From positions 5,132,001 to 5,196,000 of the forward strand of contig NZ_SOBN01000001.1 of assembly GCF_004365705.1 (NCBI RefSeq): a stretch of DNA of 64,000 nt, given 5' to 3'. The notes beneath the pieces were generated by a model. That model was not told the DNA's origin and made no database searches. It saw nothing but the letters and a program-made list of their open reading frames with translations. Both the position numbers and the translations under genes were made by a program. Shown piece after piece: positions 1 to 64,000 of the stretch (position 1 is the stretch's first letter; the number at the start of each line of letters is the position of its first letter). The DNA comes from Streptomyces sp. 846.5 (GTDB taxonomy: Bacteria; Actinomycetota; Actinomycetes; Streptomycetales; Streptomycetaceae).

Positions 1-132
1 AGTGATGATGGTCACGTCGACTGGTGGCACGGCTGCGGCTCCGCTTCTCTGACGGTCAGCGCCTCATTGACGGTCAACCGATCAACGGTCCTCGGCACGG
101 AGTGGGTACGGCTTCCTGAGAGAATGGGCGGC

Positions 133-1152
133 ATGGTCACTGATCGCCCCCGCGTCCTCTCCGGCATCCAGCCCACCTCCGGGTCGTTCCACCTGGGCAA
201 CTACCTCGGCGCGGTGCGCCAGTGGGTGGCCCTGCAGGATTCGCACGACGCCTTCTACGCCGTCGTGGACCTGCATGCGATCACGGTGGAGCAGGACCCG
301 GCGACGCTGCGGGAGAACACCAGGGCGTCGGTCGCACAGCTGCTCGGGGTGGGGCTCGACCCGGAGCGCTGCACCCTGTTCGTGCAGTCGCACGTCCCCG
401 AGCACGCCCAGCTCGGCTGGGTGATGAACTGCATGGCCGGCTTCGGCGAGGCGGCCCGGATGACCCAGTTCAAGGACAAGACCGCCAGGCACGGCGCCGA
501 CCGCACCACGGTCGGCCTGTTCACCTATCCGATCCTGCAGGTCGCGGACATCCTGCTGTACCAGGCCAACCAGGTGCCGGTGGGCGAGGACCAGCGGCAG
601 CACGTCGAGCTGACCCGGGACCTGGCCGAGCGCTTCAACCACCGCTACGGCCCGGAGCCGACCTTCACGGTGCCCAGCCCGTACATCCTCAAGGAGACCG
701 CCAAGGTCTTCGACCTGCAGGACCCGACCGCCAAGATGAGCAAGTCGGCCTCCTCGGCCAAGGGTCTGGTCAACCTGCTGGACGAGCCGAAGGTAAGTGC
801 CAAGAAGTTCCGCAGCGCGGTCACCGACACCGGCACCGTGGTCTCCTTCGACGAGAAGGAGAAGCCGGGCGTCTCCAACCTGCTCGGCATCTACTCCGCG
901 ATCAGCGGCCGCTCCGTGCCCGAATTGGTGGATCACTTCGAGGGCAGGATGTACGGGGCGCTGAAGACCGAGCTCGCCGACGCGTTCAGCGAGTGGGTCG
1001 CCCCGATCCAGGAGCGGACCAGGGCGTACCTGGACGATCCGGCGGCGCTGGACGTGGTGCTGGCGCGCGGCGCCGAGAAGGCCCGCGCGGTGGCTTCGGA
1101 GACGCTGGCCGCGGTGTACGACCGGATCGGCTTCCTTCCGGCGAAGCGCTGA
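133..1152 (+). CDS. trpS: Tryptophanyl-tRNA synthetase
   Basis: Charges tRNA-Trp with tryptophan in the cytoplasm; class I aminoacyl-tRNA synthetase. The protein has the N-terminal nucleotide-binding signature as HLGN ([13 protein letters not shown]) and a clear KMSKS loop near residue 200. From ATG 133 it is 339 residues, normal for bacterial TrpS. The frame is open further upstream and ATG 124 is possible, but GAGA at 119-122 is better spaced for ATG 133 and homology begins right after it. The stop is one base before the next ATG (1154), so the two genes are probably cotranscribed. Identification is secure; the exact start is less so. Confidence 0.96.
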
Positions 1153-1153
1153 G

Positions 1154-1711
1154 ATGACCACCAGTCCGATTCCGGCCGCCCGGCCGGGGATGACCGTCAT
1201 CGGTGTCTCGATCGCCGTCCCCGAGCCCTGGGCGACCGAGATCCAGGACGCCCGCGCCGACTACGGCGATCCGCTGGCCCGGGCGATACCCACGCACATC
1301 ACCCTGCTGCCGCCGACCGAGGTGGCTGCGGACTCGCTGGGAGCGGTCGAGGAGCACCTGGCTGCCGCCGCGGCCGGGCACCGGCCGTTCCGGGTGCTGC
1401 TGCACGGCAGCGGCAGTTTCCGGCCGGTCTCCCCGGTGGTCTTCGTCCGGGTCGAGGCCGGGGTGCGGGAGTGCCGGGAGGTGGAGGCCTCGGTCCGCTC
1501 CGGCCTGCTGGCGCGGGAGCTGAACTTCCCCTACCACCCGCATGTGACGGTGGCGCACGGGGTCGGCTCGGTGGCCCTGGACAAGGCCCTCGCCGACCTC
1601 CGGGGCTACCGCGCCGACTTCACCGTCCCGGGGTTCAGCCTGTACCGGTTCGGGGCGGACGAGGTCTGGCGGCCGCTGCGCCGCTTCGGCTTCGACCCGC
1701 GCAGAGGGTGA
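1154..1711 (+). CDS. 2'-5' RNA ligase family protein (2H phosphoesterase)
   Basis: Predicted cytoplasmic 2H phosphoesterase-fold protein of 185 residues. It has the two HxT motifs that define the family: HITL near residue 50 and HVTV near residue 130, the latter within HPHVTVAHGV. Members hydrolyse or ligate 2'-5' or cyclic phosphodiester bonds in RNA or nucleotides; the substrate here is unknown. The start lies one base after the trpS stop, indicating translational coupling. I recall this trpS neighbour from other streptomycetes, but the link between the functions is not established. Confidence 0.85.
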   Translation: MTTSPIPAARPGMTVIGVSIAVPEPWATEIQDARADYGDPLARAIPTHITLLPPTEVAADSLGAVEEHLAAAAAGHRPFRVLLHGSGSFRPVSPVVFVRVEAGVRECREVEASVRSGLLARELNFPYHPHVTVAHGVGSVALDKALADLRGYRADFTVPGFSLYRFGADEVWRPLRRFGFDPRRG

Positions 1712-1913
1712 ACGCGTTCTGACCGGAATCATGACGGGATGTGAAGATCCGATACACGGTTGTTAAGAGTGCGACCAGACGCAAATAGACGTGAAGAACA
1801 ACGATCGATTAACGTCAGGTGTGGATTCGAGGGCCAGTTGGGGCACGCGGCGCTGCGTCGGTTCTTACCTGGCTCTTGGGACCGGTTCCATGCCCACGAT
1901 CTGATGGATGATC

Positions 1914-4217
1914 ATGCCCCGCTTCAGCATCGTAGTACCCCACACCGAGGACGCCACCTACCTGCGTGACGTCCTCGACTCCGTACTGACCCAGGTCTTC
2001 CCGGACCTGGAGCTGATTCTGGTGGGCAGCGCACCCGGCGGCGATGCCGCGGCAATGATTGACGAGTACGCGCAAACAGACTCCCGGGTGATGAGGATCG
2101 AGAAGCCGGGGAACCCCTCGACGGACGGCGATCTCTCCGCCGAGCGCGACCTGGGCGCGGCCCGGGCCGAGGGCGACTACCTGCTGCTGCTGGACAGCGA
2201 TGTGCTGCTGATGCCCGGGGCCCTGGAGGCGCTGGACGACCGTCTGACCGAACTGGGCTCCCCCGAACTGCTGCTGTTCGACCACGAGCGCCGTGACTGG
2301 CTGTCGCGGATCACCCCCAGCCTCGACACCGACCTGCTGGCCGATCTCGAACTGGTCGGCGACGGCGAGTTCGCCACGGCCGCCGCCCCCCAGGCGGTCC
2401 GGGTCACCCCGCTGCCCTGGAACCGGGCCGTGCGCCGGGACTTCTACGTCGAGCACGCCGCAGCCTTCGCCCCCCCGACGGCGCTGCCGGCCCTGGTGCT
2501 GGCCGAGCGGACCCTGCTGGCCGCGCGCAGCGTCGGCGCGCTCGACGCGATCTGCACCCAGCGCCTGCGCCGCCGCACCGTCGGCCGCTGGATGGGGATC
2601 CTCATCAGCGACGGCCTGCTCGCGGTGCAGGGCTACCGGCAGGTGCTGGAGTCGTTCGCCACACCGGAGGGCCGGCCGGCCGGCTCCGAGGGCGAGCAGC
2701 AGGCGCTGGCCTCGGCGCTGTACGACGAGATGTTCCTGGTCGCGCTGGCCACCATGCAGCGCTCCCTGGAGGCGCCCGACGCCGCCCGCCGCAGCTTCCT
2801 GGCCGCAGCGGCCGAGGCGCTCCGGGCGGTCCGCCCGGCCGGCTGGACCCGTCCGGCCGAGGCCGACGGACTGCGTGCCGCCGCCCTGGAGACCGGCTCC
2901 TACCTGCGCTTCCGTACCGTCGAGCGGGCCGGCACCACCCTGGTCAAGAGCCGCAAGCAGCTGCGCCTGCGCCGGCACAACACCGCCCGCAGGGCGATCA
3001 AGGCGATCTACCGCGCCAATCTCCGCCGCCCGGTCGAGAAGGGGCTGGTCGCCTACCAGGCGTACTGGAACCGCCAGATCGCCTGCAACCCCGAGGCGAT
3101 CTACCGCAAGGCCAAGGAGCTGGCCCCCGGCATGCGCGGGGTCTGGGTGCTGAACAAGGAGGCCGCCGCGCTCGCCCCCAAGGGCGTGCGGACCGTCGTC
3201 GCCGGCTCCCGTGCCTACTGGGAGCTGATGGCCAGGGCCGAGTTCCTGGTCACCAACGCCAGTTGGACCGGAGACATCGTCAAGCGCCCCGAGCAGACGT
3301 ACATCCAGACCCACCACGGCACCCCGCTGAAGAAGATGGGCCTGGACCAGCGCGACTACCCCGCGGCCACGATGAACTTCAACCAGATGCTCCAGAGCAT
3401 CGACCAGTGGGACGTCAGCCTCAGCTCCAACCGGCACTCCACCCAGGTCTGGGAGCGGGTCTACCCGAGCAGCTACACCACCCTGGAGAGCGGCTACCCG
3501 CGCAACGACGTCTACCAGCACGCCACCGCCGAGGACGTCGCCCGGATCCGCGCCGACCTGGGCATCGAGCCCGGCCAGAAGGCGATCCTGTACGCGCCCA
3601 CGCACCGGGACTACCGCAAGGGCTTCGTGCCCCCGCTGGACCTGGAGGCGTTCTGCGCCGGCCTGGGCGACGAGTACGTGGTGCTGGTGCGCGCGCACTA
3701 CTTCTACGGCGCCAACAAGCGGCTCCAGCTGCAGACCCGCCGCGGCGTGCTGCGGGACGTCTCCGCCTACCCCTCGGTCGAGGAGCTGGCACTGGCCTCG
3801 GACGCGCTGCTCGGCGACTACTCCTCGGTGATGTTCGACTACGCCAACCTGGACCGGCCGATCGTGGTGCACGCCCCCGACTGGGAGGTCTACAAGGAGT
3901 CCCGCGGGGTCTACATCGACCTGGTCTCCGGCCGTCCCGGGGACACCCCCGGGGTGGTCGCCACCGATGTCAAGGGCCTGATCGAGGCGTTCCGCTCGGG
4001 GGCCTGGGAGGGCGAGCAGTCCGCGAAGCTGCGGGCCGCCTTCCGGGAGCGGTTCTGCCAGTTCGACGACGGCAGGGCGGCCGAGCGGGTGGTCCGCCGG
4101 GTGTTCCTGGGGGAGACAGCCGACATCCCGTTCATCCCGCTGGTCGAGCGCACCCCCGCGCCGCGGCCGTCGGCCGCCCGGTCCGACGTGGACGAGAGCG
4201 CCACGGCGCACGCCTGA
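1914..4217 (+). CDS. GT2 glycosyltransferase / CDP-glycerol glycerophosphotransferase fusion, paralogue 1
   Basis: A two-domain wall-polymer enzyme of 767 residues. Residues 1 to about 220 are a GT2-type domain beginning MPRFSIVVP. Its nucleotide-binding segment is degenerate (LVGSAPGGD where relatives have VDDGSTD), and the second acidic motif is DSDV. Residues about 370-740 match TagF-type CDP-glycerol:poly(glycerophosphate) glycerophosphotransferase, with HHGTPLKK (His468), YAPTHRD, LVRAH and DYSSVMFDY. The C-terminal domain looks intact and should transfer glycerol-phosphate to a wall teichoic-acid-like polymer at the inner membrane face. The paralogues start at the same MPRFS, so ATG 1914 is preferred over ATG 1908. 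It faces paralogue 2 across a strong terminator. Confidence 0.85.
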   Translation: MPRFSIVVPHTEDATYLRDVLDSVLTQVFPDLELILVGSAPGGDAAAMIDEYAQTDSRVMRIEKPGNPSTDGDLSAERDLGAARAEGDYLLLLDSDVLLMPGALEALDDRLTELGSPELLLFDHERRDWLSRITPSLDTDLLADLELVGDGEFATAAAPQAVRVTPLPWNRAVRRDFYVEHAAAFAPPTALPALVLAERTLLAARSVGALDAICTQRLRRRTVGRWMGILISDGLLAVQGYRQVLESFATPEGRPAGSEGEQQALASALYDEMFLVALATMQRSLEAPDAARRSFLAAAAEALRAVRPAGWTRPAEADGLRAAALETGSYLRFRTVERAGTTLVKSRKQLRLRRHNTARRAIKAIYRANLRRPVEKGLVAYQAYWNRQIACNPEAIYRKAKELAPGMRGVWVLNKEAAALAPKGVRTVVAGSRAYWELMARAEFLVTNASWTGDIVKRPEQTYIQTHHGTPLKKMGLDQRDYPAATMNFNQMLQSIDQWDVSLSSNRHSTQVWERVYPSSYTTLESGYPRNDVYQHATAEDVARIRADLGIEPGQKAILYAPTHRDYRKGFVPPLDLEAFCAGLGDEYVVLVRAHYFYGANKRLQLQTRRGVLRDVSAYPSVEELALASDALLGDYSSVMFDYANLDRPIVVHAPDWEVYKESRGVYIDLVSGRPGDTPGVVATDVKGLIEAFRSGAWEGEQSAKLRAAFRERFCQFDDGRAAERVVRRVFLGETADIPFIPLVERTPAPRPSAARSDVDESATAHA

Positions 4218-4236
4218 CGGCGGCTCAGCCCGCTGG

Positions 4237-4284
4237 AAGAGGCCGGTGGCCGGAACCCCGTAGGGTTCCGGCCACCGGCCTCTT
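4237..4284. terminator. Bidirectional hairpin terminator
   Basis: A perfect 22-bp inverted repeat (4237-4258 with 4263-4284) closes a 4-base loop CGTA. It sits between the convergent stops at 4217 and 4297. There is no long T-run, as is usual for streptomycete terminators. The placement supports termination from both sides. Confidence 0.85.
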
Positions 4285-4296
4285 GATGTTCTGTTC

Positions 4297-7200
4297 CTAG
4301 CCCTGGTCTTCGAGGAGGGCGTCGACGACGCGGGTGGTGGCGTTGCCGTCGTCCCAGGGGCTGTAGGCCTGTTGGTAGGCGGTGTAGGCGTCGGTGTGGG
4401 GCTTGGTGGCGGCGTCGATGTCCTGGAGGGCGTGGATGAGGTCGGCGGAGGTGCGCAGGATGGGTCCGGGGGCCTGGGTCTGGTAGTCGAAGCTGAAGCC
4501 GCGCAGGTTGTCGCGGTAGTGCTCCAGGTCGTAGTCGAACAGCAGGACCGGTTTGCCGGTGCCGACGAAGTCGGGCAGCAGTGCGGAGTAGTCGGTGACC
4601 AGGACGTCGGCGACCAGGAGCAGGTCCTGGGCGTCGGGGTAGTCGGCGACGTCCCACAGGTAGCCGTCGCCGGCACCGGGGGCGATCTGGCCGATGCGCT
4701 GGTGCGGGCGGATCAGCAGGACCTGGTCGGCGGACAGGGCGGCCCTGGCGGCGTCCAGGTCCAGTTGCAGGTTCAGGCGCAGGATGTTGTCGAAGCCGAG
4801 CTGGTCCTCGCGCCAGGTCGGCGCGTACAGCACCACCGTCTTGCCCTGGGGCAGGCCCAGGTGTTCGCGGATGGCTTGGGCGCGTTTGTCGCGGTCGGGG
4901 GCGTGCAGCTGGTCGGTGCGCGGCAGCCCGGTCTCCAGCACGGTCCCGGTGTAGCGCAGGGCGCGGCGCAGGACGGGGGTGCTGGGCGGGTTGGGGGAGA
5001 GCAGCAGGTTCCACTGGGCTGCGCCCTGGTCCAGGGCGTGGAGTTGGTCGGGGTCGGCGTACCAGTCGTTGTCGAAGTCGTGGCCGATGCGTTTGACGGG
5101 GGTGCCGTGCCAGGTCTGCAGCAGGGTCTGGCCGTCGCGGCGCTGGATCCAGGCGGGCAGGGGGGTGTTGGTGACCAGGTAGCGGCTGGTGGCCAGGGCC
5201 TGGTACCACTCGGGGCTGTGCAGGCGGATCGGGGTGGCGGTGGGGGGGATGTCGGCCTGGAGGTCGTCGATGACCCAGAGGTGGTCCAGGGGGGTGCCGC
5301 GGCGGACGAGTTCGTGGTGGATGGCGCGGGGGGAGTCGGCGTAGGGGCCGCCGTCGTAGCTGTTGTACAGGACGGCTTGGCGCAGGGGTTGGCTGCGGGC
5401 GGCGGGGTAGCTGTCCTCGCGGAGCCGGCGCTGGTGGTAGGGGCCGGCTTCGTGGCCGGTGAGGGAGTCGGCGGCGGTCAGCAGTAGGCAGTCGTACCAG
5501 CGGCGGGCCAGGGTGACGGTCTTGCCGCGGGCCTGGACCTGCTGGGGGACGCCGGTGTGGGCGCGTGGGGCGAGGTGGAGTTTGATCTCGTCGGCTTCGT
5601 GGTCGCCGAGGCGGGCGAGGAGTTCCCATTCGCCGGCGCGCAGGGGCAGTTCGCCGCCGTAGACGTCGTTGGGGTAGGCGGGCAGCTGGGCGTGGAAGGT
5701 GCCGTCGGTGACCTGGACCCGGTGGGTCTGCGGGCGGCGGGTGTGTCGCTTGTGGCGCAGCACCAGGTCGAAGTGGTGGCTGCCGGCGACGGGGTAGCTG
5801 CCCTCCAGCAGGAACGCCGACCGGTCCGGCAGCACCGACACCGCCTCGACCACCGGCTGCACCCGCTGGTCACAGATCTGCAGATACCCCCGCGGCGAGG
5901 AGCGGATCAGTAGTGCCCGGTCCCCAGGCTGGGCCGGTGCGCCATCCTTGACCAGGGGGAACTGCACCGATGACGGGCTGTCAGCCCCCTGGTCCACGAC
6001 CAGGGGAAGTGTGCTGTCGTCGGAGAGAAGCAGCTCGGCGGTCCAGTGGTCGATCTGCCGGGTCCGGGCGCTGGCGCGGATCTCCGCCTCCTCCAGCCGG
6101 ACCTGCTCCAGGGCGGCGGGGTCGATCCGGGTGGTGAAGGGCACCTTGCCGTCGGCCTCGGCGCCCAGCTCGACCGGGTAGAGCAGCTTCCTGCTGCTGC
6201 CGTCCTCGGTGTGCCGGACCTCTAGCCGGACCCCGTCCAGGCCCTTGCGCGACTTGATCGAGCCGCTGAGCTCGATCAGGCCGTCGACGGCCCTGGCCGA
6301 GGAAACCCGGGCCTTGACGGTCTCGACCCGCAGGCCCAGGTGCTGGTCGGAGATCTCCGGGATCAGCCGCACGTCCTGGTTCACCCAGAACGGGGTGGGC
6401 ACCTGGCCGGAGCCGGTCAGCCCCTCCTTGATCCGGGTCCGCCGCGGACGGCCGGCGCCGAACTGCGCCAGGGTCACGCCCCAGCTGCCGTCCTTCCACT
6501 CGCCGCGCTTCTTGAGCCGGTCCGGGTTGACCGTCACCGACCAGCCGGACCAGTCGGCGTGGTGGAACGGCAGATTGGGCTCCCGGGCGGTCACATCGGG
6601 ACGCCGTACGGTGCGGGTGGGCAGCAGCAGGGTCCGCTTGCTCTTTCCGCCCTGGCGCAGCACCAGCGCGCGGACGGAGTCGTAGCGGTGCTCGGCGCCG
6701 AGGTTCTTCTGGAAGGCGTGGCCCTCCAGCTTCAGCGAGCCGTCCTGCCAGGTGATCTCGTCCACGGTGGCGTGCAGGCCGACGGCGGCGACCAGGGTGG
6801 CCACCGCCTCGTCCAGCGGCGGGCTGTCCCTGAGCGCGGGGTAGTCCGCCTTGGGACGCAGCGTGCCGCGGGTCGGGATGGCCCGCGGGTACTCCTTCTC
6901 GAACTCCAGGATCGCCAGGATGTCGGCCATCCGGCGCTTGGCGGTCAGCCAGAACTTGATCCGCAGACCCTCGGCCAGCTTGTTGAGGACCGAGGGCTCG
7001 ATGTCCTCCAGGATCGGGCCGACATGGTCGAGGAACAGCTCGCGGTACTCGTCGTCGGCGATCGGCAGCACCCGGTAGAAGATCAGCATCTCCTCGACCA
7101 GGACGTTGTGGTCGTAGGAGCGCAGGTAGCTGCGGAATTCCGGGTCGGACGCGGACTGGGCCTTGAGGAACTCGCGGACCATGCTGATCGAGGCCATCCG

Positions 7201-7890
7201 GTCGATCAGGCCCTTGGGGTCGGTCCGGTTCTGCGTGATCGACCTGGAGCCGACCTCGCGCATCCGCCACAGGTAGACCGGCTCGGCCAGCACGTCGACG
7301 GACTTGGCCAGGTAGTGCAGCGGCACGCTGACCGGGGCGTCCTCGTAGAGGATGCCCGGGTACTCCAGGGCGTGTTCGTCCCAGAAGCTGCGCCGGTAGA
7401 CCTTGTTCCACGCGGTGCGGTCGGTGACCAGCGCCGGGAACCTGCTGATGTGGGTCTTCAGCTTGGTCGAGGCGAAGGGCGCGCGGTGCACCCAGGAGGG
7501 GTTGGACCCCACGGCCCGGAAGCGCAGCACATTGCCGGCGACGAAGTCGGAGCCGGTCTGCTCCAGCGTCTCGATCATCAGCTGGTACGAGCTCGGCGGG
7601 ACGATGTCGTCGCTGTCCACAAAGGTCAGGAACTCCGCCTCGGGGTCGACCGCCGCAGTCCCGGTGTTGCGGGCCGGCCCGAGGCCCTTGTTCTCCTGCT
7701 GGACCAGGCGGAAGCGGGCGTCGCGTCGCGCGAAGGCCTCGGCGATCTCGGCACTGGAGTCCGTGGAGCCGTCGTCGACCATGACGACCTCGAAGTCGTC
7801 GAAGGTCTGTGCGGCGAGGGACGCCAGGCACTCCTCCAGGTACAGCTCGACGTTGTAGATCGGGACGACCACGGAGAGGCGGGGGGCCAT
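4297..7890 (-). CDS. GT2 glycosyltransferase / CDP-glycerol glycerophosphotransferase fusion, paralogue 2 (long form)
   Basis: A 1197-residue protein. Residues 1 to about 230 are a canonical GT2 domain (SVVVPIYN, VDDGSTD, ENKGLGPARN, DSDD). A long middle region (about 400-800) lacks recognisable enzyme motifs and looks beta-rich. The C-terminal third is a TagF-like glycerophosphotransferase with WHGTPVKR (catalytic-type His928), YAPTWRE, LIRPH and DYSALLPDF. The frame continues 36 codons upstream, but homology starts at ATG 7890. Codon choice changes within the gene: the 3' part (below about 5800) strongly prefers CCC and CGC, while the 5' part uses much CCG and CGG, suggesting a mosaic origin. 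Likely role: adding sugar and glycerol-phosphate units to a wall glycopolymer. Confidence 0.85.
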   Translation of the reverse strand: MAPRLSVVVPIYNVELYLEECLASLAAQTFDDFEVVMVDDGSTDSSAEIAEAFARRDARFRLVQQENKGLGPARNTGTAAVDPEAEFLTFVDSDDIVPPSSYQLMIETLEQTGSDFVAGNVLRFRAVGSNPSWVHRAPFASTKLKTHISRFPALVTDRTAWNKVYRRSFWDEHALEYPGILYEDAPVSVPLHYLAKSVDVLAEPVYLWRMREVGSRSITQNRTDPKGLIDRMASISMVREFLKAQSASDPEFRSYLRSYDHNVLVEEMLIFYRVLPIADDEYRELFLDHVGPILEDIEPSVLNKLAEGLRIKFWLTAKRRMADILAILEFEKEYPRAIPTRGTLRPKADYPALRDSPPLDEAVATLVAAVGLHATVDEITWQDGSLKLEGHAFQKNLGAEHRYDSVRALVLRQGGKSKRTLLLPTRTVRRPDVTAREPNLPFHHADWSGWSVTVNPDRLKKRGEWKDGSWGVTLAQFGAGRPRRTRIKEGLTGSGQVPTPFWVNQDVRLIPEISDQHLGLRVETVKARVSSARAVDGLIELSGSIKSRKGLDGVRLEVRHTEDGSSRKLLYPVELGAEADGKVPFTTRIDPAALEQVRLEEAEIRASARTRQIDHWTAELLLSDDSTLPLVVDQGADSPSSVQFPLVKDGAPAQPGDRALLIRSSPRGYLQICDQRVQPVVEAVSVLPDRSAFLLEGSYPVAGSHHFDLVLRHKRHTRRPQTHRVQVTDGTFHAQLPAYPNDVYGGELPLRAGEWELLARLGDHEADEIKLHLAPRAHTGVPQQVQARGKTVTLARRWYDCLLLTAADSLTGHEAGPYHQRRLREDSYPAARSQPLRQAVLYNSYDGGPYADSPRAIHHELVRRGTPLDHLWVIDDLQADIPPTATPIRLHSPEWYQALATSRYLVTNTPLPAWIQRRDGQTLLQTWHGTPVKRIGHDFDNDWYADPDQLHALDQGAAQWNLLLSPNPPSTPVLRRALRYTGTVLETGLPRTDQLHAPDRDKRAQAIREHLGLPQGKTVVLYAPTWREDQLGFDNILRLNLQLDLDAARAALSADQVLLIRPHQRIGQIAPGAGDGYLWDVADYPDAQDLLLVADVLVTDYSALLPDFVGTGKPVLLFDYDLEHYRDNLRGFSFDYQTQAPGPILRTSADLIHALQDIDAATKPHTDAYTAYQQAYSPWDDGNATTRVVDALLEDQG

Positions 7891-8073
7891 GAGGTGCGGC
7901 GGGCCTTTCTGGGACAGGGCGACACGGCGGATGTACTTGACAGCTGATCGTATCCACCAATGGGCCTTCACCCTATCTGGCCGACCGATGCCGGGCACCC
8001 GCTGTTCGGATGCACGACACCCGCCGTTCGATCGGACTCCCGCCGATTCGGGACGGTTCCCGGGGGCGAACGC

Positions 8074-8079
8074 TAGGGT
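8074..8079 (+). promoter_or_regulatory. Candidate -10 element (TAGGGT)
   Basis: TAGGGT lies eight bases before ATG 8088, which would give a leaderless or nearly leaderless transcript. No convincing -35 was found. It lies in the 197-base divergent region between paralogues 2 and 3. Confidence 0.35.
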
Positions 8080-8087
8080 GGTGCACC

Positions 8088-10295
8088 ATGCCCCGGTTCA
8101 GCATCATCGTGCCCGCGTACCAGGTCCAGTCCTACCTGGGCGCCTGTCTGGACTCCGTCCTCGAACAGTCCTACCGGGACTTCGAGCTGATCGGCGTGGA
8201 CGACCGCTCGCCGGACGGCAGCGGCGAGATCCTGGACACGTACGCGGCCGCGGACCAGCGGGTCCGGGTGCTGCACCTGCCCGAGAACGTGGGCCTGGGC
8301 CGGGCCAGGAACGCCGGGATCGAGGCGGCCACCGGCGACTACCTGATCTTCCTGGACAGCGACGACACCCTGACCGAGGGATCGCTCCGGGCGATCGCGG
8401 ACCGGCTCGACGCCACCGGCGAGCCCGAGGTGCTGGTGTACGACTACGCCCGCAGCTACTGGGACGAGCGGACCGTGCGCAGCCGCGACGGTGCGGCCGG
8501 GGCGCTGCGGACCGGTTCGGAACGGGCCGCGGTCTTCACCGCCGCCGATCGCGAAGACATCCTCAATCTGCTGATGGTCGCCTGGAACAAGGCCTACCGC
8601 AGGGACTTCGTCGAGCGGAACGGCTTCCGCTTCCCGGCCGGGTACTACGAGGACACCCCCTGGACCTATCCGGTGATGCTGTCGGCGGCCACCATCGCCA
8701 CGCTCGACCGGGTGGTGGTGCACTACCGGCAGCGCCGGCAGGGCGGCAACATCCTGGCCACGGTCAGCCGCAGGCACTTCGACGTCTTCGCCCAGTACGA
8801 CCTGGTGTTCGCCTTCGTCCAGCAGCGCCCCGAGCTGCACCGCTGGCTGCCGCTGCTGCACGCGCGGATGGTCGACCACGTGCGCACCATCGGCACCCAC
8901 CCGGACCGGGTGCCGGCGGAGGCGCGCAAGGAGTTCTTCGAGCTCGCCGCCGAGGCCGAGCGGCGGCACCGGCCGGAGGGCGCTGCCGCCCTGGCGGTGG
9001 GCGGCGACTGGAAGCAGGGGCCGCTCGGCCGGCTGGCCCGGACCGCGGGCCGGACGGTGAACGAGATCCGGCCGGTGACGGCCAAGGCGGTGGCGCAGGG
9101 CCTGCTGACGACCTACCAGGCCGCCCAGCGGCGGCTGCCGCTGAACCCGCAGCTCGCGCTGTTCTCCTCCTACCGGTACCGGCTGCCGGCCTGCAACCCG
9201 GCGGCGATCCAGGCCAAGCTGCAGGAGCTGGCCCCGGAGATCAGGTCGGTCTGGGTGGTCGAGGCGGCGCGCCGCAAGGACGTCCCCGAGGGGCTGACGG
9301 TGGTGTCGCCCGGGTCCCGGGAGTACCGCGAGGCGGCCTCCCGGGCCACCTACTCGGTCAGCAACGTGCCCTTCGCGGACAGCGCGCCCAAGCGCGAGGG
9401 CATGGTCTACCTGCAGACCCACTGCGGCACCCCGGTCAAGCGGATGGGCACCGACCTGCGCGACTACCCGGCGGCCGGCTCCTCGCTGAGCTTCCACGCG
9501 ATGCTGCGGCGGGTCGACACCTGGGACTACAGCCTCAGCGCCAACCACTTCTCCTCGCAGGTCTGGGAGCGGGTCTACCCCTCCGACTACCAGAACCTGG
9601 AGTACGGCTACCCGCGCAACGACGTCTACAGCACGGCCGGCGCCGCCGAGGTGCTGGCCGCCCGCGAGGAGCTCGGCGTCAAGCCGGGGCAGACCGTGCT
9701 GCTGTACGCGCCGACCACGCGTGAGTACCGCGCCAGCTACCGGCCCGGTCTCGACCTGGCCCGGCTGGCCCGCGCGCTGGGGCCGGACCACGTGCTGCTG
9801 AACCGGACCCACTTCTTGGACCAGCGCAGCTTGGACCAGCACACGCCGGTCGACGCTCCCGGCGTCATCGACGTGAGCGGCCACCCCTCGGTGGAGCGGC
9901 TGGCCCTCGCCGCCGACGCGCTGATCACCGACTACTCGTCGCTGATGGTCGACTACGCCAACCTGGACCGGCCGATCATCGTCTTCGCCGACGACTGGGA
10001 GGTCTACCGCCAGACCAGGGGCACCTACCTGGACGTCTTCTCGGGCCGCCCCGGGCAGAGCCCCGGCGCGACCGCGAGCAGCGAGGAGGAGCTGACCGAG
10101 CTGCTCCGCTCGAACGAGTGGCGCTCCGGTGCGAACGCCGTGCTGCGGAGCGCCTTCCGTGCGCGCTTCTGCGCCCTGGACGACGGCCGCGCCGCGGAGC
10201 GCGTGGTCCGCACCGTCTTCCTGGGCGAGACCACCCCGCTGCCGGTGATCCCACTGGCGGAGCGGACCACGGCGCCGAGGCCCGAGGAGCTGTAG
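8088..10295 (+). CDS. GT2 glycosyltransferase / CDP-glycerol glycerophosphotransferase fusion, paralogue 3
   Basis: A 735-residue protein. Its N-terminal GT2 domain is intact (SIIVPAYQ, VDDRSPDGS, ENVGLGRARN, DSDD). The C-terminal TagF-like domain has YAPTTRE, LLNRTH and DYSSLMVDY. The motif that carries the catalytic His in this family reads THCGTPVKR, so the usual His is Cys446 (codon TGC at 9423-9425). The glycosyltransferase half may therefore be active while the glycerophosphotransferase half is altered or inactive. ATG 8088 gives the MPRFS start shared with the short paralogues; the 26 upstream codons in frame have no homology. It converges on the methyltransferase gene with a 21-base gap. 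Confidence 0.85.
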   Translation: MPRFSIIVPAYQVQSYLGACLDSVLEQSYRDFELIGVDDRSPDGSGEILDTYAAADQRVRVLHLPENVGLGRARNAGIEAATGDYLIFLDSDDTLTEGSLRAIADRLDATGEPEVLVYDYARSYWDERTVRSRDGAAGALRTGSERAAVFTAADREDILNLLMVAWNKAYRRDFVERNGFRFPAGYYEDTPWTYPVMLSAATIATLDRVVVHYRQRRQGGNILATVSRRHFDVFAQYDLVFAFVQQRPELHRWLPLLHARMVDHVRTIGTHPDRVPAEARKEFFELAAEAERRHRPEGAAALAVGGDWKQGPLGRLARTAGRTVNEIRPVTAKAVAQGLLTTYQAAQRRLPLNPQLALFSSYRYRLPACNPAAIQAKLQELAPEIRSVWVVEAARRKDVPEGLTVVSPGSREYREAASRATYSVSNVPFADSAPKREGMVYLQTHCGTPVKRMGTDLRDYPAAGSSLSFHAMLRRVDTWDYSLSANHFSSQVWERVYPSDYQNLEYGYPRNDVYSTAGAAEVLAAREELGVKPGQTVLLYAPTTREYRASYRPGLDLARLARALGPDHVLLNRTHFLDQRSLDQHTPVDAPGVIDVSGHPSVERLALAADALITDYSSLMVDYANLDRPIIVFADDWEVYRQTRGTYLDVFSGRPGQSPGATASSEEELTELLRSNEWRSGANAVLRSAFRARFCALDDGRAAERVVRTVFLGETTPLPVIPLAERTTAPRPEEL

Positions 10296-10316
10296 GCCCG
10301 CGGCACCGACGGTCCG

Positions 10317-11255
10317 TCAGCTGCTGCGCCTCCGGCGCCGGTTCACGGCCCGGACGACCAGTGGCGGGAGCAGGTCCGCGGCCACCCGCCGCAGCCGGGG
10401 CCGGCGCGGCGAGACCGGTGCCGTCTCCTGGGCGGTCCGGACGGTGGGCCGCAGCACCGGCGCGCTGTGGAAGCGGGACGCGGGGAACGCGGGCGGCTCC
10501 CCGTTCCCTCCCAGCCGGACGAAGGTCTCGCTCGCGACCGTCGTTTCGATCGTGTGGCGTCCCGGCCAGGTCCCGACGACGGCGCGCAGCGCGGTGACGG
10601 CCGGCTCCGGGTCGCCCCAGGTGCCGTAGAACTTCTGCGAGGAGAGGCAGATGGGACGGAGGCCGTGCTGGAACACGGCCTCCCAGACGGCGGCGGACAC
10701 CTCGGGGGTGTGCTCGGCCCGGTAGTCGTCGAGGACGATCACCCCGTCCGGCGCCAGGGCCTTCCGGGCGACCTGGATGTCGCCGGCCACATGCTCGTAC
10801 AGGTGCGAGGCGTCCACGTGCACGAAGCGGCAACTGCCCGCCGGGATGCGGCCGTCGGCCAGCACCGAGGTCGGGGCCTGGATGATCTCGGGCAGCCGGT
10901 CGTGGAACGCCAGGTAGTTCTGCTCGAAGTGGACCCTGGTGAGCGTGGAGCGGTAGAACCCGGCCATCTCGGCGCTGTTGGCGTCGTCCACGGCGTCCGA
11001 GTCGAAGAGGTCGCAGACCGTCAGGATCTCGTCCGGGCGCAGGTGGCGGCCCAGCAGGGTCGCGCTCTTGCCCAGGTAGGCGCCCAGCTCCAGGAGGTTG
11101 CCGTGGACCTCCCGCTGGTGGTCGCCGAGGAACCAGTCGAAGAGCAGGCGGTCGTTGGCGAAGAACCAGCCGGGTATGTCGTCGAGCTGTTCCGGGCGGG
11201 AGGGCGTGTTGGAGGACGCAGCGGCGGAGGAGGCGGGGGCGGTGACCGAGGACAC
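10317..11255 (-). CDS. Class I SAM-dependent methyltransferase
   Basis: A 312-residue cytoplasmic methyltransferase of the TylF/Methyltransf_24 type. The SAM-binding glycine loop is seen as ELGAYLGKSA, followed by an acidic VCDLFDSD segment, VDASHLYEHV and VIVLDDY. GTG 11255 is chosen because GGAG at 11264-11267 lies eight bases before it; the frame is open 25 codons further upstream without a ribosome site. It follows paralogue 4 on the same strand by about 100 bases. A role in O-methylating a sugar of the wall polymer is plausible but inferred only from context. Confidence 0.8.
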   Translation of the reverse strand: MSSVTAPASSAAASSNTPSRPEQLDDIPGWFFANDRLLFDWFLGDHQREVHGNLLELGAYLGKSATLLGRHLRPDEILTVCDLFDSDAVDDANSAEMAGFYRSTLTRVHFEQNYLAFHDRLPEIIQAPTSVLADGRIPAGSCRFVHVDASHLYEHVAGDIQVARKALAPDGVIVLDDYRAEHTPEVSAAVWEAVFQHGLRPICLSSQKFYGTWGDPEPAVTALRAVVGTWPGRHTIETTVASETFVRLGGNGEPPAFPASRFHSAPVLRPTVRTAQETAPVSPRRPRLRRVAADLLPPLVVRAVNRRRRRSS

Positions 11256-11263
11256 TCTGAACG

Positions 11264-11267
11264 CTCC
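11264..11267 (-). promoter_or_regulatory. Ribosome binding site deciding the methyltransferase start
   Basis: GGAG on the minus strand lies eight bases upstream of GTG 11255. No comparable site precedes the upstream in-frame start at 11330, so the shorter protein is preferred. Confidence 0.6.
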
Positions 11268-11352
11268 GAGAGGTGGGGGTGGACTACTCGGGGTGGTGCG
11301 GGATCCCTGCCGGGCGACCTTACCCCCCACCCAGGGGAATTGGACAGGTTCT

Positions 11353-13665
11353 TCACGGTCTGCTCACTGAAGGGTCGTAGCATCGGTCGTCCTGCCGGCC
11401 GATCACGGTGCTGCCCTCCTCGGCGAGCAGCCGCAGCGCCTCCTGCGGGGAGGGGGCGTGGGCGCGGTCGGCGAGCGGCAGCGCCGCGGGGACGTCCCGC
11501 CCGTCCAGGAACAGGGTGCGGACCACCCGCTCCGCGGCCAGGCCGTCGTCGTGGCTGCAGAAGCGCTCGCGGAACGCCGCGCGCAGGCCCGCCGAGTGCC
11601 CGCTGTCCCAGGCGCCGGAGCGGAACGCGTGCGCCAGGGTGTCCTCGTCCGCGGTCACCAGCCCGGGGGTCTCGCCGGGGCGGCCGGACAGCAGGTCGAA
11701 GTAGACACCGCGGATCTCCCGGTACACCTCCCAGTCGGGGGCGTGGACGACGATCGGCCGGTCCAGGTTGGCGTAGTCGAAGAGGATCGACGAGTAGTCG
11801 GTCACCAGGGCGTCGGAGGCCAGCATCAGCTCCTCCACGCACGGGTGCTGCGACACGTCCCGCGCCAGCCCGCGGCGCTCCAGGTCGCGCAGCGATGCGT
11901 CCTCGCCGTAGAAGTAGTGCGCGCGGACCAGCAGGGTGCAGCCGTCGCCGAGGGCCCGGCAGAGCCGGGCGAGGTCCAGTTGCGGCCGGAACTCCCGCTG
12001 GTGGTCCCGGTGGGTGGGCGCGTAGAGGATCGCCGTGGTGCCGGCCGGGATCCCCAGCTCCTCCCTGATCCGCAGCACGTCGGTGGCGGTGGCGGTGGCC
12101 AGCACGTCGTTGCGCGGATAGCCGGCCTCCAGGTTCTCGAAGGTGCCGGGGAAGACCCGGTCCCACACCTCGGTGGAGTGCCGGTTCGAGGACAGGCTCA
12201 GGTCCCACTGGCCGACCATGGCCATCAGCCGGTTCCAGTTGACCTTGGCCGAGCAGGCGGGGTGGTCCAGCTGGTCCAGGCCCATCTTCTTCAGCGGAGT
12301 CCCGTGATGGGTCATCAGGAAGCGCTGTCCGGGGCGCTTCGGGTGGGCCAGGCCGAGGCCCGAGTTGGTCACCAGCCAGCCCGCCCTGGTGGCGTACCAC
12401 CAGAACCTGGGGGAGCGCAGCAGCACCTGGTCGGTACCGGGCGGCGCGGTCTCGGCGCCCTTCTCGGTCAGCACCCACACGCCGCGGACGCCGGGGGCGA
12501 GCCGCTGGGCGCAGGCGTGGATCGCGCCGGGGTTGCTGCCGGTCGAGGCCCCCCAGTAGGAGCAGTAGAGCGCCAGGTCGCGGCGGATCGGCAGCATCCC
12601 GCCGATCCGCCGGGCGGCCCTGACCGCGTAGCCGGTGGCCCGCCTGCCGACCCGCTCGCGGCTCTCCCGCAGGCGCTTCCGGGCCCGGTCGAGCAGCTGG
12701 CCGGCCAGGTACGCCGGGCGTGATCCGGTGAGCACGCCGCGGGCCCGCAGCCCGCCGAGCCCCGGCAGCCCGCCCGCCGCCAGCCGCCGCCAGCGGGCGC
12801 AGCTGTCGGCCGCGGCGCGGAAGTAGGCGGCGGTCTCGGAGCGGGAGGCGGTGCCGGGGCGGGCCAGCTCGTCCAGGACGGTGCGGACCATCCGCTCCAG
12901 GACCAGGCGGGCCAGGGCCGGATCGCCCTGGACCCGGTTGAGCAGCTCCTCGAAGTCCTTCAGCGACGCCGGGTCGCAGGGGCGCCCGGCGGCCGGGACC
13001 CGGGGGTCGCGCTGGATCCGGCGCACCAGGCACAGCTCGGGGGTGGTGGCGACGGTGGTCGCGTCCAGCAGTGAGCGGTAGGCGAAGACCAGCTCGGAGT
13101 CGGCGCCGGGGAGCGGTCCCGGGCCGTGCGGGGCGCAGAAGTCGCGGCGCAGCACCCGGTTGGCGCGAAGCGGCGGCAGGTGCAGCAGCGCGGGCCGGGC
13201 GGCGGGACCGCCGGTCGTGGCGCCTGTGGTGCCGCCGCCGTCCGGCTGGGTCGGCAGCACCACGCCCTTCGTCGGCTGCGTGCGGCCCTGCCAGTCGTCG
13301 GTCCGGTGCCCGAACACCAGCACCTGGGGGTCGCCGGCGGCGGTGAGGGCGCGGCCCAGCACCGCCAGGGCCTGCGGGGTGAGCACGTCGTCGGCGGACA
13401 GCAGCAACAGGTACTCGCCCGAGGCCCGGTCCGCGCCGAGGCGCAGGGCGGCGTCCTCGTCGTCGGGCCGACGGGAGGTCAGCATCAGCACCCGGGGGTC
13501 CAGCCGGGTGAACTCGGCCGCGATGGCCGCAGTGTGGTCGGTCGACGCGGCATCCACCACGATGAGCTGGACCTCGCCGAAGGACTGCGAGAGCACGGAC
13601 TCCAGACACGTCCTGAGGTGCCGTTGGGCGTTGCGGGCCGGAACGATGATGCTGAAGCGGGGCAT
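11353..13665 (-). CDS. GT2 glycosyltransferase / CDP-glycerol glycerophosphotransferase fusion, paralogue 4
   Basis: A 770-residue protein starting MPRFSIIVPARN. The GT2 half is atypical: VDAASTDHT replaces VDDGSTD, and the second acidic motif is SADD, not DSDD, so sugar-nucleotide binding may be impaired or changed. The C-terminal TagF-like half is intact, with THHGTPLKK (His454), YAPTHRD, LVRAHYFYG and DYSSILFDYANLDRP. This half closely resembles paralogue 1, suggesting a relatively recent duplication. It is divergent from paralogue 5 across a 243-base regulatory region. Expected role: glycerol-phosphate transfer at the cytoplasmic membrane. Confidence 0.85.
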   Translation of the reverse strand: MPRFSIIVPARNAQRHLRTCLESVLSQSFGEVQLIVVDAASTDHTAAIAAEFTRLDPRVLMLTSRRPDDEDAALRLGADRASGEYLLLLSADDVLTPQALAVLGRALTAAGDPQVLVFGHRTDDWQGRTQPTKGVVLPTQPDGGGTTGATTGGPAARPALLHLPPLRANRVLRRDFCAPHGPGPLPGADSELVFAYRSLLDATTVATTPELCLVRRIQRDPRVPAAGRPCDPASLKDFEELLNRVQGDPALARLVLERMVRTVLDELARPGTASRSETAAYFRAAADSCARWRRLAAGGLPGLGGLRARGVLTGSRPAYLAGQLLDRARKRLRESRERVGRRATGYAVRAARRIGGMLPIRRDLALYCSYWGASTGSNPGAIHACAQRLAPGVRGVWVLTEKGAETAPPGTDQVLLRSPRFWWYATRAGWLVTNSGLGLAHPKRPGQRFLMTHHGTPLKKMGLDQLDHPACSAKVNWNRLMAMVGQWDLSLSSNRHSTEVWDRVFPGTFENLEAGYPRNDVLATATATDVLRIREELGIPAGTTAILYAPTHRDHQREFRPQLDLARLCRALGDGCTLLVRAHYFYGEDASLRDLERRGLARDVSQHPCVEELMLASDALVTDYSSILFDYANLDRPIVVHAPDWEVYREIRGVYFDLLSGRPGETPGLVTADEDTLAHAFRSGAWDSGHSAGLRAAFRERFCSHDDGLAAERVVRTLFLDGRDVPAALPLADRAHAPSPQEALRLLAEEGSTVIGRQDDRCYDPSVSRP

Positions 13666-13848
13666 GGGAATCCGTCGTGTCGAGGGCCAGGCGGGGCACG
13701 GCTGGGCCGGAGGGTGGCGTCACGGCCTGCATCGACAGCGGAACGTAGTGAACTGGTGACAGTCTGTCAAATCTCGGTCGCTGTCCAGCTGAAGTGCCTG
13801 GAATTCACCTGAACGGGCGAGGGCGGGTGACCTTCCTCCGAGCGCCCG

Positions 13849-13879
13849 GGTTGGACGTCCAACCGGGGATTCCCCGGTT
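13849..13879. promoter_or_regulatory. Two overlapping palindromes upstream of paralogue 5
   Basis: GGTTGGACGTCCAACC (13849-13864) is a perfect 16-bp palindrome. Its last four bases begin a second inverted repeat, 13861-13868 with 13872-13879, around a 3-base centre. Together they fill the 60 bases upstream of ATG 13909 and end 18 bases before a candidate -10 (CAGGTT, 13897-13902). Either an operator or a mutually exclusive pair of hairpins is possible. No known regulator is assigned. Confidence 0.5.
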
Positions 13880-13908
13880 CCGCGTCCCGCCCGGAACAGG
13901 TTGCCGCC

Positions 13909-16900
13909 ATGTCACCCCAACTCAGCGTCATCGTCCCCGTCTTCAATGTGCGGGACTACCTGGCGGACTGCCTGGACTCGATCGCCGCACAGACCATGGC
14001 CGACCTGGAGGCCGTGCTGGTGGACGACGGCTCCACGGACGGCAGCACCGCGATCGCGGAGGAGTACGCGGCCGCCGACCCCCGGTTCCGGCTGGTGCGC
14101 AAGGAGAACGGCGGCCTCGGCAGCGCCCGCAACCTGGGCGTCCGCTCGGTCCATCCGGACAGCAGGTACCTGGGCTTCGTCGACAGCGACGACGTCCTTC
14201 CCCGGGACGCGTACCGGTATCTGTACGAGGCGCTGGAGCAGAGCGGCTCCGACCTGGCGACCGGCAATGTGTACCGGCTGCAGGCGGACCGCCGGGTGCA
14301 GAACCACCAGCACGCGCATCTGCGCAGGACGGTGCTGGGCACCCATGTCACCCGGGAGCCGTGGCTGCTCACCGACCGGATCGCCTGCAACAAGCTGTTC
14401 CGCCGGGAGTTCTGGGAGCGGCACCGGCTGGCCTTCCCCGAGGGGGTCCTCTACGAGGACATCTCGCTGACCGTCCCCGCGCACTTCCTGGCGGAGGCCG
14501 TCGACGTGGTGCACCGGCACGTCTACTACTGGCGGATCAGAAGCGGCTCCATCACCCAGCGGGCCGCCGAGGCGCAGGGAGCCCGCGACCGCATCGAGGC
14601 CGTCAACCGCACCAGCAGGTTCCTCGCCGAGCGCTCCCCGGTCCACCAGCGGGCGTTCGAGCAGCAGACCCTCTCCTACGACTTCCGCTTTCTGCTGGAC
14701 GCCTTCCCGCAGGCGGGCCAGGAGTACCGGGAGGCGGTCGTGGCGGGCGCCGCCGCCTTCGCCGAGCGGCTGGAACCGGAGGACTTCGCCGACCTCCCGG
14801 TCGACCTGCGGGCCAAGTGGGAGCTGATCCGTGGCCGGCGTACGGCGGACCTGCTCGACCTGTTGGCGCTGGAGCAGCGCAGCCGCAATGGCTTCGAGGT
14901 CGCCGGAACCGTTCGGCGCCGGGCCGTCTACCGCACCGGCTCCGGCGAGCCGATCGTGCTCCCGGCCCGGACCGCGGCCCTGCGGAGCGACGAACTGCCG
15001 CTGCTGGCCAAGCTGGAGGAGGTGCACTGGTCGCCCGAGGGCCGACTTGAGCTGCACGGCTGCGCGTATGTCGACAACCTCCCGGCCGGCTCGCCGCTCA
15101 CCTCGCTGCGGACCGCCGTACTGACCGGCCCGGACCGGCACCGGACGTTGCTCCGGCTGCGCAGCCGGCCGTCGGTCGCCGCCGGACGGGGCTCCGGGCA
15201 GGAGCTGCACGACCACGCCGGCGCCGGCTTCCTGCTCTCGGTCGACCCGGAGCGGTTCAGGTGCGGCGGCCGTTGGCAGGCCGGCACCTGGACACTGCGG
15301 GTCGCGCTGGGCCGCCCCGGTCTGCTGCGGCACGCCCCGATCCGGCCCGCCGGCGGCAACGTCGACTTCACCCGGGTCCGGCCGCTGGACGCGGACACCC
15401 TGCTGAGGGTCGGTTTCGACAACGGGGCGCTGACACTCAGGGTCGAGGAGATCCAGGCCAGGATCGACGGCCACCGGCTGGTGGACGGCTGTCTGGAGAT
15501 CAGCGGCCGGGTCCGCGACAAGCACCGGCCGGTTCGACTGACGGTCAATCAGAAGGACTCCGAGGCACGGGTGGAGACCCCGGTCGCAGTCGGGCGGGCC
15601 GAGGCCGGGTGGCGGAGCTTCACGGTGGCCGTGCCGCTCGACGCGGTCGCCTCGGTCGCGCCCGTGACCGAGGACGGCCCCCGTGAACTGGCTCCGAGGT
15701 CGGTCGACGGCTGGTGGACCCGGCTGGTCACCGAGGCCGGAGCGCAGCTGGTCGTCACGGCCCTGCCCGAACTGGCCGCCGGCAGCTACCCGCTGCCGCC
15801 TGGACCCGACGGACCGGATCCGCGCCTGGGCGACCAGCTGCAGCTGCTGCCGGGCACCGAGGGCCAGTTGGTGCTGGAGCGGACCCGGCGCCCCACCGCC
15901 GGGACGCTCTCCTGGACGCCGGACGGGCGGCTGGAGATCGCCGGAACGCTGCCGTTGACCGCCGGGCCGGTGCAGCTGGTGCTGCGCCACAGCGGTTTGC
16001 ACGAGGAGGTGACCGTCCCGGTCGAGCACGCGGACGGCCGCTTCACCGCCGCCCTGGACCCGGCCGCCCACCCCGGGCTGCCTGGCGAACTCCCGCTGCG
16101 CGAGGGGCACTGGTACGGCTTCCTGCGCCGGATCGGCGCCGACAGCAGGGACGGCGAGCTGTCGCTGCGGCTCGCCACCGCCGCCCAGGCCGGGCTGCCG
16201 CTGGAGCGCCCCGGTGCGGGACGGCAGTTCGCCGTCATCGCCTGCTACCGCGACATGTTCGTGCTCAGCTCGGGCGCCGCGCCCGGCTTCGAGGCGCAGA
16301 GCCCGTACCGGACCCTGCAGCTGGCCCGGCAGGCCTACCCCGCCGCCCGGTGGCTGCCGCTGCGCGACACCGTGCTCTACAGCAGCTTCGACGGACGGCA
16401 GTACGGCGACGCGCCACGCGCCATCCACGAGGAACTGCTGGGCCGTGGCAGCGAGTTGCGGCACCTGTGGACGGTGGACGACGAGCAGGCGCCGCTGCCG
16501 CCGTCGGCCCGGGCGGTCGCCCTGGGCGGTCCGGAATGGCACCAGGCGCTGGCCACCAGCCGCTATCTGGTCACCAACACCCAGCTCCCGTCCTGGTTCC
16601 GGCGCCGGGAGGGGCAGACCGTGGTGCAGTGCGGCACCGGGGTCCCGGTCAAGCGGACCGGCCTGGCGCTGCGGGGTTCCGTCTACACCGACCAGAGCCG
16701 GCTGGCGGAGCTCTCCGAGCAGTCCCGGCAGTGGAGCCTGCTGCTGGCGCCGAACCGGTCCGGAGCGGCGGCGCTGCGCCGGGCCTGGGACTTCCAGGGC
16801 GAGATCCTGAGCGACTGCTCCCCGCGCACCGACCTGCTGCACGCTGAGGACCGGGACAAGCTCGCCGAGGTGCTGCGGCGCCGGCTCGACCTGCCCGAGG

Positions 16901-17445
16901 GCCGGCGGACCGTGCTGTTCGCGCCGACCTTCCGCGACCACCGGGCGGTGTCCGGAGGGCCGTTGCGCTACGACTTCGCCCCCGGCCTGGACCTGACCTC
17001 GTTCGCCGAGGCCCTCGGCGACGGCTACCGGGTGCTGGTGCGCCGGCATCCCGACACAGTGGCCGCGTTCCCGATCGGCGGAGCGGTCACGGACGTCAGC
17101 GCCCACCCGGACGCCGTCGAACTGCTGCTGCTCGCCGACGTCCTGGTCACCGACTACTCCTCGCTGGCGGTCGACTTCTGCCGGACCGGCCGACCGGTGC
17201 TGTTCTTCACCCCGGACCTGGACCAGTACCGGGACTCCGTCCGCGGCCTGGAGATCGACCTGCCCCGGCACGCACCCGGCCCACTGCTGGAGACTCAGGA
17301 GGGGCTGGTGGAAGCCCTCCTGGACCTGGACGCGGTGGCCGCCGCCCACGCCGAGCGCTATGCGTCCTTCCGGGAGGCCTACTGCGGCGTGCTGGACGCG
17401 GAGGGCGCCCGCCGGGCGGTCGACCGGATGCTGACCCTCGGCTGA
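13909..17445 (+). CDS. GT2 glycosyltransferase / glycerophosphotransferase-like fusion, paralogue 5 (long form)
   Basis: A 1178-residue relative of paralogue 2. Residues 1 to about 230 are a complete GT2 domain (VIVPVFN, VDDGSTD, ENGGLGSARN, DSDD). A long middle region without recognisable motifs follows. The C-terminal TagF-like domain keeps FAPTFRD, LVRRH and DYSSLAVDF, but the catalytic HGTP motif has become QCGTGVPVKR, with Thr910 at the His position. The glycosyltransferase is probably active; the C-terminal domain may be catalytically dead or use another chemistry. ATG 13909 matches the family start. Its last 67 bases overlap the end of the convergent membrane glycosyltransferase gene. 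Confidence 0.83.
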   Translation: MSPQLSVIVPVFNVRDYLADCLDSIAAQTMADLEAVLVDDGSTDGSTAIAEEYAAADPRFRLVRKENGGLGSARNLGVRSVHPDSRYLGFVDSDDVLPRDAYRYLYEALEQSGSDLATGNVYRLQADRRVQNHQHAHLRRTVLGTHVTREPWLLTDRIACNKLFRREFWERHRLAFPEGVLYEDISLTVPAHFLAEAVDVVHRHVYYWRIRSGSITQRAAEAQGARDRIEAVNRTSRFLAERSPVHQRAFEQQTLSYDFRFLLDAFPQAGQEYREAVVAGAAAFAERLEPEDFADLPVDLRAKWELIRGRRTADLLDLLALEQRSRNGFEVAGTVRRRAVYRTGSGEPIVLPARTAALRSDELPLLAKLEEVHWSPEGRLELHGCAYVDNLPAGSPLTSLRTAVLTGPDRHRTLLRLRSRPSVAAGRGSGQELHDHAGAGFLLSVDPERFRCGGRWQAGTWTLRVALGRPGLLRHAPIRPAGGNVDFTRVRPLDADTLLRVGFDNGALTLRVEEIQARIDGHRLVDGCLEISGRVRDKHRPVRLTVNQKDSEARVETPVAVGRAEAGWRSFTVAVPLDAVASVAPVTEDGPRELAPRSVDGWWTRLVTEAGAQLVVTALPELAAGSYPLPPGPDGPDPRLGDQLQLLPGTEGQLVLERTRRPTAGTLSWTPDGRLEIAGTLPLTAGPVQLVLRHSGLHEEVTVPVEHADGRFTAALDPAAHPGLPGELPLREGHWYGFLRRIGADSRDGELSLRLATAAQAGLPLERPGAGRQFAVIACYRDMFVLSSGAAPGFEAQSPYRTLQLARQAYPAARWLPLRDTVLYSSFDGRQYGDAPRAIHEELLGRGSELRHLWTVDDEQAPLPPSARAVALGGPEWHQALATSRYLVTNTQLPSWFRRREGQTVVQCGTGVPVKRTGLALRGSVYTDQSRLAELSEQSRQWSLLLAPNRSGAAALRRAWDFQGEILSDCSPRTDLLHAEDRDKLAEVLRRRLDLPEGRRTVLFAPTFRDHRAVSGGPLRYDFAPGLDLTSFAEALGDGYRVLVRRHPDTVAAFPIGGAVTDVSAHPDAVELLLLADVLVTDYSSLAVDFCRTGRPVLFFTPDLDQYRDSVRGLEIDLPRHAPGPLLETQEGLVEALLDLDAVAAAHAERYASFREAYCGVLDAEGARRAVDRMLTLG

Positions 17446-18665
17446 TCCGCACGGAGGTCGTCGGTTCGGGGCTGCGGCAGGGCGACGTCTTTGGACTGCC
17501 AGACCTGCCAGGCCCCGTAGCCGATCGCCAGCCCGAGCACGGCCCAGGTGAGCAGCCCGAGGTACAGCTCGCCGTCGCTCCACCGGGTGACATGGGCCCG
17601 GTACCAGGGGAAGCCGCCGCTCCAGCGGGTGTAGATCAGCACCAGCAGCGAACCGCCGAGGACGTTGTACCAGAGCCCCGGCCACAGGCCGACGACCAGC
17701 ATCGCGGGCGCGGCCCAGGCCAGGTACTGCACACCGCTCGCCGTCGACAGGAACAGCAGCGCGGAGAGGGTGAGCCCGGTGACGACCGGCAGTTCCTTCG
17801 TCCGCTGCCAGGCCAGCACCGCGCCGAAGGCCATGACCAGGGCGACGACCGGGAGATGGCCGCTCCCGTAGAGGAAGTCCTGCACCGGTCTGGGCACCCC
17901 GAGCCAGCGGCCGGCCTGCAGCAGGCCCCACTGGCGGTCGCCGCCGCCCTGGTACTCCAGCACATTGCGCAGCAGCCCGCGCGGCTCCAGCACCAGCGCC
18001 GGGCCCCACAGCACCGCGATGGTCGCCAGCAGGCCGGCCAGGAAGCGCCGGGCGGCGCCGGGACTGATCCTGTACGCGCCCACCAGCAGCAGCGGGAGGG
18101 CGACGACCGGCGGAAGCTTGACGCTGATCGCCAGCGCCGCGGCCACCCCGGCCCATACCGGCGAGCCCAGGTCGGCCAGCAGCAGCACCGAGAGCAGGGC
18201 GAACATGACGCACAGCGAGTCGGTGTTGCCGTGGTAGGCGGAGACGCAGACCAGCACCGGGCTGGCGGAGAGCGCCACCGAGCACCCCAGTGCGGTCAGC
18301 AGCCGCTGCCGACGCCGCATCAGTTCGAAGACCACGACGGCGGAACAGAGGTCGCCGAAGCAGGGCGGGATCCGGATCAGGGTGGTGAAGGCGATCCCAT
18401 ACCTGGTCAGATGCCCCAGCAGCAGCAGGACCAGGCCGGTCAGCGGGGGGTGGTTGTAGACCGGGAGCCCGTGCCGAAGACGTGTTCCGTAGATGTGGAA
18501 CGGCCCGACCCGGAGAATCGCCCCGCTGAATCCATGGAAGAACTGCGCGTCCGCGGATCCGACCGTGTGGGCGGCGATATCCAGTTTCAGCAGAAAAGCG
18601 ATCAGGGCGACGACGATGGAAACGCCCCGTGCCAGCCGCAGCGGATGCGACCTCAGAAAGTTCAT
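17379..18665 (-). CDS. Multi-pass membrane glycosyltransferase (GT-C type)
   Basis: About 428 residues with roughly ten hydrophobic segments. The architecture resembles polyprenyl-phosphate-sugar-dependent (GT-C, GT87-like) glycosyltransferases: an extracytoplasmic acidic stretch (GSADAQFF) follows the first membrane helix, and YNHPPLTG is near residue 75. Such enzymes add a sugar to a polymer or lipid on the outer face of the membrane. The start is uncertain: ATG 18665 begins just before the first membrane segment, but no good ribosome site precedes it. The 3' end overlaps paralogue 5 antiparallel by 67 bases. It is divergent from the GT2-methyltransferase fusion, whose product could supply a lipid-linked donor. 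Confidence 0.72.
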   Translation of the reverse strand: MNFLRSHPLRLARGVSIVVALIAFLLKLDIAAHTVGSADAQFFHGFSGAILRVGPFHIYGTRLRHGLPVYNHPPLTGLVLLLLGHLTRYGIAFTTLIRIPPCFGDLCSAVVVFELMRRRQRLLTALGCSVALSASPVLVCVSAYHGNTDSLCVMFALLSVLLLADLGSPVWAGVAAALAISVKLPPVVALPLLLVGAYRISPGAARRFLAGLLATIAVLWGPALVLEPRGLLRNVLEYQGGGDRQWGLLQAGRWLGVPRPVQDFLYGSGHLPVVALVMAFGAVLAWQRTKELPVVTGLTLSALLFLSTASGVQYLAWAAPAMLVVGLWPGLWYNVLGGSLLVLIYTRWSGGFPWYRAHVTRWSDGELYLGLLTWAVLGLAIGYGAWQVWQSKDVALPQPRTDDLRADQPRVSIRSTARRAPSASSTPQ

Positions 18666-18834
18666 GTCCAGGACCAACGACCCCGCGAGCCGTCCGGCAA
18701 CGTCACCGGGGACCGGACCATCAGTTCGAGTGACGATCTCTGCTCGGCAGAAGCGATGAACCCGCAGCTGGGGAGGGCAAGGATGACAGTAGGACCGGTC
18801 TGTGCCGGGTGTTCCCCATGAGAGTGTCGGTCCC

Positions 18835-20340
18835 ATGCCTCAGCCCGCTGTCCCGACCGCCCCCAGAATCGGCGTCCTGGTCGTCGCGTACAACGCGGAG
18901 AACACTCTGGCGAAGACGCTCCAGCGAATCCCGGCGGAATTCCGTGAGCGCATCGCCGAGATCCTGGTGATGGACGACGCCAGCCATGACGCGACCTTCC
19001 TGGCCGGCTGGCGCTGGTCCCAGCAGGAGGACGCCCCGCCCACCGTGGTGATGCGGCACACCAAGAACCTGGGCTACGGCGGCAACCAGAAGGCGGGCTA
19101 CCGGCTCGCCATGGAGCGCGGCCTGGACATCGTGGTGATGCTGCACGGCGACGGGCAGTACGCGCCCGAACGGCTCGCCGAGATGGTCGCGCCGATCGAA
19201 CGCGGTGAGGCCGACGCGGTCTTCGGTTCGCGGATGATGGAGGACGGCGGAGCCCGCCGCGGCGGCATGCCCGCCTACAAGTGGCTCGGCAACCGGGTGC
19301 TGACGAAGATCGAGAACTCCCTGCTGGGCACCTCGCTCACGGAGTTCCACTCCGGCTACCGCGCCTACCGGGTCGATGCGCTGCGGGACCTGCTGATCGA
19401 CCGCAACACCGACGCCTTCGATTTTGACACGCAGATCATCGTGCAGCTGATCGACGCCGGGAAGCGCATCGTCGAGGTCCCGATCCCCACCTACTACGGG
19501 GACGAGATCTGCTACGTCAACGGCCTCACCTACGCCAAGGACGTGGTCAAGGACGTGCTGGAGTACCGGCTCGCCATGAAGGGCTTCGGCAGCTGCCCGT
19601 GGGTGCCCAAGGCCGAGGAGTACGCGTTCAAGGCCGGCGACGGCTCCTCGCACGCGGAGATCCTGGCGATGCTGTCCGGGTCGGAGCCGATGACCGTGCT
19701 GGACCTGGGCTGCTCCGGCGGTCTCTTCGCCGAGCAGATGCGCAAGCTGGGCCACACGGTGACCGGCGTCGACTACATCGAGGTGCCCGGGGTCCGCGAG
19801 CGCACCGACCGCTTCCTGAAGGCCGACCTCAACGAGGGGCTGCCGTCCGAGCTCGACGGCCCCTTCGACCTGGTGGTCGCCGGGGACGTGGTCGAGCACC
19901 TGGTCGACCCCGAACGGCTGCTGCGCGAGGTCCGGCGGGTGCTGCGCCCCGGCGGCGAACTGGTGCTCTCGGTGCCCAACTTCGGGCACTGGTACTCGCG
20001 GCTCCGGGTCGCCGTCGGCGCGTTCGACTACGACCGCCGGGGCATTCTCGACGAGACGCATCTGCGCTTCTTCTCCCGCTCCAGCCTGCGCCGGATGATC
20101 CGCAACGCGGGCTACGACCTCCTCGAACTCCGGTCCACCGGCTCCCCGTTCGTGCAGCTCGCCGGTACCGGGGCGGCGGCCGGGGCGGCCTCGGCGATGT
20201 CCCGGGCGCTGGTCGGGCTGCGGCCCACGCTGTTCGGCTACCAGTACGTGGCCAGGCTGACCCCGCACGCCCAGGAGATCATCACCGCAGGTCAGAGCGA
20301 TGGCGTCGACGAGCTGCTGGCCGCCCAGGCGCGTCGTTAG
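18835..20340 (+). CDS. Bifunctional GT2 glycosyltransferase / class I SAM methyltransferase
   Basis: 501 residues. Residues 1 to about 240 are a GT2 domain of the polyprenyl-phosphate glycosyltransferase type (VLVVAYNAENTL, MDDASHD, NLGYGGNQKAG, LHGDGQYAPE). Residues about 270-450 are a methyltransferase with LDLGCSGGLFAEQM, VTGVDY, DLVVAGDVVEHL and LRPGGELVLSVPN. The fusion could make and methylate a lipid-linked sugar for the neighbouring wall polymer; the substrate is unknown. ATG 18835 is chosen because homology starts there; 11 upstream in-frame codons look non-coding. It ends 40 bases before the DprE1-like gene. Confidence 0.85.
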   Translation: MPQPAVPTAPRIGVLVVAYNAENTLAKTLQRIPAEFRERIAEILVMDDASHDATFLAGWRWSQQEDAPPTVVMRHTKNLGYGGNQKAGYRLAMERGLDIVVMLHGDGQYAPERLAEMVAPIERGEADAVFGSRMMEDGGARRGGMPAYKWLGNRVLTKIENSLLGTSLTEFHSGYRAYRVDALRDLLIDRNTDAFDFDTQIIVQLIDAGKRIVEVPIPTYYGDEICYVNGLTYAKDVVKDVLEYRLAMKGFGSCPWVPKAEEYAFKAGDGSSHAEILAMLSGSEPMTVLDLGCSGGLFAEQMRKLGHTVTGVDYIEVPGVRERTDRFLKADLNEGLPSELDGPFDLVVAGDVVEHLVDPERLLREVRRVLRPGGELVLSVPNFGHWYSRLRVAVGAFDYDRRGILDETHLRFFSRSSLRRMIRNAGYDLLELRSTGSPFVQLAGTGAAAGAASAMSRALVGLRPTLFGYQYVARLTPHAQEIITAGQSDGVDELLAAQARR

Positions 20341-20380
20341 CGCGGTATCACCGGTTTCAACCGATAGGGGCGGTACGTTC

Positions 20381-21763
20381 ATGGTCATGCAAGGACCACA
20401 GGCTCCGCCGTCGGACGCGCTGGTCGCGCTGACCGGCTGGGGCCGCACCGCGCCCACCGCCGCCAGGGTCACCTCGCCCGCCACCGCGGACGCGGCCGTC
20501 GCCGCGCTGCTGGCCGCGGGGGAGCGCGGGGTGGTCGCGCGCGGGCTCGGGCGCTCCTACGGGGACGCCGCGCAGAACGCCGGCGGCTCGGTGCTGGACA
20601 TGACCGCGCTCAGCGCGATCCGCTCCATCGACGTCCGACGCGGCCTGCTCGACTGCGAGGCCGGGGTCAGCCTGGACCGGCTGATGCGGCTGCTGCTGCC
20701 GCTGGGCTGGTTCGTCCCGGTCACCCCGGGGACCCGTCAGGTCACCGTGGGCGGGGCCTTCGGGGCCGACGTCCACGGCAAGAACCACCACGTCAGCGGC
20801 AGTTTCAGCCGCCATGTCCGGTCCATCGAGCTGCTCACCGCGGACGGCCGGGTGCGCACCGTCACCCCGGCAGAGGACCCCGAGCTGTTCTGGGCCACGG
20901 CCGGCGGAATGGGGCTGACCGGGGTGGTGCTCTCGGCGCAGATCCAACTGCTGGCCGTGCAGACCTCGTTGATCAGCGTGGACACCGAACGGGCGGTCGA
21001 CCTGGACGATCTGATGGCCCGTCTGGACGCCACCGACCACCGCTACCGCTACTCGGTCGCCTGGATCGACCTGCTCGCCCGGGGAGCGTCGCTGGGCCGC
21101 GCCGTCCTCACCCGCGGCGACCACGCCCCACTGGACCGGCTCGGCCCGCGGCAGCTGCGCTCGCCGCTCGCCTTCCGCACCGCCGACCTGCCGGCGGTGC
21201 CGCGCGGCCTTCCCGGCGGGCTGCTCAGCGCGGCCACCGTCGGCGCCTTCAACGAGTTCTGGTACCGCAGGGCGCCGCGCGAGCGGCGCGGACAGCTGCA
21301 GACCATCCCCGCCTTCTTCCACCCTCTGGACGGCCTGCCCGAGTGGAATCGGGTCTATGGACCGACGGGCTTCCTGCAGTACCAGTTCGTGGTCCCGTAC
21401 GGCGAGGAGGCCGCGCTGCGGCGGATCGTCGAGACCATCAGCCGGCACCGCTGCCCCACCTTCCTGGCCGTCCTCAAGCGCTTCGGCGAGGGTGACCCCG
21501 GCTGGCTCTCCTTCCCCGCCCCGGGCTGGACCCTCGCCCTGGACATCCCCGCCGGGCTGCCCGGGCTCGGCCGGCTGCTGGACGGCCTGGACCAGGAGGT
21601 ACTGGCCGCAGGCGGCCGGATCTACCTCGCCAAGGACTCCCGGCTGCGACCGGAGGCCCTGGCGCCGATGTACCCCAGGCTCGACGACTTCCGCGCCCTG
21701 CGGGCCCGGATCGACCCGGGCAACCGCTTCACCTCCGACCTCGCCCGCCGCCTCAGTCTCTAA
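20381..21763 (+). CDS. dprE1: FAD-binding oxidoreductase, decaprenylphosphoryl-ribose oxidase (DprE1)-like
   Basis: 460 residues, the length of mycobacterial DprE1. In that pathway it oxidises polyprenyl-phosphoryl-ribose at C2', the first half of epimerisation to the arabinose donor. The N-terminal FAD-binding domain shows ARGLGRSYGDAAQNAGG, the GLGRSYGD-type FAD loop of this family, and GVVLSAQIQL. The C-terminal part fits the D-arabinono-1,4-lactone oxidase-like cap domain. AGGGG lies about ten bases before ATG 20381. The reductase partner follows 12 bases downstream, which strongly supports the DprE1/DprE2 reading. The presumed site of action is the membrane surface. Confidence 0.85.
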   Translation: MVMQGPQAPPSDALVALTGWGRTAPTAARVTSPATADAAVAALLAAGERGVVARGLGRSYGDAAQNAGGSVLDMTALSAIRSIDVRRGLLDCEAGVSLDRLMRLLLPLGWFVPVTPGTRQVTVGGAFGADVHGKNHHVSGSFSRHVRSIELLTADGRVRTVTPAEDPELFWATAGGMGLTGVVLSAQIQLLAVQTSLISVDTERAVDLDDLMARLDATDHRYRYSVAWIDLLARGASLGRAVLTRGDHAPLDRLGPRQLRSPLAFRTADLPAVPRGLPGGLLSAATVGAFNEFWYRRAPRERRGQLQTIPAFFHPLDGLPEWNRVYGPTGFLQYQFVVPYGEEAALRRIVETISRHRCPTFLAVLKRFGEGDPGWLSFPAPGWTLALDIPAGLPGLGRLLDGLDQEVLAAGGRIYLAKDSRLRPEALAPMYPRLDDFRALRARIDPGNRFTSDLARRLSL

Positions 21764-21775
21764 GGTGTCCCGACC

Positions 21776-22531
21776 ATGAAGAACGCCCTGGGCCAGCCCC
21801 AGTCCCTGCTGCTGCTCGGCGGCTCCTCCGAGATCGGCCTGGCCACCGCCCGCCGGATGGTCCAGGGCCGGACCAAGCGGGTCCACCTCGCCGGGCGCCC
21901 CTCGCCCGCGCTCACCGCGGCCGCCGCCGGACTCACCGCGCTCGGCGCCGAGGTCTCCGTCCACGACTTCGACGCCGCCGCCCTGGACACCCATGAGGCG
22001 GTGCTCGGCAAGGTCTTCGCCGAGGGCGACATCGACACCGTGCTGCTCGCCTTCGGGGTCCTCGGCGACCAGCTGAAGGACGAGCAGGACCCGATGGCCG
22101 CCGCCGCCGTCGCCCAGGTCAACTACCTGGGCGCGGTCACCTCGGCGCTGGTCAGTGCGCAGGCGCTGCGCCGCCAGGGCCATGGCTCGCTGATCGTGCT
22201 GTCCTCGGTCGCGGGGGAGCGGGCCCGCCGGGCCAACTTCATCTACGGCTCCACCAAGGCCGGGCTCGACGCCTTCGCCCAGGGCCTCGGCGACTCGCTG
22301 CAGGGCACCGGCGTGCACGTCATGGTGGTCCGCCCCGGCTTCGTCAGGGGCCGGATGACCGAGGGCCGACCCGAGGCGCCGATGGCGACCACCCCGGAGG
22401 CGGTCGCCGAGGCCATCCTGGTCGGGCTGCAGCGCGGCAGCGAGACGGTGTGGGCGCCGGCCGCGCTACGGGTCGTCATGTCCGGGCTGCGGCACCTGCC
22501 GCGCCCGCTGTTCCGCCGGCTCGCGGTCTGA
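21776..22531 (+). CDS. dprE2: SDR oxidoreductase, decaprenylphosphoryl-2-ketoribose reductase (DprE2)-like
   Basis: 251-residue short-chain dehydrogenase. It has the NAD(P)-binding motif LLLGGSSEIGLATA near residue 10 and the catalytic YGSTK (Tyr-x-x-x-Lys) near residue 158, preceded by a serine-rich strand (VLSSVAGE). In the DprE pathway it reduces the 2-keto intermediate to polyprenyl-phosphoryl-arabinose. AAGGTG precedes ATG 21776. It is tightly linked to the DprE1-like gene, so the two form one enzymatic unit. Confidence 0.84.
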   Translation: MKNALGQPQSLLLLGGSSEIGLATARRMVQGRTKRVHLAGRPSPALTAAAAGLTALGAEVSVHDFDAAALDTHEAVLGKVFAEGDIDTVLLAFGVLGDQLKDEQDPMAAAAVAQVNYLGAVTSALVSAQALRRQGHGSLIVLSSVAGERARRANFIYGSTKAGLDAFAQGLGDSLQGTGVHVMVVRPGFVRGRMTEGRPEAPMATTPEAVAEAILVGLQRGSETVWAPAALRVVMSGLRHLPRPLFRRLAV

Positions 22532-22556
22532 CCGGCCGTCAGGACCGGTTGCCCCC

Positions 22557-23633
22557 ATGGACTGGCTGACGCGGCTGCCTGTGCTCGGACCGGTCGCCGC
22601 CCGGGTGCTGCGGAGCCGTCCCTACCTGGTCTTCGACCACTTCAACAAGGCAGGCTCGAACCGGCTCGCGGGCGCCGTCACCTTCTTCGGGTTCCTGGCC
22701 CTGTTCCCGCTGCTCACCGTGGCCATGGCGATCGCCGCGGCCACCCTCAGCAGCGGGCGGGTGCGGAGCATCCAGGACGCGATCGCGAGGCAGCTCCCCT
22801 CGCTGGCGGAGTCGCTGGACCTGGACTCGCTGGTCCGCAACGCCGCCACGGTCGGGGTGATCAGCGGGGTGCTGCTGCTGGTCTCCGGCCTCGGCTGGGT
22901 CGACACCACCCGGGTCGCCATCCGGACCGTGTGGCGGCTGCCGATCGAGCCCGGCAACGCGGTGCTGCGCAAGGCCCTGGACGTCGGGGTGCTGATCGGC
23001 CTCGGCGTGGTGGCCGCGGTGTCCATCGCCGCCTCGGCGGCGACCTCCGCGCTCACCGGACAGCTCGCCTCCTGGCTCGGCGTCGCCCACCAGTCCTGGG
23101 GCCGGCTGCTGCTCTCGGCGGCGAGCGTCCTGATCGCGGTGGGCGCGGACACCCTGATGTTCGCCTATCTGCTGGTGGGCCTGCCGCGCATCGGCGACCA
23201 GCGCAGACGCGTCGTCGTCGAGGGCGCGCTGCTGGGCGCGGTCGGGTTCGAACTGCTGAAGCAACTGCTCTCGGCCTACCTCAGCAATGTCGCCGGCAAG
23301 AACATCTACGGAGCCTTCGGCACCCCGGTGGCCCTGCTGCTGTGGATCAACTTCATCTTCCGCTGGCTCTTCTTCTGCGTCGCCTGGACCGCCACCGACG
23401 ACCCGGAAGCCGCCCGCGCCAGAGCCCGCGCCCGAGCCGCCGAAGCCTGGACCGAGGCTGGCGGCGCCGGGACACCCGGCGGCCCGGGCGGAATGTCGGT
23501 GACCCCGGACCCGGACGAGCCGACGGCCCCTCGGCGCCCCGGCCCGCGCTCCGCCCTGGTCTTCGCTGCCGGGACGGCCTTCGGCTCGTTCGCCACCCGC
23601 TGCCGGCACCGGCTGCGCAGACGTCAGGTGTAG
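22557..23633 (+). CDS. YihY/virulence factor BrkB family membrane protein
   Basis: 358-residue inner-membrane protein with about six hydrophobic segments. Features typical of the YihY family are the N-terminal NRLAGAVTFFGFLALFPLLT and the C-terminal YGAFGTPVALLLWINF. The last 70 residues are a charged, Ala/Pro-rich cytoplasmic tail. The molecular function of the family is not established. It lies 25 bases after the DprE2-like gene on the same strand and may share its transcript. Its 3' end overlaps the convergent Uma2 gene by 10 bases. Confidence 0.85.
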   Translation: MDWLTRLPVLGPVAARVLRSRPYLVFDHFNKAGSNRLAGAVTFFGFLALFPLLTVAMAIAAATLSSGRVRSIQDAIARQLPSLAESLDLDSLVRNAATVGVISGVLLLVSGLGWVDTTRVAIRTVWRLPIEPGNAVLRKALDVGVLIGLGVVAAVSIAASAATSALTGQLASWLGVAHQSWGRLLLSAASVLIAVGADTLMFAYLLVGLPRIGDQRRRVVVEGALLGAVGFELLKQLLSAYLSNVAGKNIYGAFGTPVALLLWINFIFRWLFFCVAWTATDDPEAARARARARAAEAWTEAGGAGTPGGPGGMSVTPDPDEPTAPRRPGPRSALVFAAGTAFGSFATRCRHRLRRRQV

Positions 23634-24172
23634 CGGCGGAACCGGTCCGTTCGCAGCGTCCTGCCGATCGGCGGCGGCAGCGCGACCGTCTCACCGAAGG
23701 GATGGTTGGCGCGGCCCAGATACCGTCCGGTGTTCGCATCGGGGCGCGAATAGACCGTGGACACGCCGGTCATAGGATCGACCACCAGGTACACCGGGAT
23801 GGCGCCCAGCGCGTAGAGCTCCCGCTTGTCGTGGTGGTCCATCCGCTTGCTGGACTCCGAGACCACCTCCAGCACGAAGAGGACCAGCGCGGACGGGATC
23901 TCACCGGGATTGCCCTCGACCACGTCGGTGTCGGTGAGGAAGAGATCGGGATCCGAGCGGTCGTTCCGGCCGGTCGGCGCCACCGCCATGGTCGACCAGC
24001 GGTCGTAGTCATCGGTGGAGAACTGGTCCCGGACCAGGTCCACGTTCCGGTTGTGCAGGGCCTTGGGCGTGGCCATCATGATGATCTGGCCGTTGATCAG
24101 TTCGACGGACAGTCCGGGAATCGGCTCCAGGTCCTGGTACAACCGCAGCAGCCGGTCATCGGTCACGCTCAT
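23624..24172 (-). CDS. Uma2 family (DUF820) putative restriction-endonuclease-fold protein
   Basis: 182 residues. The fold is predicted PD-(D/E)XK nuclease-like: DPDLFL near residue 95 and the EVVSESS segment near residue 125 supply the acidic residues, followed by DKRELYALGAIPVYLVVDP, typical of Uma2. Biological role unknown; these proteins are numerous in actinomycetes and cyanobacteria and usually stand alone. A second, diverged copy is at 44148-44705. It is convergent with, and slightly overlaps, the YihY gene. Confidence 0.8.
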   Translation of the reverse strand: MSVTDDRLLRLYQDLEPIPGLSVELINGQIIMMATPKALHNRNVDLVRDQFSTDDYDRWSTMAVAPTGRNDRSDPDLFLTDTDVVEGNPGEIPSALVLFVLEVVSESSKRMDHHDKRELYALGAIPVYLVVDPMTGVSTVYSRPDANTGRYLGRANHPFGETVALPPPIGRTLRTDRFRRYT

Positions 24173-24283
24173 CAGCGCCTCCCTCCTGTGCTTGCACTAT
24201 AGGCCGGGTCTGGGACAGTGGCCCGCGATCAGGCGTATACGGCGACGGTGGCAGCGGCAGCGGGCTGGACAGAGGGCTGAGCG

Positions 24284-25006
24284 ATGGCGGAACAGCGGCA
24301 CGGCAGGGTTCTGGTGGTGGACGACGACGCCGCGATCCGGCGGTCGCTGGAGCGCGGGCTGCGGCTGAGCGGGTTCACGGTGGCGCTGGCCGAAGGGGGC
24401 CGTGTGGCGCTGGACGTGCTGACGCAGGCGCCGCCGGACGTGCTGGTGCTGGACGTCTCCATGCCCGACCTGTCCGGCACCGAGGTCTGCCGCAGGCTGC
24501 GCGAGCGCGGCGACGAGACGCCGGTGCTGATGCTGTCGGCGCTGGACCAACTGGAGGACCGGCTCGCCGGACTGCAGGCCGGGGCCGACGACTACCTGGT
24601 CAAGCCCTTCGCGCTGCAGGAGCTGGTGCTGCGCCTGCACGCGCTGCTGCGCCGCAGGCCGCCGCGCGCCACCGATCTGCTGACGGTCGGCGGGCTCACG
24701 GTGGATCCGTCCACCCGCGAGGCGCGCTACCGGGGCGACCCGGTGGAGCTGACCCGCCGTGAGTTCGACCTGCTGGAGGTGCTGGCCCGGAACACCGGGC
24801 TGGTGCTGACCCGGGACCAGCTGCTGGAGCGGGTCTGGGGCTATGACTTCGACGTCCGCACCGATGTGGTCGACACCTTCGTCAGCTATCTGCGCCGCAA
24901 GCTGGAGGCCGGCGGCCGGCCCCGGCTGGTGCAGACCGTCCGCGGCGTCGGTTTCGTGCTGAAGCCCGACCAGCCGGACCAGCCCGACCAGGACCGGCAG
25001 CCGTGA
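24284..25006 (+). CDS. OmpR/PhoB-family response regulator
   Basis: 240 residues. The receiver domain (1-120) has the acidic pocket VVDDD, phosphoacceptor Asp57 in VLDVSMPD, and the conserved KPF lysine near 106. A winged-helix DNA-binding domain follows (about 130-232; [38 protein letters not shown]). The C-terminus carries a short DQP repeat. It overlaps the kinase gene by four bases (GTGA), so the pair is translationally coupled. It resembles MprA/TcrA-type envelope regulators, but the signal and targets are unknown. Confidence 0.92.
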
Positions 25007-26457
25007 GGCTCGCCACCAGGATCGCCCTGGTCACCGCCGTGATCGTGCCGGTGCTGGTGCTGCTGGCCGGGCTGCTGCTGCTCGGCCTGGTCGGCCGGGA
25101 CCTGCGGGCCGGACAGGACGGGCAGCTGCGCGACCGGGCCGCGGCGGCGCTCCCGTACGCGCGCACCGAGCTCCGGGCCGCCGCCGCGGGACGGCTGCGG
25201 CAGGAGGCCAACCAGCAGGGCCGGCTGAGCGCGGCCGCGCTGGACGCCGGGGTGCGGCTGACCGCCGCCGACGGCACCGTGCTGAACAGCGCGGGCGCCC
25301 AGCCCGACCTCGCCGTCCCGCTCCCCGCCGCTGCCGACCGTCCGCAGACCGTCGTCGGCGCCGACGGCACCGCCTGGCGGGCGCTGGCGCAGACCATCCC
25401 CACCGGTGCCGCCCAGCCCGGCGGCACGCTGTGGCTCTTCGCCCGGGCCTCCGCCGTGCAGCACGAGGTACGGACGGTACGCGGCCGTATCGTCCTGGTC
25501 GCGCTGGTCGCCGCGCCGCTCGGCGGCCTGCTCGCCTACCTGGTCGCGGAACGCGCCGCCCGCCCGTTGCGGCTGCTGCGCCGCCGGACCGGCGGACTGG
25601 ACCCGGACGACCCGGCGACCCGGCCGAGCCTCAGCGAGCGGCCCACCGGTGTGGTCGAGGTGGACGAGCTGGCCGGCACCCTGCAGTCGGTGCTCTCCCG
25701 CTACGACGAGCAGGCGGCGCGTACCGCGGAGGCGCTGGCGACGGCGCGGGCCTTCGCCGCCTCCGCCTCGCACGAGCTGCGCACCCCGCTGATGAGCATG
25801 CGCACCAATCTGGACGTCCTCACCGAGCACCCGGGGCTGGCCGCCGAGGACCGCGCCGAGATCCTGGCCGACCTGCAGTCGGAGCACGCCCGGCTGCTGG
25901 GCACGCTCACCGCGTTGCGGGCGCTGGCCCAGGGCGATCTGGTCGAGCAGGACGCCTTCGGCCCGGTGGACCTGGTGGAGCTGACGGAGTCGGCCGCGGC
26001 CGAGGCACGCCGCCGCGACCAGCGGGCCCTGATCACGGTGCGGTCCTCGGCCGGATCGCTGCGGCTGCACGGCTGGGAGCCCGGCCTGCGGATGGCGGTG
26101 GACAACCTGCTGGCCAACGCCCTGGTGCACGGAAGGTCGGCGGACGGCACGGCGCGGATCGACCTGACCCTGAGCCGTACCGACACCGACGCCGTCCTGA
26201 CCGTTGCCGACCAGGGCCCGGGGATCCCGGCGGACCGCCGCGACTCGGTCTTCGACCGCTTCCGACGCGGCCCCGACAGCCCCGGCTCCGGGCTCGGTCT
26301 GACCCTGGTCGCCCAGCAGATCGCCCTGCACCGGGGCACGGTCAGCTTCACCGACCCGCCGTCAGGGAGCGGCGCGCTGGCCGAGGTGGTCCTGCCGCTG
26401 GCTGCCTCGACCCCGACCCTCCCACTGCGCCGGGACTGGCTCAGCTCCGACGGCTGA
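25003..26457 (+). CDS. Sensor histidine kinase
   Basis: 484 residues. One membrane segment is at about 6-30, then an extracytoplasmic sensor region of about 125 residues, then a second membrane segment at about 160-182, a HAMP linker, the HisKA domain with His257 in SHELRTPL, and an HATPase domain ([26 protein letters not shown]). It starts at GTG 25003, overlapping the regulator stop. It should phosphorylate the adjacent response regulator. The next two genes encode small exported proteins, natural candidates for envelope targets or accessory sensors. Confidence 0.92.
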
Positions 26458-26556
26458 CCCAGCTCAGCCGGACCACAACATTTCCACAAGGACGATTCCT
26501 ACGCTCCCCGCAGACGGAGCGCCGACCGCGCTCCGACGTAGTGGAGGAGACCTGCC

Positions 26557-27021
26557 ATGCCCACCCGCCGCGCGACCCTCACCTCGGCCTTCGCCGGGAT
26601 CGCCCTCACAGGAGCGCTGATCGGCGCGAGCACCCCGGCCTCGGCCGCGGCGCCGAGCGACAGCTCCCCGTCCGCCGCTGCCTCCCCGTCCGCCGCTGCC
26701 TCCCCGTCCGCCGGGACGACGAAGACGCCCGCCCAGCGCGAGGCGAAGGCCGTCTGCGCCCGCGCCCCCAAGGTCGACGCCCGGATCACCCGCGCGCTGG
26801 CCCGGCTGCACGGCCCCGCCACCGAGCGCGGCTCCATCGCGCGGCTGCAGAAGCGGGTGGACATCGCCAAGGCGGCCGGGAACACCGCCATCGAGACCTA
26901 CCTCAACGACCGGTTGACCGCCCGTCAGGCCATGGTCGGCACGCTCACCACCAGGCTGAGCGACCTCAAGGCGGTGGAGACCTGGTGCTCCGCCAACAAC
27001 CTCGGCGGCGGGGCGTCCTGA
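26557..27021 (+). CDS. Small secreted protein of unknown function
   Basis: 154 residues with a clear signal peptide: basic MPTRR, a hydrophobic core, and a likely cleavage after ASA near residue 31. The next 20 residues are a Ser/Pro/Ala linker built from an 18-base tandem repeat. The rest is mostly helical and charged, with one Cys near each end of the mature domain. GGAGGAGA lies about seven bases before ATG. It follows the two-component system by 100 bases and overlaps the lipoprotein start by one base. No family recognised. Confidence 0.72.
   Translation: MPTRRATLTSAFAGIALTGALIGASTPASAAAPSDSSPSAAASPSAAASPSAGTTKTPAQREAKAVCARAPKVDARITRALARLHGPATERGSIARLQKRVDIAKAAGNTAIETYLNDRLTARQAMVGTLTTRLSDLKAVETWCSANNLGGGAS
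26665..26713 (+). repeat. 18-bp tandem repeat in the secreted-protein linker
   Basis: Unit TCCCCGTCCGCCGCTGCC at 26665-26682 and 26683-26700, with a partial third copy from 26701. It encodes repeated SPSAAA and is likely to vary in copy number between strains. Confidence 0.85.
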
Positions 27022-27254
27022 TGAACCGTCACCTGATCCGCCCAGCCCTGGCGCTGGCTGCGGCCGCCGCGATGCTGACCCTGGGCGCCTGCTCGCACAC
27101 CCCGGCCGCGGGCACCGTGCCTGCCGGCACCCCCTCGGCCGCGCCCACCGGGGTGGCCGGCAGCACCGTCCAGCAGATGCAGCAGCAGGTTGACGCCGCC
27201 CAGAGCGCCGCCGACGCCGCCGACTCGGACGCCGCCGCCGACCCCGGCAACTGA
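27021..27254 (+). CDS. Small lipoprotein of unknown function
   Basis: 77 residues. A signal peptide of about 24 residues ends in the lipobox LGAC, followed by a short Pro/Ala-rich stretch and a small helical segment (VQQMQQQVDAAQSAADAAD) that could form a coiled coil. The ATG overlaps the previous stop in TGATG, showing coupling. The gene is easily missed because its frame is continuous with a long antisense-like frame running through the kinase gene. It converges on the carboxypeptidase gene with only five bases between stops. Confidence 0.72.
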   Translation: MNRHLIRPALALAAAAAMLTLGACSHTPAAGTVPAGTPSAAPTGVAGSTVQQMQQQVDAAQSAADAADSDAAADPGN

Positions 27255-27259
27255 GCCGG

Positions 27260-28531
27260 TCAGTCCAGCCCGTTGACCGTCGGCAGCGGCCTGTTTCGCC
27301 GGGCGATGCGCCGCCGACGGCGCATCAGCAGCGCAGTGCCGGTCGCCACGGCCACTGCGACCAGGCCGGCGCCGGAAGCCCCGGCCCAGCCCAGTGCGCT
27401 GACGCCGGAGCTGCCGCCGGAGGCGCCGACCGAGGCCTGCGCGGCCCTGGTCGGGGCCTTCACGGCGTCGCCTGCCGAGCCGGTACCGGAGCCCGCCGCG
27501 TGCGTCGCGGTGGTGGCCGCGTCCAGGCTGCCGACCGGGGTGACCTTGCCGTCCGCGGCGAAGCCCCAGTCGAGCAGCTCCCTGGCCTCGGTGTAGACCG
27601 TGTTGAACTGGTGGTCCTGAGGGTTCATCAGCGTCGCCATGATGGTCCGGCCGCCCCGCCTGGCCGCCACGACCAGGGTGTTGCCGGCGTTGGTGGTGTA
27701 GCCGTTCTTGACGCCGATCAGACCGGGGTAACGCGGGACGCCGTCGAGGCCCAGCAGCATCCGGTCGGTGTTGTCGATCTCGAACGGCTTGCCCTTGGTG
27801 TTCGGCCCGCCGGGGAACTCGGCCTTGCCGGTCCCGGCGTAGCGGGCGAAGTCGGCGTTCTTCATCCCGTCCCGGGCGAACAGGCTGAGGTCGTACGCCG
27901 AGGACACCTGCCCCGGCATGTCGTACCCGTCCGGGGAGACCACATGGGTGTCGCCCGCGCCCAGCTTCACGGCCTGGGCCTGCATCTGGGCCACCGTCGC
28001 CGCCACCCCGCCGTTCATCGCGGCGAGGACGTGCACGGCGTCGTTGCCGGAGCGCAGGAAGACGCCGAGCCACAGGTCGGACACCTTGTACGTCTGACCG
28101 GGCAGCACGCCGACCAGGCTGCTGCCCTCACCCATCCCGGCCAGGTCCGCGTCGGTCACCTTGTGGGTGGCCGTGGTCGGGATCTTCGGCAGCACGGTGT
28201 CGGCGAACAGCGTCTTCAGAGTGCTCGCCGGAGGCAGCGCCCAGTGCGCGTTCTTCGCCGCCAGCACCTGGCCGGTCCCGGAGTCGGAGACGATCCAGGA
28301 CAGCGCGGTCACCTTCACGGGCAGCGCCGGCGCCCCCGCCGCCAGTTGCACCTGCACACCGGACAGCCCCAGCCGTTCACCGCCCACCGTGGACATCCGG
28401 GCGGGCGGCCTCGGCGTCACCGTGCCACTCGCAGAGGGCGTGGGCGCCGCCGCAGCGGGAACGGCGGAAACCAGTCCAGCGGTGAGTGCGGCGATGCACA
28501 CCACGGCTGCGGTACGGAGATCGTTGTGCAC
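27260..28531 (-). CDS. D-alanyl-D-alanine carboxypeptidase family serine hydrolase
   Basis: 423 residues, S11-type penicillin-binding protein that trims the peptidoglycan stem peptide outside the membrane. N-terminal signal peptide, SxxK as STLK in PPASTLKTL, and SGN in LRSGNDA. The third motif, normally KTG, reads KNG (GVKNGYTTNAGN). A C-terminal membrane helix followed by RRRRRIARR anchors it. GTG 28531 is chosen because TACGGT lies six bases before it, giving a leaderless promoter, and the signal peptide begins there; the 20 codons further upstream have no signal features. It is divergent from the small membrane protein gene. Confidence 0.88.
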   Translation of the reverse strand: MHNDLRTAAVVCIAALTAGLVSAVPAAAAPTPSASGTVTPRPPARMSTVGGERLGLSGVQVQLAAGAPALPVKVTALSWIVSDSGTGQVLAAKNAHWALPPASTLKTLFADTVLPKIPTTATHKVTDADLAGMGEGSSLVGVLPGQTYKVSDLWLGVFLRSGNDAVHVLAAMNGGVAATVAQMQAQAVKLGAGDTHVVSPDGYDMPGQVSSAYDLSLFARDGMKNADFARYAGTGKAEFPGGPNTKGKPFEIDNTDRMLLGLDGVPRYPGLIGVKNGYTTNAGNTLVVAARRGGRTIMATLMNPQDHQFNTVYTEARELLDWGFAADGKVTPVGSLDAATTATHAAGSGTGSAGDAVKAPTRAAQASVGASGGSSGVSALGWAGASGAGLVAVAVATGTALLMRRRRRIARRNRPLPTVNGLD

Positions 28532-28537
28532 CGGTAG

Positions 28538-28543
28538 ACCGTA
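28538..28543 (-). promoter_or_regulatory. -10 element TACGGT of a leaderless promoter
   Basis: On the minus strand TACGGT is followed by six bases and then GTG 28531, so transcription would begin at the start codon. No clear -35. Confidence 0.45.
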
Positions 28544-28614
28544 CCCAATCGATGACGGCGACCGAACCACCCCCTGGTAAAAGCACACCAATGGCTGGCC
28601 GGGATACTTGCTCC

Positions 28615-28854
28615 ATGAGACTGAGCCGCCGCGCCTCCTGGTTCCTGACCGCCTTCGGCATCTGGTCGGTTTGGATCTGGGTGACCTTTTTCAAGAACTT
28701 GTGGGCCGACGGTGAAGGCCTGGCCTTCACCCACGGCGACCACTCCCGCCCCACCGCCTACTTCTGGATCCACGCCACCCTGGCCCTGGCGTCACTCCTG
28801 CTCGGCCTGGTAGTCGGCTCCCTCGGCGTCAGATCCCTTAGGCACAAGGAGTAG
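28615..28854 (+). CDS. SCO4848-type small membrane protein
   Basis: 79 residues with two membrane helices (about 10-28 and 47-68) separated by a soluble loop (FKNLWADGEGLAFTHGDH). I recognise this as the small membrane protein that accompanies the D-Ala-D-Ala carboxypeptidase gene in streptomycetes; its function is unknown. ATG 28615 is the family start and has GATACT six bases upstream. The longer upstream frame is not supported. Confidence 0.72.
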   Translation: MRLSRRASWFLTAFGIWSVWIWVTFFKNLWADGEGLAFTHGDHSRPTAYFWIHATLALASLLLGLVVGSLGVRSLRHKE

Positions 28855-28861
28855 ACAGCAA

Positions 28862-28931
28862 GGGGCGCGGGGAACTGCGCGACCAGCCACGCACCTACGT
28901 GCACGTCCAGCCGAACAGTTCCCCGCGCCCC
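28862..28931. repeat. Intergenic GC-rich palindromic repeat, copy 1
   Basis: A perfect 16-bp inverted repeat (28862-28877 with 28916-28931) with core GCGCGGGGAACTG flanks a 38-base insert. It lies between the convergent stops at 28854 and 28941. The same arm sequence recurs at 54.2 kb and 59.6 kb, also between convergent genes. Likely a bidirectional terminator or REP-like element, a type I recall as common between Streptomyces genes. Confidence 0.8.
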
Positions 28932-28940
28932 GAGAAAACC

Positions 28941-29738
28941 CTAGAAGCGACGAGTGACCAGCGCCCGCTTCACTTCCTGAATCGCCTTGGTGACCTCGAT
29001 CCCCCGAGGACACGCGTCCGTGCAGTTGAACGTGGTGCGGCAGCGCCACACCCCGTCGCGGTCGTTGAGAATCTCCAGCCGCTGCTCCGCACCCTCGTCA
29101 CGCGAGTCGAAGATGAAGCGGTGGGCGTTGACGATCGCGGCCGGGCCGAAGTACTGCCCGTCGTTCCAGAAGACCGGGCAGGACGTGGTGCACGCCGCGC
29201 AGAGGATGCACTTGGTGGTGTCCTCGAAGCGCTGCACGTCCTCCTCGGACTGGATCCGCTCACGCGTCGGCTCGTTGCCGGTCGTGATCAGGAACGGCAT
29301 CACGTCGCGGTAGGCCTGGAAGAACGGGTCCATGTCCACGACCAGGTCCTTCAGGACCGTGAGGCCCTTGATGGGCTCGATCGTGATCGGCTTCTCCGGC
29401 GAGACGTCCTTGATCAGCGTCTTGCAGGCGAGCCGGTTCTTGCCGTTGATCCGCATGGCGTCCGACCCGCAGACGCCGTGCGCGCAGGAGCGACGGTACG
29501 TCAGCGTGCCGTCCTGCTCCCACTTGATGGTGTTGATCGCGTCCAGGACGCGGATCTTCGGGTCGACGGTGAGCTGGTAGTCCACCCACACCGCGTCCGG
29601 GTGCTCCTCCGGGTTGAACCGGCGGATCCGGACCGTGATGGTGATCAGCTCGACCTTGCCGGACTCGGCGGCGTCCAGGCCGGCCGAGTGCGCGTTGCCG
29701 CCCTGGGGCGCGGCGTCTTCGATCGTGGGGGTGCTCAT
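28941..29738 (-). CDS. sdhB: Succinate dehydrogenase iron-sulfur subunit
   Basis: 265 residues. Passes electrons from the SdhA flavin to the membrane quinone site in the TCA cycle and respiratory chain. The 2Fe-2S ligands are in SCAHGVCGSD and the LACK segment. The 4Fe-4S and 3Fe-4S ligands are in CILCAACTTSCP and CRTTFNCTDACP. Last gene of sdhCDAB; its ATG overlaps the sdhA stop by one base (TGATG). Confidence 0.96.
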   Translation of the reverse strand: MSTPTIEDAAPQGGNAHSAGLDAAESGKVELITITVRIRRFNPEEHPDAVWVDYQLTVDPKIRVLDAINTIKWEQDGTLTYRRSCAHGVCGSDAMRINGKNRLACKTLIKDVSPEKPITIEPIKGLTVLKDLVVDMDPFFQAYRDVMPFLITTGNEPTRERIQSEEDVQRFEDTTKCILCAACTTSCPVFWNDGQYFGPAAIVNAHRFIFDSRDEGAEQRLEILNDRDGVWRCRTTFNCTDACPRGIEVTKAIQEVKRALVTRRF

Positions 29739-31492
29739 CAGTACTTACGCTCCATCGGCTGGTAGCGGGTCACCACGACCGGCTTGTAGTCCAGGCGGAT
29801 GCTGGTGTTCCCATCGGCGTCCACCTCGCGGTACGCCATGGTGTGCTGCATGAAGTTGACGTCGTCCCGGGTCGGGTAGTCCTCGCGGAAGTGACCGCCG
29901 CGGGACTCCTTGCGGGCCAGCCCGGACACCGCGGTGACCTCGGCCAGGTCGAGCAGGTTGCCCAGCTCCACGGCCTCCAGCAGGTCGGTGTTGAACCGCT
30001 TGCCCTTGTCCATCACCGAGATGTGCCGGTAGCGCTCCTTCAGCGCGGCGATGTCCGCCACCGCCTGCTTCAGGGTCGCCTCGGTGCGGTACACCATCGA
30101 GTTGGTGTCCATGGACTGCTGCAGTTCGCTGCGGATGTCCGAGACGCGCTCGCTGCCGTTGCCGTTGCGGATCCGCTCCAGCTGGGCGACGACCTGCTCG
30201 GCCGGGTTCTCCGGCAGCTCGACGTAGTCGGCGGTGGAGGCGTACTCGGCGGCGGCGATGCCGGCCCGGCGGCCGAAGACGTTGATGTCCAGCAGCGAGT
30301 TGGTGCCCAGCCGGTTGGCGCCGTGCACCGACACGCAGGCCACCTCGCCCGCGGCGTAGAGGCCGGGGACGACGGTGTCGTTGTCCAGCAGCACCTCGCC
30401 CTGGACGTTGGTGGGGATGCCGCCCATGGCGTAGTGCGCGGTCGGCTGGATCGGGATCGGGTCCGTGTAGGGCTCGATGCCGAGGTAGGTCCGCGCGAAC
30501 TCGGTGATGTCCGGGAGCTTGGCGTCCAGCTGCTCCGGCGGAAGGTGCGTCAGGTCCAGGTAGACGTGGTCGCCGTCGAGGCCGCAGCCGCGGCCCTCGC
30601 GGATCTCGGTGTAGATCGCCCGGGAGACGACGTCACGCGAGGCCAGGTCCTTCATGACGGGCGCGTACTTCTCCATGAAGCGCTCGCCGTCCTTGTTGCG
30701 GAGGATGCCGCCCTCGCCGCGGGCGCCCTCGGTGAGCAGGATGCCCATCCGCCAGATGCCCGTCGGGTGGAACTGGAAGAACTCCATGTCCTCCAGCGGC
30801 AGCCCGCGCCGGAACGCGGCGGCCTGGCCGTCGCCGGTCAGGGTGTGCGCATTGGAGGTGACCTTGAAGAACTTGCCGTTGCCGCCGGAGGCGAAGATCA
30901 CGGCCTTCGCCTGGAAGACGTGGATCTCGCCGGTGGCCAGCTCGTAGGCGACCACGCCGGCGGTCCGCTTGACGCCGTCCACGTCGGCCAGCAGCAGGTC
31001 AAGGACGTAGAACTCGTTGAAGAACTCCACGCCCTCCTTGACGCAGTTCTGGTAGAGCGTCTGGAGGATCATGTGACCGGTGCGGTCGGCCGCGTAGCAG
31101 GAGCGGCGCACCGCCGCCTTGCCGTGGTCGCGGGTGTGGCCGCCGAAGCGGCGCTGGTCGATCTTGCCCTCGGGGGTCCGGTTGAACGGGAGGCCCATCT
31201 TCTCGAGGTCGAGGACGGCGTCGATGGCCTCCTTCGCCAGGATCTCGGCGGCGTCCTGGTCGACCAGGTAGTCACCGCCCTTGACGGTGTCGAAGGTGTG
31301 CCACTCCCAGTTGTCCTCCTCGACGTTGGCCAGTGCGGCGGCCATGCCGCCCTGGGCCGCGCCGGTGTGGGACCGGGTGGGGTAGAGCTTGGTCAGCACG
31401 GCGGTGCGGCTGCGCTTGGTCGACTCGATGGCCGCGCGCATTCCGGCGCCGCCGGCGCCGACGATGACGGTGTCGTACTTGTGTACCTGCAT
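29738..31492 (-). CDS. sdhA: Succinate dehydrogenase flavoprotein subunit
   Basis: 584 residues, the usual SdhA length. Oxidises succinate to fumarate. The FAD dinucleotide-binding motif is [13 protein letters not shown] at residues 9-21. His42 in [10 protein letters not shown] is the expected covalent FAD attachment site. Catalytic-domain motifs include [14 protein letters not shown] and the C-terminal [12 protein letters not shown]. It begins 28 bases downstream of sdhD in the same operon. Confidence 0.97.
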
Positions 31493-31520
31493 GTCAGTCT
31501 GCTGCCTCGTCCGTCCGCGC

Positions 31521-31997
31521 TCAGCTGATGTTCGGGTCGAAGGTGAAGATCACCAGGGTGCCCAGCAGCACGGTGAAGACCGTGGCGGTCACCAGCAGGA
31601 CCTTCAACCAGAAGCGGGTGGTGTCGCGCTCCGCGTAGTCGTTGATGACCGTGCGCATGCCGTTCGCGCCGTGGAGCATCGCCAGCCACAGCATCAGCAG
31701 GTCCCATGCCTGCCAGAACGGGGACGCCCAGCGGCCCGCGACGAAGGCGAAGCTGATCTTGGTGACGCCGCCGTCCAGGACGAGCTGGATGATCAGGTGA
31801 CCCAGCACCAGGAACACCAGCACCACGCCGGACAGGCGCATGAACAGCCAGGCCAGCATCTCGAAGTTGGTCCGCGACTTGCGGCCGGTCCTCTTGGTGC
31901 GGGCACGCGGGGGCTCGATCAGAAAGGCCGAGGGGTCCGTCGGCTGAGCGTTGGTGAGCTCGACGCCGGATACGGAGCCAGTGGTTTCAATCGCCAT
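31521..31997 (-). CDS. sdhD: Succinate dehydrogenase hydrophobic membrane anchor subunit
   Basis: 158 residues with a charged N-terminal region of about 50 residues and three membrane helices. [16 protein letters not shown] matches the SdhD quinone/heme region. ATG 31997 lies eight bases after the sdhC stop. The frame stays open far upstream through sdhC, but homology starts here. Anchors SdhAB to the membrane together with SdhC. Confidence 0.92.
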
Positions 31998-32005
31998 TTC
32001 TCGCC

Positions 32006-32383
32006 TCACCCGAACCAGTTGCGGAGGGTTTCCTGCAGGATCGGGTAGAAGGCGAATGCCATCGTCACGACCCACACAGTCACTACGGTCCAGAGCATCT
32101 GGCGCTGGTACTTCGGGCCCTTGGCCCAGAAGTCCACCGCGATGACCCGCAGGCCGTTCAGCGCGTGGAACAGGATGGCGGCCGTCAGGCCGTACTCCAT
32201 CAGGTTGACAGGCCAGGTCTTGTACGTCGCGATCGTGCTGTTGTAGGCCTGCGGTGAGACCCGGACAAGAGCGGTGTCGAGGACGTGGGCGAACAGGAAG
32301 AAGAAGATGAGGACGCCGGTGACTCGATGAGCCACCCACGACCACATGCCTTCCCGGCCGCGGTACAGCGTTCCAGCCGGCAC
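32006..32383 (-). CDS. sdhC: Succinate dehydrogenase cytochrome b556 subunit
   Basis: 125 residues with three membrane helices. SWVAHRVTG (quinone-site Ser/Arg region) and FAHVLDTALV (heme His) are typical of SdhC. GTG 32383 is chosen over ATG 32482 because GGAGGG lies seven bases before the GTG and homologues begin with the same PAGTLYRG residues. First gene of the sdhCDAB operon. Confidence 0.92.
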   Translation of the reverse strand: MPAGTLYRGREGMWSWVAHRVTGVLIFFFLFAHVLDTALVRVSPQAYNSTIATYKTWPVNLMEYGLTAAILFHALNGLRVIAVDFWAKGPKYQRQMLWTVVTVWVVTMAFAFYPILQETLRNWFG

Positions 32384-32390
32384 GGAACAA

Positions 32391-32396
32391 CCCTCC
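32391..32396 (-). promoter_or_regulatory. Strong ribosome binding site of sdhC
   Basis: GGAGGG on the minus strand, seven bases before GTG 32383. It decides the start against the upstream in-frame ATG 32482. Confidence 0.8.
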
Positions 32397-32655
32397 GGAA
32401 GCGGGGCGGGGGCTCGGCCGGCATCGGTGTCGGTCGTCAGCCCGGCCGGGTATGGTCCACCGGCCCCGGCCATCGTAGCCACGGGAACCGGCGGTCAGCC
32501 CGCCGGGGGTCGGCAGGATGATCAAACGGCCCTGCCCGGCGTAACGGCCGCCCGAGTTCGCGGCCCGGTCCGTCCCCCTGTCCGCGCCGAATCGGCGCCT
32601 CGGCCTGCGGCGGACCCGCGCCGGCGGCTCCGGGCCAGGTCAGCCGGGACACGCC

Positions 32656-32694
32656 GACGGCGGCCGCCGTGTGGGGGAGATCACCCCCGCCGTC
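32656..32694 (-). terminator. Hairpin after the OHCU-decarboxylase-like gene
   Basis: GACGGCGG (32656-32663) pairs with CCGCCGTC (32687-32694), with an inner GGGGG/CCCCC helix at 32673-32688. It begins immediately after the stop at 32695 and separates that gene from sdhC on the same strand. Confidence 0.55.
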
Positions 32695-33348
32695 TCATGT
32701 TGCGGCCGAGGCGTGAGACGCCACCAGGTGCTCCAGCCGGTGCAGGGCGATCCGCCGCAGCTCCTCGGCCGCCGTACTGCGCTCCTCGTCGGGGTCGTTG
32801 CCGAGCCGGGCCCGCAGGCTGACCAGGACCGCGTCCAGCATCTCCTCGGCCGGGCAGTCGTCCAGGCTGACCACGAACACATGGCCGAAACGCGCCTCGT
32901 AGGCAGCGTGGGCCGCCTGCAGCGCGGTGTGCGCCGCCTGGCTGCCGGGCGCGCGCATCCCCAGCAGCGGCTGCGGCATGCTGCTCTCGTCCGCCAGAGC
33001 CTCCGTCAGATCGGTGAAGGACAGGTCGTACGAGGCCTCGCTGGCGGCGGCGAGCAGCGAGGACACGGTCGGGTAGGGGCGGTGCACGGCCAGCCGCAGC
33101 GCCCAGCGGCGGCTGCCGCAGCAGGCCAGCAGTGCCTCCTCGGCCGCGCCGAAGTCGGCCTCGTTGAAGCGCCGCAGCCCCGAGGGCAGCACCGTCGGCC
33201 CGGCCACCGGTTCGACGGTCGGGTCGACTGTCGGGTCGATGACGGGGGGCATGCTGTCCTGGTTCGGCTGCGCCGGGATGTCGCCGGTCAGCGGGTCCTC
33301 CTCGGTCGAACTGGGTGAGGGCGCTTGGAGACTGGTGCGGTTCGCCAT
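32695..33348 (-). CDS. OHCU decarboxylase-like protein (ureide pathway family)
   Basis: 217 residues. Residues about 60-215 match the 2-oxo-4-hydroxy-4-carboxy-5-ureidoimidazoline decarboxylase fold: FNEADFGAAEEALLACCGS, then AAHAAYEARFGHVFVV, then STAAEELRRIALHRLEHLV. The family enzyme completes uric acid breakdown to S-allantoin. The family's HPRIG-type motif, which carries the catalytic His, is not visible; the corresponding stretch reads SMPQPLLGMRAPG. The protein may therefore have lost that activity. The first 55 residues are a low-complexity Pro/Asp/Val-rich extension. No other uric acid genes are nearby. Confidence 0.72.
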   Translation of the reverse strand: MANRTSLQAPSPSSTEEDPLTGDIPAQPNQDSMPPVIDPTVDPTVEPVAGPTVLPSGLRRFNEADFGAAEEALLACCGSRRWALRLAVHRPYPTVSSLLAAASEASYDLSFTDLTEALADESSMPQPLLGMRAPGSQAAHTALQAAHAAYEARFGHVFVVSLDDCPAEEMLDAVLVSLRARLGNDPDEERSTAAEELRRIALHRLEHLVASHASAAT

Positions 33349-33583
33349 GCCCCTCTTCTATGGGCACCGACGGTGGAGTGACAGGACCGGTTGCGTGGCA
33401 CGGATGGGACGACAGGGCAGCCGGAGCACCCGGAGGCCTTGTGGGACAAGGCACTCCGAGTCTGCGGCACTGTTTTCCCAGGGATAAGGATTCACTCGAA
33501 TCGGCTATCAAGTCGAGACCCTTACCGCCGAATGATGAGACGGCTTCGTACGGATGAACGGGCAACGCCGCGCGTCCGGGCGG

Positions 33584-34354
33584 CTAGAGCTTGCGGGCGA
33601 CCTTGTGCGCGGCCGCCTGGGCGAGCGGACGGACCACCAGCAGGTCCACATTGACGTGCGGGGGACGGGTGACCGTCCAGGCGATGGTGTCGGCGACGTC
33701 CTCGGCGGTCAGCGGCGCGTCGACGCCCGCGTACACCGAGGCGGCCTTCGCGGCGTCCCCGCCGAAGCGGGTGAGCGCGAACTCGTCGGTGCGGACCATG
33801 CCCGGGGCGATCTCGATGACCCGGACCGGCTCGCCGACCAGTTCGAGACGGAGCGTCCCGGCGATGGCGTGGGCGCCGGCCTTGGCCGCGACATAGCCGC
33901 CGCCGCCCTCGTAGGGGACGAAGGCCGCGGTGGAGGAGAGCACCAGCACCGTCCCGGCCCCCGTCTCGGCCCCGCCGGCCCGCAGCGCGGGCAGCAGCGC
34001 CTGGGTCATGTGCAGCACGCCGAGGACGTTGACCTCGTACATCCGGCGCCAGTCCGCCGGGTCGCCGTCGGCGACGGACTCCGCGCCGAAGGCCCCGCCG
34101 GCATTGTTGACCAGGACGTCGACCCGGTCGAGGGAGGCCGCGAAGGCGTCCACGGCGGCGCGGTCGGTGACGTCGAGGACGTAGGCCGAGGCCGCCTCGC
34201 CGATCTCCTTCGCCAGCTCCTCGATCCGTTCGGCGCGCCGGGCCACCAGCACCACCCGGAACCCCTCGGCCGCGAGCCGCCGCGCGGTGGCGGCCCCGAT
34301 GCCGCTGCTGGCGCCGGTCACCACGGCGACCTGTTCGATGTGCTGACCTGCCAT
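33584..34354 (-). CDS. Short-chain dehydrogenase/reductase (YdfG-like)
   Basis: 256 residues, classical SDR: VTGASSGIGAATA at residues 12-24, NNAGGAFG near 85, LSSTAAF with the catalytic Ser, and YVAAKAG (Tyr-x-x-x-Lys) near 158. NADP preference is suggested by the Arg-rich VARRAER after the second strand. Substrate unknown; the YdfG group acts on serine or 3-hydroxy acids. GGAGGAG eight bases before ATG 34354 fixes the start. It is divergent from the lipoprotein gene. Confidence 0.85.
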   Translation of the reverse strand: MAGQHIEQVAVVTGASSGIGAATARRLAAEGFRVVLVARRAERIEELAKEIGEAASAYVLDVTDRAAVDAFAASLDRVDVLVNNAGGAFGAESVADGDPADWRRMYEVNVLGVLHMTQALLPALRAGGAETGAGTVLVLSSTAAFVPYEGGGGYVAAKAGAHAIAGTLRLELVGEPVRVIEIAPGMVRTDEFALTRFGGDAAKAASVYAGVDAPLTAEDVADTIAWTVTRPPHVNVDLLVVRPLAQAAAHKVARKL

Positions 34355-34465
34355 GTCGCGACTCCTCCGGTCTCGTTCCCGTGCCGGGATCATCGTAGGC
34401 GGCGGGTCCGACAGCCGGGCCGCGTCCGGCCGGAACCCGTTCGGCCGACGCTGCGTCAGACCGGC

Positions 34466-35014
34466 ATGACCGACTCGGGAAAGCTCCTCAGGAACGTCTC
34501 CGTCGCCACCGCGCTCTGCGCGACCACCGCCCTGCTGGCCGCCTGCGGCTCGGCACGGGCCGGCTCGGCTGTCGACGCAGCCGTCGTGGCGACTGGTGGC
34601 GCTCACACCATCACGCAGAAGCCGCTCGACCCCAAGGCCTGGCTCATACCCAAGAACGTGGCCTCGATCCGCGTCATCGCCCAGCCGGGCGCCAAGCCGG
34701 GGCCGAACTGGAAACTGCCGCCGAAACGGCAGATCGCCACGGTCTTCTCCCCGGCCAAGGTGAAGCTCCTCGCCGACCAGATGAACACTCTGCCTGTCGG
34801 ACTCGCACTGCCGTGCCCCTCTGGCGACGGCACGTATCTGGAACTCGACTTCTACTCCGCCGGGCACCCGACGTCCTCGGTAGCCGTGGCGAAGCTGAAC
34901 AACATGGACTGCAACGGCGTCATCCTGTCCTCCGGCCGCCAGACGTGGATACACCAGGGCACGCTCTTCGGTCAGGTGCTGAAGGAGCTCGGGCTGACCT
35001 TCCCCACACGCTGA
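34466..35014 (+). CDS. Hypothetical lipoprotein
   Basis: 182 residues with a signal peptide ending in the lipobox LAAC at about residue 27. The mature part has two further Cys residues (ALPCPSGDG and NMDCNGV) that could form a disulfide across a small beta-rich domain. No family recognised. ATG 34466 gives the correct signal peptide; the much longer upstream frame runs antisense to the SDR gene and is not coding. A perfect hairpin follows the stop. Confidence 0.72.
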   Translation: MTDSGKLLRNVSVATALCATTALLAACGSARAGSAVDAAVVATGGAHTITQKPLDPKAWLIPKNVASIRVIAQPGAKPGPNWKLPPKRQIATVFSPAKVKLLADQMNTLPVGLALPCPSGDGTYLELDFYSAGHPTSSVAVAKLNNMDCNGVILSSGRQTWIHQGTLFGQVLKELGLTFPTR

Positions 35015-35015
35015 C

Positions 35016-35041
35016 TCCCTGGTGATCCAGCTCACCAGGGA
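35016..35041 (+). terminator. Hairpin terminator after the lipoprotein gene
   Basis: Perfect 10-bp stem (35016-35025 with 35032-35041) around a 6-base loop, starting two bases after the stop codon. Confidence 0.75.
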
Positions 35042-35093
35042 TCAAGCGTGTCCCGGCGGGCAGACGCTCGTTTGGTCGATTGTCCGGCCCAGC

Positions 35094-35101
35094 AGGAGGG
35101 G
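35094..35101 (+). promoter_or_regulatory. Strong ribosome binding site of the M20 amidohydrolase
   Basis: AGGAGGGG lies ten bases before ATG 35112 and supports the longer protein. A competing signal for a shorter form is TAGGCT (35216-35221), seven bases before the in-frame GTG 35229. Confidence 0.65.
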
Positions 35102-35111
35102 AGCGAACCAT

Positions 35112-36461
35112 ATGTCATACCCAGCGACAGTCGGTCCAAGCGCCGAGCGGTCAGGTTCTTCCCCGTTCGGAGGTAAAGATTCCGGCGATCTCCTGCCCCA
35201 GCCGCCCCAGAGTCGTAGGCTCATTGAGGTGAGCCAGTCAGTTGACGGTGCGTCCGCCTCCCCGCAGCAGTCCCACCACTCCTCCCCCTTTCGCGCGCGT
35301 GTGCGAGCGCTGATGCCCGAGCTGATCGAGGTCCGCCGGGACCTCCACCGGCACCCGGAGCTGGGCCGGCAGGAAGTCCGCACCACCGCACTGCTGAAAG
35401 AGCGGCTGGAGCAGGTCGGCCTGGAGCCGTGGGTCCTCCCCGGCGGCACCGGCCTGATCTGCGACCTCCTCCCGGAGGGGGCTGCGGCGGACGCTCCGTT
35501 CCTGGCCTTCAGGGCCGACATCGACGCGCTGCCCATCGACGACGCCAAGCCGGACAGCGTCCCCTACCGCTCCACGGTCCCGGGCCGTGCCCACGCCTGC
35601 GGCCACGACCTGCACACCTCGATCGTGCTGGGCCTCGGACTGCTGCTCGCCGAGGAGCGCAACGCGGGGCGGCTGGCCCGGCCGGTGCGGCTGATCTTCC
35701 AGCCCGCCGAGGAGGTCATGCCCGGCGGCGCGCTGGACGTGATCGCGGCCGGCGGGATGGACCGGGTCGAGCGGATCTTCGCGGTGCACTGCGACCCCAA
35801 GGTCGACGTCGGCCGGATCGGGCTCAAGGTCGGCGCGATCACCTCCGCCTGCGACCGGCTGGAGATCAGCCTGGACGGCCCGGGCGGCCACACCGCCCGC
35901 CCGCACCTGACCACCGACCTGGTCGGCGCGGTGGCCGGCACCGCCGTCGAGCTGCCGGCCCTGCTCGGGCGGCGGATGGACCCGCGCTGGGGCGTCAGCC
36001 TGGTGTGGGGCCGGATCGCGGCCGGATCGGCGGCCAATGTCATCCCCCAGCGCGCCGAGCTGGAGGGGACCGTCCGCTGCCTGGAGCTGGACGGCTGGCG
36101 CGAGGCACCGGGCGCCATCGAGGAGCTGGTCGGCCAGATCGCCGAGACCTACCGGGCCAAGTGGGTGCTCGACTACCACCGGGGCGTCCCCCCGGTGGTG
36201 AACGAGGCTGTCTCGGTGGGGATGCTCAGTGAGGCCATGGACCGCTGCTTCGGCCCCGGACAGGTCGAGGGCACCGAGCAGAGCCTCGGCGGCGAGGACT
36301 TCTCCTGGTATCTGGAGCAGGCGCCCGGCGCGCTGGCCCGGCTGGGCGTCCGGGGTCTCGCCGAGTCGGGTTCCAGAGATCTGCACCAGGGCACTTTCGA
36401 TGCGGACGAGGGTGCCATCGGCGTGGCTCTGGAGCTGTTCACCGCGCTTGTGCTGGGATGA
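35112..36461 (+). CDS. M20 family amidohydrolase (metallopeptidase)
   Basis: 449 residues, cytoplasmic zinc amidohydrolase of the hippurate hydrolase / IAA-amino-acid hydrolase type that cleaves N-acyl amino acids or similar amides. Metal and catalytic motifs: RRDLHRHPELG, ADIDALP, HACGHDLH, QPAEE, a dimerisation-domain His in GGHTARPH, and GGEDFSWYLEQAPG near the C-terminus. Two starts are plausible: ATG 35112 with a strong ribosome site, or GTG 35229 with a leaderless-type promoter. The region between them is low-complexity and probably unstructured. Substrate unknown. Confidence 0.85.
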   Translation: MSYPATVGPSAERSGSSPFGGKDSGDLLPQPPQSRRLIEVSQSVDGASASPQQSHHSSPFRARVRALMPELIEVRRDLHRHPELGRQEVRTTALLKERLEQVGLEPWVLPGGTGLICDLLPEGAAADAPFLAFRADIDALPIDDAKPDSVPYRSTVPGRAHACGHDLHTSIVLGLGLLLAEERNAGRLARPVRLIFQPAEEVMPGGALDVIAAGGMDRVERIFAVHCDPKVDVGRIGLKVGAITSACDRLEISLDGPGGHTARPHLTTDLVGAVAGTAVELPALLGRRMDPRWGVSLVWGRIAAGSAANVIPQRAELEGTVRCLELDGWREAPGAIEELVGQIAETYRAKWVLDYHRGVPPVVNEAVSVGMLSEAMDRCFGPGQVEGTEQSLGGEDFSWYLEQAPGALARLGVRGLAESGSRDLHQGTFDADEGAIGVALELFTALVLG

Positions 36462-36585
36462 TGCACAGCCGGTACTCCAAATCTCGGGGACGCCCCCCGC
36501 ACCCCCGAGAGCGAGGGGCCTGACAGCCCGCAAAGGTACCCCGGAAGGGTGGATTGCGACGATCTGATAACGCCCAGGCGTACGT

Positions 36586-36611
36586 AACACAATCGTGTTC
36601 TACGCGCGTTA
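36586..36611 (+). promoter_or_regulatory. Operator-like site upstream of the nucleoside transporter operon
   Basis: CTACGCGCGTTA at 36600-36611 matches 10 of 12 bases of the palindrome CTACGCGCGTAG found upstream of deoA, add, deoC and PNP. Directly before it lies a second small inverted repeat, AACAC-AATC-GTGTT (36586-36599). The site is 57 bases upstream of ATG 36669, in the most AT-rich part of the intergenic region. Probable regulator site; the regulator is not identified. Confidence 0.6.
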
Positions 36612-36668
36612 ACGTCGCATTCAATCCGCGCCGGACCGGTGCGCGGGCTCTTGTCGGGAGGAACTGTG

Positions 36669-37784
36669 ATGAGGAAGCCCCTCGCGCTGGTGGCGGTAGC
36701 GGCAGCGGTCGCGCTGACGGCGACGGCCTGTGGATCGAAGCCTGTCTCGACGTCGGGTTCGGGCTCTAGCTCGTCCGCCGCGACTGGTTCCAGCACCGCC
36801 GCCGGCGCAGCATTCAAGGCCTGTATGGTCACCGACACCGGCGGCCTGGACGACCACTCCTTCAACGCCGAGTCCTGGGCCGGTATGCAGGCCGCGGCCA
36901 AGGCGAACTCCAGCATCAGCGTGCAGAACGCCACCTCGGCCACCGAGAACGACTACGCCAGCAACATCTCCGGCTTCGTCTCGGCCGGCTGCAAGATGAT
37001 CGTCACCGTCGGCTTCGCGATGAACGACGCCACGGTCGCCTCGGCCAAGAAGAACCCCACCCAGAACTACGCCATCGTCGACAACTCCTCGACCGGTTCG
37101 CAGATCAAGGGCCTGGAGTTCAACACCGCGCAGGGCGCCTTCCTCGGCGGCTACTTCGCCGCGGCGATGACCAAGACCGGCAAGGTCGCGACCTTCGGCG
37201 GCGCCAACTACCCGACCGTGACCGTCTACATGGACGGCTTCTGGGAGGGCGTGCAGTACTACAACTCCAAGCACGGCACCAAGGTCCAGGTCCTCGGCTG
37301 GGACGAGACCAAGCCGAAGAGCGGCACCTTCGACCCGACCCAGAGCTTCACCGACCAGGCCGGTGGCAAGCAGATCGCCGCCACCTTCCAGGCGCAGGGC
37401 GCGGACATCATCTTCCCGGTCGCCGGCGGCACCGGCATCGGCGCGCTCGCCCAGGCCAAGGCCAGCGGTGGCAAGCTGAACGCCATCTGGGTCGACGACG
37501 ACGGCGCGATCTCCAACGCGTCCTACGCCTCGGTCATCATGACCTCGGTCACCAAGGGCATCGCCAGCGCGGTCACCGCGGTCGTCACCGACTCGGCGAA
37601 GGGCACCTTCTCCTCGACGCCGTACATTGGCACCCTGGCCAACGACGGCACCGGCCTGGCCCCGTTCCACGACTTCGAGTCGAAGGTCCCGGCCACGCTG
37701 ACCACCGAACTGGCCTCGGTCAAGCAGGACATCATCAGCGGCACCATCAAGATCGCCTCGAAGAACCAGCCCACCGCCGGCTGA
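36669..37784 (+). CDS. BMP-family substrate-binding lipoprotein of a nucleoside ABC transporter
   Basis: 371 residues. Signal peptide with a lipobox-like TATAC cysteine near residue 22, then a Ser/Thr-rich linker, then a basic-membrane-protein (BmpA/PnrA) periplasmic-binding fold: MVTDTGGLDDHSFN near residue 55 and VVAGS-like loops such as FPVAGGTGIGALAQA. Known PnrA-type relatives bind purine nucleosides. GGGAGGA lies seven bases before ATG 36669. It heads an operon with the ATPase, two permeases and cytidine deaminase, which supports nucleoside uptake. Confidence 0.92.
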   Translation: MRKPLALVAVAAAVALTATACGSKPVSTSGSGSSSSAATGSSTAAGAAFKACMVTDTGGLDDHSFNAESWAGMQAAAKANSSISVQNATSATENDYASNISGFVSAGCKMIVTVGFAMNDATVASAKKNPTQNYAIVDNSSTGSQIKGLEFNTAQGAFLGGYFAAAMTKTGKVATFGGANYPTVTVYMDGFWEGVQYYNSKHGTKVQVLGWDETKPKSGTFDPTQSFTDQAGGKQIAATFQAQGADIIFPVAGGTGIGALAQAKASGGKLNAIWVDDDGAISNASYASVIMTSVTKGIASAVTAVVTDSAKGTFSSTPYIGTLANDGTGLAPFHDFESKVPATLTTELASVKQDIISGTIKIASKNQPTAG

Positions 37785-37801
37785 TCGAGGAGTTCCCAGG
37801 A

Positions 37802-37827
37802 GCGGGCGCGCGACAGTGCGCGCCCGC
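37802..37827 (+). terminator. Intra-operon hairpin between binding protein and ATPase genes
   Basis: Perfect 10-bp GC stem (37802-37811 with 37818-37827), 6-base loop, followed by CCCCGTTCTTGTCT. It lies in the 162-base gap after the binding-protein gene. A partial terminator or 3'-end stabiliser would raise binding protein over the membrane parts. Confidence 0.65.
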
Positions 37828-37946
37828 CCCGTTCTTGTCTCCCGTCCTACCTGTCCTGGCAGTCCGACCGGACCCGGACGGCTTCCGCCGATCGGCAAAA
37901 TGATGCGCGGCGTGAGGGGTGGCGCCCCAAAAAAATTGGAGCCTAA

Positions 37947-39565
<1,619 letters not shown>

Positions 39566-39569
<4 letters not shown>

Positions 39570-40933
39570 CCACGCCCACCCCGGATGACCAGAGCGCATC
39601 CAAGGACGCACCCCCCGCGGAGGCCACCACCCCCGCGCCCGAGGCCGCCGCGCCAGCGGCCCCCGCGGCGGACCGCAGCATCGGCACCGTCATCCGCAAT
39701 GTCTTCACCGCCGAGAACAGCGCCATGGTGACCTTCCTGGCCATCGTGCTCTCGCTGCTCGTCGGCGCGGTGCTGATCGTCGTGTCGAACACCGCGACGA
39801 TGGACAAGGCCGCCTACTTCTTCGCCAGCCCGGGCGACTTCCTCTCCTCCGCCTGGGACAACATCTCCAGCGCCTACTCCGCGCTCTTCAAGGGTGCGAT
39901 CTTCGACCCGGCGACGGTGTCCGGCACCCCGTCCCAGTTCTTCGGGCCGATCACCAACACCCTGGAGTACGCCACCCCGCTGATCTTCGGCGGTCTCGGC
40001 ATCTCGGTCGCCTTCCGGGCCGGGATGTTCAACATCGGCGGCCAGGGCCAGACCATCATCGGCGCCATCTTCACCTCCTACGTCGCCTTCGAGTGGACCT
40101 CGCTGCCCGGTGCGCTGCACCTGATCGTCGCGGTGCTGGCCGGCCTGACCGGCGGCATGCTCTTCGGCGGGCTGGTCGGCTGGCTCAAGGCCAAGCGCGG
40201 CGCGCACGAGGTGATCGTCACGATCATGCTCAACTACGTGGCCTCGATGTTCCTGGTCGGCTGGGTGCTGAAGAGCTCGCTGTTCCAGGACCCGAGCCAC
40301 GCCGGCCAGTCGATCTCAAAGCCGGCCGAGGCGGACGCGGTGCTGCCGCACCTCTTCGGCTCCGGTCTGAACACCGACATCGGCCTGCTGCTCGCGCTGG
40401 CCGCGACCTTCGTGGTGGCCTGGTTCTTCAAGCGATCCAAGCTCGGCTTCGAGGTGCGGGCCGTGGGCCTCACCCCGAGCGCCGCTCGGACCGCCGGAAT
40501 CAACGTCAGCCGGGTGCAGATCGCCTCGATGCTGATCTCCGGCGCACTGATGGGCATGATCGGCGTGACCCAGACCCTCGGCCTGGCCAACCCCAACAAC
40601 AACGCCATCGCCGGCAGCATCGACGCCGGTCTCGGCTTCACCGCGATCACCGTCGCCCTGCTCGGACGCACCAGGCCCTGGGGCGTGGTGCTGGCGGCCC
40701 TGCTGTTCGGCGCGCTGCAGGCCGGCGGCTCGGCCATGCAGACCAACGCGCAGGTCTCGATCGAGATCATCACCGTGGTCCAGGCGCTGATCGTCATCTT
40801 CGTCGCCGCCCCCCGGCTGGTGAAGGAGATCTTCCGGCTCCGCGCCACCAAGATCGACACAAGCTCCGCCCCGCAGGCGACCCCGCCCAGCCCCGATCCC
40901 TTCCACACCACCACCGTCGGAGGCCAGGCATGA
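39566..40933 (+). CDS. Nucleoside ABC transporter permease 1
   Basis: 455 residues, BPD_transp_2 type. A Pro/Ala-rich cytoplasmic N-terminus of about 45 residues is followed by eight to ten membrane helices. Family features are [21 protein letters not shown], in which GMFNIGGQG is the hallmark, and [20 protein letters not shown], the coupling helix contacting the ATPase. The start overlaps the ATPase stop, and the stop overlaps the start of permease 2 (ATGA in both cases). Confidence 0.93.
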
Positions 40934-42231
40934 CCACCGCTTCGACCCTGACCGGGTCCGACAAGACGGACGCCCCGCTGGTCAAGACCGACCGGTCCAA
41001 GCTGGTCGGCGGAATCGCCCAGGCCGTCGTCGGCGCCTACGCGCTGTGGCAGTTCGGCCTCGCCTCGCGTACCGGCCACGGCGTGCACACCCTGTTCACC
41101 CTCAAGCTCGACCCCACCTCCAGCGGCCCGGGCCCGATCTCGGCCCCCGCCGAACCGGTGGCCATCGCGCTGGCGGTGATCGCGATCGCCTGCGGCCTGG
41201 TCCGGGCCTTCGTCCCGATCAGCGCCAAGGTCCAGCGCTGGCTGGCGGTGGGCTACTTCACCTCCTTCGTGCTGGCCTTCCTGGTCTGGGCCGCCGCCGG
41301 TTCCAGCATCGGGCTGAACGTTCCCTCGATCATCCAGCAGACCTCGATCGCGGCCGTCCCGCTGATCCTGGGCTCGCTCAGCGCGCTGCTCTGCGAGCGC
41401 TCCGGCGTGGTCAACATCGCGGTCGAGGGCCAGTTCCTCTTCGGCGCGTTCGCGGCGGTGCTCACCTCGTCGATGACCCACTCGGTCTGGGCCGGGCTGG
41501 TCGCGGGCTGCCTGGGCGGTGCGCTGATGTGCGCGCTGCTCGCGGTCTTCGCCAACCGGTACCTGATCGAGCAGGTCGTCCTCGGCGTGGTGCTCAACCT
41601 GCTGGCGTCGGGCATCACCGGCTTCCTCTACGACCGGCTGATGTCGACCGACGGGGCCACCTACAACACCCCGCCCAGCTTCTCCGCCATCGCCATCCCC
41701 GGACTGTCGAAGATCCCGGTCATCGGTGAGGCGCTGTTCAACCAGAACATACTGTTCTACGCGGCCTACCTGCTGGTGCCGGTGGTCTGGTTCCTGCTCT
41801 TCCGCACCCGCTGGGGCCTGCGCACCCGCGCGGTGGGCGAGCACCCGGCCGCGGCCGACACCGTGGGCATCAAGGTCGTCGGACTGCGCTACCGCAACGT
41901 CATCACGGCCGGCCTACTCTCCGGCCTCGGCGGCGTCTGGCTGACCCTCGGCCTGTCCACGGCGTTCGTCAAGGACATGAGCAACGGCCAGGGCTACATC
42001 GCCATCGCGGCACTGATCGTCGGCCGCTGGTCGCCGATCGGCTCGCTGGGGGCGGCGGTGCTGTTCGGCTTCGCCACCGAGCTGAACCTGGCGCTCTCCT
42101 CGCTGGGCACGCCCATCCCCAGCGCCTTCCTGCAGATGGCTCCGTACCTGGTCACCATCTTCGTGGTGGCGGCGCTCGGCGGCCTGGCCCGGCCGCCGGC
42201 GGCGTCCGGCAAGCCCTACGTCAAGGGCTGA
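40930..42231 (+). CDS. Nucleoside ABC transporter permease 2
   Basis: 433 residues, second BPD_transp_2 permease. It has ten or so membrane helices, with the hallmark ERSGVVNIAVEGQFLFGA and the coupling sequence GLRTRAVGEHPAAADTVGI. It forms the translocation pore with permease 1. ATG 40930 overlaps the preceding stop by four bases; the frame is open much further upstream inside permease 1 but homology starts here. Confidence 0.93.
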   Translation: MTTASTLTGSDKTDAPLVKTDRSKLVGGIAQAVVGAYALWQFGLASRTGHGVHTLFTLKLDPTSSGPGPISAPAEPVAIALAVIAIACGLVRAFVPISAKVQRWLAVGYFTSFVLAFLVWAAAGSSIGLNVPSIIQQTSIAAVPLILGSLSALLCERSGVVNIAVEGQFLFGAFAAVLTSSMTHSVWAGLVAGCLGGALMCALLAVFANRYLIEQVVLGVVLNLLASGITGFLYDRLMSTDGATYNTPPSFSAIAIPGLSKIPVIGEALFNQNILFYAAYLLVPVVWFLLFRTRWGLRTRAVGEHPAAADTVGIKVVGLRYRNVITAGLLSGLGGVWLTLGLSTAFVKDMSNGQGYIAIAALIVGRWSPIGSLGAAVLFGFATELNLALSSLGTPIPSAFLQMAPYLVTIFVVAALGGLARPPAASGKPYVKG

Positions 42232-42262
42232 GAATGAGGAGTAGGGAGGAGGCGGTGACGGC

Positions 42263-42661
42263 ATGACGACGAAACAACCCGATGTCGACTGGGACGCCCT
42301 GCGCGTCGCGGCCAAGGAGGCCATGGGCCGCGCCTACGCCCCGTACTCCAAGTACCCGGTCGGCGCGGCGGCGCTGGTCGAGGACGGACGGATCGTCAGC
42401 GGCTGCAATGTCGAGAACGCCTCGTACGGGCTCGGGCTCTGCGCCGAGTGCGGACTGGTCTCGGCACTGCACGCCACCGGCGGCGGCCGGCTGGTCGCCT
42501 TCACCTGCTGCGACGGCGACGGCTCGGCGCTGATGCCCTGCGGGCGCTGCCGGCAGCTGCTCTGGGAGCACGGCGGCGCGGAACTGCTGGTGGAGTCGGT
42601 CTCCGGGATCCGCCCGCTGGCGGAGCTGCTTCCCGACGCCTTCGGCCCCGAGCGGCTCTGA
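42263..42661 (+). CDS. cdd: Cytidine deaminase
   Basis: 132 residues, the small homotetrameric form. Converts cytidine and deoxycytidine to uridine and deoxyuridine. Zinc motifs: CAEC near residue 57, with the catalytic Glu, and PCGRCRQ near residue 93. SGCNVENASYG is the nucleoside-binding segment. Most family members have CAER where this protein has CAEC. GGGAGGAGG precedes ATG 42263. It lies 31 bases after permease 2 and so is likely the last gene of the transporter operon. Confidence 0.95.
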   Translation: MTTKQPDVDWDALRVAAKEAMGRAYAPYSKYPVGAAALVEDGRIVSGCNVENASYGLGLCAECGLVSALHATGGGRLVAFTCCDGDGSALMPCGRCRQLLWEHGGAELLVESVSGIRPLAELLPDAFGPERL

Positions 42662-42692
42662 CCCTCCCGGTCGGCCTCCCCCCCAGTACATG

Positions 42693-42704
42693 CAACGCGC
42701 GTAG
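42693..42704 (+). promoter_or_regulatory. Operator-like palindrome upstream of deoA
   Basis: CAACGCGCGTAG matches 11 of 12 bases of the shared CTACGCGCGTAG site. It overlaps a candidate -10, TAGAGT (42702-42707), so a bound protein would block the promoter. Start codon is at 42779. Confidence 0.65.
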
Positions 42705-42708
42705 AGTG

Positions 42709-42735
42709 GCGCGGTACGGACTCCCCGTACCGCGC
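42709..42735 (+). promoter_or_regulatory. Hairpin at the expected 5' end of the deoA mRNA
   Basis: Perfect 11-bp stem (42709-42719 with 42725-42735) and a 5-base loop, directly after the candidate -10 at 42702-42707. If transcription starts there, the mRNA begins with this hairpin, which could stabilise the 5' end or act as a second protein-binding palindrome. A pyrimidine-rich leader follows up to TTTGGAG before the ATG. Confidence 0.5.
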
Positions 42736-42778
42736 TGCTGCTCTTCTGCTCCTGTTCCCTCCCTCCTTTGGAGATCCC

Positions 42779-44059
42779 ATGGACGCCATCTCCGTCATCC
42801 GCGCCAAGCGCGACCGTGCCGAGCTGACCGACACCCAGATCGACTGGGTGATCGACGCCTACACCCGCGGCGAGGTCGCCGACGAGCAGATGTCGGCGCT
42901 GGCGATGGCGATCCTGCTGAACGGCATGAACCTGCGCGAGATCAGCCGCTGGACCGACGCGATGATCCGCTCCGGCGTCCGGATGGACTTCTCCTCACTG
43001 CCGATGCCGACCTCGGACAAGCACTCCACCGGCGGCGTCGGCGACAAGATCACGCTGCCGCTGGCCCCGCTGGTCGCCGCCTGCGGCGCGTCCGTGCCGC
43101 AGCTCTCCGGACGCGGCCTCGGCCACACCGGCGGCACCCTGGACAAGCTGGAGTCCATCCCCGGCTGGCGCGCGCTGCTCTCCAACGACGAGATGATGCA
43201 CGTCCTGCGCGAGGCCGGCGCGGTCATCTGCGCGGCGGGTGACGGGCTGGCCCCCGCCGACAAGAAGCTCTACGCCCTGCGCGACGTGACCGGCACGGTC
43301 GAGGCGATCCCGCTGATCGCGTCCTCGATCATGTCCAAGAAGATCGCCGAGGGGACCGGCGCCTTGGTCCTGGACGTCAAGGTCGGCACCGGCGCCTTCA
43401 TGAAGAACCTGGCGGACGCCCAGGAACTGGCCCGCACCATGGTCGGTCTGGGCAAGGCGGCGGGCGTCAACACCGTCGCGCTGCTCACCGGCATGTCCAC
43501 CCCGCTGGGCCTGACGGCCGGAAACGCGCTGGAGGTCCGGGAGGCGGTCGAGGTCCTGGCGGGCGGCGGCCCGGCGGACGTGGTCGAGCTGACGCTGGCC
43601 CTGGCCCGGGAGATGCTGGCGGCAGCGGGCGTCGTCGGCGGCAAGGACCCTGAGACGGCGCTCAAGGACGGCTCCGCGATGGACCACTGGCGCCGCATGA
43701 TCACCGCCCAGGGCGGCGACGTGGACGCCCCGCTCCCGGTCGCCCGTGAGCAGCATGTCGTCACCGCCCCCGCCACCGGCGTCCTCACCGAACTCGACGC
43801 CTACGCCGTCGGCGTCGCCGCCTGGCGCCTCGGCGCCGGCCGCGCCCGCAAGGAGGACCCGGTGCAGGCCGGCGCAGGCGTGGAACTCCACGCCAAGCCG
43901 GGCGCCGTGGTGACGGCGGGCCAGCCGCTGCTCACCCTCCACACCGACACCCCGGAGCGATTCGCGTACGCGCTCGAAGCCCTCACCACCGGCATCACCG
44001 TCGCGGCGCCGGGCACGGCCTTCGAGGCGGCGCCGATCGTGCTGGACCGGATCGGCTGA
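42779..44059 (+). CDS. deoA: Thymidine/pyrimidine-nucleoside phosphorylase
   Basis: 426 residues. Phosphorolyses thymidine and deoxyuridine to the base and 2-deoxyribose-1-phosphate. The family signature KHSTGGVGDK (phosphate-binding region) is near residue 81 and SGRGLGHTGGTLDKLES near 110; KVGTGAFMK follows near residue 200. The C-terminal PYNP domain is complete. GGAG sits seven bases before ATG 42779. It has its own operator and promoter apart from the upstream transporter-cdd operon. Confidence 0.95.
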   Translation: MDAISVIRAKRDRAELTDTQIDWVIDAYTRGEVADEQMSALAMAILLNGMNLREISRWTDAMIRSGVRMDFSSLPMPTSDKHSTGGVGDKITLPLAPLVAACGASVPQLSGRGLGHTGGTLDKLESIPGWRALLSNDEMMHVLREAGAVICAAGDGLAPADKKLYALRDVTGTVEAIPLIASSIMSKKIAEGTGALVLDVKVGTGAFMKNLADAQELARTMVGLGKAAGVNTVALLTGMSTPLGLTAGNALEVREAVEVLAGGGPADVVELTLALAREMLAAAGVVGGKDPETALKDGSAMDHWRRMITAQGGDVDAPLPVAREQHVVTAPATGVLTELDAYAVGVAAWRLGAGRARKEDPVQAGAGVELHAKPGAVVTAGQPLLTLHTDTPERFAYALEALTTGITVAAPGTAFEAAPIVLDRIG

Positions 44060-44105
44060 AGCAGGGCCTTCGGATCCGGTACTGGTACCTGGGCCGGTGT
44101 CCGAA

Positions 44106-44140
44106 CCCGAACCTGTCCTCACCGCGGGGACAGGTTCGGG
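44106..44140. terminator. Hairpin terminator between deoA and the Uma2 gene
   Basis: Perfect 13-bp stem (44106-44118 with 44128-44140) with a 9-base loop, between the convergent stops at 44059 and 44148. Confidence 0.8.
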
Positions 44141-44147
44141 CCGAGCG

Positions 44148-44705
44148 TCACTTCCCGTACGTCAGCAGTCCACTCGTATCGATGCGCCAGGGACCGACGG
44201 CGACGGTGTCGCCGAAGACGAAGCTCTCGCGTCGGGAGTACCGGGGCTGCGAGTGCACGATCCCGGTGCCGTCACGCGGGTCGACGATGAGGTAGAGCGG
44301 GATGCCCATGGCGGCGTAGTCCCTGACCTTGTCGTCGTAGTCGTTCTCCGGGTTGGACTTGGAGACGATCTCCACAGCGAGGAGCACGTCGGCGGGATAG
44401 ACAGCCGCGGAGTCCTCCTCCAGGATCGCCTCGGGGAACACCATGAGATCGGGGCGCCGAAGCCGCCCCAGACCGACGTCTTCGAGGTCTGCGCCCGCAT
44501 GGGCGACAAACCCCGGGTGCGTCGCCTCCAACTGCTCGTTCAGCTGCCTGCTGATACGCATGACAGCCAGCTCGTGCCGCCTGACCGGCGACATCATCAT
44601 GACGATCTCGCCGTTGGCGATCTCCACCTGCCCTATCCCGGGGATCCGCGGCAACTGGTCGGCGATCTCGCGCAACCGCGCATAGGTCGCGGCGTCGATG
44701 CTCAT
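44148..44705 (-). CDS. Uma2 family (DUF820) putative restriction-endonuclease-fold protein
   Basis: 185 residues, the second Uma2 protein here. Predicted PD-(D/E)XK-like core: RRPDLMVF near residue 82, AVEIVSKSN near 111, then DDKVRDYAAMGIPLYLIVDP. It is clearly diverged from the copy at 23624-24172. No partner gene is adjacent and its role is unknown. It lies downstream of the MFS gene on the same strand with a 25-base gap. Confidence 0.8.
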   Translation of the reverse strand: MSIDAATYARLREIADQLPRIPGIGQVEIANGEIVMMMSPVRRHELAVMRISRQLNEQLEATHPGFVAHAGADLEDVGLGRLRRPDLMVFPEAILEEDSAAVYPADVLLAVEIVSKSNPENDYDDKVRDYAAMGIPLYLIVDPRDGTGIVHSQPRYSRRESFVFGDTVAVGPWRIDTSGLLTYGK

Positions 44706-44730
44706 GGGCCGAGTCTAACGATCGGACGGT

Positions 44731-46038
44731 CTAGCGGGCGGTGGCGAGAAGCCGTGCGGAGGCAACTCGCGCGTGCACCGTTCCGTACAGGGTGACCCCT
44801 GCGGCCAGGACCATTGCGGCGAGGGCGACGAGGACGGTGCCGGGCCAGCCTGCGGTGTGGTAGGCGTCGGCGCCGAGGGTGCCGCCGAGGCTGTTGCCGA
44901 GGTAGTAGGCGGCGAGGTAGAGCGCGGAGGCCTGGGCGCGGCCGTGGGTGGCGGTGCGGCCGACCGACGCGGAGGCGACGCAGTGGCCGGTGAAGAAGCC
45001 GGCGGTGATCAGGACCAGGCCGAGCAGGGCCAGCGGCAGGGAGTTGGGCAGGGTCAGCAGCAGGCCCGCCGAGGTGGTGCCGATGGCCAGGTAGAGGGTG
45101 CCCCGGCGGCCGAGGCGGCCGGTGACCTTGGCCGAGACGGCGGAGGCGAAGGTGCCGACGATGTAGACGGCGAAGATGGAGCTGGCCAGGCCCTGCGATA
45201 GTCCGAACGGGGCCGCGACCAGGCGGTACCCCATCACTGTGTAGACCGCGCCGAATACCGTCATGAACAGCAGACCGAGCGCGAACAACCGTCCCAGGAG
45301 CGGGTTGCGCAGGTGCGAGGTGACGGTGCGGAGCAGCGCCGCCGGGTTGATCGGGCCGGGGTGGAAGTGCCGGGCCCGGGGGATCAGCGCGCGGAATGCC
45401 ACCGCGCAGAGCAGCGAGACGATCGCGACCGAGGCGAGGCCCCAGCGCCAGCCGTAGGAGCCCGCGACCATGCCGGAGATCAGCCGTCCGCTCATGCCGC
45501 CGATGCTGTTGCCCGCCACGTAGAGGCCCATCGCCGAGGCCAGCGCGGTGGGGTGCACCTCCTCCGCCAGGTAGGCCATCGCGGTGGCCGGGAGTCCGGC
45601 GAGGGCGATGCCCTGGAGCGCGCGCAGGGCGGTGAGGGTGCCGAGGTCGGGGGCGAAGGGCAGGACCAGGGCGATGGCGGCGGCGCTGAAGACGGAGGCC
45701 GTCATCACCGCGGTGCGGCCGTAGCGCTCGGAGAGGGCGCTGACCGGGATCACCGCGAGGGCCAGGCCGATCGCTGCGGCGGAGACGGTGAGGCTGGCCT
45801 GACCTGGCGTCAGGCGCAGCGAGGCGGAGAGCGCCGGCAGCAGTGCCTGAGTGGAGTAGAGCAGCAGGAAGGTCGCGAGCCCGGCGCCGAAGAGGGCGAG
45901 CTGGGTGCGGCGCAGGCCCTGGCTGCCGGGGAGATGGCGCAGGTCGGACGCGGTGACGGAAGCGGTGGCGACGGGGGACGGCGAGGTGAGGGCACCCGGC
46001 GACGGTGCGTCGGATGCCCCGCTAGTGGCAGGCGGCAT
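44731..46038 (-). CDS. MFS transporter (YnfM/AraJ-like)
   Basis: 435 residues with about twelve membrane helices after a 40-residue cytoplasmic N-terminus. The MFS loop motif is seen as ALSERYGRTAVM after helix 2, and GNSIGGMSGRL and LGNSLGGTLGA in helices 5 and 11 resemble YnfM-type effluxers. ATG 46038 has TAGATT six bases upstream, giving a leaderless promoter. It is divergent from a LysR regulator that probably controls it, the same pairing as ynfM and ynfL in E. coli. Substrate unknown. Confidence 0.88.
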   Translation of the reverse strand: MPPATSGASDAPSPGALTSPSPVATASVTASDLRHLPGSQGLRRTQLALFGAGLATFLLLYSTQALLPALSASLRLTPGQASLTVSAAAIGLALAVIPVSALSERYGRTAVMTASVFSAAAIALVLPFAPDLGTLTALRALQGIALAGLPATAMAYLAEEVHPTALASAMGLYVAGNSIGGMSGRLISGMVAGSYGWRWGLASVAIVSLLCAVAFRALIPRARHFHPGPINPAALLRTVTSHLRNPLLGRLFALGLLFMTVFGAVYTVMGYRLVAAPFGLSQGLASSIFAVYIVGTFASAVSAKVTGRLGRRGTLYLAIGTTSAGLLLTLPNSLPLALLGLVLITAGFFTGHCVASASVGRTATHGRAQASALYLAAYYLGNSLGGTLGADAYHTAGWPGTVLVALAAMVLAAGVTLYGTVHARVASARLLATAR

Positions 46039-46044
46039 ATCTGA

Positions 46045-46050
46045 AATCTA
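46045..46050 (-). promoter_or_regulatory. -10 element TAGATT of the MFS gene
   Basis: On the minus strand TAGATT is followed by six bases (TCAGAT) and ATG 46038, the spacing of a leaderless promoter. Confidence 0.5.
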
Positions 46051-46063
46051 GGACGGGGGCGCT

Positions 46064-46080
46064 GATGCGTCCAATGCATC
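46064..46080. promoter_or_regulatory. Candidate LysR-type binding site (T-N11-A)
   Basis: GATGC (46064-46068) and GCATC (46076-46080) form an inverted repeat with a 7-base centre; T46066 and A46078 give the T-N11-A spacing of LysR-type sites. It lies in the 50-base region between the divergent MFS and LysR genes and upstream of the MFS -10. Confidence 0.55.
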
Positions 46081-46088
46081 GATGACAG

Positions 46089-47093
46089 ATGATTGATGCT
46101 GTGGCGTATGAGCAGAGGTCAGTGGTGAGGCAGAAACACGTGCGTGACGCAGAAGACATCGTGGGCGGTGTCGCCGAGCTCGCGCCGGAGGCGCCCGCCG
46201 TGCTGCTCGCTCCGCTGTTGGCACAGTTCGCGGCCGTCGCCCGGCTGGAGCATGTGACGCGCGCCGCAGCCGAGTTGGCGATGCCGCAGCCGACGCTGAG
46301 CCGTGCCGTGGCCAGGGTCGAGCAGGAGCTGGGGGTCGCGCTGCTGGCCCGTGAGGGGCGTACGGTCCGGCTGACCCGGGGCGGGCGGATCTTCCTGGCG
46401 GCGGTGGAGCGGGCCCTCGCCGAGGTCGAGCGCGGGGCGGAGGCGGCCAGGGCCGAGGCCGATCCGGTCGGCGGCCGGGTGGCCTTCGGCTTCCTGCACA
46501 CCATGGGGACGGAGGCGGTGCCGGAGTTGCTCCGCGGCTTCCGGGCGGAGTACCCGAAGGTGCGCTTCCAACTGGTGCAGGACTACACCGACTCGATGCT
46601 GCAGCGGCTGCGCGAGGGCGAGCTGGACCTGTGCGTGGTGTCGCCGCGTCCGGACGGTCCCGAGCTGACCTCGCGCCGGCTTGGCGAGCAGCGGCTCCGG
46701 CTGGTCGTCCCGGCCGACCACCGGCTGGCCGGCCGGCAGCGGGTGCGGCTGGGCGAGGTGGCGGAGGACGCCTTCGTGACCTTGGAACCCGGGTACGGCC
46801 TGCGGCGGATCACCGACGCGCTGTGCGCGGAGGCGGGGTTCACGCCCCGGGTGTCGTTCGAGGGGGAGGAGGCCGAGACCCTGCGGGGGCTGGTCGCGGC
46901 CGGGCTGGGGGTCGCGGTGCTGCCGCCGGCCACGGCGCCCCGCCCCGATGTGGCGGAGCTGCAGCTGTCCTCGCCGGGGGCGCGCCGCGAGATCGCGCTG
47001 GCGTGGGTGACCGGTCGTGCGCTCACCCCGCCCGCCGAGGCGTTCCGCACGTATGTGCTCTCCGCGCGGGATCGGCTGCCCCTGCACAGCTGA
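46089..47093 (+). CDS. LysR family transcriptional regulator
   Basis: 334 residues. The winged helix-turn-helix at about 40-100 ([36 protein letters not shown]) is followed by a periplasmic-binding-like effector domain (about 125-325). The first 38 residues before the helix-turn-helix are longer than usual, so a downstream start such as GTG 46122 or GTG 46161 is possible. Probable regulator of the divergent MFS gene. No reason is seen to link it to the nucleoside genes beyond proximity. Confidence 0.88.
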
Positions 47094-47145
47094 GAGGCAG
47101 CCGGCTCTCCGAAATGCGCGGAGGAGACCGAAAACACACCCCGAT

Positions 47146-47157
47146 CTACGCGCGTAG
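47146..47157 (+). promoter_or_regulatory. Operator-like palindrome upstream of add
   Basis: Perfect 12-bp palindrome CTACGCGCGTAG. Four bases later comes TATCGT (47162-47167), a candidate -10, followed by six bases and ATG 47174, so the mRNA may be leaderless. The AGGAGG at 47156-47161, which could be read as a ribosome site, is then probably promoter spacer. A protein on the palindrome would block RNA polymerase. Confidence 0.7.
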
Positions 47158-47173
47158 GAGGTATCGTTGTGCG

Positions 47174-48313
47174 ATGGAGAGCACCCTTACCCCCAGCGTT
47201 CCCAGCGCGGACCAGATCCGCCGCGTCCCCAAGGTCCTGCTGCACGACCACCTCGACGGCGGCCTGCGCCCCGAGACGATCGTCGAGCTCGCGGCCGAGA
47301 TCGGCTACGACGGCCTGCCGACCACCGACCCCGTCGCCCTCGGAGCCTGGTTCCGCGACGCCGCCGACTCCGGCTCGCTGGTCCGCTACCTGGAGACCTT
47401 CGCGCACACCTGCGCCGTCATGCAGACCCGCGAGGGCCTGGTCCGGGTCGCCGCCGACTGCGCCGAGGACCTCGCCGCCGACGGCGTCGTCTACGCCGAG
47501 GTGCGCTACGCCCCCGAGCAGCACCTGGAGCGCGGGCTGACCCTGGACGAGGTCGTCGAGGCCGTCAACGAGGGCTTCCGGCTCGGCGAGGCCCGCGCCG
47601 CCGCGGCCGGCCACCGGATCCGCATCGGCACCCTGCTCACCGCGATGCGCCACGCCGCCCGCTCCCTGGAGATCGCCGAGCTGGCCAACCGCTTCCGCGA
47701 TCTGGGCGTCGTCGGCTTCGACATCGCGGGCGCCGAGGCCGGCCACCCGCCGACCCGGCACCTGGACGCCTTCGACTACCTGAAGCGGGAGAACAACCAC
47801 TTCACCATCCACGCCGGTGAGGCCTTCGGCCTGCCGTCCATCTGGGAGGCGCTGCAGTGCTGCGGCGCGGACCGGCTGGGCCACGGTGTGCGGATCATCG
47901 ACGACATCTCGGTCGCCGAGGACGGCAGCGTCAAGCTCGGCCGCCTCGCCGAGTACGTCCGCGACCGCCGGGTGCCGCTGGAGATGTGCCCCACCTCCAA
48001 CCTGCAGACCGCCGCCGCCTCCTCGTATGCGGAGCACCCGATCGGGCTGCTGCGGCAGCTGCACTTCCGGGTGACGGTCAACACCGACAACCGGCTGATG
48101 TCCGGCACCAGCCTGAGCCGCGAGTTCGAACACCTGGTGGAGGCCTTCGGCTACACCCTGGACGACCTCCGCTGGTTCACCATCAACGCGATGAAGTCGG
48201 CCTTCATCCCGTTCGACGAGCGGCTGGCGCTGATCGACGAGGTCATCAAGCCGGGCTTCGAGCGCGTCGCGGCCGAGGGTGCCGTGGCCGGAGCCGCCGG
48301 GGCGCGTTCCTGA
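47174..48313 (+). CDS. add: Adenosine deaminase
   Basis: 379 residues. Converts adenosine and deoxyadenosine to inosine and deoxyinosine. Zinc ligands in LLHDHLDGG (the family's HxH motif) near residue 24; [10 protein letters not shown] supplies the third metal His and catalytic Glu. GHGVRI and [14 protein letters not shown] supply further active-site His and Asp residues. ATG 47174 is fixed by homology. Its product is the substrate of the purine nucleoside phosphorylase at 62.4 kb, and both genes carry the same operator-like palindrome. Confidence 0.95.
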
Positions 48314-48454
48314 CCTCCGGTTAGGCCGATCAGGGGACGGCGATTTGGGCGCGCTGTCACCTCGTGGATACGTTGGGCGGCCAGTCGGACACGCGGCGTA
48401 GTCATCGGACCCGGTTCGCCGCCGTCCCCACCCGAGGACACGAGGAATCAGCTC

Positions 48455-48919
48455 ATGAAGAAGGCAATGCTCCAGGCCGCCGGAACCGCAGTGCTCGGTG
48501 CCGCGCTGGCCGCTGCTGCCGTCACCCCGGCTGCCGCGGACGGACTCGGCGGTGCTCTCGGAGGCCTGCCCTCCGGCGCCGGCAACGTCCCGCTGCAGGG
48601 GCTGGCCGCCGGTCCGGTCTCGGACGGACAGCAGATGCTCACCTCGCAGACCGGCAGCGTGCACGCGGTGACCGGGACGGCGCAGGGCCTGGTCAACAGC
48701 GCTGCCCCCTCCGTCCAGAACGCCACGACGAACGCGACGCTCCCCAGCGTGCGCTCGGCCGCGCCGCAGACCCGCGAGGGTCTGCCGATCGCGGGGCAGG
48801 CCCTGCCGGTGGCCGGCAGCCTCTCCAGCCTGCCGGGTGTCGGCACGGCGACCGGGTCGGTGCAGTCGGGCCTCGGCCAGGCGACCTCCGCGCTGCCGGT
48901 GCACACCCCGCTGGGCTGA
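48455..48919 (+). CDS. Small secreted protein of unknown function
   Basis: 154 residues. Signal peptide MKKAMLQ plus a hydrophobic core, cleavage after AAA-DG near residue 29. The mature protein is low-complexity, rich in Gly, Ala, Ser and Thr with no Cys, probably unstructured or wall-associated. GAGGA lies nine bases before ATG. No family recognised. A wobble-rich hairpin follows between it and the convergent PspC gene. Confidence 0.7.
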   Translation: MKKAMLQAAGTAVLGAALAAAAVTPAAADGLGGALGGLPSGAGNVPLQGLAAGPVSDGQQMLTSQTGSVHAVTGTAQGLVNSAAPSVQNATTNATLPSVRSAAPQTREGLPIAGQALPVAGSLSSLPGVGTATGSVQSGLGQATSALPVHTPLG

Positions 48920-48973
48920 GCCGGACGCACCAAGCCTTAAAGCAAAAGCCCCTGAAGCAAAAGCACGGAAAGT

Positions 48974-49010
48974 GCCGGGCCTCGCCACCGTCATGGTGGT
49001 GGGGCTCGGC
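48974..49010. terminator. Hairpin terminator between convergent small genes
   Basis: 16-bp stem (48974-48989 with 48995-49010), three pairs being G-U wobbles when read on the plus strand, with a 5-base loop. It is followed on the minus-strand side by a T-richer segment. It separates stops at 48919 and 49020. Confidence 0.65.
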
Positions 49011-49019
49011 GCGCAACCG

Positions 49020-49208
49020 TCAGGCGGACTGGGGGAGCAGCAGCCAGAGCGCCAGGTAGACCAGGAACTGCGGCCCCGGCAACAGGCAGGACAGCAGGAA
49101 CAGGACCCGCACGGTCCAGGGGGTGAGGCCGAAGCGCTCGGCGATGCCGGCGCAGACACCGGCGATCACGCGGTTGTGGCGGGGGCGGGACAGGGTGGCG
49201 GTGCTCAT
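49020..49208 (-). CDS. PspC domain protein
   Basis: 62 residues, essentially a single PspC domain: NRVIAGVCAGIAERFGLTPWTVRVLF, then a membrane helix (LLSCLLPGPQFLVYLALWLLLP). PspC proteins take part in envelope stress responses in other bacteria; such stand-alone forms in actinomycetes are uncharacterised. Confidence 0.85.
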   Translation of the reverse strand: MSTATLSRPRHNRVIAGVCAGIAERFGLTPWTVRVLFLLSCLLPGPQFLVYLALWLLLPQSA

Positions 49209-49416
49209 GGCGGATCTCCGTCGGCCGGTGCTCGGCGCCCCGCTCCGGGGCTCCGTCGTGCTCTGCTACCAGCCTCCCGCTCCCCGGAGCGGGATTCCTC
49301 AGCCGCTTCGACGATTCCGGCCCCGTCCCCGCCCGGCTCCGGGATGACCCCGGTCTCGGGGTGTTCTCCGGGTCCGACCCCGAGCCGACCGGCCGTCCGA
49401 CCGCATGAACCGCAGG

Positions 49417-50004
49417 TCATGGCGTCAGATGGGCGATCTCGAAGGCGCTCGGGGTAGCCCTCGGGCCGTTGCCGCCCTCGTGGTTGCGCTCCCTGCGGCG
49501 CAGCGCGGCCCGCGTGGCCGGTACGACGGCGAGATGGGTGAGCGCGACCCCGACCGCCGCCAGCAGCACATCGTCCACATCCAGCAGATGGCTGGTCAGG
49601 GTGGACATCAGCAGCTCCAGCCCGGTCGCGATGAGGACCGCGGCGAAGACGGTGCGCAGGAACGACGACGGGGTGGACGCATGCAGCCGGCCGCCCGCGA
49701 GGGGCAGCAGCAGGCCGAGCGGAGCCAGCAGCAACAGGCCGCGCAGCAGTTCCAGATAGGCGTGCGCGGTGCCGGCGCTCACCTCGGAGCGGACGGTGGC
49801 GAACGGCGTCAGATTGGTGTCGGCCATCCAGGCCGAGGACACCGGCCGGAACGCGGACCACAGCACCAGCCCGAGATGGACGGCGAGCAGCAGCAGACCC
49901 AGGCGCCGTGCGTTGCGGTGCACCGTCGACGGGTCACCGAGGGCACCCTCCATCGGGGACCGCTGGCCGATACCGGTTCGCACGCCGGTGTCTCCTTGCT
50001 GCAC
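49417..50004 (-). CDS. VanZ family membrane protein
   Basis: Up to 195 residues with four membrane helices. NLTPFATV after the first helix and the polar LLPLAGGRL loop fit the VanZ fold (TPF motif, long loop, TAATGLEL-like third helix, here IATGLELLMS, then DVDDVLLAAVGV). VanZ-like proteins affect teicoplanin or lipoglycopeptide sensitivity in some bacteria, but most have unknown roles. Start uncertain: ATG 50004 or ATG 49953. The 208 bases downstream hold a short GC hairpin (arms TCCCGCTCC/GGAGCGGGA) and no gene. Confidence 0.75.
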   Translation of the reverse strand: MQQGDTGVRTGIGQRSPMEGALGDPSTVHRNARRLGLLLLAVHLGLVLWSAFRPVSSAWMADTNLTPFATVRSEVSAGTAHAYLELLRGLLLLAPLGLLLPLAGGRLHASTPSSFLRTVFAAVLIATGLELLMSTLTSHLLDVDDVLLAAVGVALTHLAVVPATRAALRRRERNHEGGNGPRATPSAFEIAHLTP

Positions 50005-50074
50005 GCCGGGGAGGACGCGCGTCCTGGTGGTCTCGGTTCCATCGATTCCACGAACGGGTGTCGCGGGAGTCCGT

Positions 50075-50578
50075 TCAGCCCGTCTCGCTGGGATGCAGGC
50101 AGGCGAGAGTGCCGTCGGACGCGGTCGGGCTGGCGACGGCGGAGGGCGTGAGCCCCGCGGCGGAGGTGGCGGCGGCGGAGGCGGCGGCCGAGCGTGCCGC
50201 GGCTCCTGCGGCCGCCTTCGCCTTGGCCGCGGCAGCGGCGCTCGCCTGCTGCTCCTCGGTGGTCAGCGGCGGCAACAGCCTGGTCGGAGCGGCGGTGGGG
50301 ATCAGACTGGCGTCGCGTTCCAGCGCGGTCAGGCTGGCGCTGGGCCCGGGCGGGCAGGCGGTACGTGACGCCGGGTCACCTGCGTCGACCGGCACCGCGG
50401 TGTCGCGGATCCCGCAGCCGCTGAGCAGCGCGGCCAGCACCGCGGCGGACGCGGCGACGGTGGCGGCCGTGGTCGCCGCGGTGCGGCGCGGGGTCCGCCG
50501 CAGCGGGTGGGTTGCGCGGCCTGGAGCCGGCGGGGGGATCGGGGGAACCCTGCGGACGGGGGTGCTGTGCTGCCTCAC
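50075..50578 (-). CDS. Putative lipoprotein in the afsQ operon
   Basis: 167 residues. An unusually long, Pro/Arg-rich N-terminal region precedes a hydrophobic stretch and the lipobox LSGC near residue 55. The rest is Ala/Ser-rich and probably extended, with Cys near both ends of the mature part. GTG 50578 overlaps the afsQ2 stop by four bases (GTGA), so it is translationally coupled to the kinase. In S. coelicolor the afsQ genes also neighbour a lipoprotein gene, which supports a role in signal sensing, though none is proven. Confidence 0.72.
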   Translation of the reverse strand: MRQHSTPVRRVPPIPPPAPGRATHPLRRTPRRTAATTAATVAASAAVLAALLSGCGIRDTAVPVDAGDPASRTACPPGPSASLTALERDASLIPTAAPTRLLPPLTTEEQQASAAAAAKAKAAAGAAARSAAASAAATSAAGLTPSAVASPTASDGTLACLHPSETG

Positions 50579-52227
50579 GTGCTCTGACCCTTTCCCGCTC
50601 CCGAGTCCGCTGCCGGACCTGCCCCCGGTGCCGCCCCCGACTCCGACGCCGGACCCGTCCCCGTCCCCGGACCGGATCCCGCCCCCGTCCCAGACTTCGG
50701 GCCGCCGTCCGCGGCCAGCGGGTGCCCGGCCTCGACCGCCGGCGTCATCGGCAGCCGCAGTGTGAAGACGGCTCCCCCGGACTCGCCGTTGGCCGCCGTG
50801 ATCGTGCCGCCGTGGATGCGGGCGTTCTCCGCCGCGATGGAGAGCCCCAGGCCGCTGCCCTCCGAGCGGCGCCGGGCCGCGTCCGCCTTGAAGAAGCGGT
50901 CGAAGACGTGCGGCAGCACGTCGTCGGGGATGCCGGGACCGCCGTCGGCGACCCGGACCACCAGCTCGGGGCCCTCGGCCCGGACCTGCACCCGCACCGG
51001 GGAGCCGCCGTGCTTCAGGGCGTTGCCGATCAGGTTGGCCAGGATCACGTCCACCCGGCGCGGGTCCACCCGGGCGACGATGCCGCGCGGGGCGTCCACG
51101 TCCACCGCGTCCAGCCAGGCGCGGGTGTCGATGCAGGAGGTCAGCAGGTCGGAGATGTCGATCTCGTCCAGGACGACCTTGGCGGTGCCGGCGTCGAAGC
51201 GGGTGACCTCCATGAGGTTCTCCACCAGCTCGGTGAGCCTGCGGGTCTCGCTGACGACCAGTCGGACCGCCGGGGCGATCATCGGGTCGAGGGTGTCGGC
51301 CTCGTCCTCCAGGATGTCCGTCACCGCCGTCATCGCGGTCAGCGGCGTTCGCAGCTCGTGCGACATGTCGGCGACGAAGCGGCGGCTGGCGTGCTCGCGC
51401 GCGCTCAGCTCCTCGACCTGGGCCTGCAGCGACTCGGCGGTCTGGTTGAAGGTCTGCGACAGGTCGGCCAGCTCGGCCGCGCCGCGCACCTCCAGCCGGG
51501 TGTCCAGCCGTCCCGCGCCCAGCTGCCGTGCCGCCTCGCCGAGCCGCGCCACCGGGCGCAGCACCGTCGACGCGGCGGCCTGCGCCAGCAGCGCCGAGCC
51601 GACCAGCGCCAGCAGCGTGGCGATGCCCAGCGACCAGGCCAGCGAGTCCATGTCCTTGCGCTCGTCGTCGAGGGATTTGAACATGTACGCGGTCGGCCCG
51701 GTGGGCAGCACCTGGGTGCCGCCGATCAGGAACGGCGTGCCGTCCAGGGTCTGCCGCTGCCAGAACAGGTGGTACTGGTGCGGATTGGCGGTGCAGTGCA
51801 CGCACGGCGCGGTCACCGAGTGCTGCAGCGCCGTCGGCACCAGCGAGGAGGTGAACTCCGGGTTGGAGGTCACCGCGCAGTTCGATTCCACCAGCACCAC
51901 GGAGTAGTTCAGCCCGGAGTGCGCTATCAGCACTGCGACCCGCTGCAGCTGGTCGCAGGTGGGATGCAGCGGCAGGTCGGTGATGTCCCGGCTGAGCTGG
52001 CTGCGGAAGTCGGCGAGTGCCGAGTCCTGGGTGCGCTTCAGTACCGCGTCGCGGTTCAGCCAGTACGCGATGCCGGAGGCGGAGACCGCGGCGGCCAGCG
52101 CCACCAGGGCGAACACGGCGATCAGCCGTATCCGCAGCGACGTCAGCCGCAGGCGCCGGGCCAGCGAGGGCAGCCGCAGGCGGCTGGCCGGCCAGGACGC
52201 CGCCGGGGCTTTGGGGTGGTCGGTCAC
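50575..52227 (-). CDS. afsQ2: Sensor histidine kinase AfsQ2
   Basis: 550 residues. Membrane helices at about 30-55 and 215-235 enclose an extracytoplasmic sensor of about 160 residues containing several Cys (PTCDQLQ, SNCAV, PCVHC). HAMP, then HisKA with His290 in [12 protein letters not shown], then HATPase (NLIGNALKHGG, DGGPGIPDD, GSGLGLSIA). The C-terminal 50 residues are a Gly/Ser/Thr/Pro-rich tail beyond the catalytic domain. Named from its regulator and the add-afsQ-sigQ context. AfsQ1/Q2 links nutrient conditions, notably glutamate as nitrogen source, to antibiotic production in S. coelicolor. Confidence 0.9.
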   Translation of the reverse strand: MTDHPKAPAASWPASRLRLPSLARRLRLTSLRIRLIAVFALVALAAAVSASGIAYWLNRDAVLKRTQDSALADFRSQLSRDITDLPLHPTCDQLQRVAVLIAHSGLNYSVVLVESNCAVTSNPEFTSSLVPTALQHSVTAPCVHCTANPHQYHLFWQRQTLDGTPFLIGGTQVLPTGPTAYMFKSLDDERKDMDSLAWSLGIATLLALVGSALLAQAAASTVLRPVARLGEAARQLGAGRLDTRLEVRGAAELADLSQTFNQTAESLQAQVEELSAREHASRRFVADMSHELRTPLTAMTAVTDILEDEADTLDPMIAPAVRLVVSETRRLTELVENLMEVTRFDAGTAKVVLDEIDISDLLTSCIDTRAWLDAVDVDAPRGIVARVDPRRVDVILANLIGNALKHGGSPVRVQVRAEGPELVVRVADGGPGIPDDVLPHVFDRFFKADAARRRSEGSGLGLSIAAENARIHGGTITAANGESGGAVFTLRLPMTPAVEAGHPLAADGGPKSGTGAGSGPGTGTGPASESGAAPGAGPAADSGAGKGQST

Positions 52228-52276
52228 GTCGCCTTCGATGCCGGGTGCTTGAGCCGTTGTGGTGTTTCCGCGCAGC

Positions 52277-52963
52277 CTACTGCGGCGGGTCCAGCCGGTA
52301 GCCCACCCCGCGCACCGTGCGGATCAGCGTCGGCTCGGACGGCACGTCCTCCACCTTCGCCCGCAGCCGCTGCACACAGGCGTCCACCAGCCGCGAGTCG
52401 CCCAGGTAGTCGTGCTCCCAAACCAGCCGCAGCAACTGCTGCCGCGACAGCGCCTGGCCCGGACGCTGGCTGAGCTCCAGCAGCAGCCGCAGCTCGGTCG
52501 GCGTCAGCTGCAGGTCGACGCCCGCCTTGGTGACGGTCATCGCGCTGCGGTCGATCACCACGTCGCCGTAGGTCGACGAGTCCGAGCTCTCCCGCTCGCC
52601 GCGACGGAGCACCGCCCTGATCCGGGCGTCCAGCACCCGCGGCTGCACCGGCTTCACCACGTAGTCGTCGGCGCCCGACTCCAGGCCCACCACCACGTCG
52701 ATGTCGTCGCTGCGCGCGGTCAGCAGGATGATGGGCAGCTGGTCGGTGCGCCGGATCCGGCGACAGACCTCGAAGCCGTCGATCCCGGGGAGCATCACGT
52801 CCAGGACGATCAGGTCGGGACGGCTCTCCTTGAACAGCTTCAAGCCTTCCTCGCCCGAGGCAGCGGCCGATACCTGATGGCCCTGCCTGGTCAGGGCGAG
52901 TTCGAGACCCGTGCGGATGGCGGGGTCGTCCTCGATGAGCAGCAGATGAGACACGCGGGCCAT
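52277..52963 (-). CDS. afsQ1: Response regulator AfsQ1
   Basis: 228 residues. Receiver domain with LLLIEDD and phosphoacceptor Asp55 in VLDVMLPGIDGFEVC, LLTAR, and the KPV lysine. OmpR-type DNA-binding domain (LTPTELRLLLELSQRPGQALSRQQLLRLVW). From memory the sequence is very close to S. coelicolor AfsQ1, including the SRLVDACVQRLRAKVED segment. The start is ATG 52963 or GTG 52954; only a few residues differ. It is divergent from sigQ, with a matching AfsQ1-type site between them. Confidence 0.93.
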   Translation of the reverse strand: MARVSHLLLIEDDPAIRTGLELALTRQGHQVSAAASGEEGLKLFKESRPDLIVLDVMLPGIDGFEVCRRIRRTDQLPIILLTARSDDIDVVVGLESGADDYVVKPVQPRVLDARIRAVLRRGERESSDSSTYGDVVIDRSAMTVTKAGVDLQLTPTELRLLLELSQRPGQALSRQQLLRLVWEHDYLGDSRLVDACVQRLRAKVEDVPSEPTLIRTVRGVGYRLDPPQ

Positions 52964-53025
52964 TCTGGCCCATGAACGGCCGATCGATCGACCCCCGGCG
53001 GGGTCCGCAACGGGCCGGAGGCCTT

Positions 53026-53041
53026 GTGACACCTCTGTGAC
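53026..53041. promoter_or_regulatory. AfsQ1 binding site
   Basis: GTGAC (53026-53030), six bases, GTGAC (53037-53041). This matches the reported AfsQ1 consensus GTnAC-n6-GTnAC exactly. It lies between the divergent afsQ1 and sigQ genes, 99 bases before the sigQ ATG, consistent with AfsQ1 control of sigQ. Confidence 0.85.
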
Positions 53042-53140
53042 AGTCGACGGACACGGCCATGACGAGCCCGGGGCAAGCTTTTGCATGTCGGAGTCGGGGG
53101 ACCCCGGCAGACCGCACCACCATCCACCAGGGAGCGCAGC

Positions 53141-53992
53141 ATGAACGCAGTCACCGAAGTACGGAGCGCCGCGGCACTTCGCGCTGCGCGCCCGGTGCAC
53201 CGGACGTCGGTCCACAGCACCGCCCGCCAGGCGACGCACTCGCCGTCCTGCGAGGCGGCCGCGACGGGCTCGACGACCATGACGCTCACTCTTCGCGGGG
53301 TGGTGCGCAGCACCACCGTCCGCGAACTCCCGGGGGGTACGGGGGGTGCCGGGGGGAGCGGCCGGCAGGCGGGCGGCTCGGGGGAGCCCGCCGTCCTGTC
53401 GGCCGCTGCACCGGTCGCCGCGCCGATTGCCGTACCGGCCTTCGGTACCGAGGAGCGCCGGCTCAGCAACGAGGAGGAGTTCTCGGCCTACGTCCGCGAG
53501 CGCCGCGCCTCCCTCTACGCCACCGCCTACCACCTCACCGGCGACCGCTTCGCCGCCGAGGACCTGCTGCAGAGCGCGCTCTTCAGCACCTACCGGGCCT
53601 GGGACCGGATCACCGACAAGGCCGCGGTCGGCGGGTACATGCGCCGCACCATGACCAACCTGCACATCTCGGCCTGGCGCCGCCGCAAGGTGAACGAGTA
53701 CCCGACCGAGGAGATGCCGGAGACGGTCGGCGACACCGACGCCATGGGCGGCACCGAACTGCGCGCCGTGCTGTGGCAGGCGCTGGCCAAGCTGCCGGAG
53801 AACCAGCGCACCATGCTGGTGCTCCGCTACTACGAGGGCCGCACCGACCCCGAGATCGCCGATGTGCTGAACATCAGCGTCGGAACGGTGAAGAGCAGCA
53901 TCTGGCGCGCACTGCGCCGGCTGCGCGAGGACGAGATCCTGGCGTCGCGCGACGGCGACCTGGGTGGAGCTTTCGGCGAACTCGTCGCCTGA
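53141..53992 (+). CDS. sigQ: ECF-type RNA polymerase sigma factor SigQ
   Basis: 283 residues. Residues 1 to about 110 are a variable Ala/Thr/Gly-rich extension not typical of small ECF sigma factors. Region 2 follows (FSAYVRERRASLYATAYHLTGDRFAAEDLLQSALFSTYRAWDRI) and region 4 near the C-terminus (LPENQRTMLVLRYYEGRTDPEIADVLNISVGTVKSSIWRALRRLRE). SigE-like (SACE/SigE family) by sequence feel. GGGAG seven bases before ATG 53141 sets the start. In S. coelicolor sigQ is an AfsQ1 target and counteracts its effect on antibiotic production. Confidence 0.88.
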   Translation: MNAVTEVRSAAALRAARPVHRTSVHSTARQATHSPSCEAAATGSTTMTLTLRGVVRSTTVRELPGGTGGAGGSGRQAGGSGEPAVLSAAAPVAAPIAVPAFGTEERRLSNEEEFSAYVRERRASLYATAYHLTGDRFAAEDLLQSALFSTYRAWDRITDKAAVGGYMRRTMTNLHISAWRRRKVNEYPTEEMPETVGDTDAMGGTELRAVLWQALAKLPENQRTMLVLRYYEGRTDPEIADVLNISVGTVKSSIWRALRRLREDEILASRDGDLGGAFGELVA

Positions 53993-54147
53993 GCGAGGGC
54001 GAGAACGCTGAGGGGTGTACGGCCACGGGGAGTCCCGTGATCCGGGGGGATCACGAGGCCCGCACGCCCGGGGCAATCGCGGGGGAGGGGGGAAGTCGCG
54101 GGAGGGGGTCCGGCTCGGGGGAGCCGGGGGCCCGCGACAGCAGGAAA

Positions 54148-54195
54148 CGGAACGGGCACGGCCGGCCTCGGGGGAGGCGGGCCGGGCCCGTTCCG
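54148..54195 (+). terminator. Hairpin terminator after sigQ
   Basis: CGGAACGGGC (54148-54157) pairs with GCCCGTTCCG (54186-54195), with further GGCC pairing inside, followed by CCTTTTCGG. It lies 155 bases after the sigQ stop. Confidence 0.6.
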
Positions 54196-54217
54196 CCTTT
54201 TCGGCTGCGGACCGTAG

Positions 54218-54309
54218 ATGGTTGTTCGCGCAGTTCCCCGCGCCCCTGGGGGTCTGCAACTGGGCCAGTTGCACTTGTTAGGGGCGCGGGGAACTGCGCG
54301 AACAACCAT
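54218..54309. repeat. Intergenic GC-rich palindromic repeat, copy 2 (nested hairpins)
   Basis: A perfect 30-bp inverted repeat (54218-54247 with 54280-54309) encloses 32 bases that hold their own hairpin, GCAACTG (54256-54262) with CAGTTGC (54266-54272). It lies between the convergent sigQ and uridine-kinase-like genes. Shares arm and inner hairpin with copy 3. Confidence 0.9.
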
Positions 54310-54335
54310 GCACACGCCGCACCCGAGAACCGGAC

Positions 54336-54965
54336 CTACCGCACGGCCCCCTCAAGCACGTGCACCGCATCGCTCAGTGCAACGATCCGCCCCAGCGCCT
54401 CAGCCCCGCCGCAGGCGTATGCGCCCTGGGCGACCTGTCGGGAGACGATCCCCCGCTCGGCCCGCATCAGCCGCCACCCCCGGTGCACCAGATACGGCAC
54501 CGACTTCCGCCGCTCCCGGACATCCCGGCGGAACCGCCGCCACGCGGTGGTCACCGGCTGGTTCCGCAGGCAGATCGCGTCGCCGAGCAGCCCCTCCACC
54601 TCGCACCGCCGCACGATCTCCGCGGCGAAGATCCCTTCCGCAATGAACGCCGCGGCACCGTCCAGGGCAAGCGTGTGCGTGCCGATCCGGCCGTTCGCGG
54701 GGATCGAGTACACCGGGATCCCGGCCCGGCCGTGCGCGCACAGCGCCCGGATCGCGGCCATCGCGTCGTCCGCGTGCCACGACCCCGGGTCGTCCCAGTC
54801 GGGGCCCTGGCCGTCGGCGAGCGGCGGGATCGTCGGGTCGTCCCCGTCCTTGTAGAAGTCGTCGAGCTGCAGCACCGGCAGCCCGGCCCGCTCCGCGAGT
54901 GTCGACTTCCCCGACCCGGAGGGCCCGCACAACAGCACGACTCGGGCCCGCACCGGGCTGTTCAT
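54336..54965 (-). CDS. Uridine kinase-like P-loop protein
   Basis: 209 residues. Walker A GPSGSGKST near residue 14, then LDDFYKDGDDPT, the uridine kinase/phosphoribulokinase-type substrate segment with catalytic Asp, and an Arg-rich C-terminal half (RRFRRDVRERRKS). Could phosphorylate uridine or another nucleoside. That fits the surrounding nucleoside genes, but it is shorter and more diverged than canonical Udk, so the substrate is uncertain. GGAG lies seven bases before ATG 54965. Confidence 0.75.
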   Translation of the reverse strand: MNSPVRARVVLLCGPSGSGKSTLAERAGLPVLQLDDFYKDGDDPTIPPLADGQGPDWDDPGSWHADDAMAAIRALCAHGRAGIPVYSIPANGRIGTHTLALDGAAAFIAEGIFAAEIVRRCEVEGLLGDAICLRNQPVTTAWRRFRRDVRERRKSVPYLVHRGWRLMRAERGIVSRQVAQGAYACGGAEALGRIVALSDAVHVLEGAVR

Positions 54966-55131
54966 TCAGCTTCTCCTCGGGATGTCCGCGTGCGAAGGCT
55001 CGCTGCCCGCGGGTTCACGTGGGGGTACGGGGGGTCGCTCCCCGGGAAGGTTGGAGTATGGGATCGCTGCTCACGGGACACCAGTCTGACGTATGGACTG
55101 CCCCGAGCAGAACCAGGGGAAACCGGAAAGC

Positions 55132-55172
55132 GAACGGGCACGCACTCGGGGGGGAGGAGCGCGTGCCCGTTC
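55132..55172 (-). terminator. Hairpin terminator after the deoC-aldehyde dehydrogenase operon
   Basis: Perfect 12-bp stem (55132-55143 with 55161-55172) and a 17-base loop, 70 bases beyond the stop at 55243. Its core GAACGGGCACG resembles the sigQ terminator stem. Confidence 0.7.
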
Positions 55173-55242
55173 TCAACGGGCGACCGGCCCAGGGGGGGTG
55201 GGGCGGGCCGCCCGGTCTTTGGGGGAGTCGTCGACCCGGAGG

Positions 55243-56154
55243 TCAGATTCCCATCGGGTGCCACACCGTCTTGGTCTCCAGGAAGGCCAGCAGGCGGTCG
55301 GTGCCCTGAGCGGCGGTCCAGTCGTCGGTGACGTCGGGACGCCGTACACGTTTAAGGGTATCCGCTGCGAGCGTTTCCAGAGCGCGCGCCGAGCCGGGGC
55401 CTTCGGACGAGTTCACACCGGTGAGGTCCAGGGCGTTGACGTCCTGGTGGGAGGCCAGGGTCGGGGCGATGTCCTCGGTCCGTCCGGAGATGAGGTTGAC
55501 CACCCCGCCGGGGAGGTCGGAGGTGGCCAGCACCTCGCCCAGGGACAGCCCGGGGAGTGGCGCCTCCGGGGCCAGCGCGACCACCACGGTGTTGCCGGTG
55601 GCGATGACCGGGGCGATCGCGGAGACCAGTCCGAGCAGCGAGAAGCCGTTCCCCTTGGTGGGGGCGACCACGCCGACCACGCCGGTGGGCTCGGGGGTGC
55701 TCAGGTTGAAGTACGGGCCCGCGACCGGGTTGGCCGAGCCCGCGATCTGGGCGACCTTGTCGGTCCAGCCCGCGTACCAGACCCAGCGGTCGACGGCCGC
55801 CTCCACCAGGGCGGCGGCCTTCTTCGCGCCGACGCCTTCGCTCGCCGCGACCTCGGCGGCGAACTGCTCGCGGCGGCCCTGCAGCATCTCGGCGGCGCGG
55901 TAGAGGATCTGCCCGCGGTTGTAGGCGGTCGCGCCGGACCAGCCGCCGACGGCCTTGCGGGCTGCGCCGACCGCGTCGCGGGTGTCCTTGCGGGTGCCCT
56001 GCGGGACGTTGGCGAGCCACTCGCCGGTCTTGCGGTCGGTCACCTCGTACACCCGTCCGCTCTCGGAGCGGGGGAACGCGCCCCCGACGAAGAGCTTGTA
56101 GGTCTTCATGACGTTGATACGGGTCTCGGTGGTACGGGTCTCGGTCTCAGACAT
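55243..56154 (-). CDS. Truncated aldehyde dehydrogenase-like protein lacking the catalytic domain
   Basis: 303 residues against about 480-500 for complete aldehyde dehydrogenases. It aligns with the N-terminal NAD-binding part of the upstream enzyme: KLFVGGAFPRSESG, YNRGQILYRAAEML, PTGVVGVVAPTKG, IATGNTVVVALAPEAPLP, and LPGGVVNLISGRTED. It then ends without the LELGGK glutamate region or the catalytic Cys loop. The GxxxxG-type cofactor loop is also missing or altered (LTGVNSSEGPG). It starts eight bases inside the upstream aldehyde dehydrogenase gene. The frame is intact with good codon use, so it looks like a maintained companion and not a fresh pseudogene. Confidence 0.82.
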   Translation of the reverse strand: MSETETRTTETRINVMKTYKLFVGGAFPRSESGRVYEVTDRKTGEWLANVPQGTRKDTRDAVGAARKAVGGWSGATAYNRGQILYRAAEMLQGRREQFAAEVAASEGVGAKKAAALVEAAVDRWVWYAGWTDKVAQIAGSANPVAGPYFNLSTPEPTGVVGVVAPTKGNGFSLLGLVSAIAPVIATGNTVVVALAPEAPLPGLSLGEVLATSDLPGGVVNLISGRTEDIAPTLASHQDVNALDLTGVNSSEGPGSARALETLAADTLKRVRRPDVTDDWTAAQGTDRLLAFLETKTVWHPMGI

Positions 56155-57655
56155 CGAGGTAGGCCTCCAGCCCGTGGCGACCGCCCTCGCGGCCGTAGCC
56201 CGACTCCTTGTAGCCGCCGAAGGGCGAGGTCGGGTCGAACTTGTTGAAGGTGTTGGACCACACCACGCCGGCCCGGAGCTTGGACGCCATCCAGAGGATG
56301 CGCGAGCCCTTCTCGGTCCAGATGCCGGCCGAGAGTCCGTACGGGGTGTTGTTGGCCTTGGCGACGGCCTCCTCCGGGGTGCGGAAGGTCAGCACCGACA
56401 GCACCGGGCCGAAGATCTCCTCGCGGGCCACCCGGTGGGTGGCGCTGACGTTGGTGAAAACCGTCGGCGCGAACCAGTAGCCGGCGGACGGCAGCTCGCA
56501 GGCGGGGGACCAGCGCTCGGCGCCCTCGGCCTCGCCCGCGTCGGTCAGCTCGCGGATGCGGGCCAGCTGGGCGGCGGAGTTGATGGCGCCGATGTCGGTG
56601 TTCTTGTCCAGCGGGTCGCCGAGCCGCAGCGTCGCCATCCGGCGCTTGAGGGCGTCCATGACCTCGTCGTGGACCGACTCCTGGACCAGCAGCCGGGAGC
56701 CCGCGCAGCAGACATGGCCCTGGTTGAAGAAGATCCCGTCGACGATGCCCTCGACGGCCTGGTCGACCGGGGCGTCGTCGAAGACGATGTTCGCGGCCTT
56801 GCCGCCGAGTTCCAGTGACAGCCGGGTACGGGTGCCGGCGAGGGTGCGGGCGATGGCCCGGCCGACGTCGGTGGAGCCGGTGAAGGCGACCTTGTCCACG
56901 CCCGGGTGCGCGGTCAGCGCGGCGCCGGTGCGGCCGTCGCCGGTGACGATGTTGACGACGCCCTTGGGCAGACCGGCCTGGCGGCAGATCTCGGCGAAGC
57001 GCAGCGCGGTCAGCGGGGTGGTCTCGGCCGGCTTGAGGACCACCGTGTTGCCGGTGGCCAGCGCCGGGGCGATCTTCCAGGCGAGCATCAGCAGCGGGAA
57101 GTTCCAGGGGATCACCTGGGCGGCCACCCCGACCGGCCGGGGGTTCGCACCGAACCCGGCGAACTCCAGCTTGTCGGCCCAGCCGGCGTAGTAGAAGAAG
57201 TGCGCGGCGACCAGAGGCAGGTCGACGTCGCGGGTCTCCCGGATCGGCTTGCCGTTGTCGATCGACTCCAGCACGGCCAGCTCGCGGCTGCGCTCCTGGA
57301 TGATCCGGGCGATCCGGAACAGGTACTTGCCGCGCTCGGCGCCGGGCAGCGACGACCACGGGCCGAAGGCGTCATGCGCGGCCTTCACCGCACGCTCGAC
57401 GTCCTCCTCGGTTCCCTGGGCGAACTCGGCGAGGACCTGCTCGGTGGACGGGTCCACCGTCTTCAGCGCCTCCTTGCCGCTGCTCTCGACGAACTCGCCG
57501 CCGATGTAGTGGCCGTAGGAGCTGGCGATCTCGCCCGCGGCGGCCCGGGACTCGGGCGCGGGGGCGTACTCGAACAGCTTGCGGCCGGGGGCCGCGGTCC
57601 GCGGGGTCGTCGCGGTAGTCACCGTCGGGGCTTCGGGCTTCTTCTTGTTGGCCAC
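56147..57655 (-). CDS. Aldehyde dehydrogenase (NAD(P)+)
   Basis: 502 residues, complete. VIPWNFPLLMLAWKIAPALATGN and KPAETTPL bind cofactor, FTGSTDVGRAI is the Gly motif, LSLELGGKAANIV carries the catalytic Glu, and FFNQGHVCCAGSRLLV carries the nucleophilic Cys. The first 50 residues are a Lys/Pro/Ala-rich extension. GTG 57655 lies two bases after the deoC stop. Deoxyribose-phosphate aldolase releases acetaldehyde, so this enzyme most likely oxidises that acetaldehyde; this is inferred from the operon. Confidence 0.92.
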   Translation of the reverse strand: MANKKKPEAPTVTTATTPRTAAPGRKLFEYAPAPESRAAAGEIASSYGHYIGGEFVESSGKEALKTVDPSTEQVLAEFAQGTEEDVERAVKAAHDAFGPWSSLPGAERGKYLFRIARIIQERSRELAVLESIDNGKPIRETRDVDLPLVAAHFFYYAGWADKLEFAGFGANPRPVGVAAQVIPWNFPLLMLAWKIAPALATGNTVVLKPAETTPLTALRFAEICRQAGLPKGVVNIVTGDGRTGAALTAHPGVDKVAFTGSTDVGRAIARTLAGTRTRLSLELGGKAANIVFDDAPVDQAVEGIVDGIFFNQGHVCCAGSRLLVQESVHDEVMDALKRRMATLRLGDPLDKNTDIGAINSAAQLARIRELTDAGEAEGAERWSPACELPSAGYWFAPTVFTNVSATHRVAREEIFGPVLSVLTFRTPEEAVAKANNTPYGLSAGIWTEKGSRILWMASKLRAGVVWSNTFNKFDPTSPFGGYKESGYGREGGRHGLEAYLDV

Positions 57656-57657
57656 GG

Positions 57658-58668
57658 CTAGTCCACCGTCACATAGTCGGGACCGGAGTACCGGCCGGTG
57701 GTCAGCTTCTGACGCTGCATCAGCAGGTCGTTGAGCAGGCTGGAGGCGCCGAAGCGGAACCAGTCCGGGGACAGCCAGTCGTCGCCCAGCACCTCGTTCA
57801 CGGTCACCAGGTACTTCATCGCGTCCTTGGTGGTGCGGATGCCCCCGGCGGGCTTCACGCCCACCTGGACGCCGGTGGCGGCGCGGAAGTCGCGGACCGC
57901 CTCCATCAGCACCAGGGTGTTGGCCGGGGTCGCGTTGACGGCGACCTTGCCGGTGGAGGTCTTGATGAAGTCGGCGCCGGCGATCATCGCCAGCCAGGAG
58001 GCGCGGCGGATGTTGTCGTAGGTCTGCAGCTCCCCGGTCTCGAAGATCACCTTGAGGTGCGCGGCCGTGCCGTCGGGGCGCAGACAGGCGCCCTTGATCG
58101 CCCGGATGGTCTGGAAGACCTCCAGGTAGCGGCCGGAGAGGAAGGCGCCCCGGTCGATCACCATGTCGATCTCGTCGGCGCCGGCGGCCACGGCCTCGGC
58201 GGTGTCGGCGAGCTTCACCGGCAGCCCGGCGCGCCCGGACGGGAACGCGGTGGCGACGGAGGCGACCTGCACCCCGCTGCCGGCCACGGCGGCGTGGGCG
58301 AAGGGCACCATGTCGGGATAGACGCAGACGGCGGCGACACGCGGCGTCGACGGGTCGCTGGGGTCGGGGCGCATCGCCTTGGCGCAGAGCGACCGCACCT
58401 TGCCGGGGGTGTCCGCACCCTCCAGCGTGGTCAGGTCGATCATGGAGATGGCCAGGTCGATGGCGTACGCCTTGGCGGTGGTCTTGATGGACCGGGTGCC
58501 GAGCGAGGCGGCTCGCGCCTGCAGGCCGACGGCGTCGATGCCGGGCAGCCCGTGCAGGAAGCGGCGCAGGGTCGCCTCCGAGGAGGCGACCTCGGCGAGG
58601 CTTTCGCGGGCGCCGTCGGCGACAGCGGCGGCCCCGTCGGCGACTGGGGGCGGGGGAGAGGTGGGCAT
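57658..58668 (-). CDS. deoC: Deoxyribose-phosphate aldolase
   Basis: 336 residues. Cleaves 2-deoxyribose-5-phosphate to acetaldehyde and glyceraldehyde-3-phosphate. ADFIKTSTGKVAVNAT carries the Schiff-base Lys; EIDMVIDRGAFLSG and VKPAGGIRTTKDA (second Lys) complete the active site. The protein is longer than E. coli DeoC, with an 80-residue N-terminal extension. ATG 58668 is used, but GTG 58674 lies six bases after TATGCT (58681-58686) and may be the leaderless start. First gene of the deoC-aldehyde dehydrogenase operon. Confidence 0.94.
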   Translation of the reverse strand: MPTSPPPPVADGAAAVADGARESLAEVASSEATLRRFLHGLPGIDAVGLQARAASLGTRSIKTTAKAYAIDLAISMIDLTTLEGADTPGKVRSLCAKAMRPDPSDPSTPRVAAVCVYPDMVPFAHAAVAGSGVQVASVATAFPSGRAGLPVKLADTAEAVAAGADEIDMVIDRGAFLSGRYLEVFQTIRAIKGACLRPDGTAAHLKVIFETGELQTYDNIRRASWLAMIAGADFIKTSTGKVAVNATPANTLVLMEAVRDFRAATGVQVGVKPAGGIRTTKDAMKYLVTVNEVLGDDWLSPDWFRFGASSLLNDLLMQRQKLTTGRYSGPDYVTVD

Positions 58669-58680
58669 GCTCACCAGATG

Positions 58681-58699
58681 AGCATATCTACACGCGTAG
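58681..58699 (-). promoter_or_regulatory. Operator-like palindrome and -10 of deoC
   Basis: On the minus strand CTACGCGTGTAG (58699-58688) matches 11 of 12 bases of the shared palindrome. One base later comes TATGCT (58686-58681), a candidate -10, then six bases and GTG 58674. The layout is almost the same as at add. Confidence 0.68.
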
Positions 58700-58818
58700 C
58701 GTTTCGTCAGCACCCGGCCGGTGTGACTTACGGTCGATCCGTCCGGGCGGACCCCGATGCCATATCGCAATTCGACCCCGGGAGATGGTGGCGCTCCGCT
58801 GAGGCAGAATCGTTCACC

Positions 58819-59601
58819 ATGAGCGACTCCCAGGGCCCTGACGTGCCTGGCCAGGAGACCCCCGGCCAGGATGCCAAGGCAGCACCGACCCCCACCCCCG
58901 GCCCGACCCCCGGCCCCGTCTACGCCGACCGGAGCTACCGCTCAAGGTCGGGTGCGGCCGCCGGCGTGCTGCTGCTCGCACTCACGCTGTGGCTGTGCGT
59001 CGACGCCCTGGTCAAGGGACACGGGCAGACCCCCTGGTTCGCGCTGGCCACGCTGTTCCTGGCCGTTCCGCTGGTGACCGCCTTCACGCTGTGGCCCGTG
59101 GTCCGGGCCAACGAGGACCGGCTGGTGGTCCGCAACCCGTTCCGCACCGTGACGGCACCGTGGAAGCAGGTCGAGTCGCTGCAGGCGGCACTGTCCGTGG
59201 AGCTCCGGGCGGACGGGAAGAAGTACCAGGTCTGGGCGGTGCCGGTGTCCCTGCGGCAGCGCAAGCGGGCCAACCGCAGGTCGATGATCTCGCAGGGCGA
59301 CGCGTCGGTGATCAGTTCCCGGCGCGGCCAGGACTCCCGCTTCGCCCCCGGCGGGCCGGGGCTGCGCTCAGCCCTCTCCCGCTCCTCGGCCGCGGCCTCC
59401 TACGGCTCGGCGGACACCTCGGCACCGGGCGTCGCCTGGGCCGACCGGGTGGTCCAGGAGCTGCTCGAGCTTCGCTCCAGGGCGGTCGAGGAAGACCGGG
59501 CCGGCGCGGTCGGCGCGGTCGCGGTGGCGTGGACCTGGTGGGTCGTCGCCCCGGCGCTCGCGGGTGCGGTCGCGCTGATCGCGCTGCTCGCGGCGGGCTG
59601 A
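58819..59601 (+). CDS. PH-domain membrane protein of unknown function
   Basis: 260 residues. A Pro/Thr/Gly-rich N-terminus of about 35 residues precedes two membrane helices (about 45-65 and 70-95). A bacterial PH-like domain follows (NEDRLVVRNPFRTVTAPWKQVESLQ ... KYQVWAVPVSLRQRKRANRR), then a linker and a final membrane helix. ATG 58819 has CAGAAT eight bases upstream. It is divergent from deoC, whose promoter shares this 150-base region. No functional link to deoC is known. Confidence 0.78.
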   Translation: MSDSQGPDVPGQETPGQDAKAAPTPTPGPTPGPVYADRSYRSRSGAAAGVLLLALTLWLCVDALVKGHGQTPWFALATLFLAVPLVTAFTLWPVVRANEDRLVVRNPFRTVTAPWKQVESLQAALSVELRADGKKYQVWAVPVSLRQRKRANRRSMISQGDASVISSRRGQDSRFAPGGPGLRSALSRSSAAASYGSADTSAPGVAWADRVVQELLELRSRAVEEDRAGAVGAVAVAWTWWVVAPALAGAVALIALLAAG

Positions 59602-59607
59602 GGTCTT

Positions 59608-59680
59608 GCGCAGTTCCCCGCGCCCCTATGGGGTTGCAACTGGGCCGGTTGCACTTGCTCAGGGGCGCGGGGAACTGCGC
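59608..59680. repeat. Intergenic GC-rich palindromic repeat, copy 3 (nested hairpins)
   Basis: 20-bp inverted repeat (59608-59627 with 59661-59680) enclosing GCAACTG (59635-59641) with CGGTTGC (59646-59652). That inner stem differs from copy 2 by one change which still pairs as G-U in RNA. It lies between the convergent PH-domain and phosphatase genes. Confidence 0.88.
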
Positions 59681-59705
59681 GAACATCAACCACGCACCCG
59701 GGTGG

Positions 59706-60533
59706 TCACGCTCCCTGGACGAGCAGCCCGCGCAGACGGGCGAGTTCCCCAGGGTGCAACCCGTGATGGTGCAGGAACCCCGCCGTCGTCCCGTGCCGGG
59801 CGTGGACCTTCCGGAGGAACAGCGCCAGGAGCTCGGTGCGGACCGGCCGTGAAGGCCGTTCCACGCCGTGCTCGTCGATGTAGTAGACCGGGCCGTCGAG
59901 CAGCCCCAGGCCCGCGTTGGAGAGGGCGAAGTCCACGGTGATGTCGGCGTCGGCCACGCCGAGCGCGGAGAGGATGACGGCTATGGTCACCCCGGTGCGG
60001 TCCTTGCCGACCGCGCAGTGGACCAGCGCCGGGAGCGCGCCTGGCGCGGTCAACTGCCGGATGCAGGCCACGATCGGCGGGCCCGCCGTATCGGCCATGT
60101 AGGAGTACATCCCGGTCATCCCGTCCTCCTGCGGGTCCTCCGGCTGCCGGTGCCGCTCGCTGACGTCCGCCGCCGTCTCCGGGTTGGCCGACGAGCCCTC
60201 CAGCGGCGGGAGCGTGGGCAGCGAGACCAGCTCGAAGTCCAGGCCGTGGCGCTGGTTCGGCCAGTGCACCAGCTCCTCCGCGCTGCGCAGGTCGACCACG
60301 GTGCGCAGGCCCAGCGCGGCGAGCCGTCCCGCGCCGTCCGGGCTCAGCTCGGCGAGCGAGGCGGAGCGGTAGAGCAGGCCGAGGCGTATCCGGCCGCCGT
60401 CGGCCGTGTCGAAGCCCCCGGCGTCGCGCAGATTCCGTACGCCGGGAACGTCGATCAGACGGTCCGCGCCGGGGGGCGGGTCGGTGGGCGGCTGCTGGTG
60501 GTGGTCCGGCGTCTGCTGCTCCGTCGTCTCCAT
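59706..60533 (-). CDS. Tyrosine-protein phosphatase (dual-specificity-like)
   Basis: 275 residues, cytoplasmic. The catalytic loop HCAVGKDRTG fits the Cys-x5-Arg signature. NLRDAGGF near the start and TVVDLRSAEE are typical of actinobacterial Tyr/Ser phosphatases of the PtpB/Y_phosphatase3 type. ATG 60533 is preferred over the upstream 60596: TAGGGT lies seven bases before it and homology starts nearby. 34 bases downstream of the phosphosugar mutase gene on the same strand. Substrate unknown. Confidence 0.87.
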   Translation of the reverse strand: METTEQQTPDHHQQPPTDPPPGADRLIDVPGVRNLRDAGGFDTADGGRIRLGLLYRSASLAELSPDGAGRLAALGLRTVVDLRSAEELVHWPNQRHGLDFELVSLPTLPPLEGSSANPETAADVSERHRQPEDPQEDGMTGMYSYMADTAGPPIVACIRQLTAPGALPALVHCAVGKDRTGVTIAVILSALGVADADITVDFALSNAGLGLLDGPVYYIDEHGVERPSRPVRTELLALFLRKVHARHGTTAGFLHHHGLHPGELARLRGLLVQGA

Positions 60534-60540
60534 GGCGCCC

Positions 60541-60546
60541 ACCCTA
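60541..60546 (-). promoter_or_regulatory. -10 element TAGGGT of the phosphatase gene
   Basis: TAGGGT on the minus strand, seven bases before ATG 60533, a leaderless arrangement. Confidence 0.42.
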
Positions 60547-60567
60547 CGGGGGGCCGCCGACAGCGCG

Positions 60568-62277
60568 TCAGATGCCCGCAGCCGCCGAGAGGTCACGCTT
60601 CAGCGCGGCCAGCAGCCCGGCGGCCGCGGACCGGGCCGCGGCGAGTCCGTCCGCCGAGGCGACCGGGACGACGACCTCCAGGTAGCACTTGAGCTTGGGC
60701 TCCGTCCCCGAGGGACGGACCACGACCCGCGCCGAGTCGACCCCCGGGCCGCTGAGGCGGTAGCGCAGCCCGTCGGTCGGCGGAAGGTCGGCGCTGCCCT
60801 GCTCCAGGTCGTCGGCCGAGTCGACCCGCAGCCCGGCGAGGGCGACCGGGGGCTGCTCGCGCAGCCTGGCCATGGCGGCGGCGATCAGGCGCAGGTCGGC
60901 CACTCGGACCGCGAGCTGGTCGGTGGCGTGCAGGCCGTGGCCGAGGGCCAGCTCGTCGAGCAGGTCGCCGAGGGTGCGGCCGGCGGCCTTCAGGCCCGCG
61001 GCGAGTTCGGCCAGCAGCAGGGCGGCGCTGATGCCGTCCTTGTCGCGGACGGCGTCCGGGTCGACGCAGTAGCCCAGTGCCTCCTCGTAGCCGTAGCGCA
61101 GACCGGGGGCGCGCGAGATCCACTTGAAGCCGGTCAGCGTCTCGGCGTAGCCGAGCCCCGCCGCCGCGGCGATCCGCGACAGCAGCGAGGAGGAGACGAT
61201 GGTGGTGGCGAACGTACCGTCGGCGGACTTGTGCACGAGATGTGCTGCGAGCAGCGCTCCCACCTCGTCGCCGCGCAGCATCCGCCAGCCCGAGCGGCTG
61301 TCGGCGTCCGGGACGGCGACGGCCAGGCGGTCGGCGTCCGGGTCGTTGGCGATCACGATGTCGGGGCCCAGGGCCTTGGCCGTCTCGAACGCCAGGTCCA
61401 TGGCCCCCGGTTCCTCCGGGTTGGGGAAGCCGACGGTGGGGAAGTCCGGGTCCGGCTCGGCCTGGGCGGCGACGACGGCCGGGGCCGGGAAGCCGGCGCG
61501 CTCGAACGCGGCGAGGAAGGTGTCCCGGCCGACCCCGTGCATGGGGGTGTAGACGACGGACAGCTCGCGCGGGCTCCCCGGGTCGACCAGTCCGGCGGCG
61601 CGGGCCAGGTACGGGTCCAGGACCGCGTCCCGGTCCGGTACCTCCCAGCCGTCGGTGGCCAGCGGGACGTCCGCCAGCGCGGCGACCGCGTCGATCTCGG
61701 CGGCGATGCCCGCGTCGTGCGGCGGCACGATCTGCGCGCCCTCCAGTTCGCCGCCGAGGTACACCTTGTAGCCGTTGTCGCGGGGCGGGTTGTGGCTGGC
61801 CGTCACCATGACCCCGGCGGCCGCGTCCAGGTGCCGTACGGCGAAGGCGAGCACCGGGGTGGGCAGCGGGCCCGGCAGCAGCACGGCGCGCAGACCAGCC
61901 GCGACGACCACGGCAGCGGTGTCGCGGGCGAAGTCGGACGACTTGTGCCGGGCGTCGTAGCCGATCACCACCAGACCGCCCGGGGCGCGCTTGCCCACGT
62001 ACGCGGCGAGTCCGGCGGCGGCGCGGATCACCACGGCGCGGTTCATCCGCATCGGTCCCGCGCCCATCTCCCCGCGCAGCCCCGCGGTGCCGAACTGGAG
62101 CGTCCCGGCGAAGCGCTCGGCCAGCTCCGACCAGGCGGCGCACTGCTGCTCCTCGGCCGGGCCCTCGGCCGAGGCGAGGAGGTCGGCGAGCTCGGCGCGG
62201 GTGTCCGGGTCGGGGTCCTCGGCGAGCCAGGTGCGGGCCCGCGCCAGAAGATCGGCGGTGTCGGGGGTCAGCGTCAT
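60568..62277 (-). CDS. Phosphosugar mutase (phosphomannomutase/phosphopentomutase PGM2-like)
   Basis: 569 residues, alpha-D-phosphohexomutase superfamily. Catalytic phosphoserine in VTASHNPPRDNGYKVY, metal loop NDPDADR, sugar loop GDEVG and the phosphate-binding RPSGTEPKLKCYLEV. The length and RDNGYKVY motif resemble PGM2/YbbT-type enzymes, some of which act on pentose-1-phosphates. It sits between deoC and PNP and no deoB-type phosphopentomutase is present, so converting (deoxy)ribose-1-phosphate to the 5-phosphate is a likely role. Hexose phosphates are also possible. ATG 62277 begins the homology. Confidence 0.88.
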   Translation of the reverse strand: MTLTPDTADLLARARTWLAEDPDPDTRAELADLLASAEGPAEEQQCAAWSELAERFAGTLQFGTAGLRGEMGAGPMRMNRAVVIRAAAGLAAYVGKRAPGGLVVIGYDARHKSSDFARDTAAVVVAAGLRAVLLPGPLPTPVLAFAVRHLDAAAGVMVTASHNPPRDNGYKVYLGGELEGAQIVPPHDAGIAAEIDAVAALADVPLATDGWEVPDRDAVLDPYLARAAGLVDPGSPRELSVVYTPMHGVGRDTFLAAFERAGFPAPAVVAAQAEPDPDFPTVGFPNPEEPGAMDLAFETAKALGPDIVIANDPDADRLAVAVPDADSRSGWRMLRGDEVGALLAAHLVHKSADGTFATTIVSSSLLSRIAAAAGLGYAETLTGFKWISRAPGLRYGYEEALGYCVDPDAVRDKDGISAALLLAELAAGLKAAGRTLGDLLDELALGHGLHATDQLAVRVADLRLIAAAMARLREQPPVALAGLRVDSADDLEQGSADLPPTDGLRYRLSGPGVDSARVVVRPSGTEPKLKCYLEVVVPVASADGLAAARSAAAGLLAALKRDLSAAAGI

Positions 62278-62320
62278 TGCCGGGTCACTTTCCTTCGGTG
62301 CGGCGGGCCTTGCAACGAGC

Positions 62321-62352
62321 ATGGCATCCATCGGGGGATTGACGGATGCCAT
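62321..62352. terminator. Hairpin between PNP and mutase genes
   Basis: Perfect 9-bp stem (62321-62329 with 62344-62352), 14-base loop, in the 120-base gap between the PNP stop and the mutase start. Adjacent at 62370-62400 is a short direct repeat of CGGATCGAGCGG. It could reduce read-through from the PNP gene or be a regulator site. Confidence 0.45.
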
Positions 62353-62397
62353 GCGGATGCCGTGCTGAGCGGATCGAGCGGCGGATCGAGCGGCGGA

Positions 62398-63252
62398 TCA
62401 GAGGCGCTCGAGCAGCTTGGCGAGTAGCGCGCCCATCCGGGTGGCCGAGGCGCGGCCGGCCTCCAGGACCTCGGCGTGGTTCAGCGGCTCGCCGGTGATG
62501 CCGGCCGCCAGGTTGGTCACCAGCGACAGGCCGAGGACCTCGGCGCCGGCCTCGCGGGCGGCGATGGCCTCCAGGGTGGTGGACATGCCGACCAGGTCGC
62601 CGCCGATGGCGCGGACCATGTTGATCTCGGCGGGGGTTTCGTAGTGCGGGCCGGGGAACTGGACGTAGACGCCCTCCTCCAGGCTCGGGTCGACCTCCTG
62701 GCACAGGGCGCGCAGCCGCGCCGAGTACAGGTCGGTGAGGTCGATGAAGTTCGCGCCGACGATCGGGGAGGCCGCGGTCAGGTTGATGTGATCGCTGATG
62801 AGGACCGGCTGTCCGGCCGACATGCCCTCGCGCAGCCCGCCGCAGCCGTTGGTGAGGATCACCGTCCGGCAGCCGGCGGCGACGGCGGTGCGCACCCCGT
62901 GGGCGACGGCGGCGACGCCGTGGCCCTCGTAGAAGTGGGTGCGGCCGAGGAAGACCAGGGCGCGGATGCCGCCGATGCTGATCGAGCGGACCATCCCGGA
63001 GTGCCCGGCGACGGCGGGCGGCGCGAACCCGGGCAGCGCGGTGATCGGGAACTCGTGGTCGGGCGTGCCGAGCGCGTCGGCGGCGGGGACCCAGCCGGAG
63101 CCCATGACCAGCGCTACGTCGTGGTTCTCCACCCCGGTGAGGTCCCGCAGAACGGCGGCGGCCTCCTTGGCGGCGGCGTAGGGTGCGTACGGGTCGGTGG
63201 GGTGCTGGATGCCGTTGGCAGCAGCGGCGACAGGCTGAGTGGATGCGTTCAC
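62398..63252 (-). CDS. deoD: Purine nucleoside phosphorylase (trimeric type)
   Basis: 284 residues from GTG 63252. Phosphorolyses inosine and guanosine and their deoxy forms to base and (deoxy)ribose-1-phosphate. Family features: VMGSGWV phosphate loop, [21 protein letters not shown], and [30 protein letters not shown]. These place it with trimeric PNPs (punA type), so the deoD label follows Streptomyces annotation habit. GTG 63258 is equally possible; TATCCT (63260-63265) lies seven bases before GTG 63252. Confidence 0.92.
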
Positions 63253-63275
63253 GCTCACGAGGATATCTGTTCGCC

Positions 63276-63287
63276 CTACGCGCGTAG
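63276..63287 (-). promoter_or_regulatory. Operator-like palindrome upstream of PNP
   Basis: Perfect 12-bp palindrome CTACGCGCGTAG, ten bases upstream of the candidate -10 TATCCT and 23 bases upstream of GTG 63252. Identical to the site at add. Confidence 0.7.
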
Positions 63288-63393
63288 AAGAACGATCGGA
63301 TGACATTTCCGGCATGTGGCCCGATTCGGTCTGTAGAACCCGACAACAGCCACCCGCAGAGGTCGTGTGGCAGCGCCGGGGTGCCGCCGGCGC

Positions 63394-63852
63394 TCAGGCG
63401 GGTCCGAGGGCGGCCTCGGCGGGCTGGGCCTTGAAGACCCAGCTGCGGTAGGACCAGAAGCGGAAGAGCGTGGCGACGCCGATGCCGACGAACTTGAAGA
63501 AGTTGCTCTGCAGCGGGCTGTCCAGGCCAAGGCCTGAGGTGGCCGCGTAGAGCACCCCGTTCTCGATGGTCAGGCCGATCGCGCTGAAGAACACGAAGAG
63601 GCCCAGCTCGCGCCCGCTCACGGCGTTGCCGTGGGACCGGTAGGTGAACCAGCGCAGGCCGGTGTAGTTGCCGATCACGGCGATGCCCGTGGCAGTGACG
63701 CTCGCCTGGACGGTCGGCATTCCCGCGCCGGCGCGCAGCAGGTTGAAGGCCGCGATGTTGACCACGACGCCGAGCGCGCCGACCACACCGAACTTCGCTA
63801 TCTCGGCGTAGAGCCTGCCAAGCCGTGGCTGCGCGGCATGCCGTCCACCCAT
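63394..63852 (-). CDS. GtrA family membrane protein
   Basis: 152 residues with four membrane helices. KFGVVGALGVVVNIAAFNLL, then GNYTGLRWFTYR, FSAIGLTIENGVLY and FRFWSYRSWVF are characteristic GtrA features (the last two helix ends carry the conserved Asn/Arg/Trp). GtrA-type proteins are thought to flip polyprenyl-phosphate-linked sugars across the membrane, often with a glycosyltransferase partner. ATG 63852 starts the homology. Confidence 0.88.
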   Translation of the reverse strand: MGGRHAAQPRLGRLYAEIAKFGVVGALGVVVNIAAFNLLRAGAGMPTVQASVTATGIAVIGNYTGLRWFTYRSHGNAVSGRELGLFVFFSAIGLTIENGVLYAATSGLGLDSPLQSNFFKFVGIGVATLFRFWSYRSWVFKAQPAEAALGPA

Positions 63853-63889
63853 CGTGCTCCTTGGTCTCGGTCTGCCCGGTACCGGCTGG

Positions 63890-64000
63890 TCACTTGCGCT
63901 GGAGTAGCAGGATCTCCACGTGGTTCAGCGCCGTGGTGTGGACGACGGTGAACTCCTTCTGCAGGGCCGTCGCCTCGGCCGGGGTGCTCATGGCGGAGAA
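63890..64000 (-). CDS. C-terminal 36 residues of a protein entering from beyond the window
   Basis: The frame reads back from the window edge and ends at TGA (63890-63892), giving FSAMSTPAEATALQKEF, then TVVHTTALNHVEILLLQRK. Composition is normal for the genome. Too short to assign a family. It lies upstream of gtrA on the same strand with 37 bases between. Confidence 0.6.
   Translation of the reverse strand, partial: FSAMSTPAEATALQKEFTVVHTTALNHVEILLLQRK

Follow-up and report, generated by a model that had tools for sequence, protein, structure and literature searches.

Complementary loss of catalytic motifs among five neighbouring GT2-TagF fusion genes of Streptomyces sp. 846.5 and a possible division of labour

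Main finding

Five fused genes, P1 to P5, lie in the first 17.4 kb of the window, by which we mean the whole 64,000-nucleotide stretch of Streptomyces sp. 846.5 DNA analysed here. The catalytic motifs of their products are damaged in a complementary manner: P1 and P4 have a broken N-terminal glycosyltransferase (GT2) half and an intact C-terminal TagF-like half, P3 and P5 show the reverse state, and P2 alone is complete in both halves by motif. This observation, first made in a preliminary description of the DNA, was correct and proved more general than first noted. Its interpretation as a division of labour is partly supported by the sequence data and is the best-supported reading, not a proven one: conserved losses, the rarity of double loss, evolutionary rates and recurrence speak for it; one protein with both sites broken and two predicted rate differences that were not seen speak against it.

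We favour, with a probability of about 0.6, complementary loss after duplication with the live halves acting in trans. In this scenario, a two-domain GT-A/TagF-like polymerase would have been duplicated inside its locus, and the copies would then have lost opposite catalytic sites. The GT2 half would add a sugar; what the TagF half adds would carry phosphate and most likely be a polyol phosphate (e.g. glycerol phosphate from CDP-glycerol), with a sugar phosphate also possible. P1 and P4 would thus be phosphotransferases whose GT2 half is catalytically dead, P3 and P5 would be sugar transferases whose TagF half is catalytically dead, and P2 would retain both activities. One growing chain would receive its phosphate-bearing unit from P1 or P4 and its sugar from P3 or P5 in trans, and the dead halves may persist as docking parts. 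Since P2 is intact, nothing in the window needs the split, and P2 may do the whole job alone.

Five fused genes and their motif states

All five proteins matched PF00535 (GT2/GT-A, N-terminal; E 1e-11 to 2.7e-37) and, C-terminal to it, PF04464 (TagF-like; E 7.7e-78 to 3.1e-125), and the genes run on strands +, -, +, -, +. P1, P3 and P4 are of a short type (735-770 aa), and P2 and P5 are of a long type (1178-1197 aa) with an extra middle region; the spacer between the halves is ~600 aa in P2 versus ~150 aa in the short paralogues. Scores against the NCBIfam TarF equivalog NF041712 were 141 to 235 bits, below the curated cut-off of 550. The features are as follows.

1914..4217 (start possibly 1908), plus strand: P1, fused GT2-TagF protein, 767 aa, GT2 broken and TagF intact (Pfam, motifs)
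2022..2045, plus strand: P1 VGSAPGGD, replacing VDDxSxD (motif reading)
2193..2204, plus strand: P1 DSDV, DxD retained, residue 4 altered (motif reading)
2472..2498, plus strand: P1 PPTALPALV, at the position of YED in intact relatives (alignment)
3312..3326, plus strand: P1 HHGTP, first TagF catalytic His, kept (alignment to TagF)
3690-3701, plus strand: P1 RAHY, second TagF His, kept (alignment to TagF)
4297..7890, minus strand: P2, long fused protein, 1197 aa, both sites complete, WHGTP at the TagF site (Pfam, motifs)
8088..10295, plus strand: P3, fused protein, 735 aa, GT2 complete, first TagF His replaced by Cys (Pfam, motifs)
9420-9434, plus strand: P3 HCGTP (motif reading)
10317..11330, minus strand: methyltransferase-like gene (PF13578) between P3 and P4, counted in the locus
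11353..13665, minus strand: P4, fused protein, 770 aa, GT2 broken and TagF intact (Pfam, motifs)
12295-12309, minus strand: P4 HHGTP, first TagF His kept (motif reading)
13087-13107, minus strand: P4 GADSELV, ED gone (alignment)
13387-13398, minus strand: P4 SADD (motif reading)
13537-13557, minus strand: P4 VDAASTD (motif reading)
13909..17445, plus strand: P5, long fused protein, 1178 aa, GT2 complete, first TagF His lost (Pfam, motifs)
16630-16647, plus strand: P5 CGTGVP (motif reading)

A GT2 site was counted as complete when it held three acids, namely the second Asp in both VDD and DxD and the Asp in ED. For TagF, the HGTP, RxH and DYS columns were inspected, and the two histidines defined a live site. 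By these rules, the GT2 site is complete in P2, P3 and P5 and incomplete in P1 and P4, and both TagF histidines are present in P1, P2 and P4, with the first missing from P3 and P5. Since P3 and P5 retain the second His (RTHF and RRHP, respectively), each has lost one TagF His out of two.

The strings that had been listed as odd GT2 motifs of P1 are present, but DSDV is not damage, as it retains DxD; the real damage is the loss of the VDD acids (VGS) and the absence of the ED pair (PTALPALV). Both strings listed for P4 were likewise found. SADD retains the second Asp of DxD, and the heavier damage lies in VDA and the absent ED. P1 and P4 keep HHGTP, as claimed, and also the second His (RAHY in both). 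In P3, the GT2 motifs read VDDRSPD, DSDD and YED, and the reverse state described for P3 and P5 was confirmed.

The same genome contains two more TagF places (C1:3492281 and C2:797282), and contig C2 carries a frameshifted near-copy of P2. Among 20 ORFs scanned with Pfam between 10317 and 44056, no gene for CDP-glycerol synthesis or teichoic acid export was recognised, so this part of the neighbourhood does not fix the substrate.

Structural comparison and catalytic residues

A single-sequence structure prediction for P1 was discarded (mean pLDDT 37.6); the model of P3 from a 7-row alignment reached a mean pLDDT of 75.6. The C half of this model matched TagF 3l7k (Z 39.2, rmsd 2.8 over 376), Cps3D (8qoy, Z 34.6) and TarL (8va1, Z 30.3). 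Residues 3-312 matched TarS (Z 28.2, rmsd 2.8, 288 aligned), and the N half also matched GalT1 (Z 27.8), TarP (Z 27.3) and RmlT (Z 25.7). Several of the structures matched by the model are teichoic acid enzymes, and fold alone shows no function. The N half of the P3 model thus aligns with the wall teichoic acid GT2 enzymes TarS, TarP and RmlT; unlike them, the proteins studied here are fused to TagF, and P1 and P4 are without acids that TarS keeps.

Staphylococcus epidermidis TagF (3l7i-3l7m) resembles the C halves of P1 (E 1.7e-50) and P3 (E 9.8e-59), and its N end is also similar to the P3 GT2 half (E 8.6e-14). Its two histidines fall on HGTP and RxH, the columns at which the solved mutants 3l7j (H444N) and 3l7m (H548A in the entry title) depart from wild-type 3l7i. 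P3 and P5 lack the H444 equivalent. On the GT2 side, where GalT1 (5hea), TarS (5tze) and K4CP align to P3, all three have the second Asp and DxD, and GalT1 and TarS have the ED as well. One objection foreseen in the preliminary description, that its motif variants may be common in proven active GT2 enzymes, applies to DSDV and to an altered first Asp, the motif reading NDG in solved GalT1 and TagF; VGS, VDA and the loss of ED were seen in no solved GT2 example among five alignments.

Precedents in known polymerases

The passages of Litschko et al. 2018 (PMC5974469) used here describe the GT-A/TagF-like capsule polymerases Cps1B, Ccs2 and Cps12B and name five TagF active-site motifs. Like P1-P5, these polymerases carry an N-terminal GT-A and a TagF-like half in one chain, with DxD and two His. 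Unlike P1-P5, each is one intact protein studied through man-made mutants, whereas here the proteins are natural neighbouring paralogues of a Gram-positive with complementary losses. According to the same passages, the Cps1B mutants D133A/D135A, H587A and H717A made no polymer singly, but the wild-type polymer level was reached in vitro when a GT-A mutant and a TagF mutant were combined (PMC5974469). Because such single-domain mutants restore one another in trans, a division of labour is plausible, and by their motifs P1/P4 and P3/P5 resemble natural counterparts of the Cps1B mutants. If the reading is true, it would be a natural version of the published trans-complementation result, in more than one lineage.

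These passages also give the Cps1B product as glucosamine plus galactose, free of glycerol, and assign glycerol polymers to the TagF/GT-B proteins Cps3D and Cps7D (PMC5974469). With two sugars and no glycerol in its product, the phosphate donor of Cps1B need not be that of P1-P5. Therefore, in the proposed term 'polyol-phosphate transferase', the polyol is not fixed; 'polyol' is the weakest word of the earlier interpretation.

A more distant parallel is the EXT1-EXT2 heparan sulfate polymerase, reported, in the portion of PMC9675754 considered, as a heterodimer in which the GlcA transferase of EXT2 is a pseudo-domain. Its two paralogues each have a pair of transferase domains, and the dead one among them shows that a transferase half without activity can stay inside a working complex. 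It differs from our case in its unrelated polymer and in its one-sided loss, both proteins adding GlcNAc; here the loss is reciprocal.

For Streptomyces itself, the consulted part of PMC7831098 places a minor wall polymer, polydiglycosylphosphate, beside teichulosonic acid in S. coelicolor, a second reason not to take the polyol as fixed. It also cites Kleinschnitz et al. 2011 on SCO2997, a TagF homologue of S. coelicolor, which belongs to the same family of bacteria, with, by that paper's title, a role in sporulation. The passages on teichoic acid in papers on S. coelicolor sigma-E, tagO and CglA name none of these genes, and our literature search found no paper naming TagF-like proteins with Streptomyces or proposing a split polymerase. 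In a broader search, mostly of titles and the starts of abstracts, complementary loss was the subject of no title; an earlier mention may exist in Kleinschnitz 2011 or Sigle 2016. The host family includes antibiotic producers, and the genes behind its wall polymers are poorly understood. The paralogue set makes it possible to test directly if one fused polymerase can be divided between paralogues, and its pairs could serve the in vitro synthesis of defined wall polymers.

Conservation in sister species and phylogeny

With P1 as the query, the search for related loci returned two loci only, in Streptacidiphilus jeojiense NRRL B-24555 (87% over 767 residues) and S. carbonis NBRC 100919 (83% over 758 residues), so the genome of the window is Streptacidiphilus-like. 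In both species, the counterparts of P1 and P4 are GT2-broken and TagF-intact, and the counterpart of P5 reads CGTGVP. The counterpart of P3 reads HCGTP in S. jeojiense and HRGTP in S. carbonis, where the second TagF His is lost as well. P2 is cut by contig ends in both. For P1, P3, P4 and P5 the damaged half is therefore the same in two further species, and the pattern goes beyond chance.

Decay or artefact, in which the copies would be dying genes or sequence errors, is very improbable on this evidence. The frameshifted near-copy of P2 on contig C2 speaks for it, as does the remnant of a long-type gene that S. carbonis carries between P3 and P4 (G001:C125); against it, the frames are open, the same side is broken in three genomes, and P1 and P5 have a low omega in their live halves (see below).

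In a careful tree of 74 rows, the P3 clade (support 100/99) holds 12 rows, nine intact and three broken. Because these nine intact relatives, all short proteins from other genomes of the genus, share the clade, the TagF loss of P3 is derived. P1 and P4 form one clade (support 100/97), which adjoins seven paralogues of the short type, of which five are intact and two GT2-altered.

Evolutionary rates and conserved columns

We compared GT2 and TagF protein distances in disjoint pairs of like state. The GT2/TagF ratio was 0.88 in intact proteins (74 pairs), 1.70 in GT2-dead ones (10 pairs; p 0.0004 vs intact) and 0.69 in TagF-dead ones (17 pairs; p 0.010). It was 1.38 (13 pairs; p 0.0005) in a GT2-altered class (g~T), which was defined post hoc, after inspection of the data. 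With the motif columns and three neighbours on either side removed, the p values were 0.0017 (GT2-dead), 0.024 (altered) and 0.0072 (TagF-dead). Overall, the motif state foretells the faster-evolving half.

Within the locus, omega across the three species was 0.54-0.84 for GT2 versus 0.18-0.27 for TagF in P1, a good fit to the prediction, and 0.14-0.16 versus 0.23-0.29 in P5, which is in the predicted direction. The difference was small in P4 (0.33-0.38 versus 0.25-0.31), a weak fit. In P3 (0.40-0.45 versus 0.38-0.52), the predicted relaxation of TagF was not clearly seen among the three species. An intact single gene gave 0.28-0.42 and 0.32-0.40.

We also compared conserved columns, defined as the same in 95% of intact proteins with the catalytic motifs excluded. 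In P1 and P4, 25% were altered in GT2 and 0-2% in TagF; in P5, 0% in GT2 and 15% (7/47) in TagF. None was altered in either half of P3, and the 'complete' P2 had 0% altered in GT2 and 9% in TagF.

These data bear on the reading that the halves are changed and not dead, the odd motifs being working variants with another donor or mechanism (the Cys of HCGTP, or a GT2 with a non-UDP donor). It has some footing: P3 keeps its remaining 95%-conserved TagF columns, omega is below 1 for every half measured, an altered first Asp exists in solved proteins, and the altered GT2 domains of the g9 genomes described below mostly retain their core acids. Even so we regard it as improbable. Three orthologues read C, C and R at the P3 position, the R one being also without the second His; the solved TagF mutants 3l7j and 3l7m differ from wild type at the same two columns; and the matching Cps1B alanine mutants are polymer-free in the passages cited (PMC5974469). 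Moreover, P1 and P4 lack several GT2 residues together, and outside the motifs it is mainly their GT2 half that has lost conserved columns.

Joint motif states across relatives

When 297 genomes of the family were searched with P3, 236 matched, and stretches were taken from part of them, best matches first. This gave 160 sources (159 loci plus the window) and, after duplicates were merged, 251 distinct fused proteins with both halves from 119 sources. Dropped were 33 ORFs with a TagF match but a short TagF or no upstream same-frame GT2, and 16 near-complete TagF matches without a GT2 match; some dropped rows lay at stretch ends and some were frameshifted (e.g. G007, G013). Since the loci are mostly best matches to P3, the state fractions below are not unbiased, and many counts come from related genomes.

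Both sites were present in 189 of the 251 proteins, 36 were TagF-dead (first His lost in all 36, second in 4), 26 were GT2-dead, and none had lost both (3.7 expected). A further 34 proteins, mostly from a class-wide search, comprised 14 with both sites, 7 TagF-dead, 12 GT2-dead and 1 double-broken (L190); several of these 12 have gaps at motif columns, which makes their state less sure. In the combined 285, 203 have both sites, 43 lack a TagF His, 38 lack a GT2 acid and one lacks both, versus 6.0 expected (Fisher p 0.015, uncorrected for kinship). On a FastTree of the 251 proteins, 8 TagF-state and 10 GT2-state changes are needed, so few independent events carry this statistic. An initial rule, under which an altered first Asp in VDD sufficed to call the GT2 dead, gave 160 both, 55 GT2-broken, 35 TagF-broken and 1 double; it was replaced because NDG occurs in solved GT2 domains. 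By motif, an annotation such as 'bifunctional glycosyltransferase/CDP-glycerol glycerophosphotransferase' would mislead for 82/285 of the proteins examined.

The gene neighbourhoods were also informative. Every TagF-dead gene (36/36) has a TagF-live neighbour in the same stretch, against a shuffle mean of 28.4, with 0/2000 shuffles as high. Among multi-gene loci, a GT2-dead or altered gene is present in 26/28 with a TagF-dead gene versus 20/49 of the others (p 7e-6, not tree-corrected). The exceptions are L157 and L159, in which both TagF His are lost beside three complete neighbours and no GT2-dead partner. Away from stretch ends, GT2 ORFs without TagF numbered three, one of them from the poor assembly G007.

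Plain redundancy would account for part of this picture. Each copy would keep the single activity that happened to be required in some other polymer or step, with the dead halves drifting; P1/P4 and P3/P5 would neither share a chain nor cooperate, and P2 alone would make the two-part polymer. P2 has both sites, the GT2 half of P1 evolves near neutrality (omega 0.54-0.84), L157 and L159 show TagF loss beside complete neighbours, and the 20/49 loci carry a GT2-dead or altered gene without any TagF-dead one. We nevertheless consider redundancy unlikely, because TagF-dead genes associate with GT2-dead or altered neighbours as above, and because the dead TagF half, C-terminal and removable by a stop, is full length in 36/36 TagF-dead proteins, a near-complete TagF having been a filter condition. 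Two features of a recurrent gene pair also speak against it.

A recurrent gene pair in g9 and a TagF-less partner

All 22 such loci of the first set in the genus g9 (probably Streptomyces) have a GT2-altered/TagF-live gene directly upstream of a GT2-live/TagF-dead gene, on the same strand and with a gap of 7-14 nt. This tight pair argues against redundancy as one inherited arrangement, not as 22 events. The upstream gene has VxDxPxx-like, FLDGDD and HFTD-like GT2 motifs and an intact TagF; the downstream gene has a complete GT2 site and THQGTP or THRGTP. By our rule, 21 of the upstream GT2 domains are altered and 1 is dead, and since the core acids are kept in 21/22, 'dead' is less sure there. 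The second feature comes from 5 of the 22 loci: a third short gene also lacks the TagF His, the altered gene is the only short TagF-live one, and no fully intact short protein occurs in the stretch examined.

Comparison of g9 genome pairs showed a higher TagF dN in the TagF-dead gene in 212/231. The predicted excess on the other side was absent: the dN of the altered GT2 exceeded that of the live partner's GT2 in just 121/231 genome pairs, and the median GT2 omega values were alike (0.427 and 0.426).

A bolder form of the division of labour, which we advance tentatively, is that an obligate team has evolved repeatedly. A live phosphotransferase would be combined with a neighbour's live sugar transferase, the dead halves would serve docking or chain handling, and the repeat unit would be built by two proteins alternating; the g9 pair, the P1/P4-P3/P5 set and the partner in G017 and G019 would be separate origins. 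If so, the choice of pair made could alter the wall polymer. A grouping of P1/P4 with the g9 altered clade as one old type appeared as a loose FastTree join (support 85), was absent from the 74-row tree and was rejected.

G017 and G019 each carry a GT2-dead/TagF-live gene whose downstream neighbour encodes a protein with an intact GT2 (SDDHSTD, DSDD, YED); this protein had no TagF match and gave a weak TarS-linker match under the cut-off.

Copies and remnants of the fused genes

Beyond the window, the same genome holds a near-copy of P2 (the long GT2-TagF protein with both sites complete) and a further P2-like N-terminal stretch, each on the contig given below.

G000:C2:794649-798229, near-copy of P2 on a different contig (counterpart, window 4297-7890, minus strand)
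G000:C1:5082714-5083772, P2-like stretch, about 48 kb ahead of the window

The near-copy carries a frameshift close to the beginning of its TagF half, and its DNA identity to P2, taken in 200-nt bins, is uneven along the gene: it begins at 99.5% (5' end), falls to 74-98% between positions 800 and 2000, and reaches 97-100% in the final 1.6 kb. This pattern resembles the aftermath of gene conversion. The P2-like stretch is 61% identical to P2 residues 1-356 and contains a single internal TGA, and a TagF search of the genome's contigs found no TagF place near it. Both sister species have counterparts of this stretch, at 62%.

The interval from P3 to P4 is occupied in the window by a methyltransferase-like gene; the two sister species each carry a long-type TagF gene there, in neither of which GT2 was found.

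G005:C41:2713-5091, Streptacidiphilus jeojiense (L013), frame open
G001:C125:4528-6503, S. carbonis (L010), broken remnant

Older loss of GT2 in one clade

L147, L134, L158, L150, L155 and L136 form one clade of 929-946 aa proteins with the TagF motif TWHGSAYK and unrecognisable GT2 motifs (e.g. VLADGDA), an older GT2 loss. The stretches bearing them also encode long proteins with both sites complete.

Further along the window, a GT2-methyltransferase fusion (18802-20340) precedes, at 20300-22531, an FAD-binding/D-arabinono-lactone-oxidase-like protein adjoining a short-chain dehydrogenase, two neighbours reminiscent of a DprE1/DprE2-like pair.
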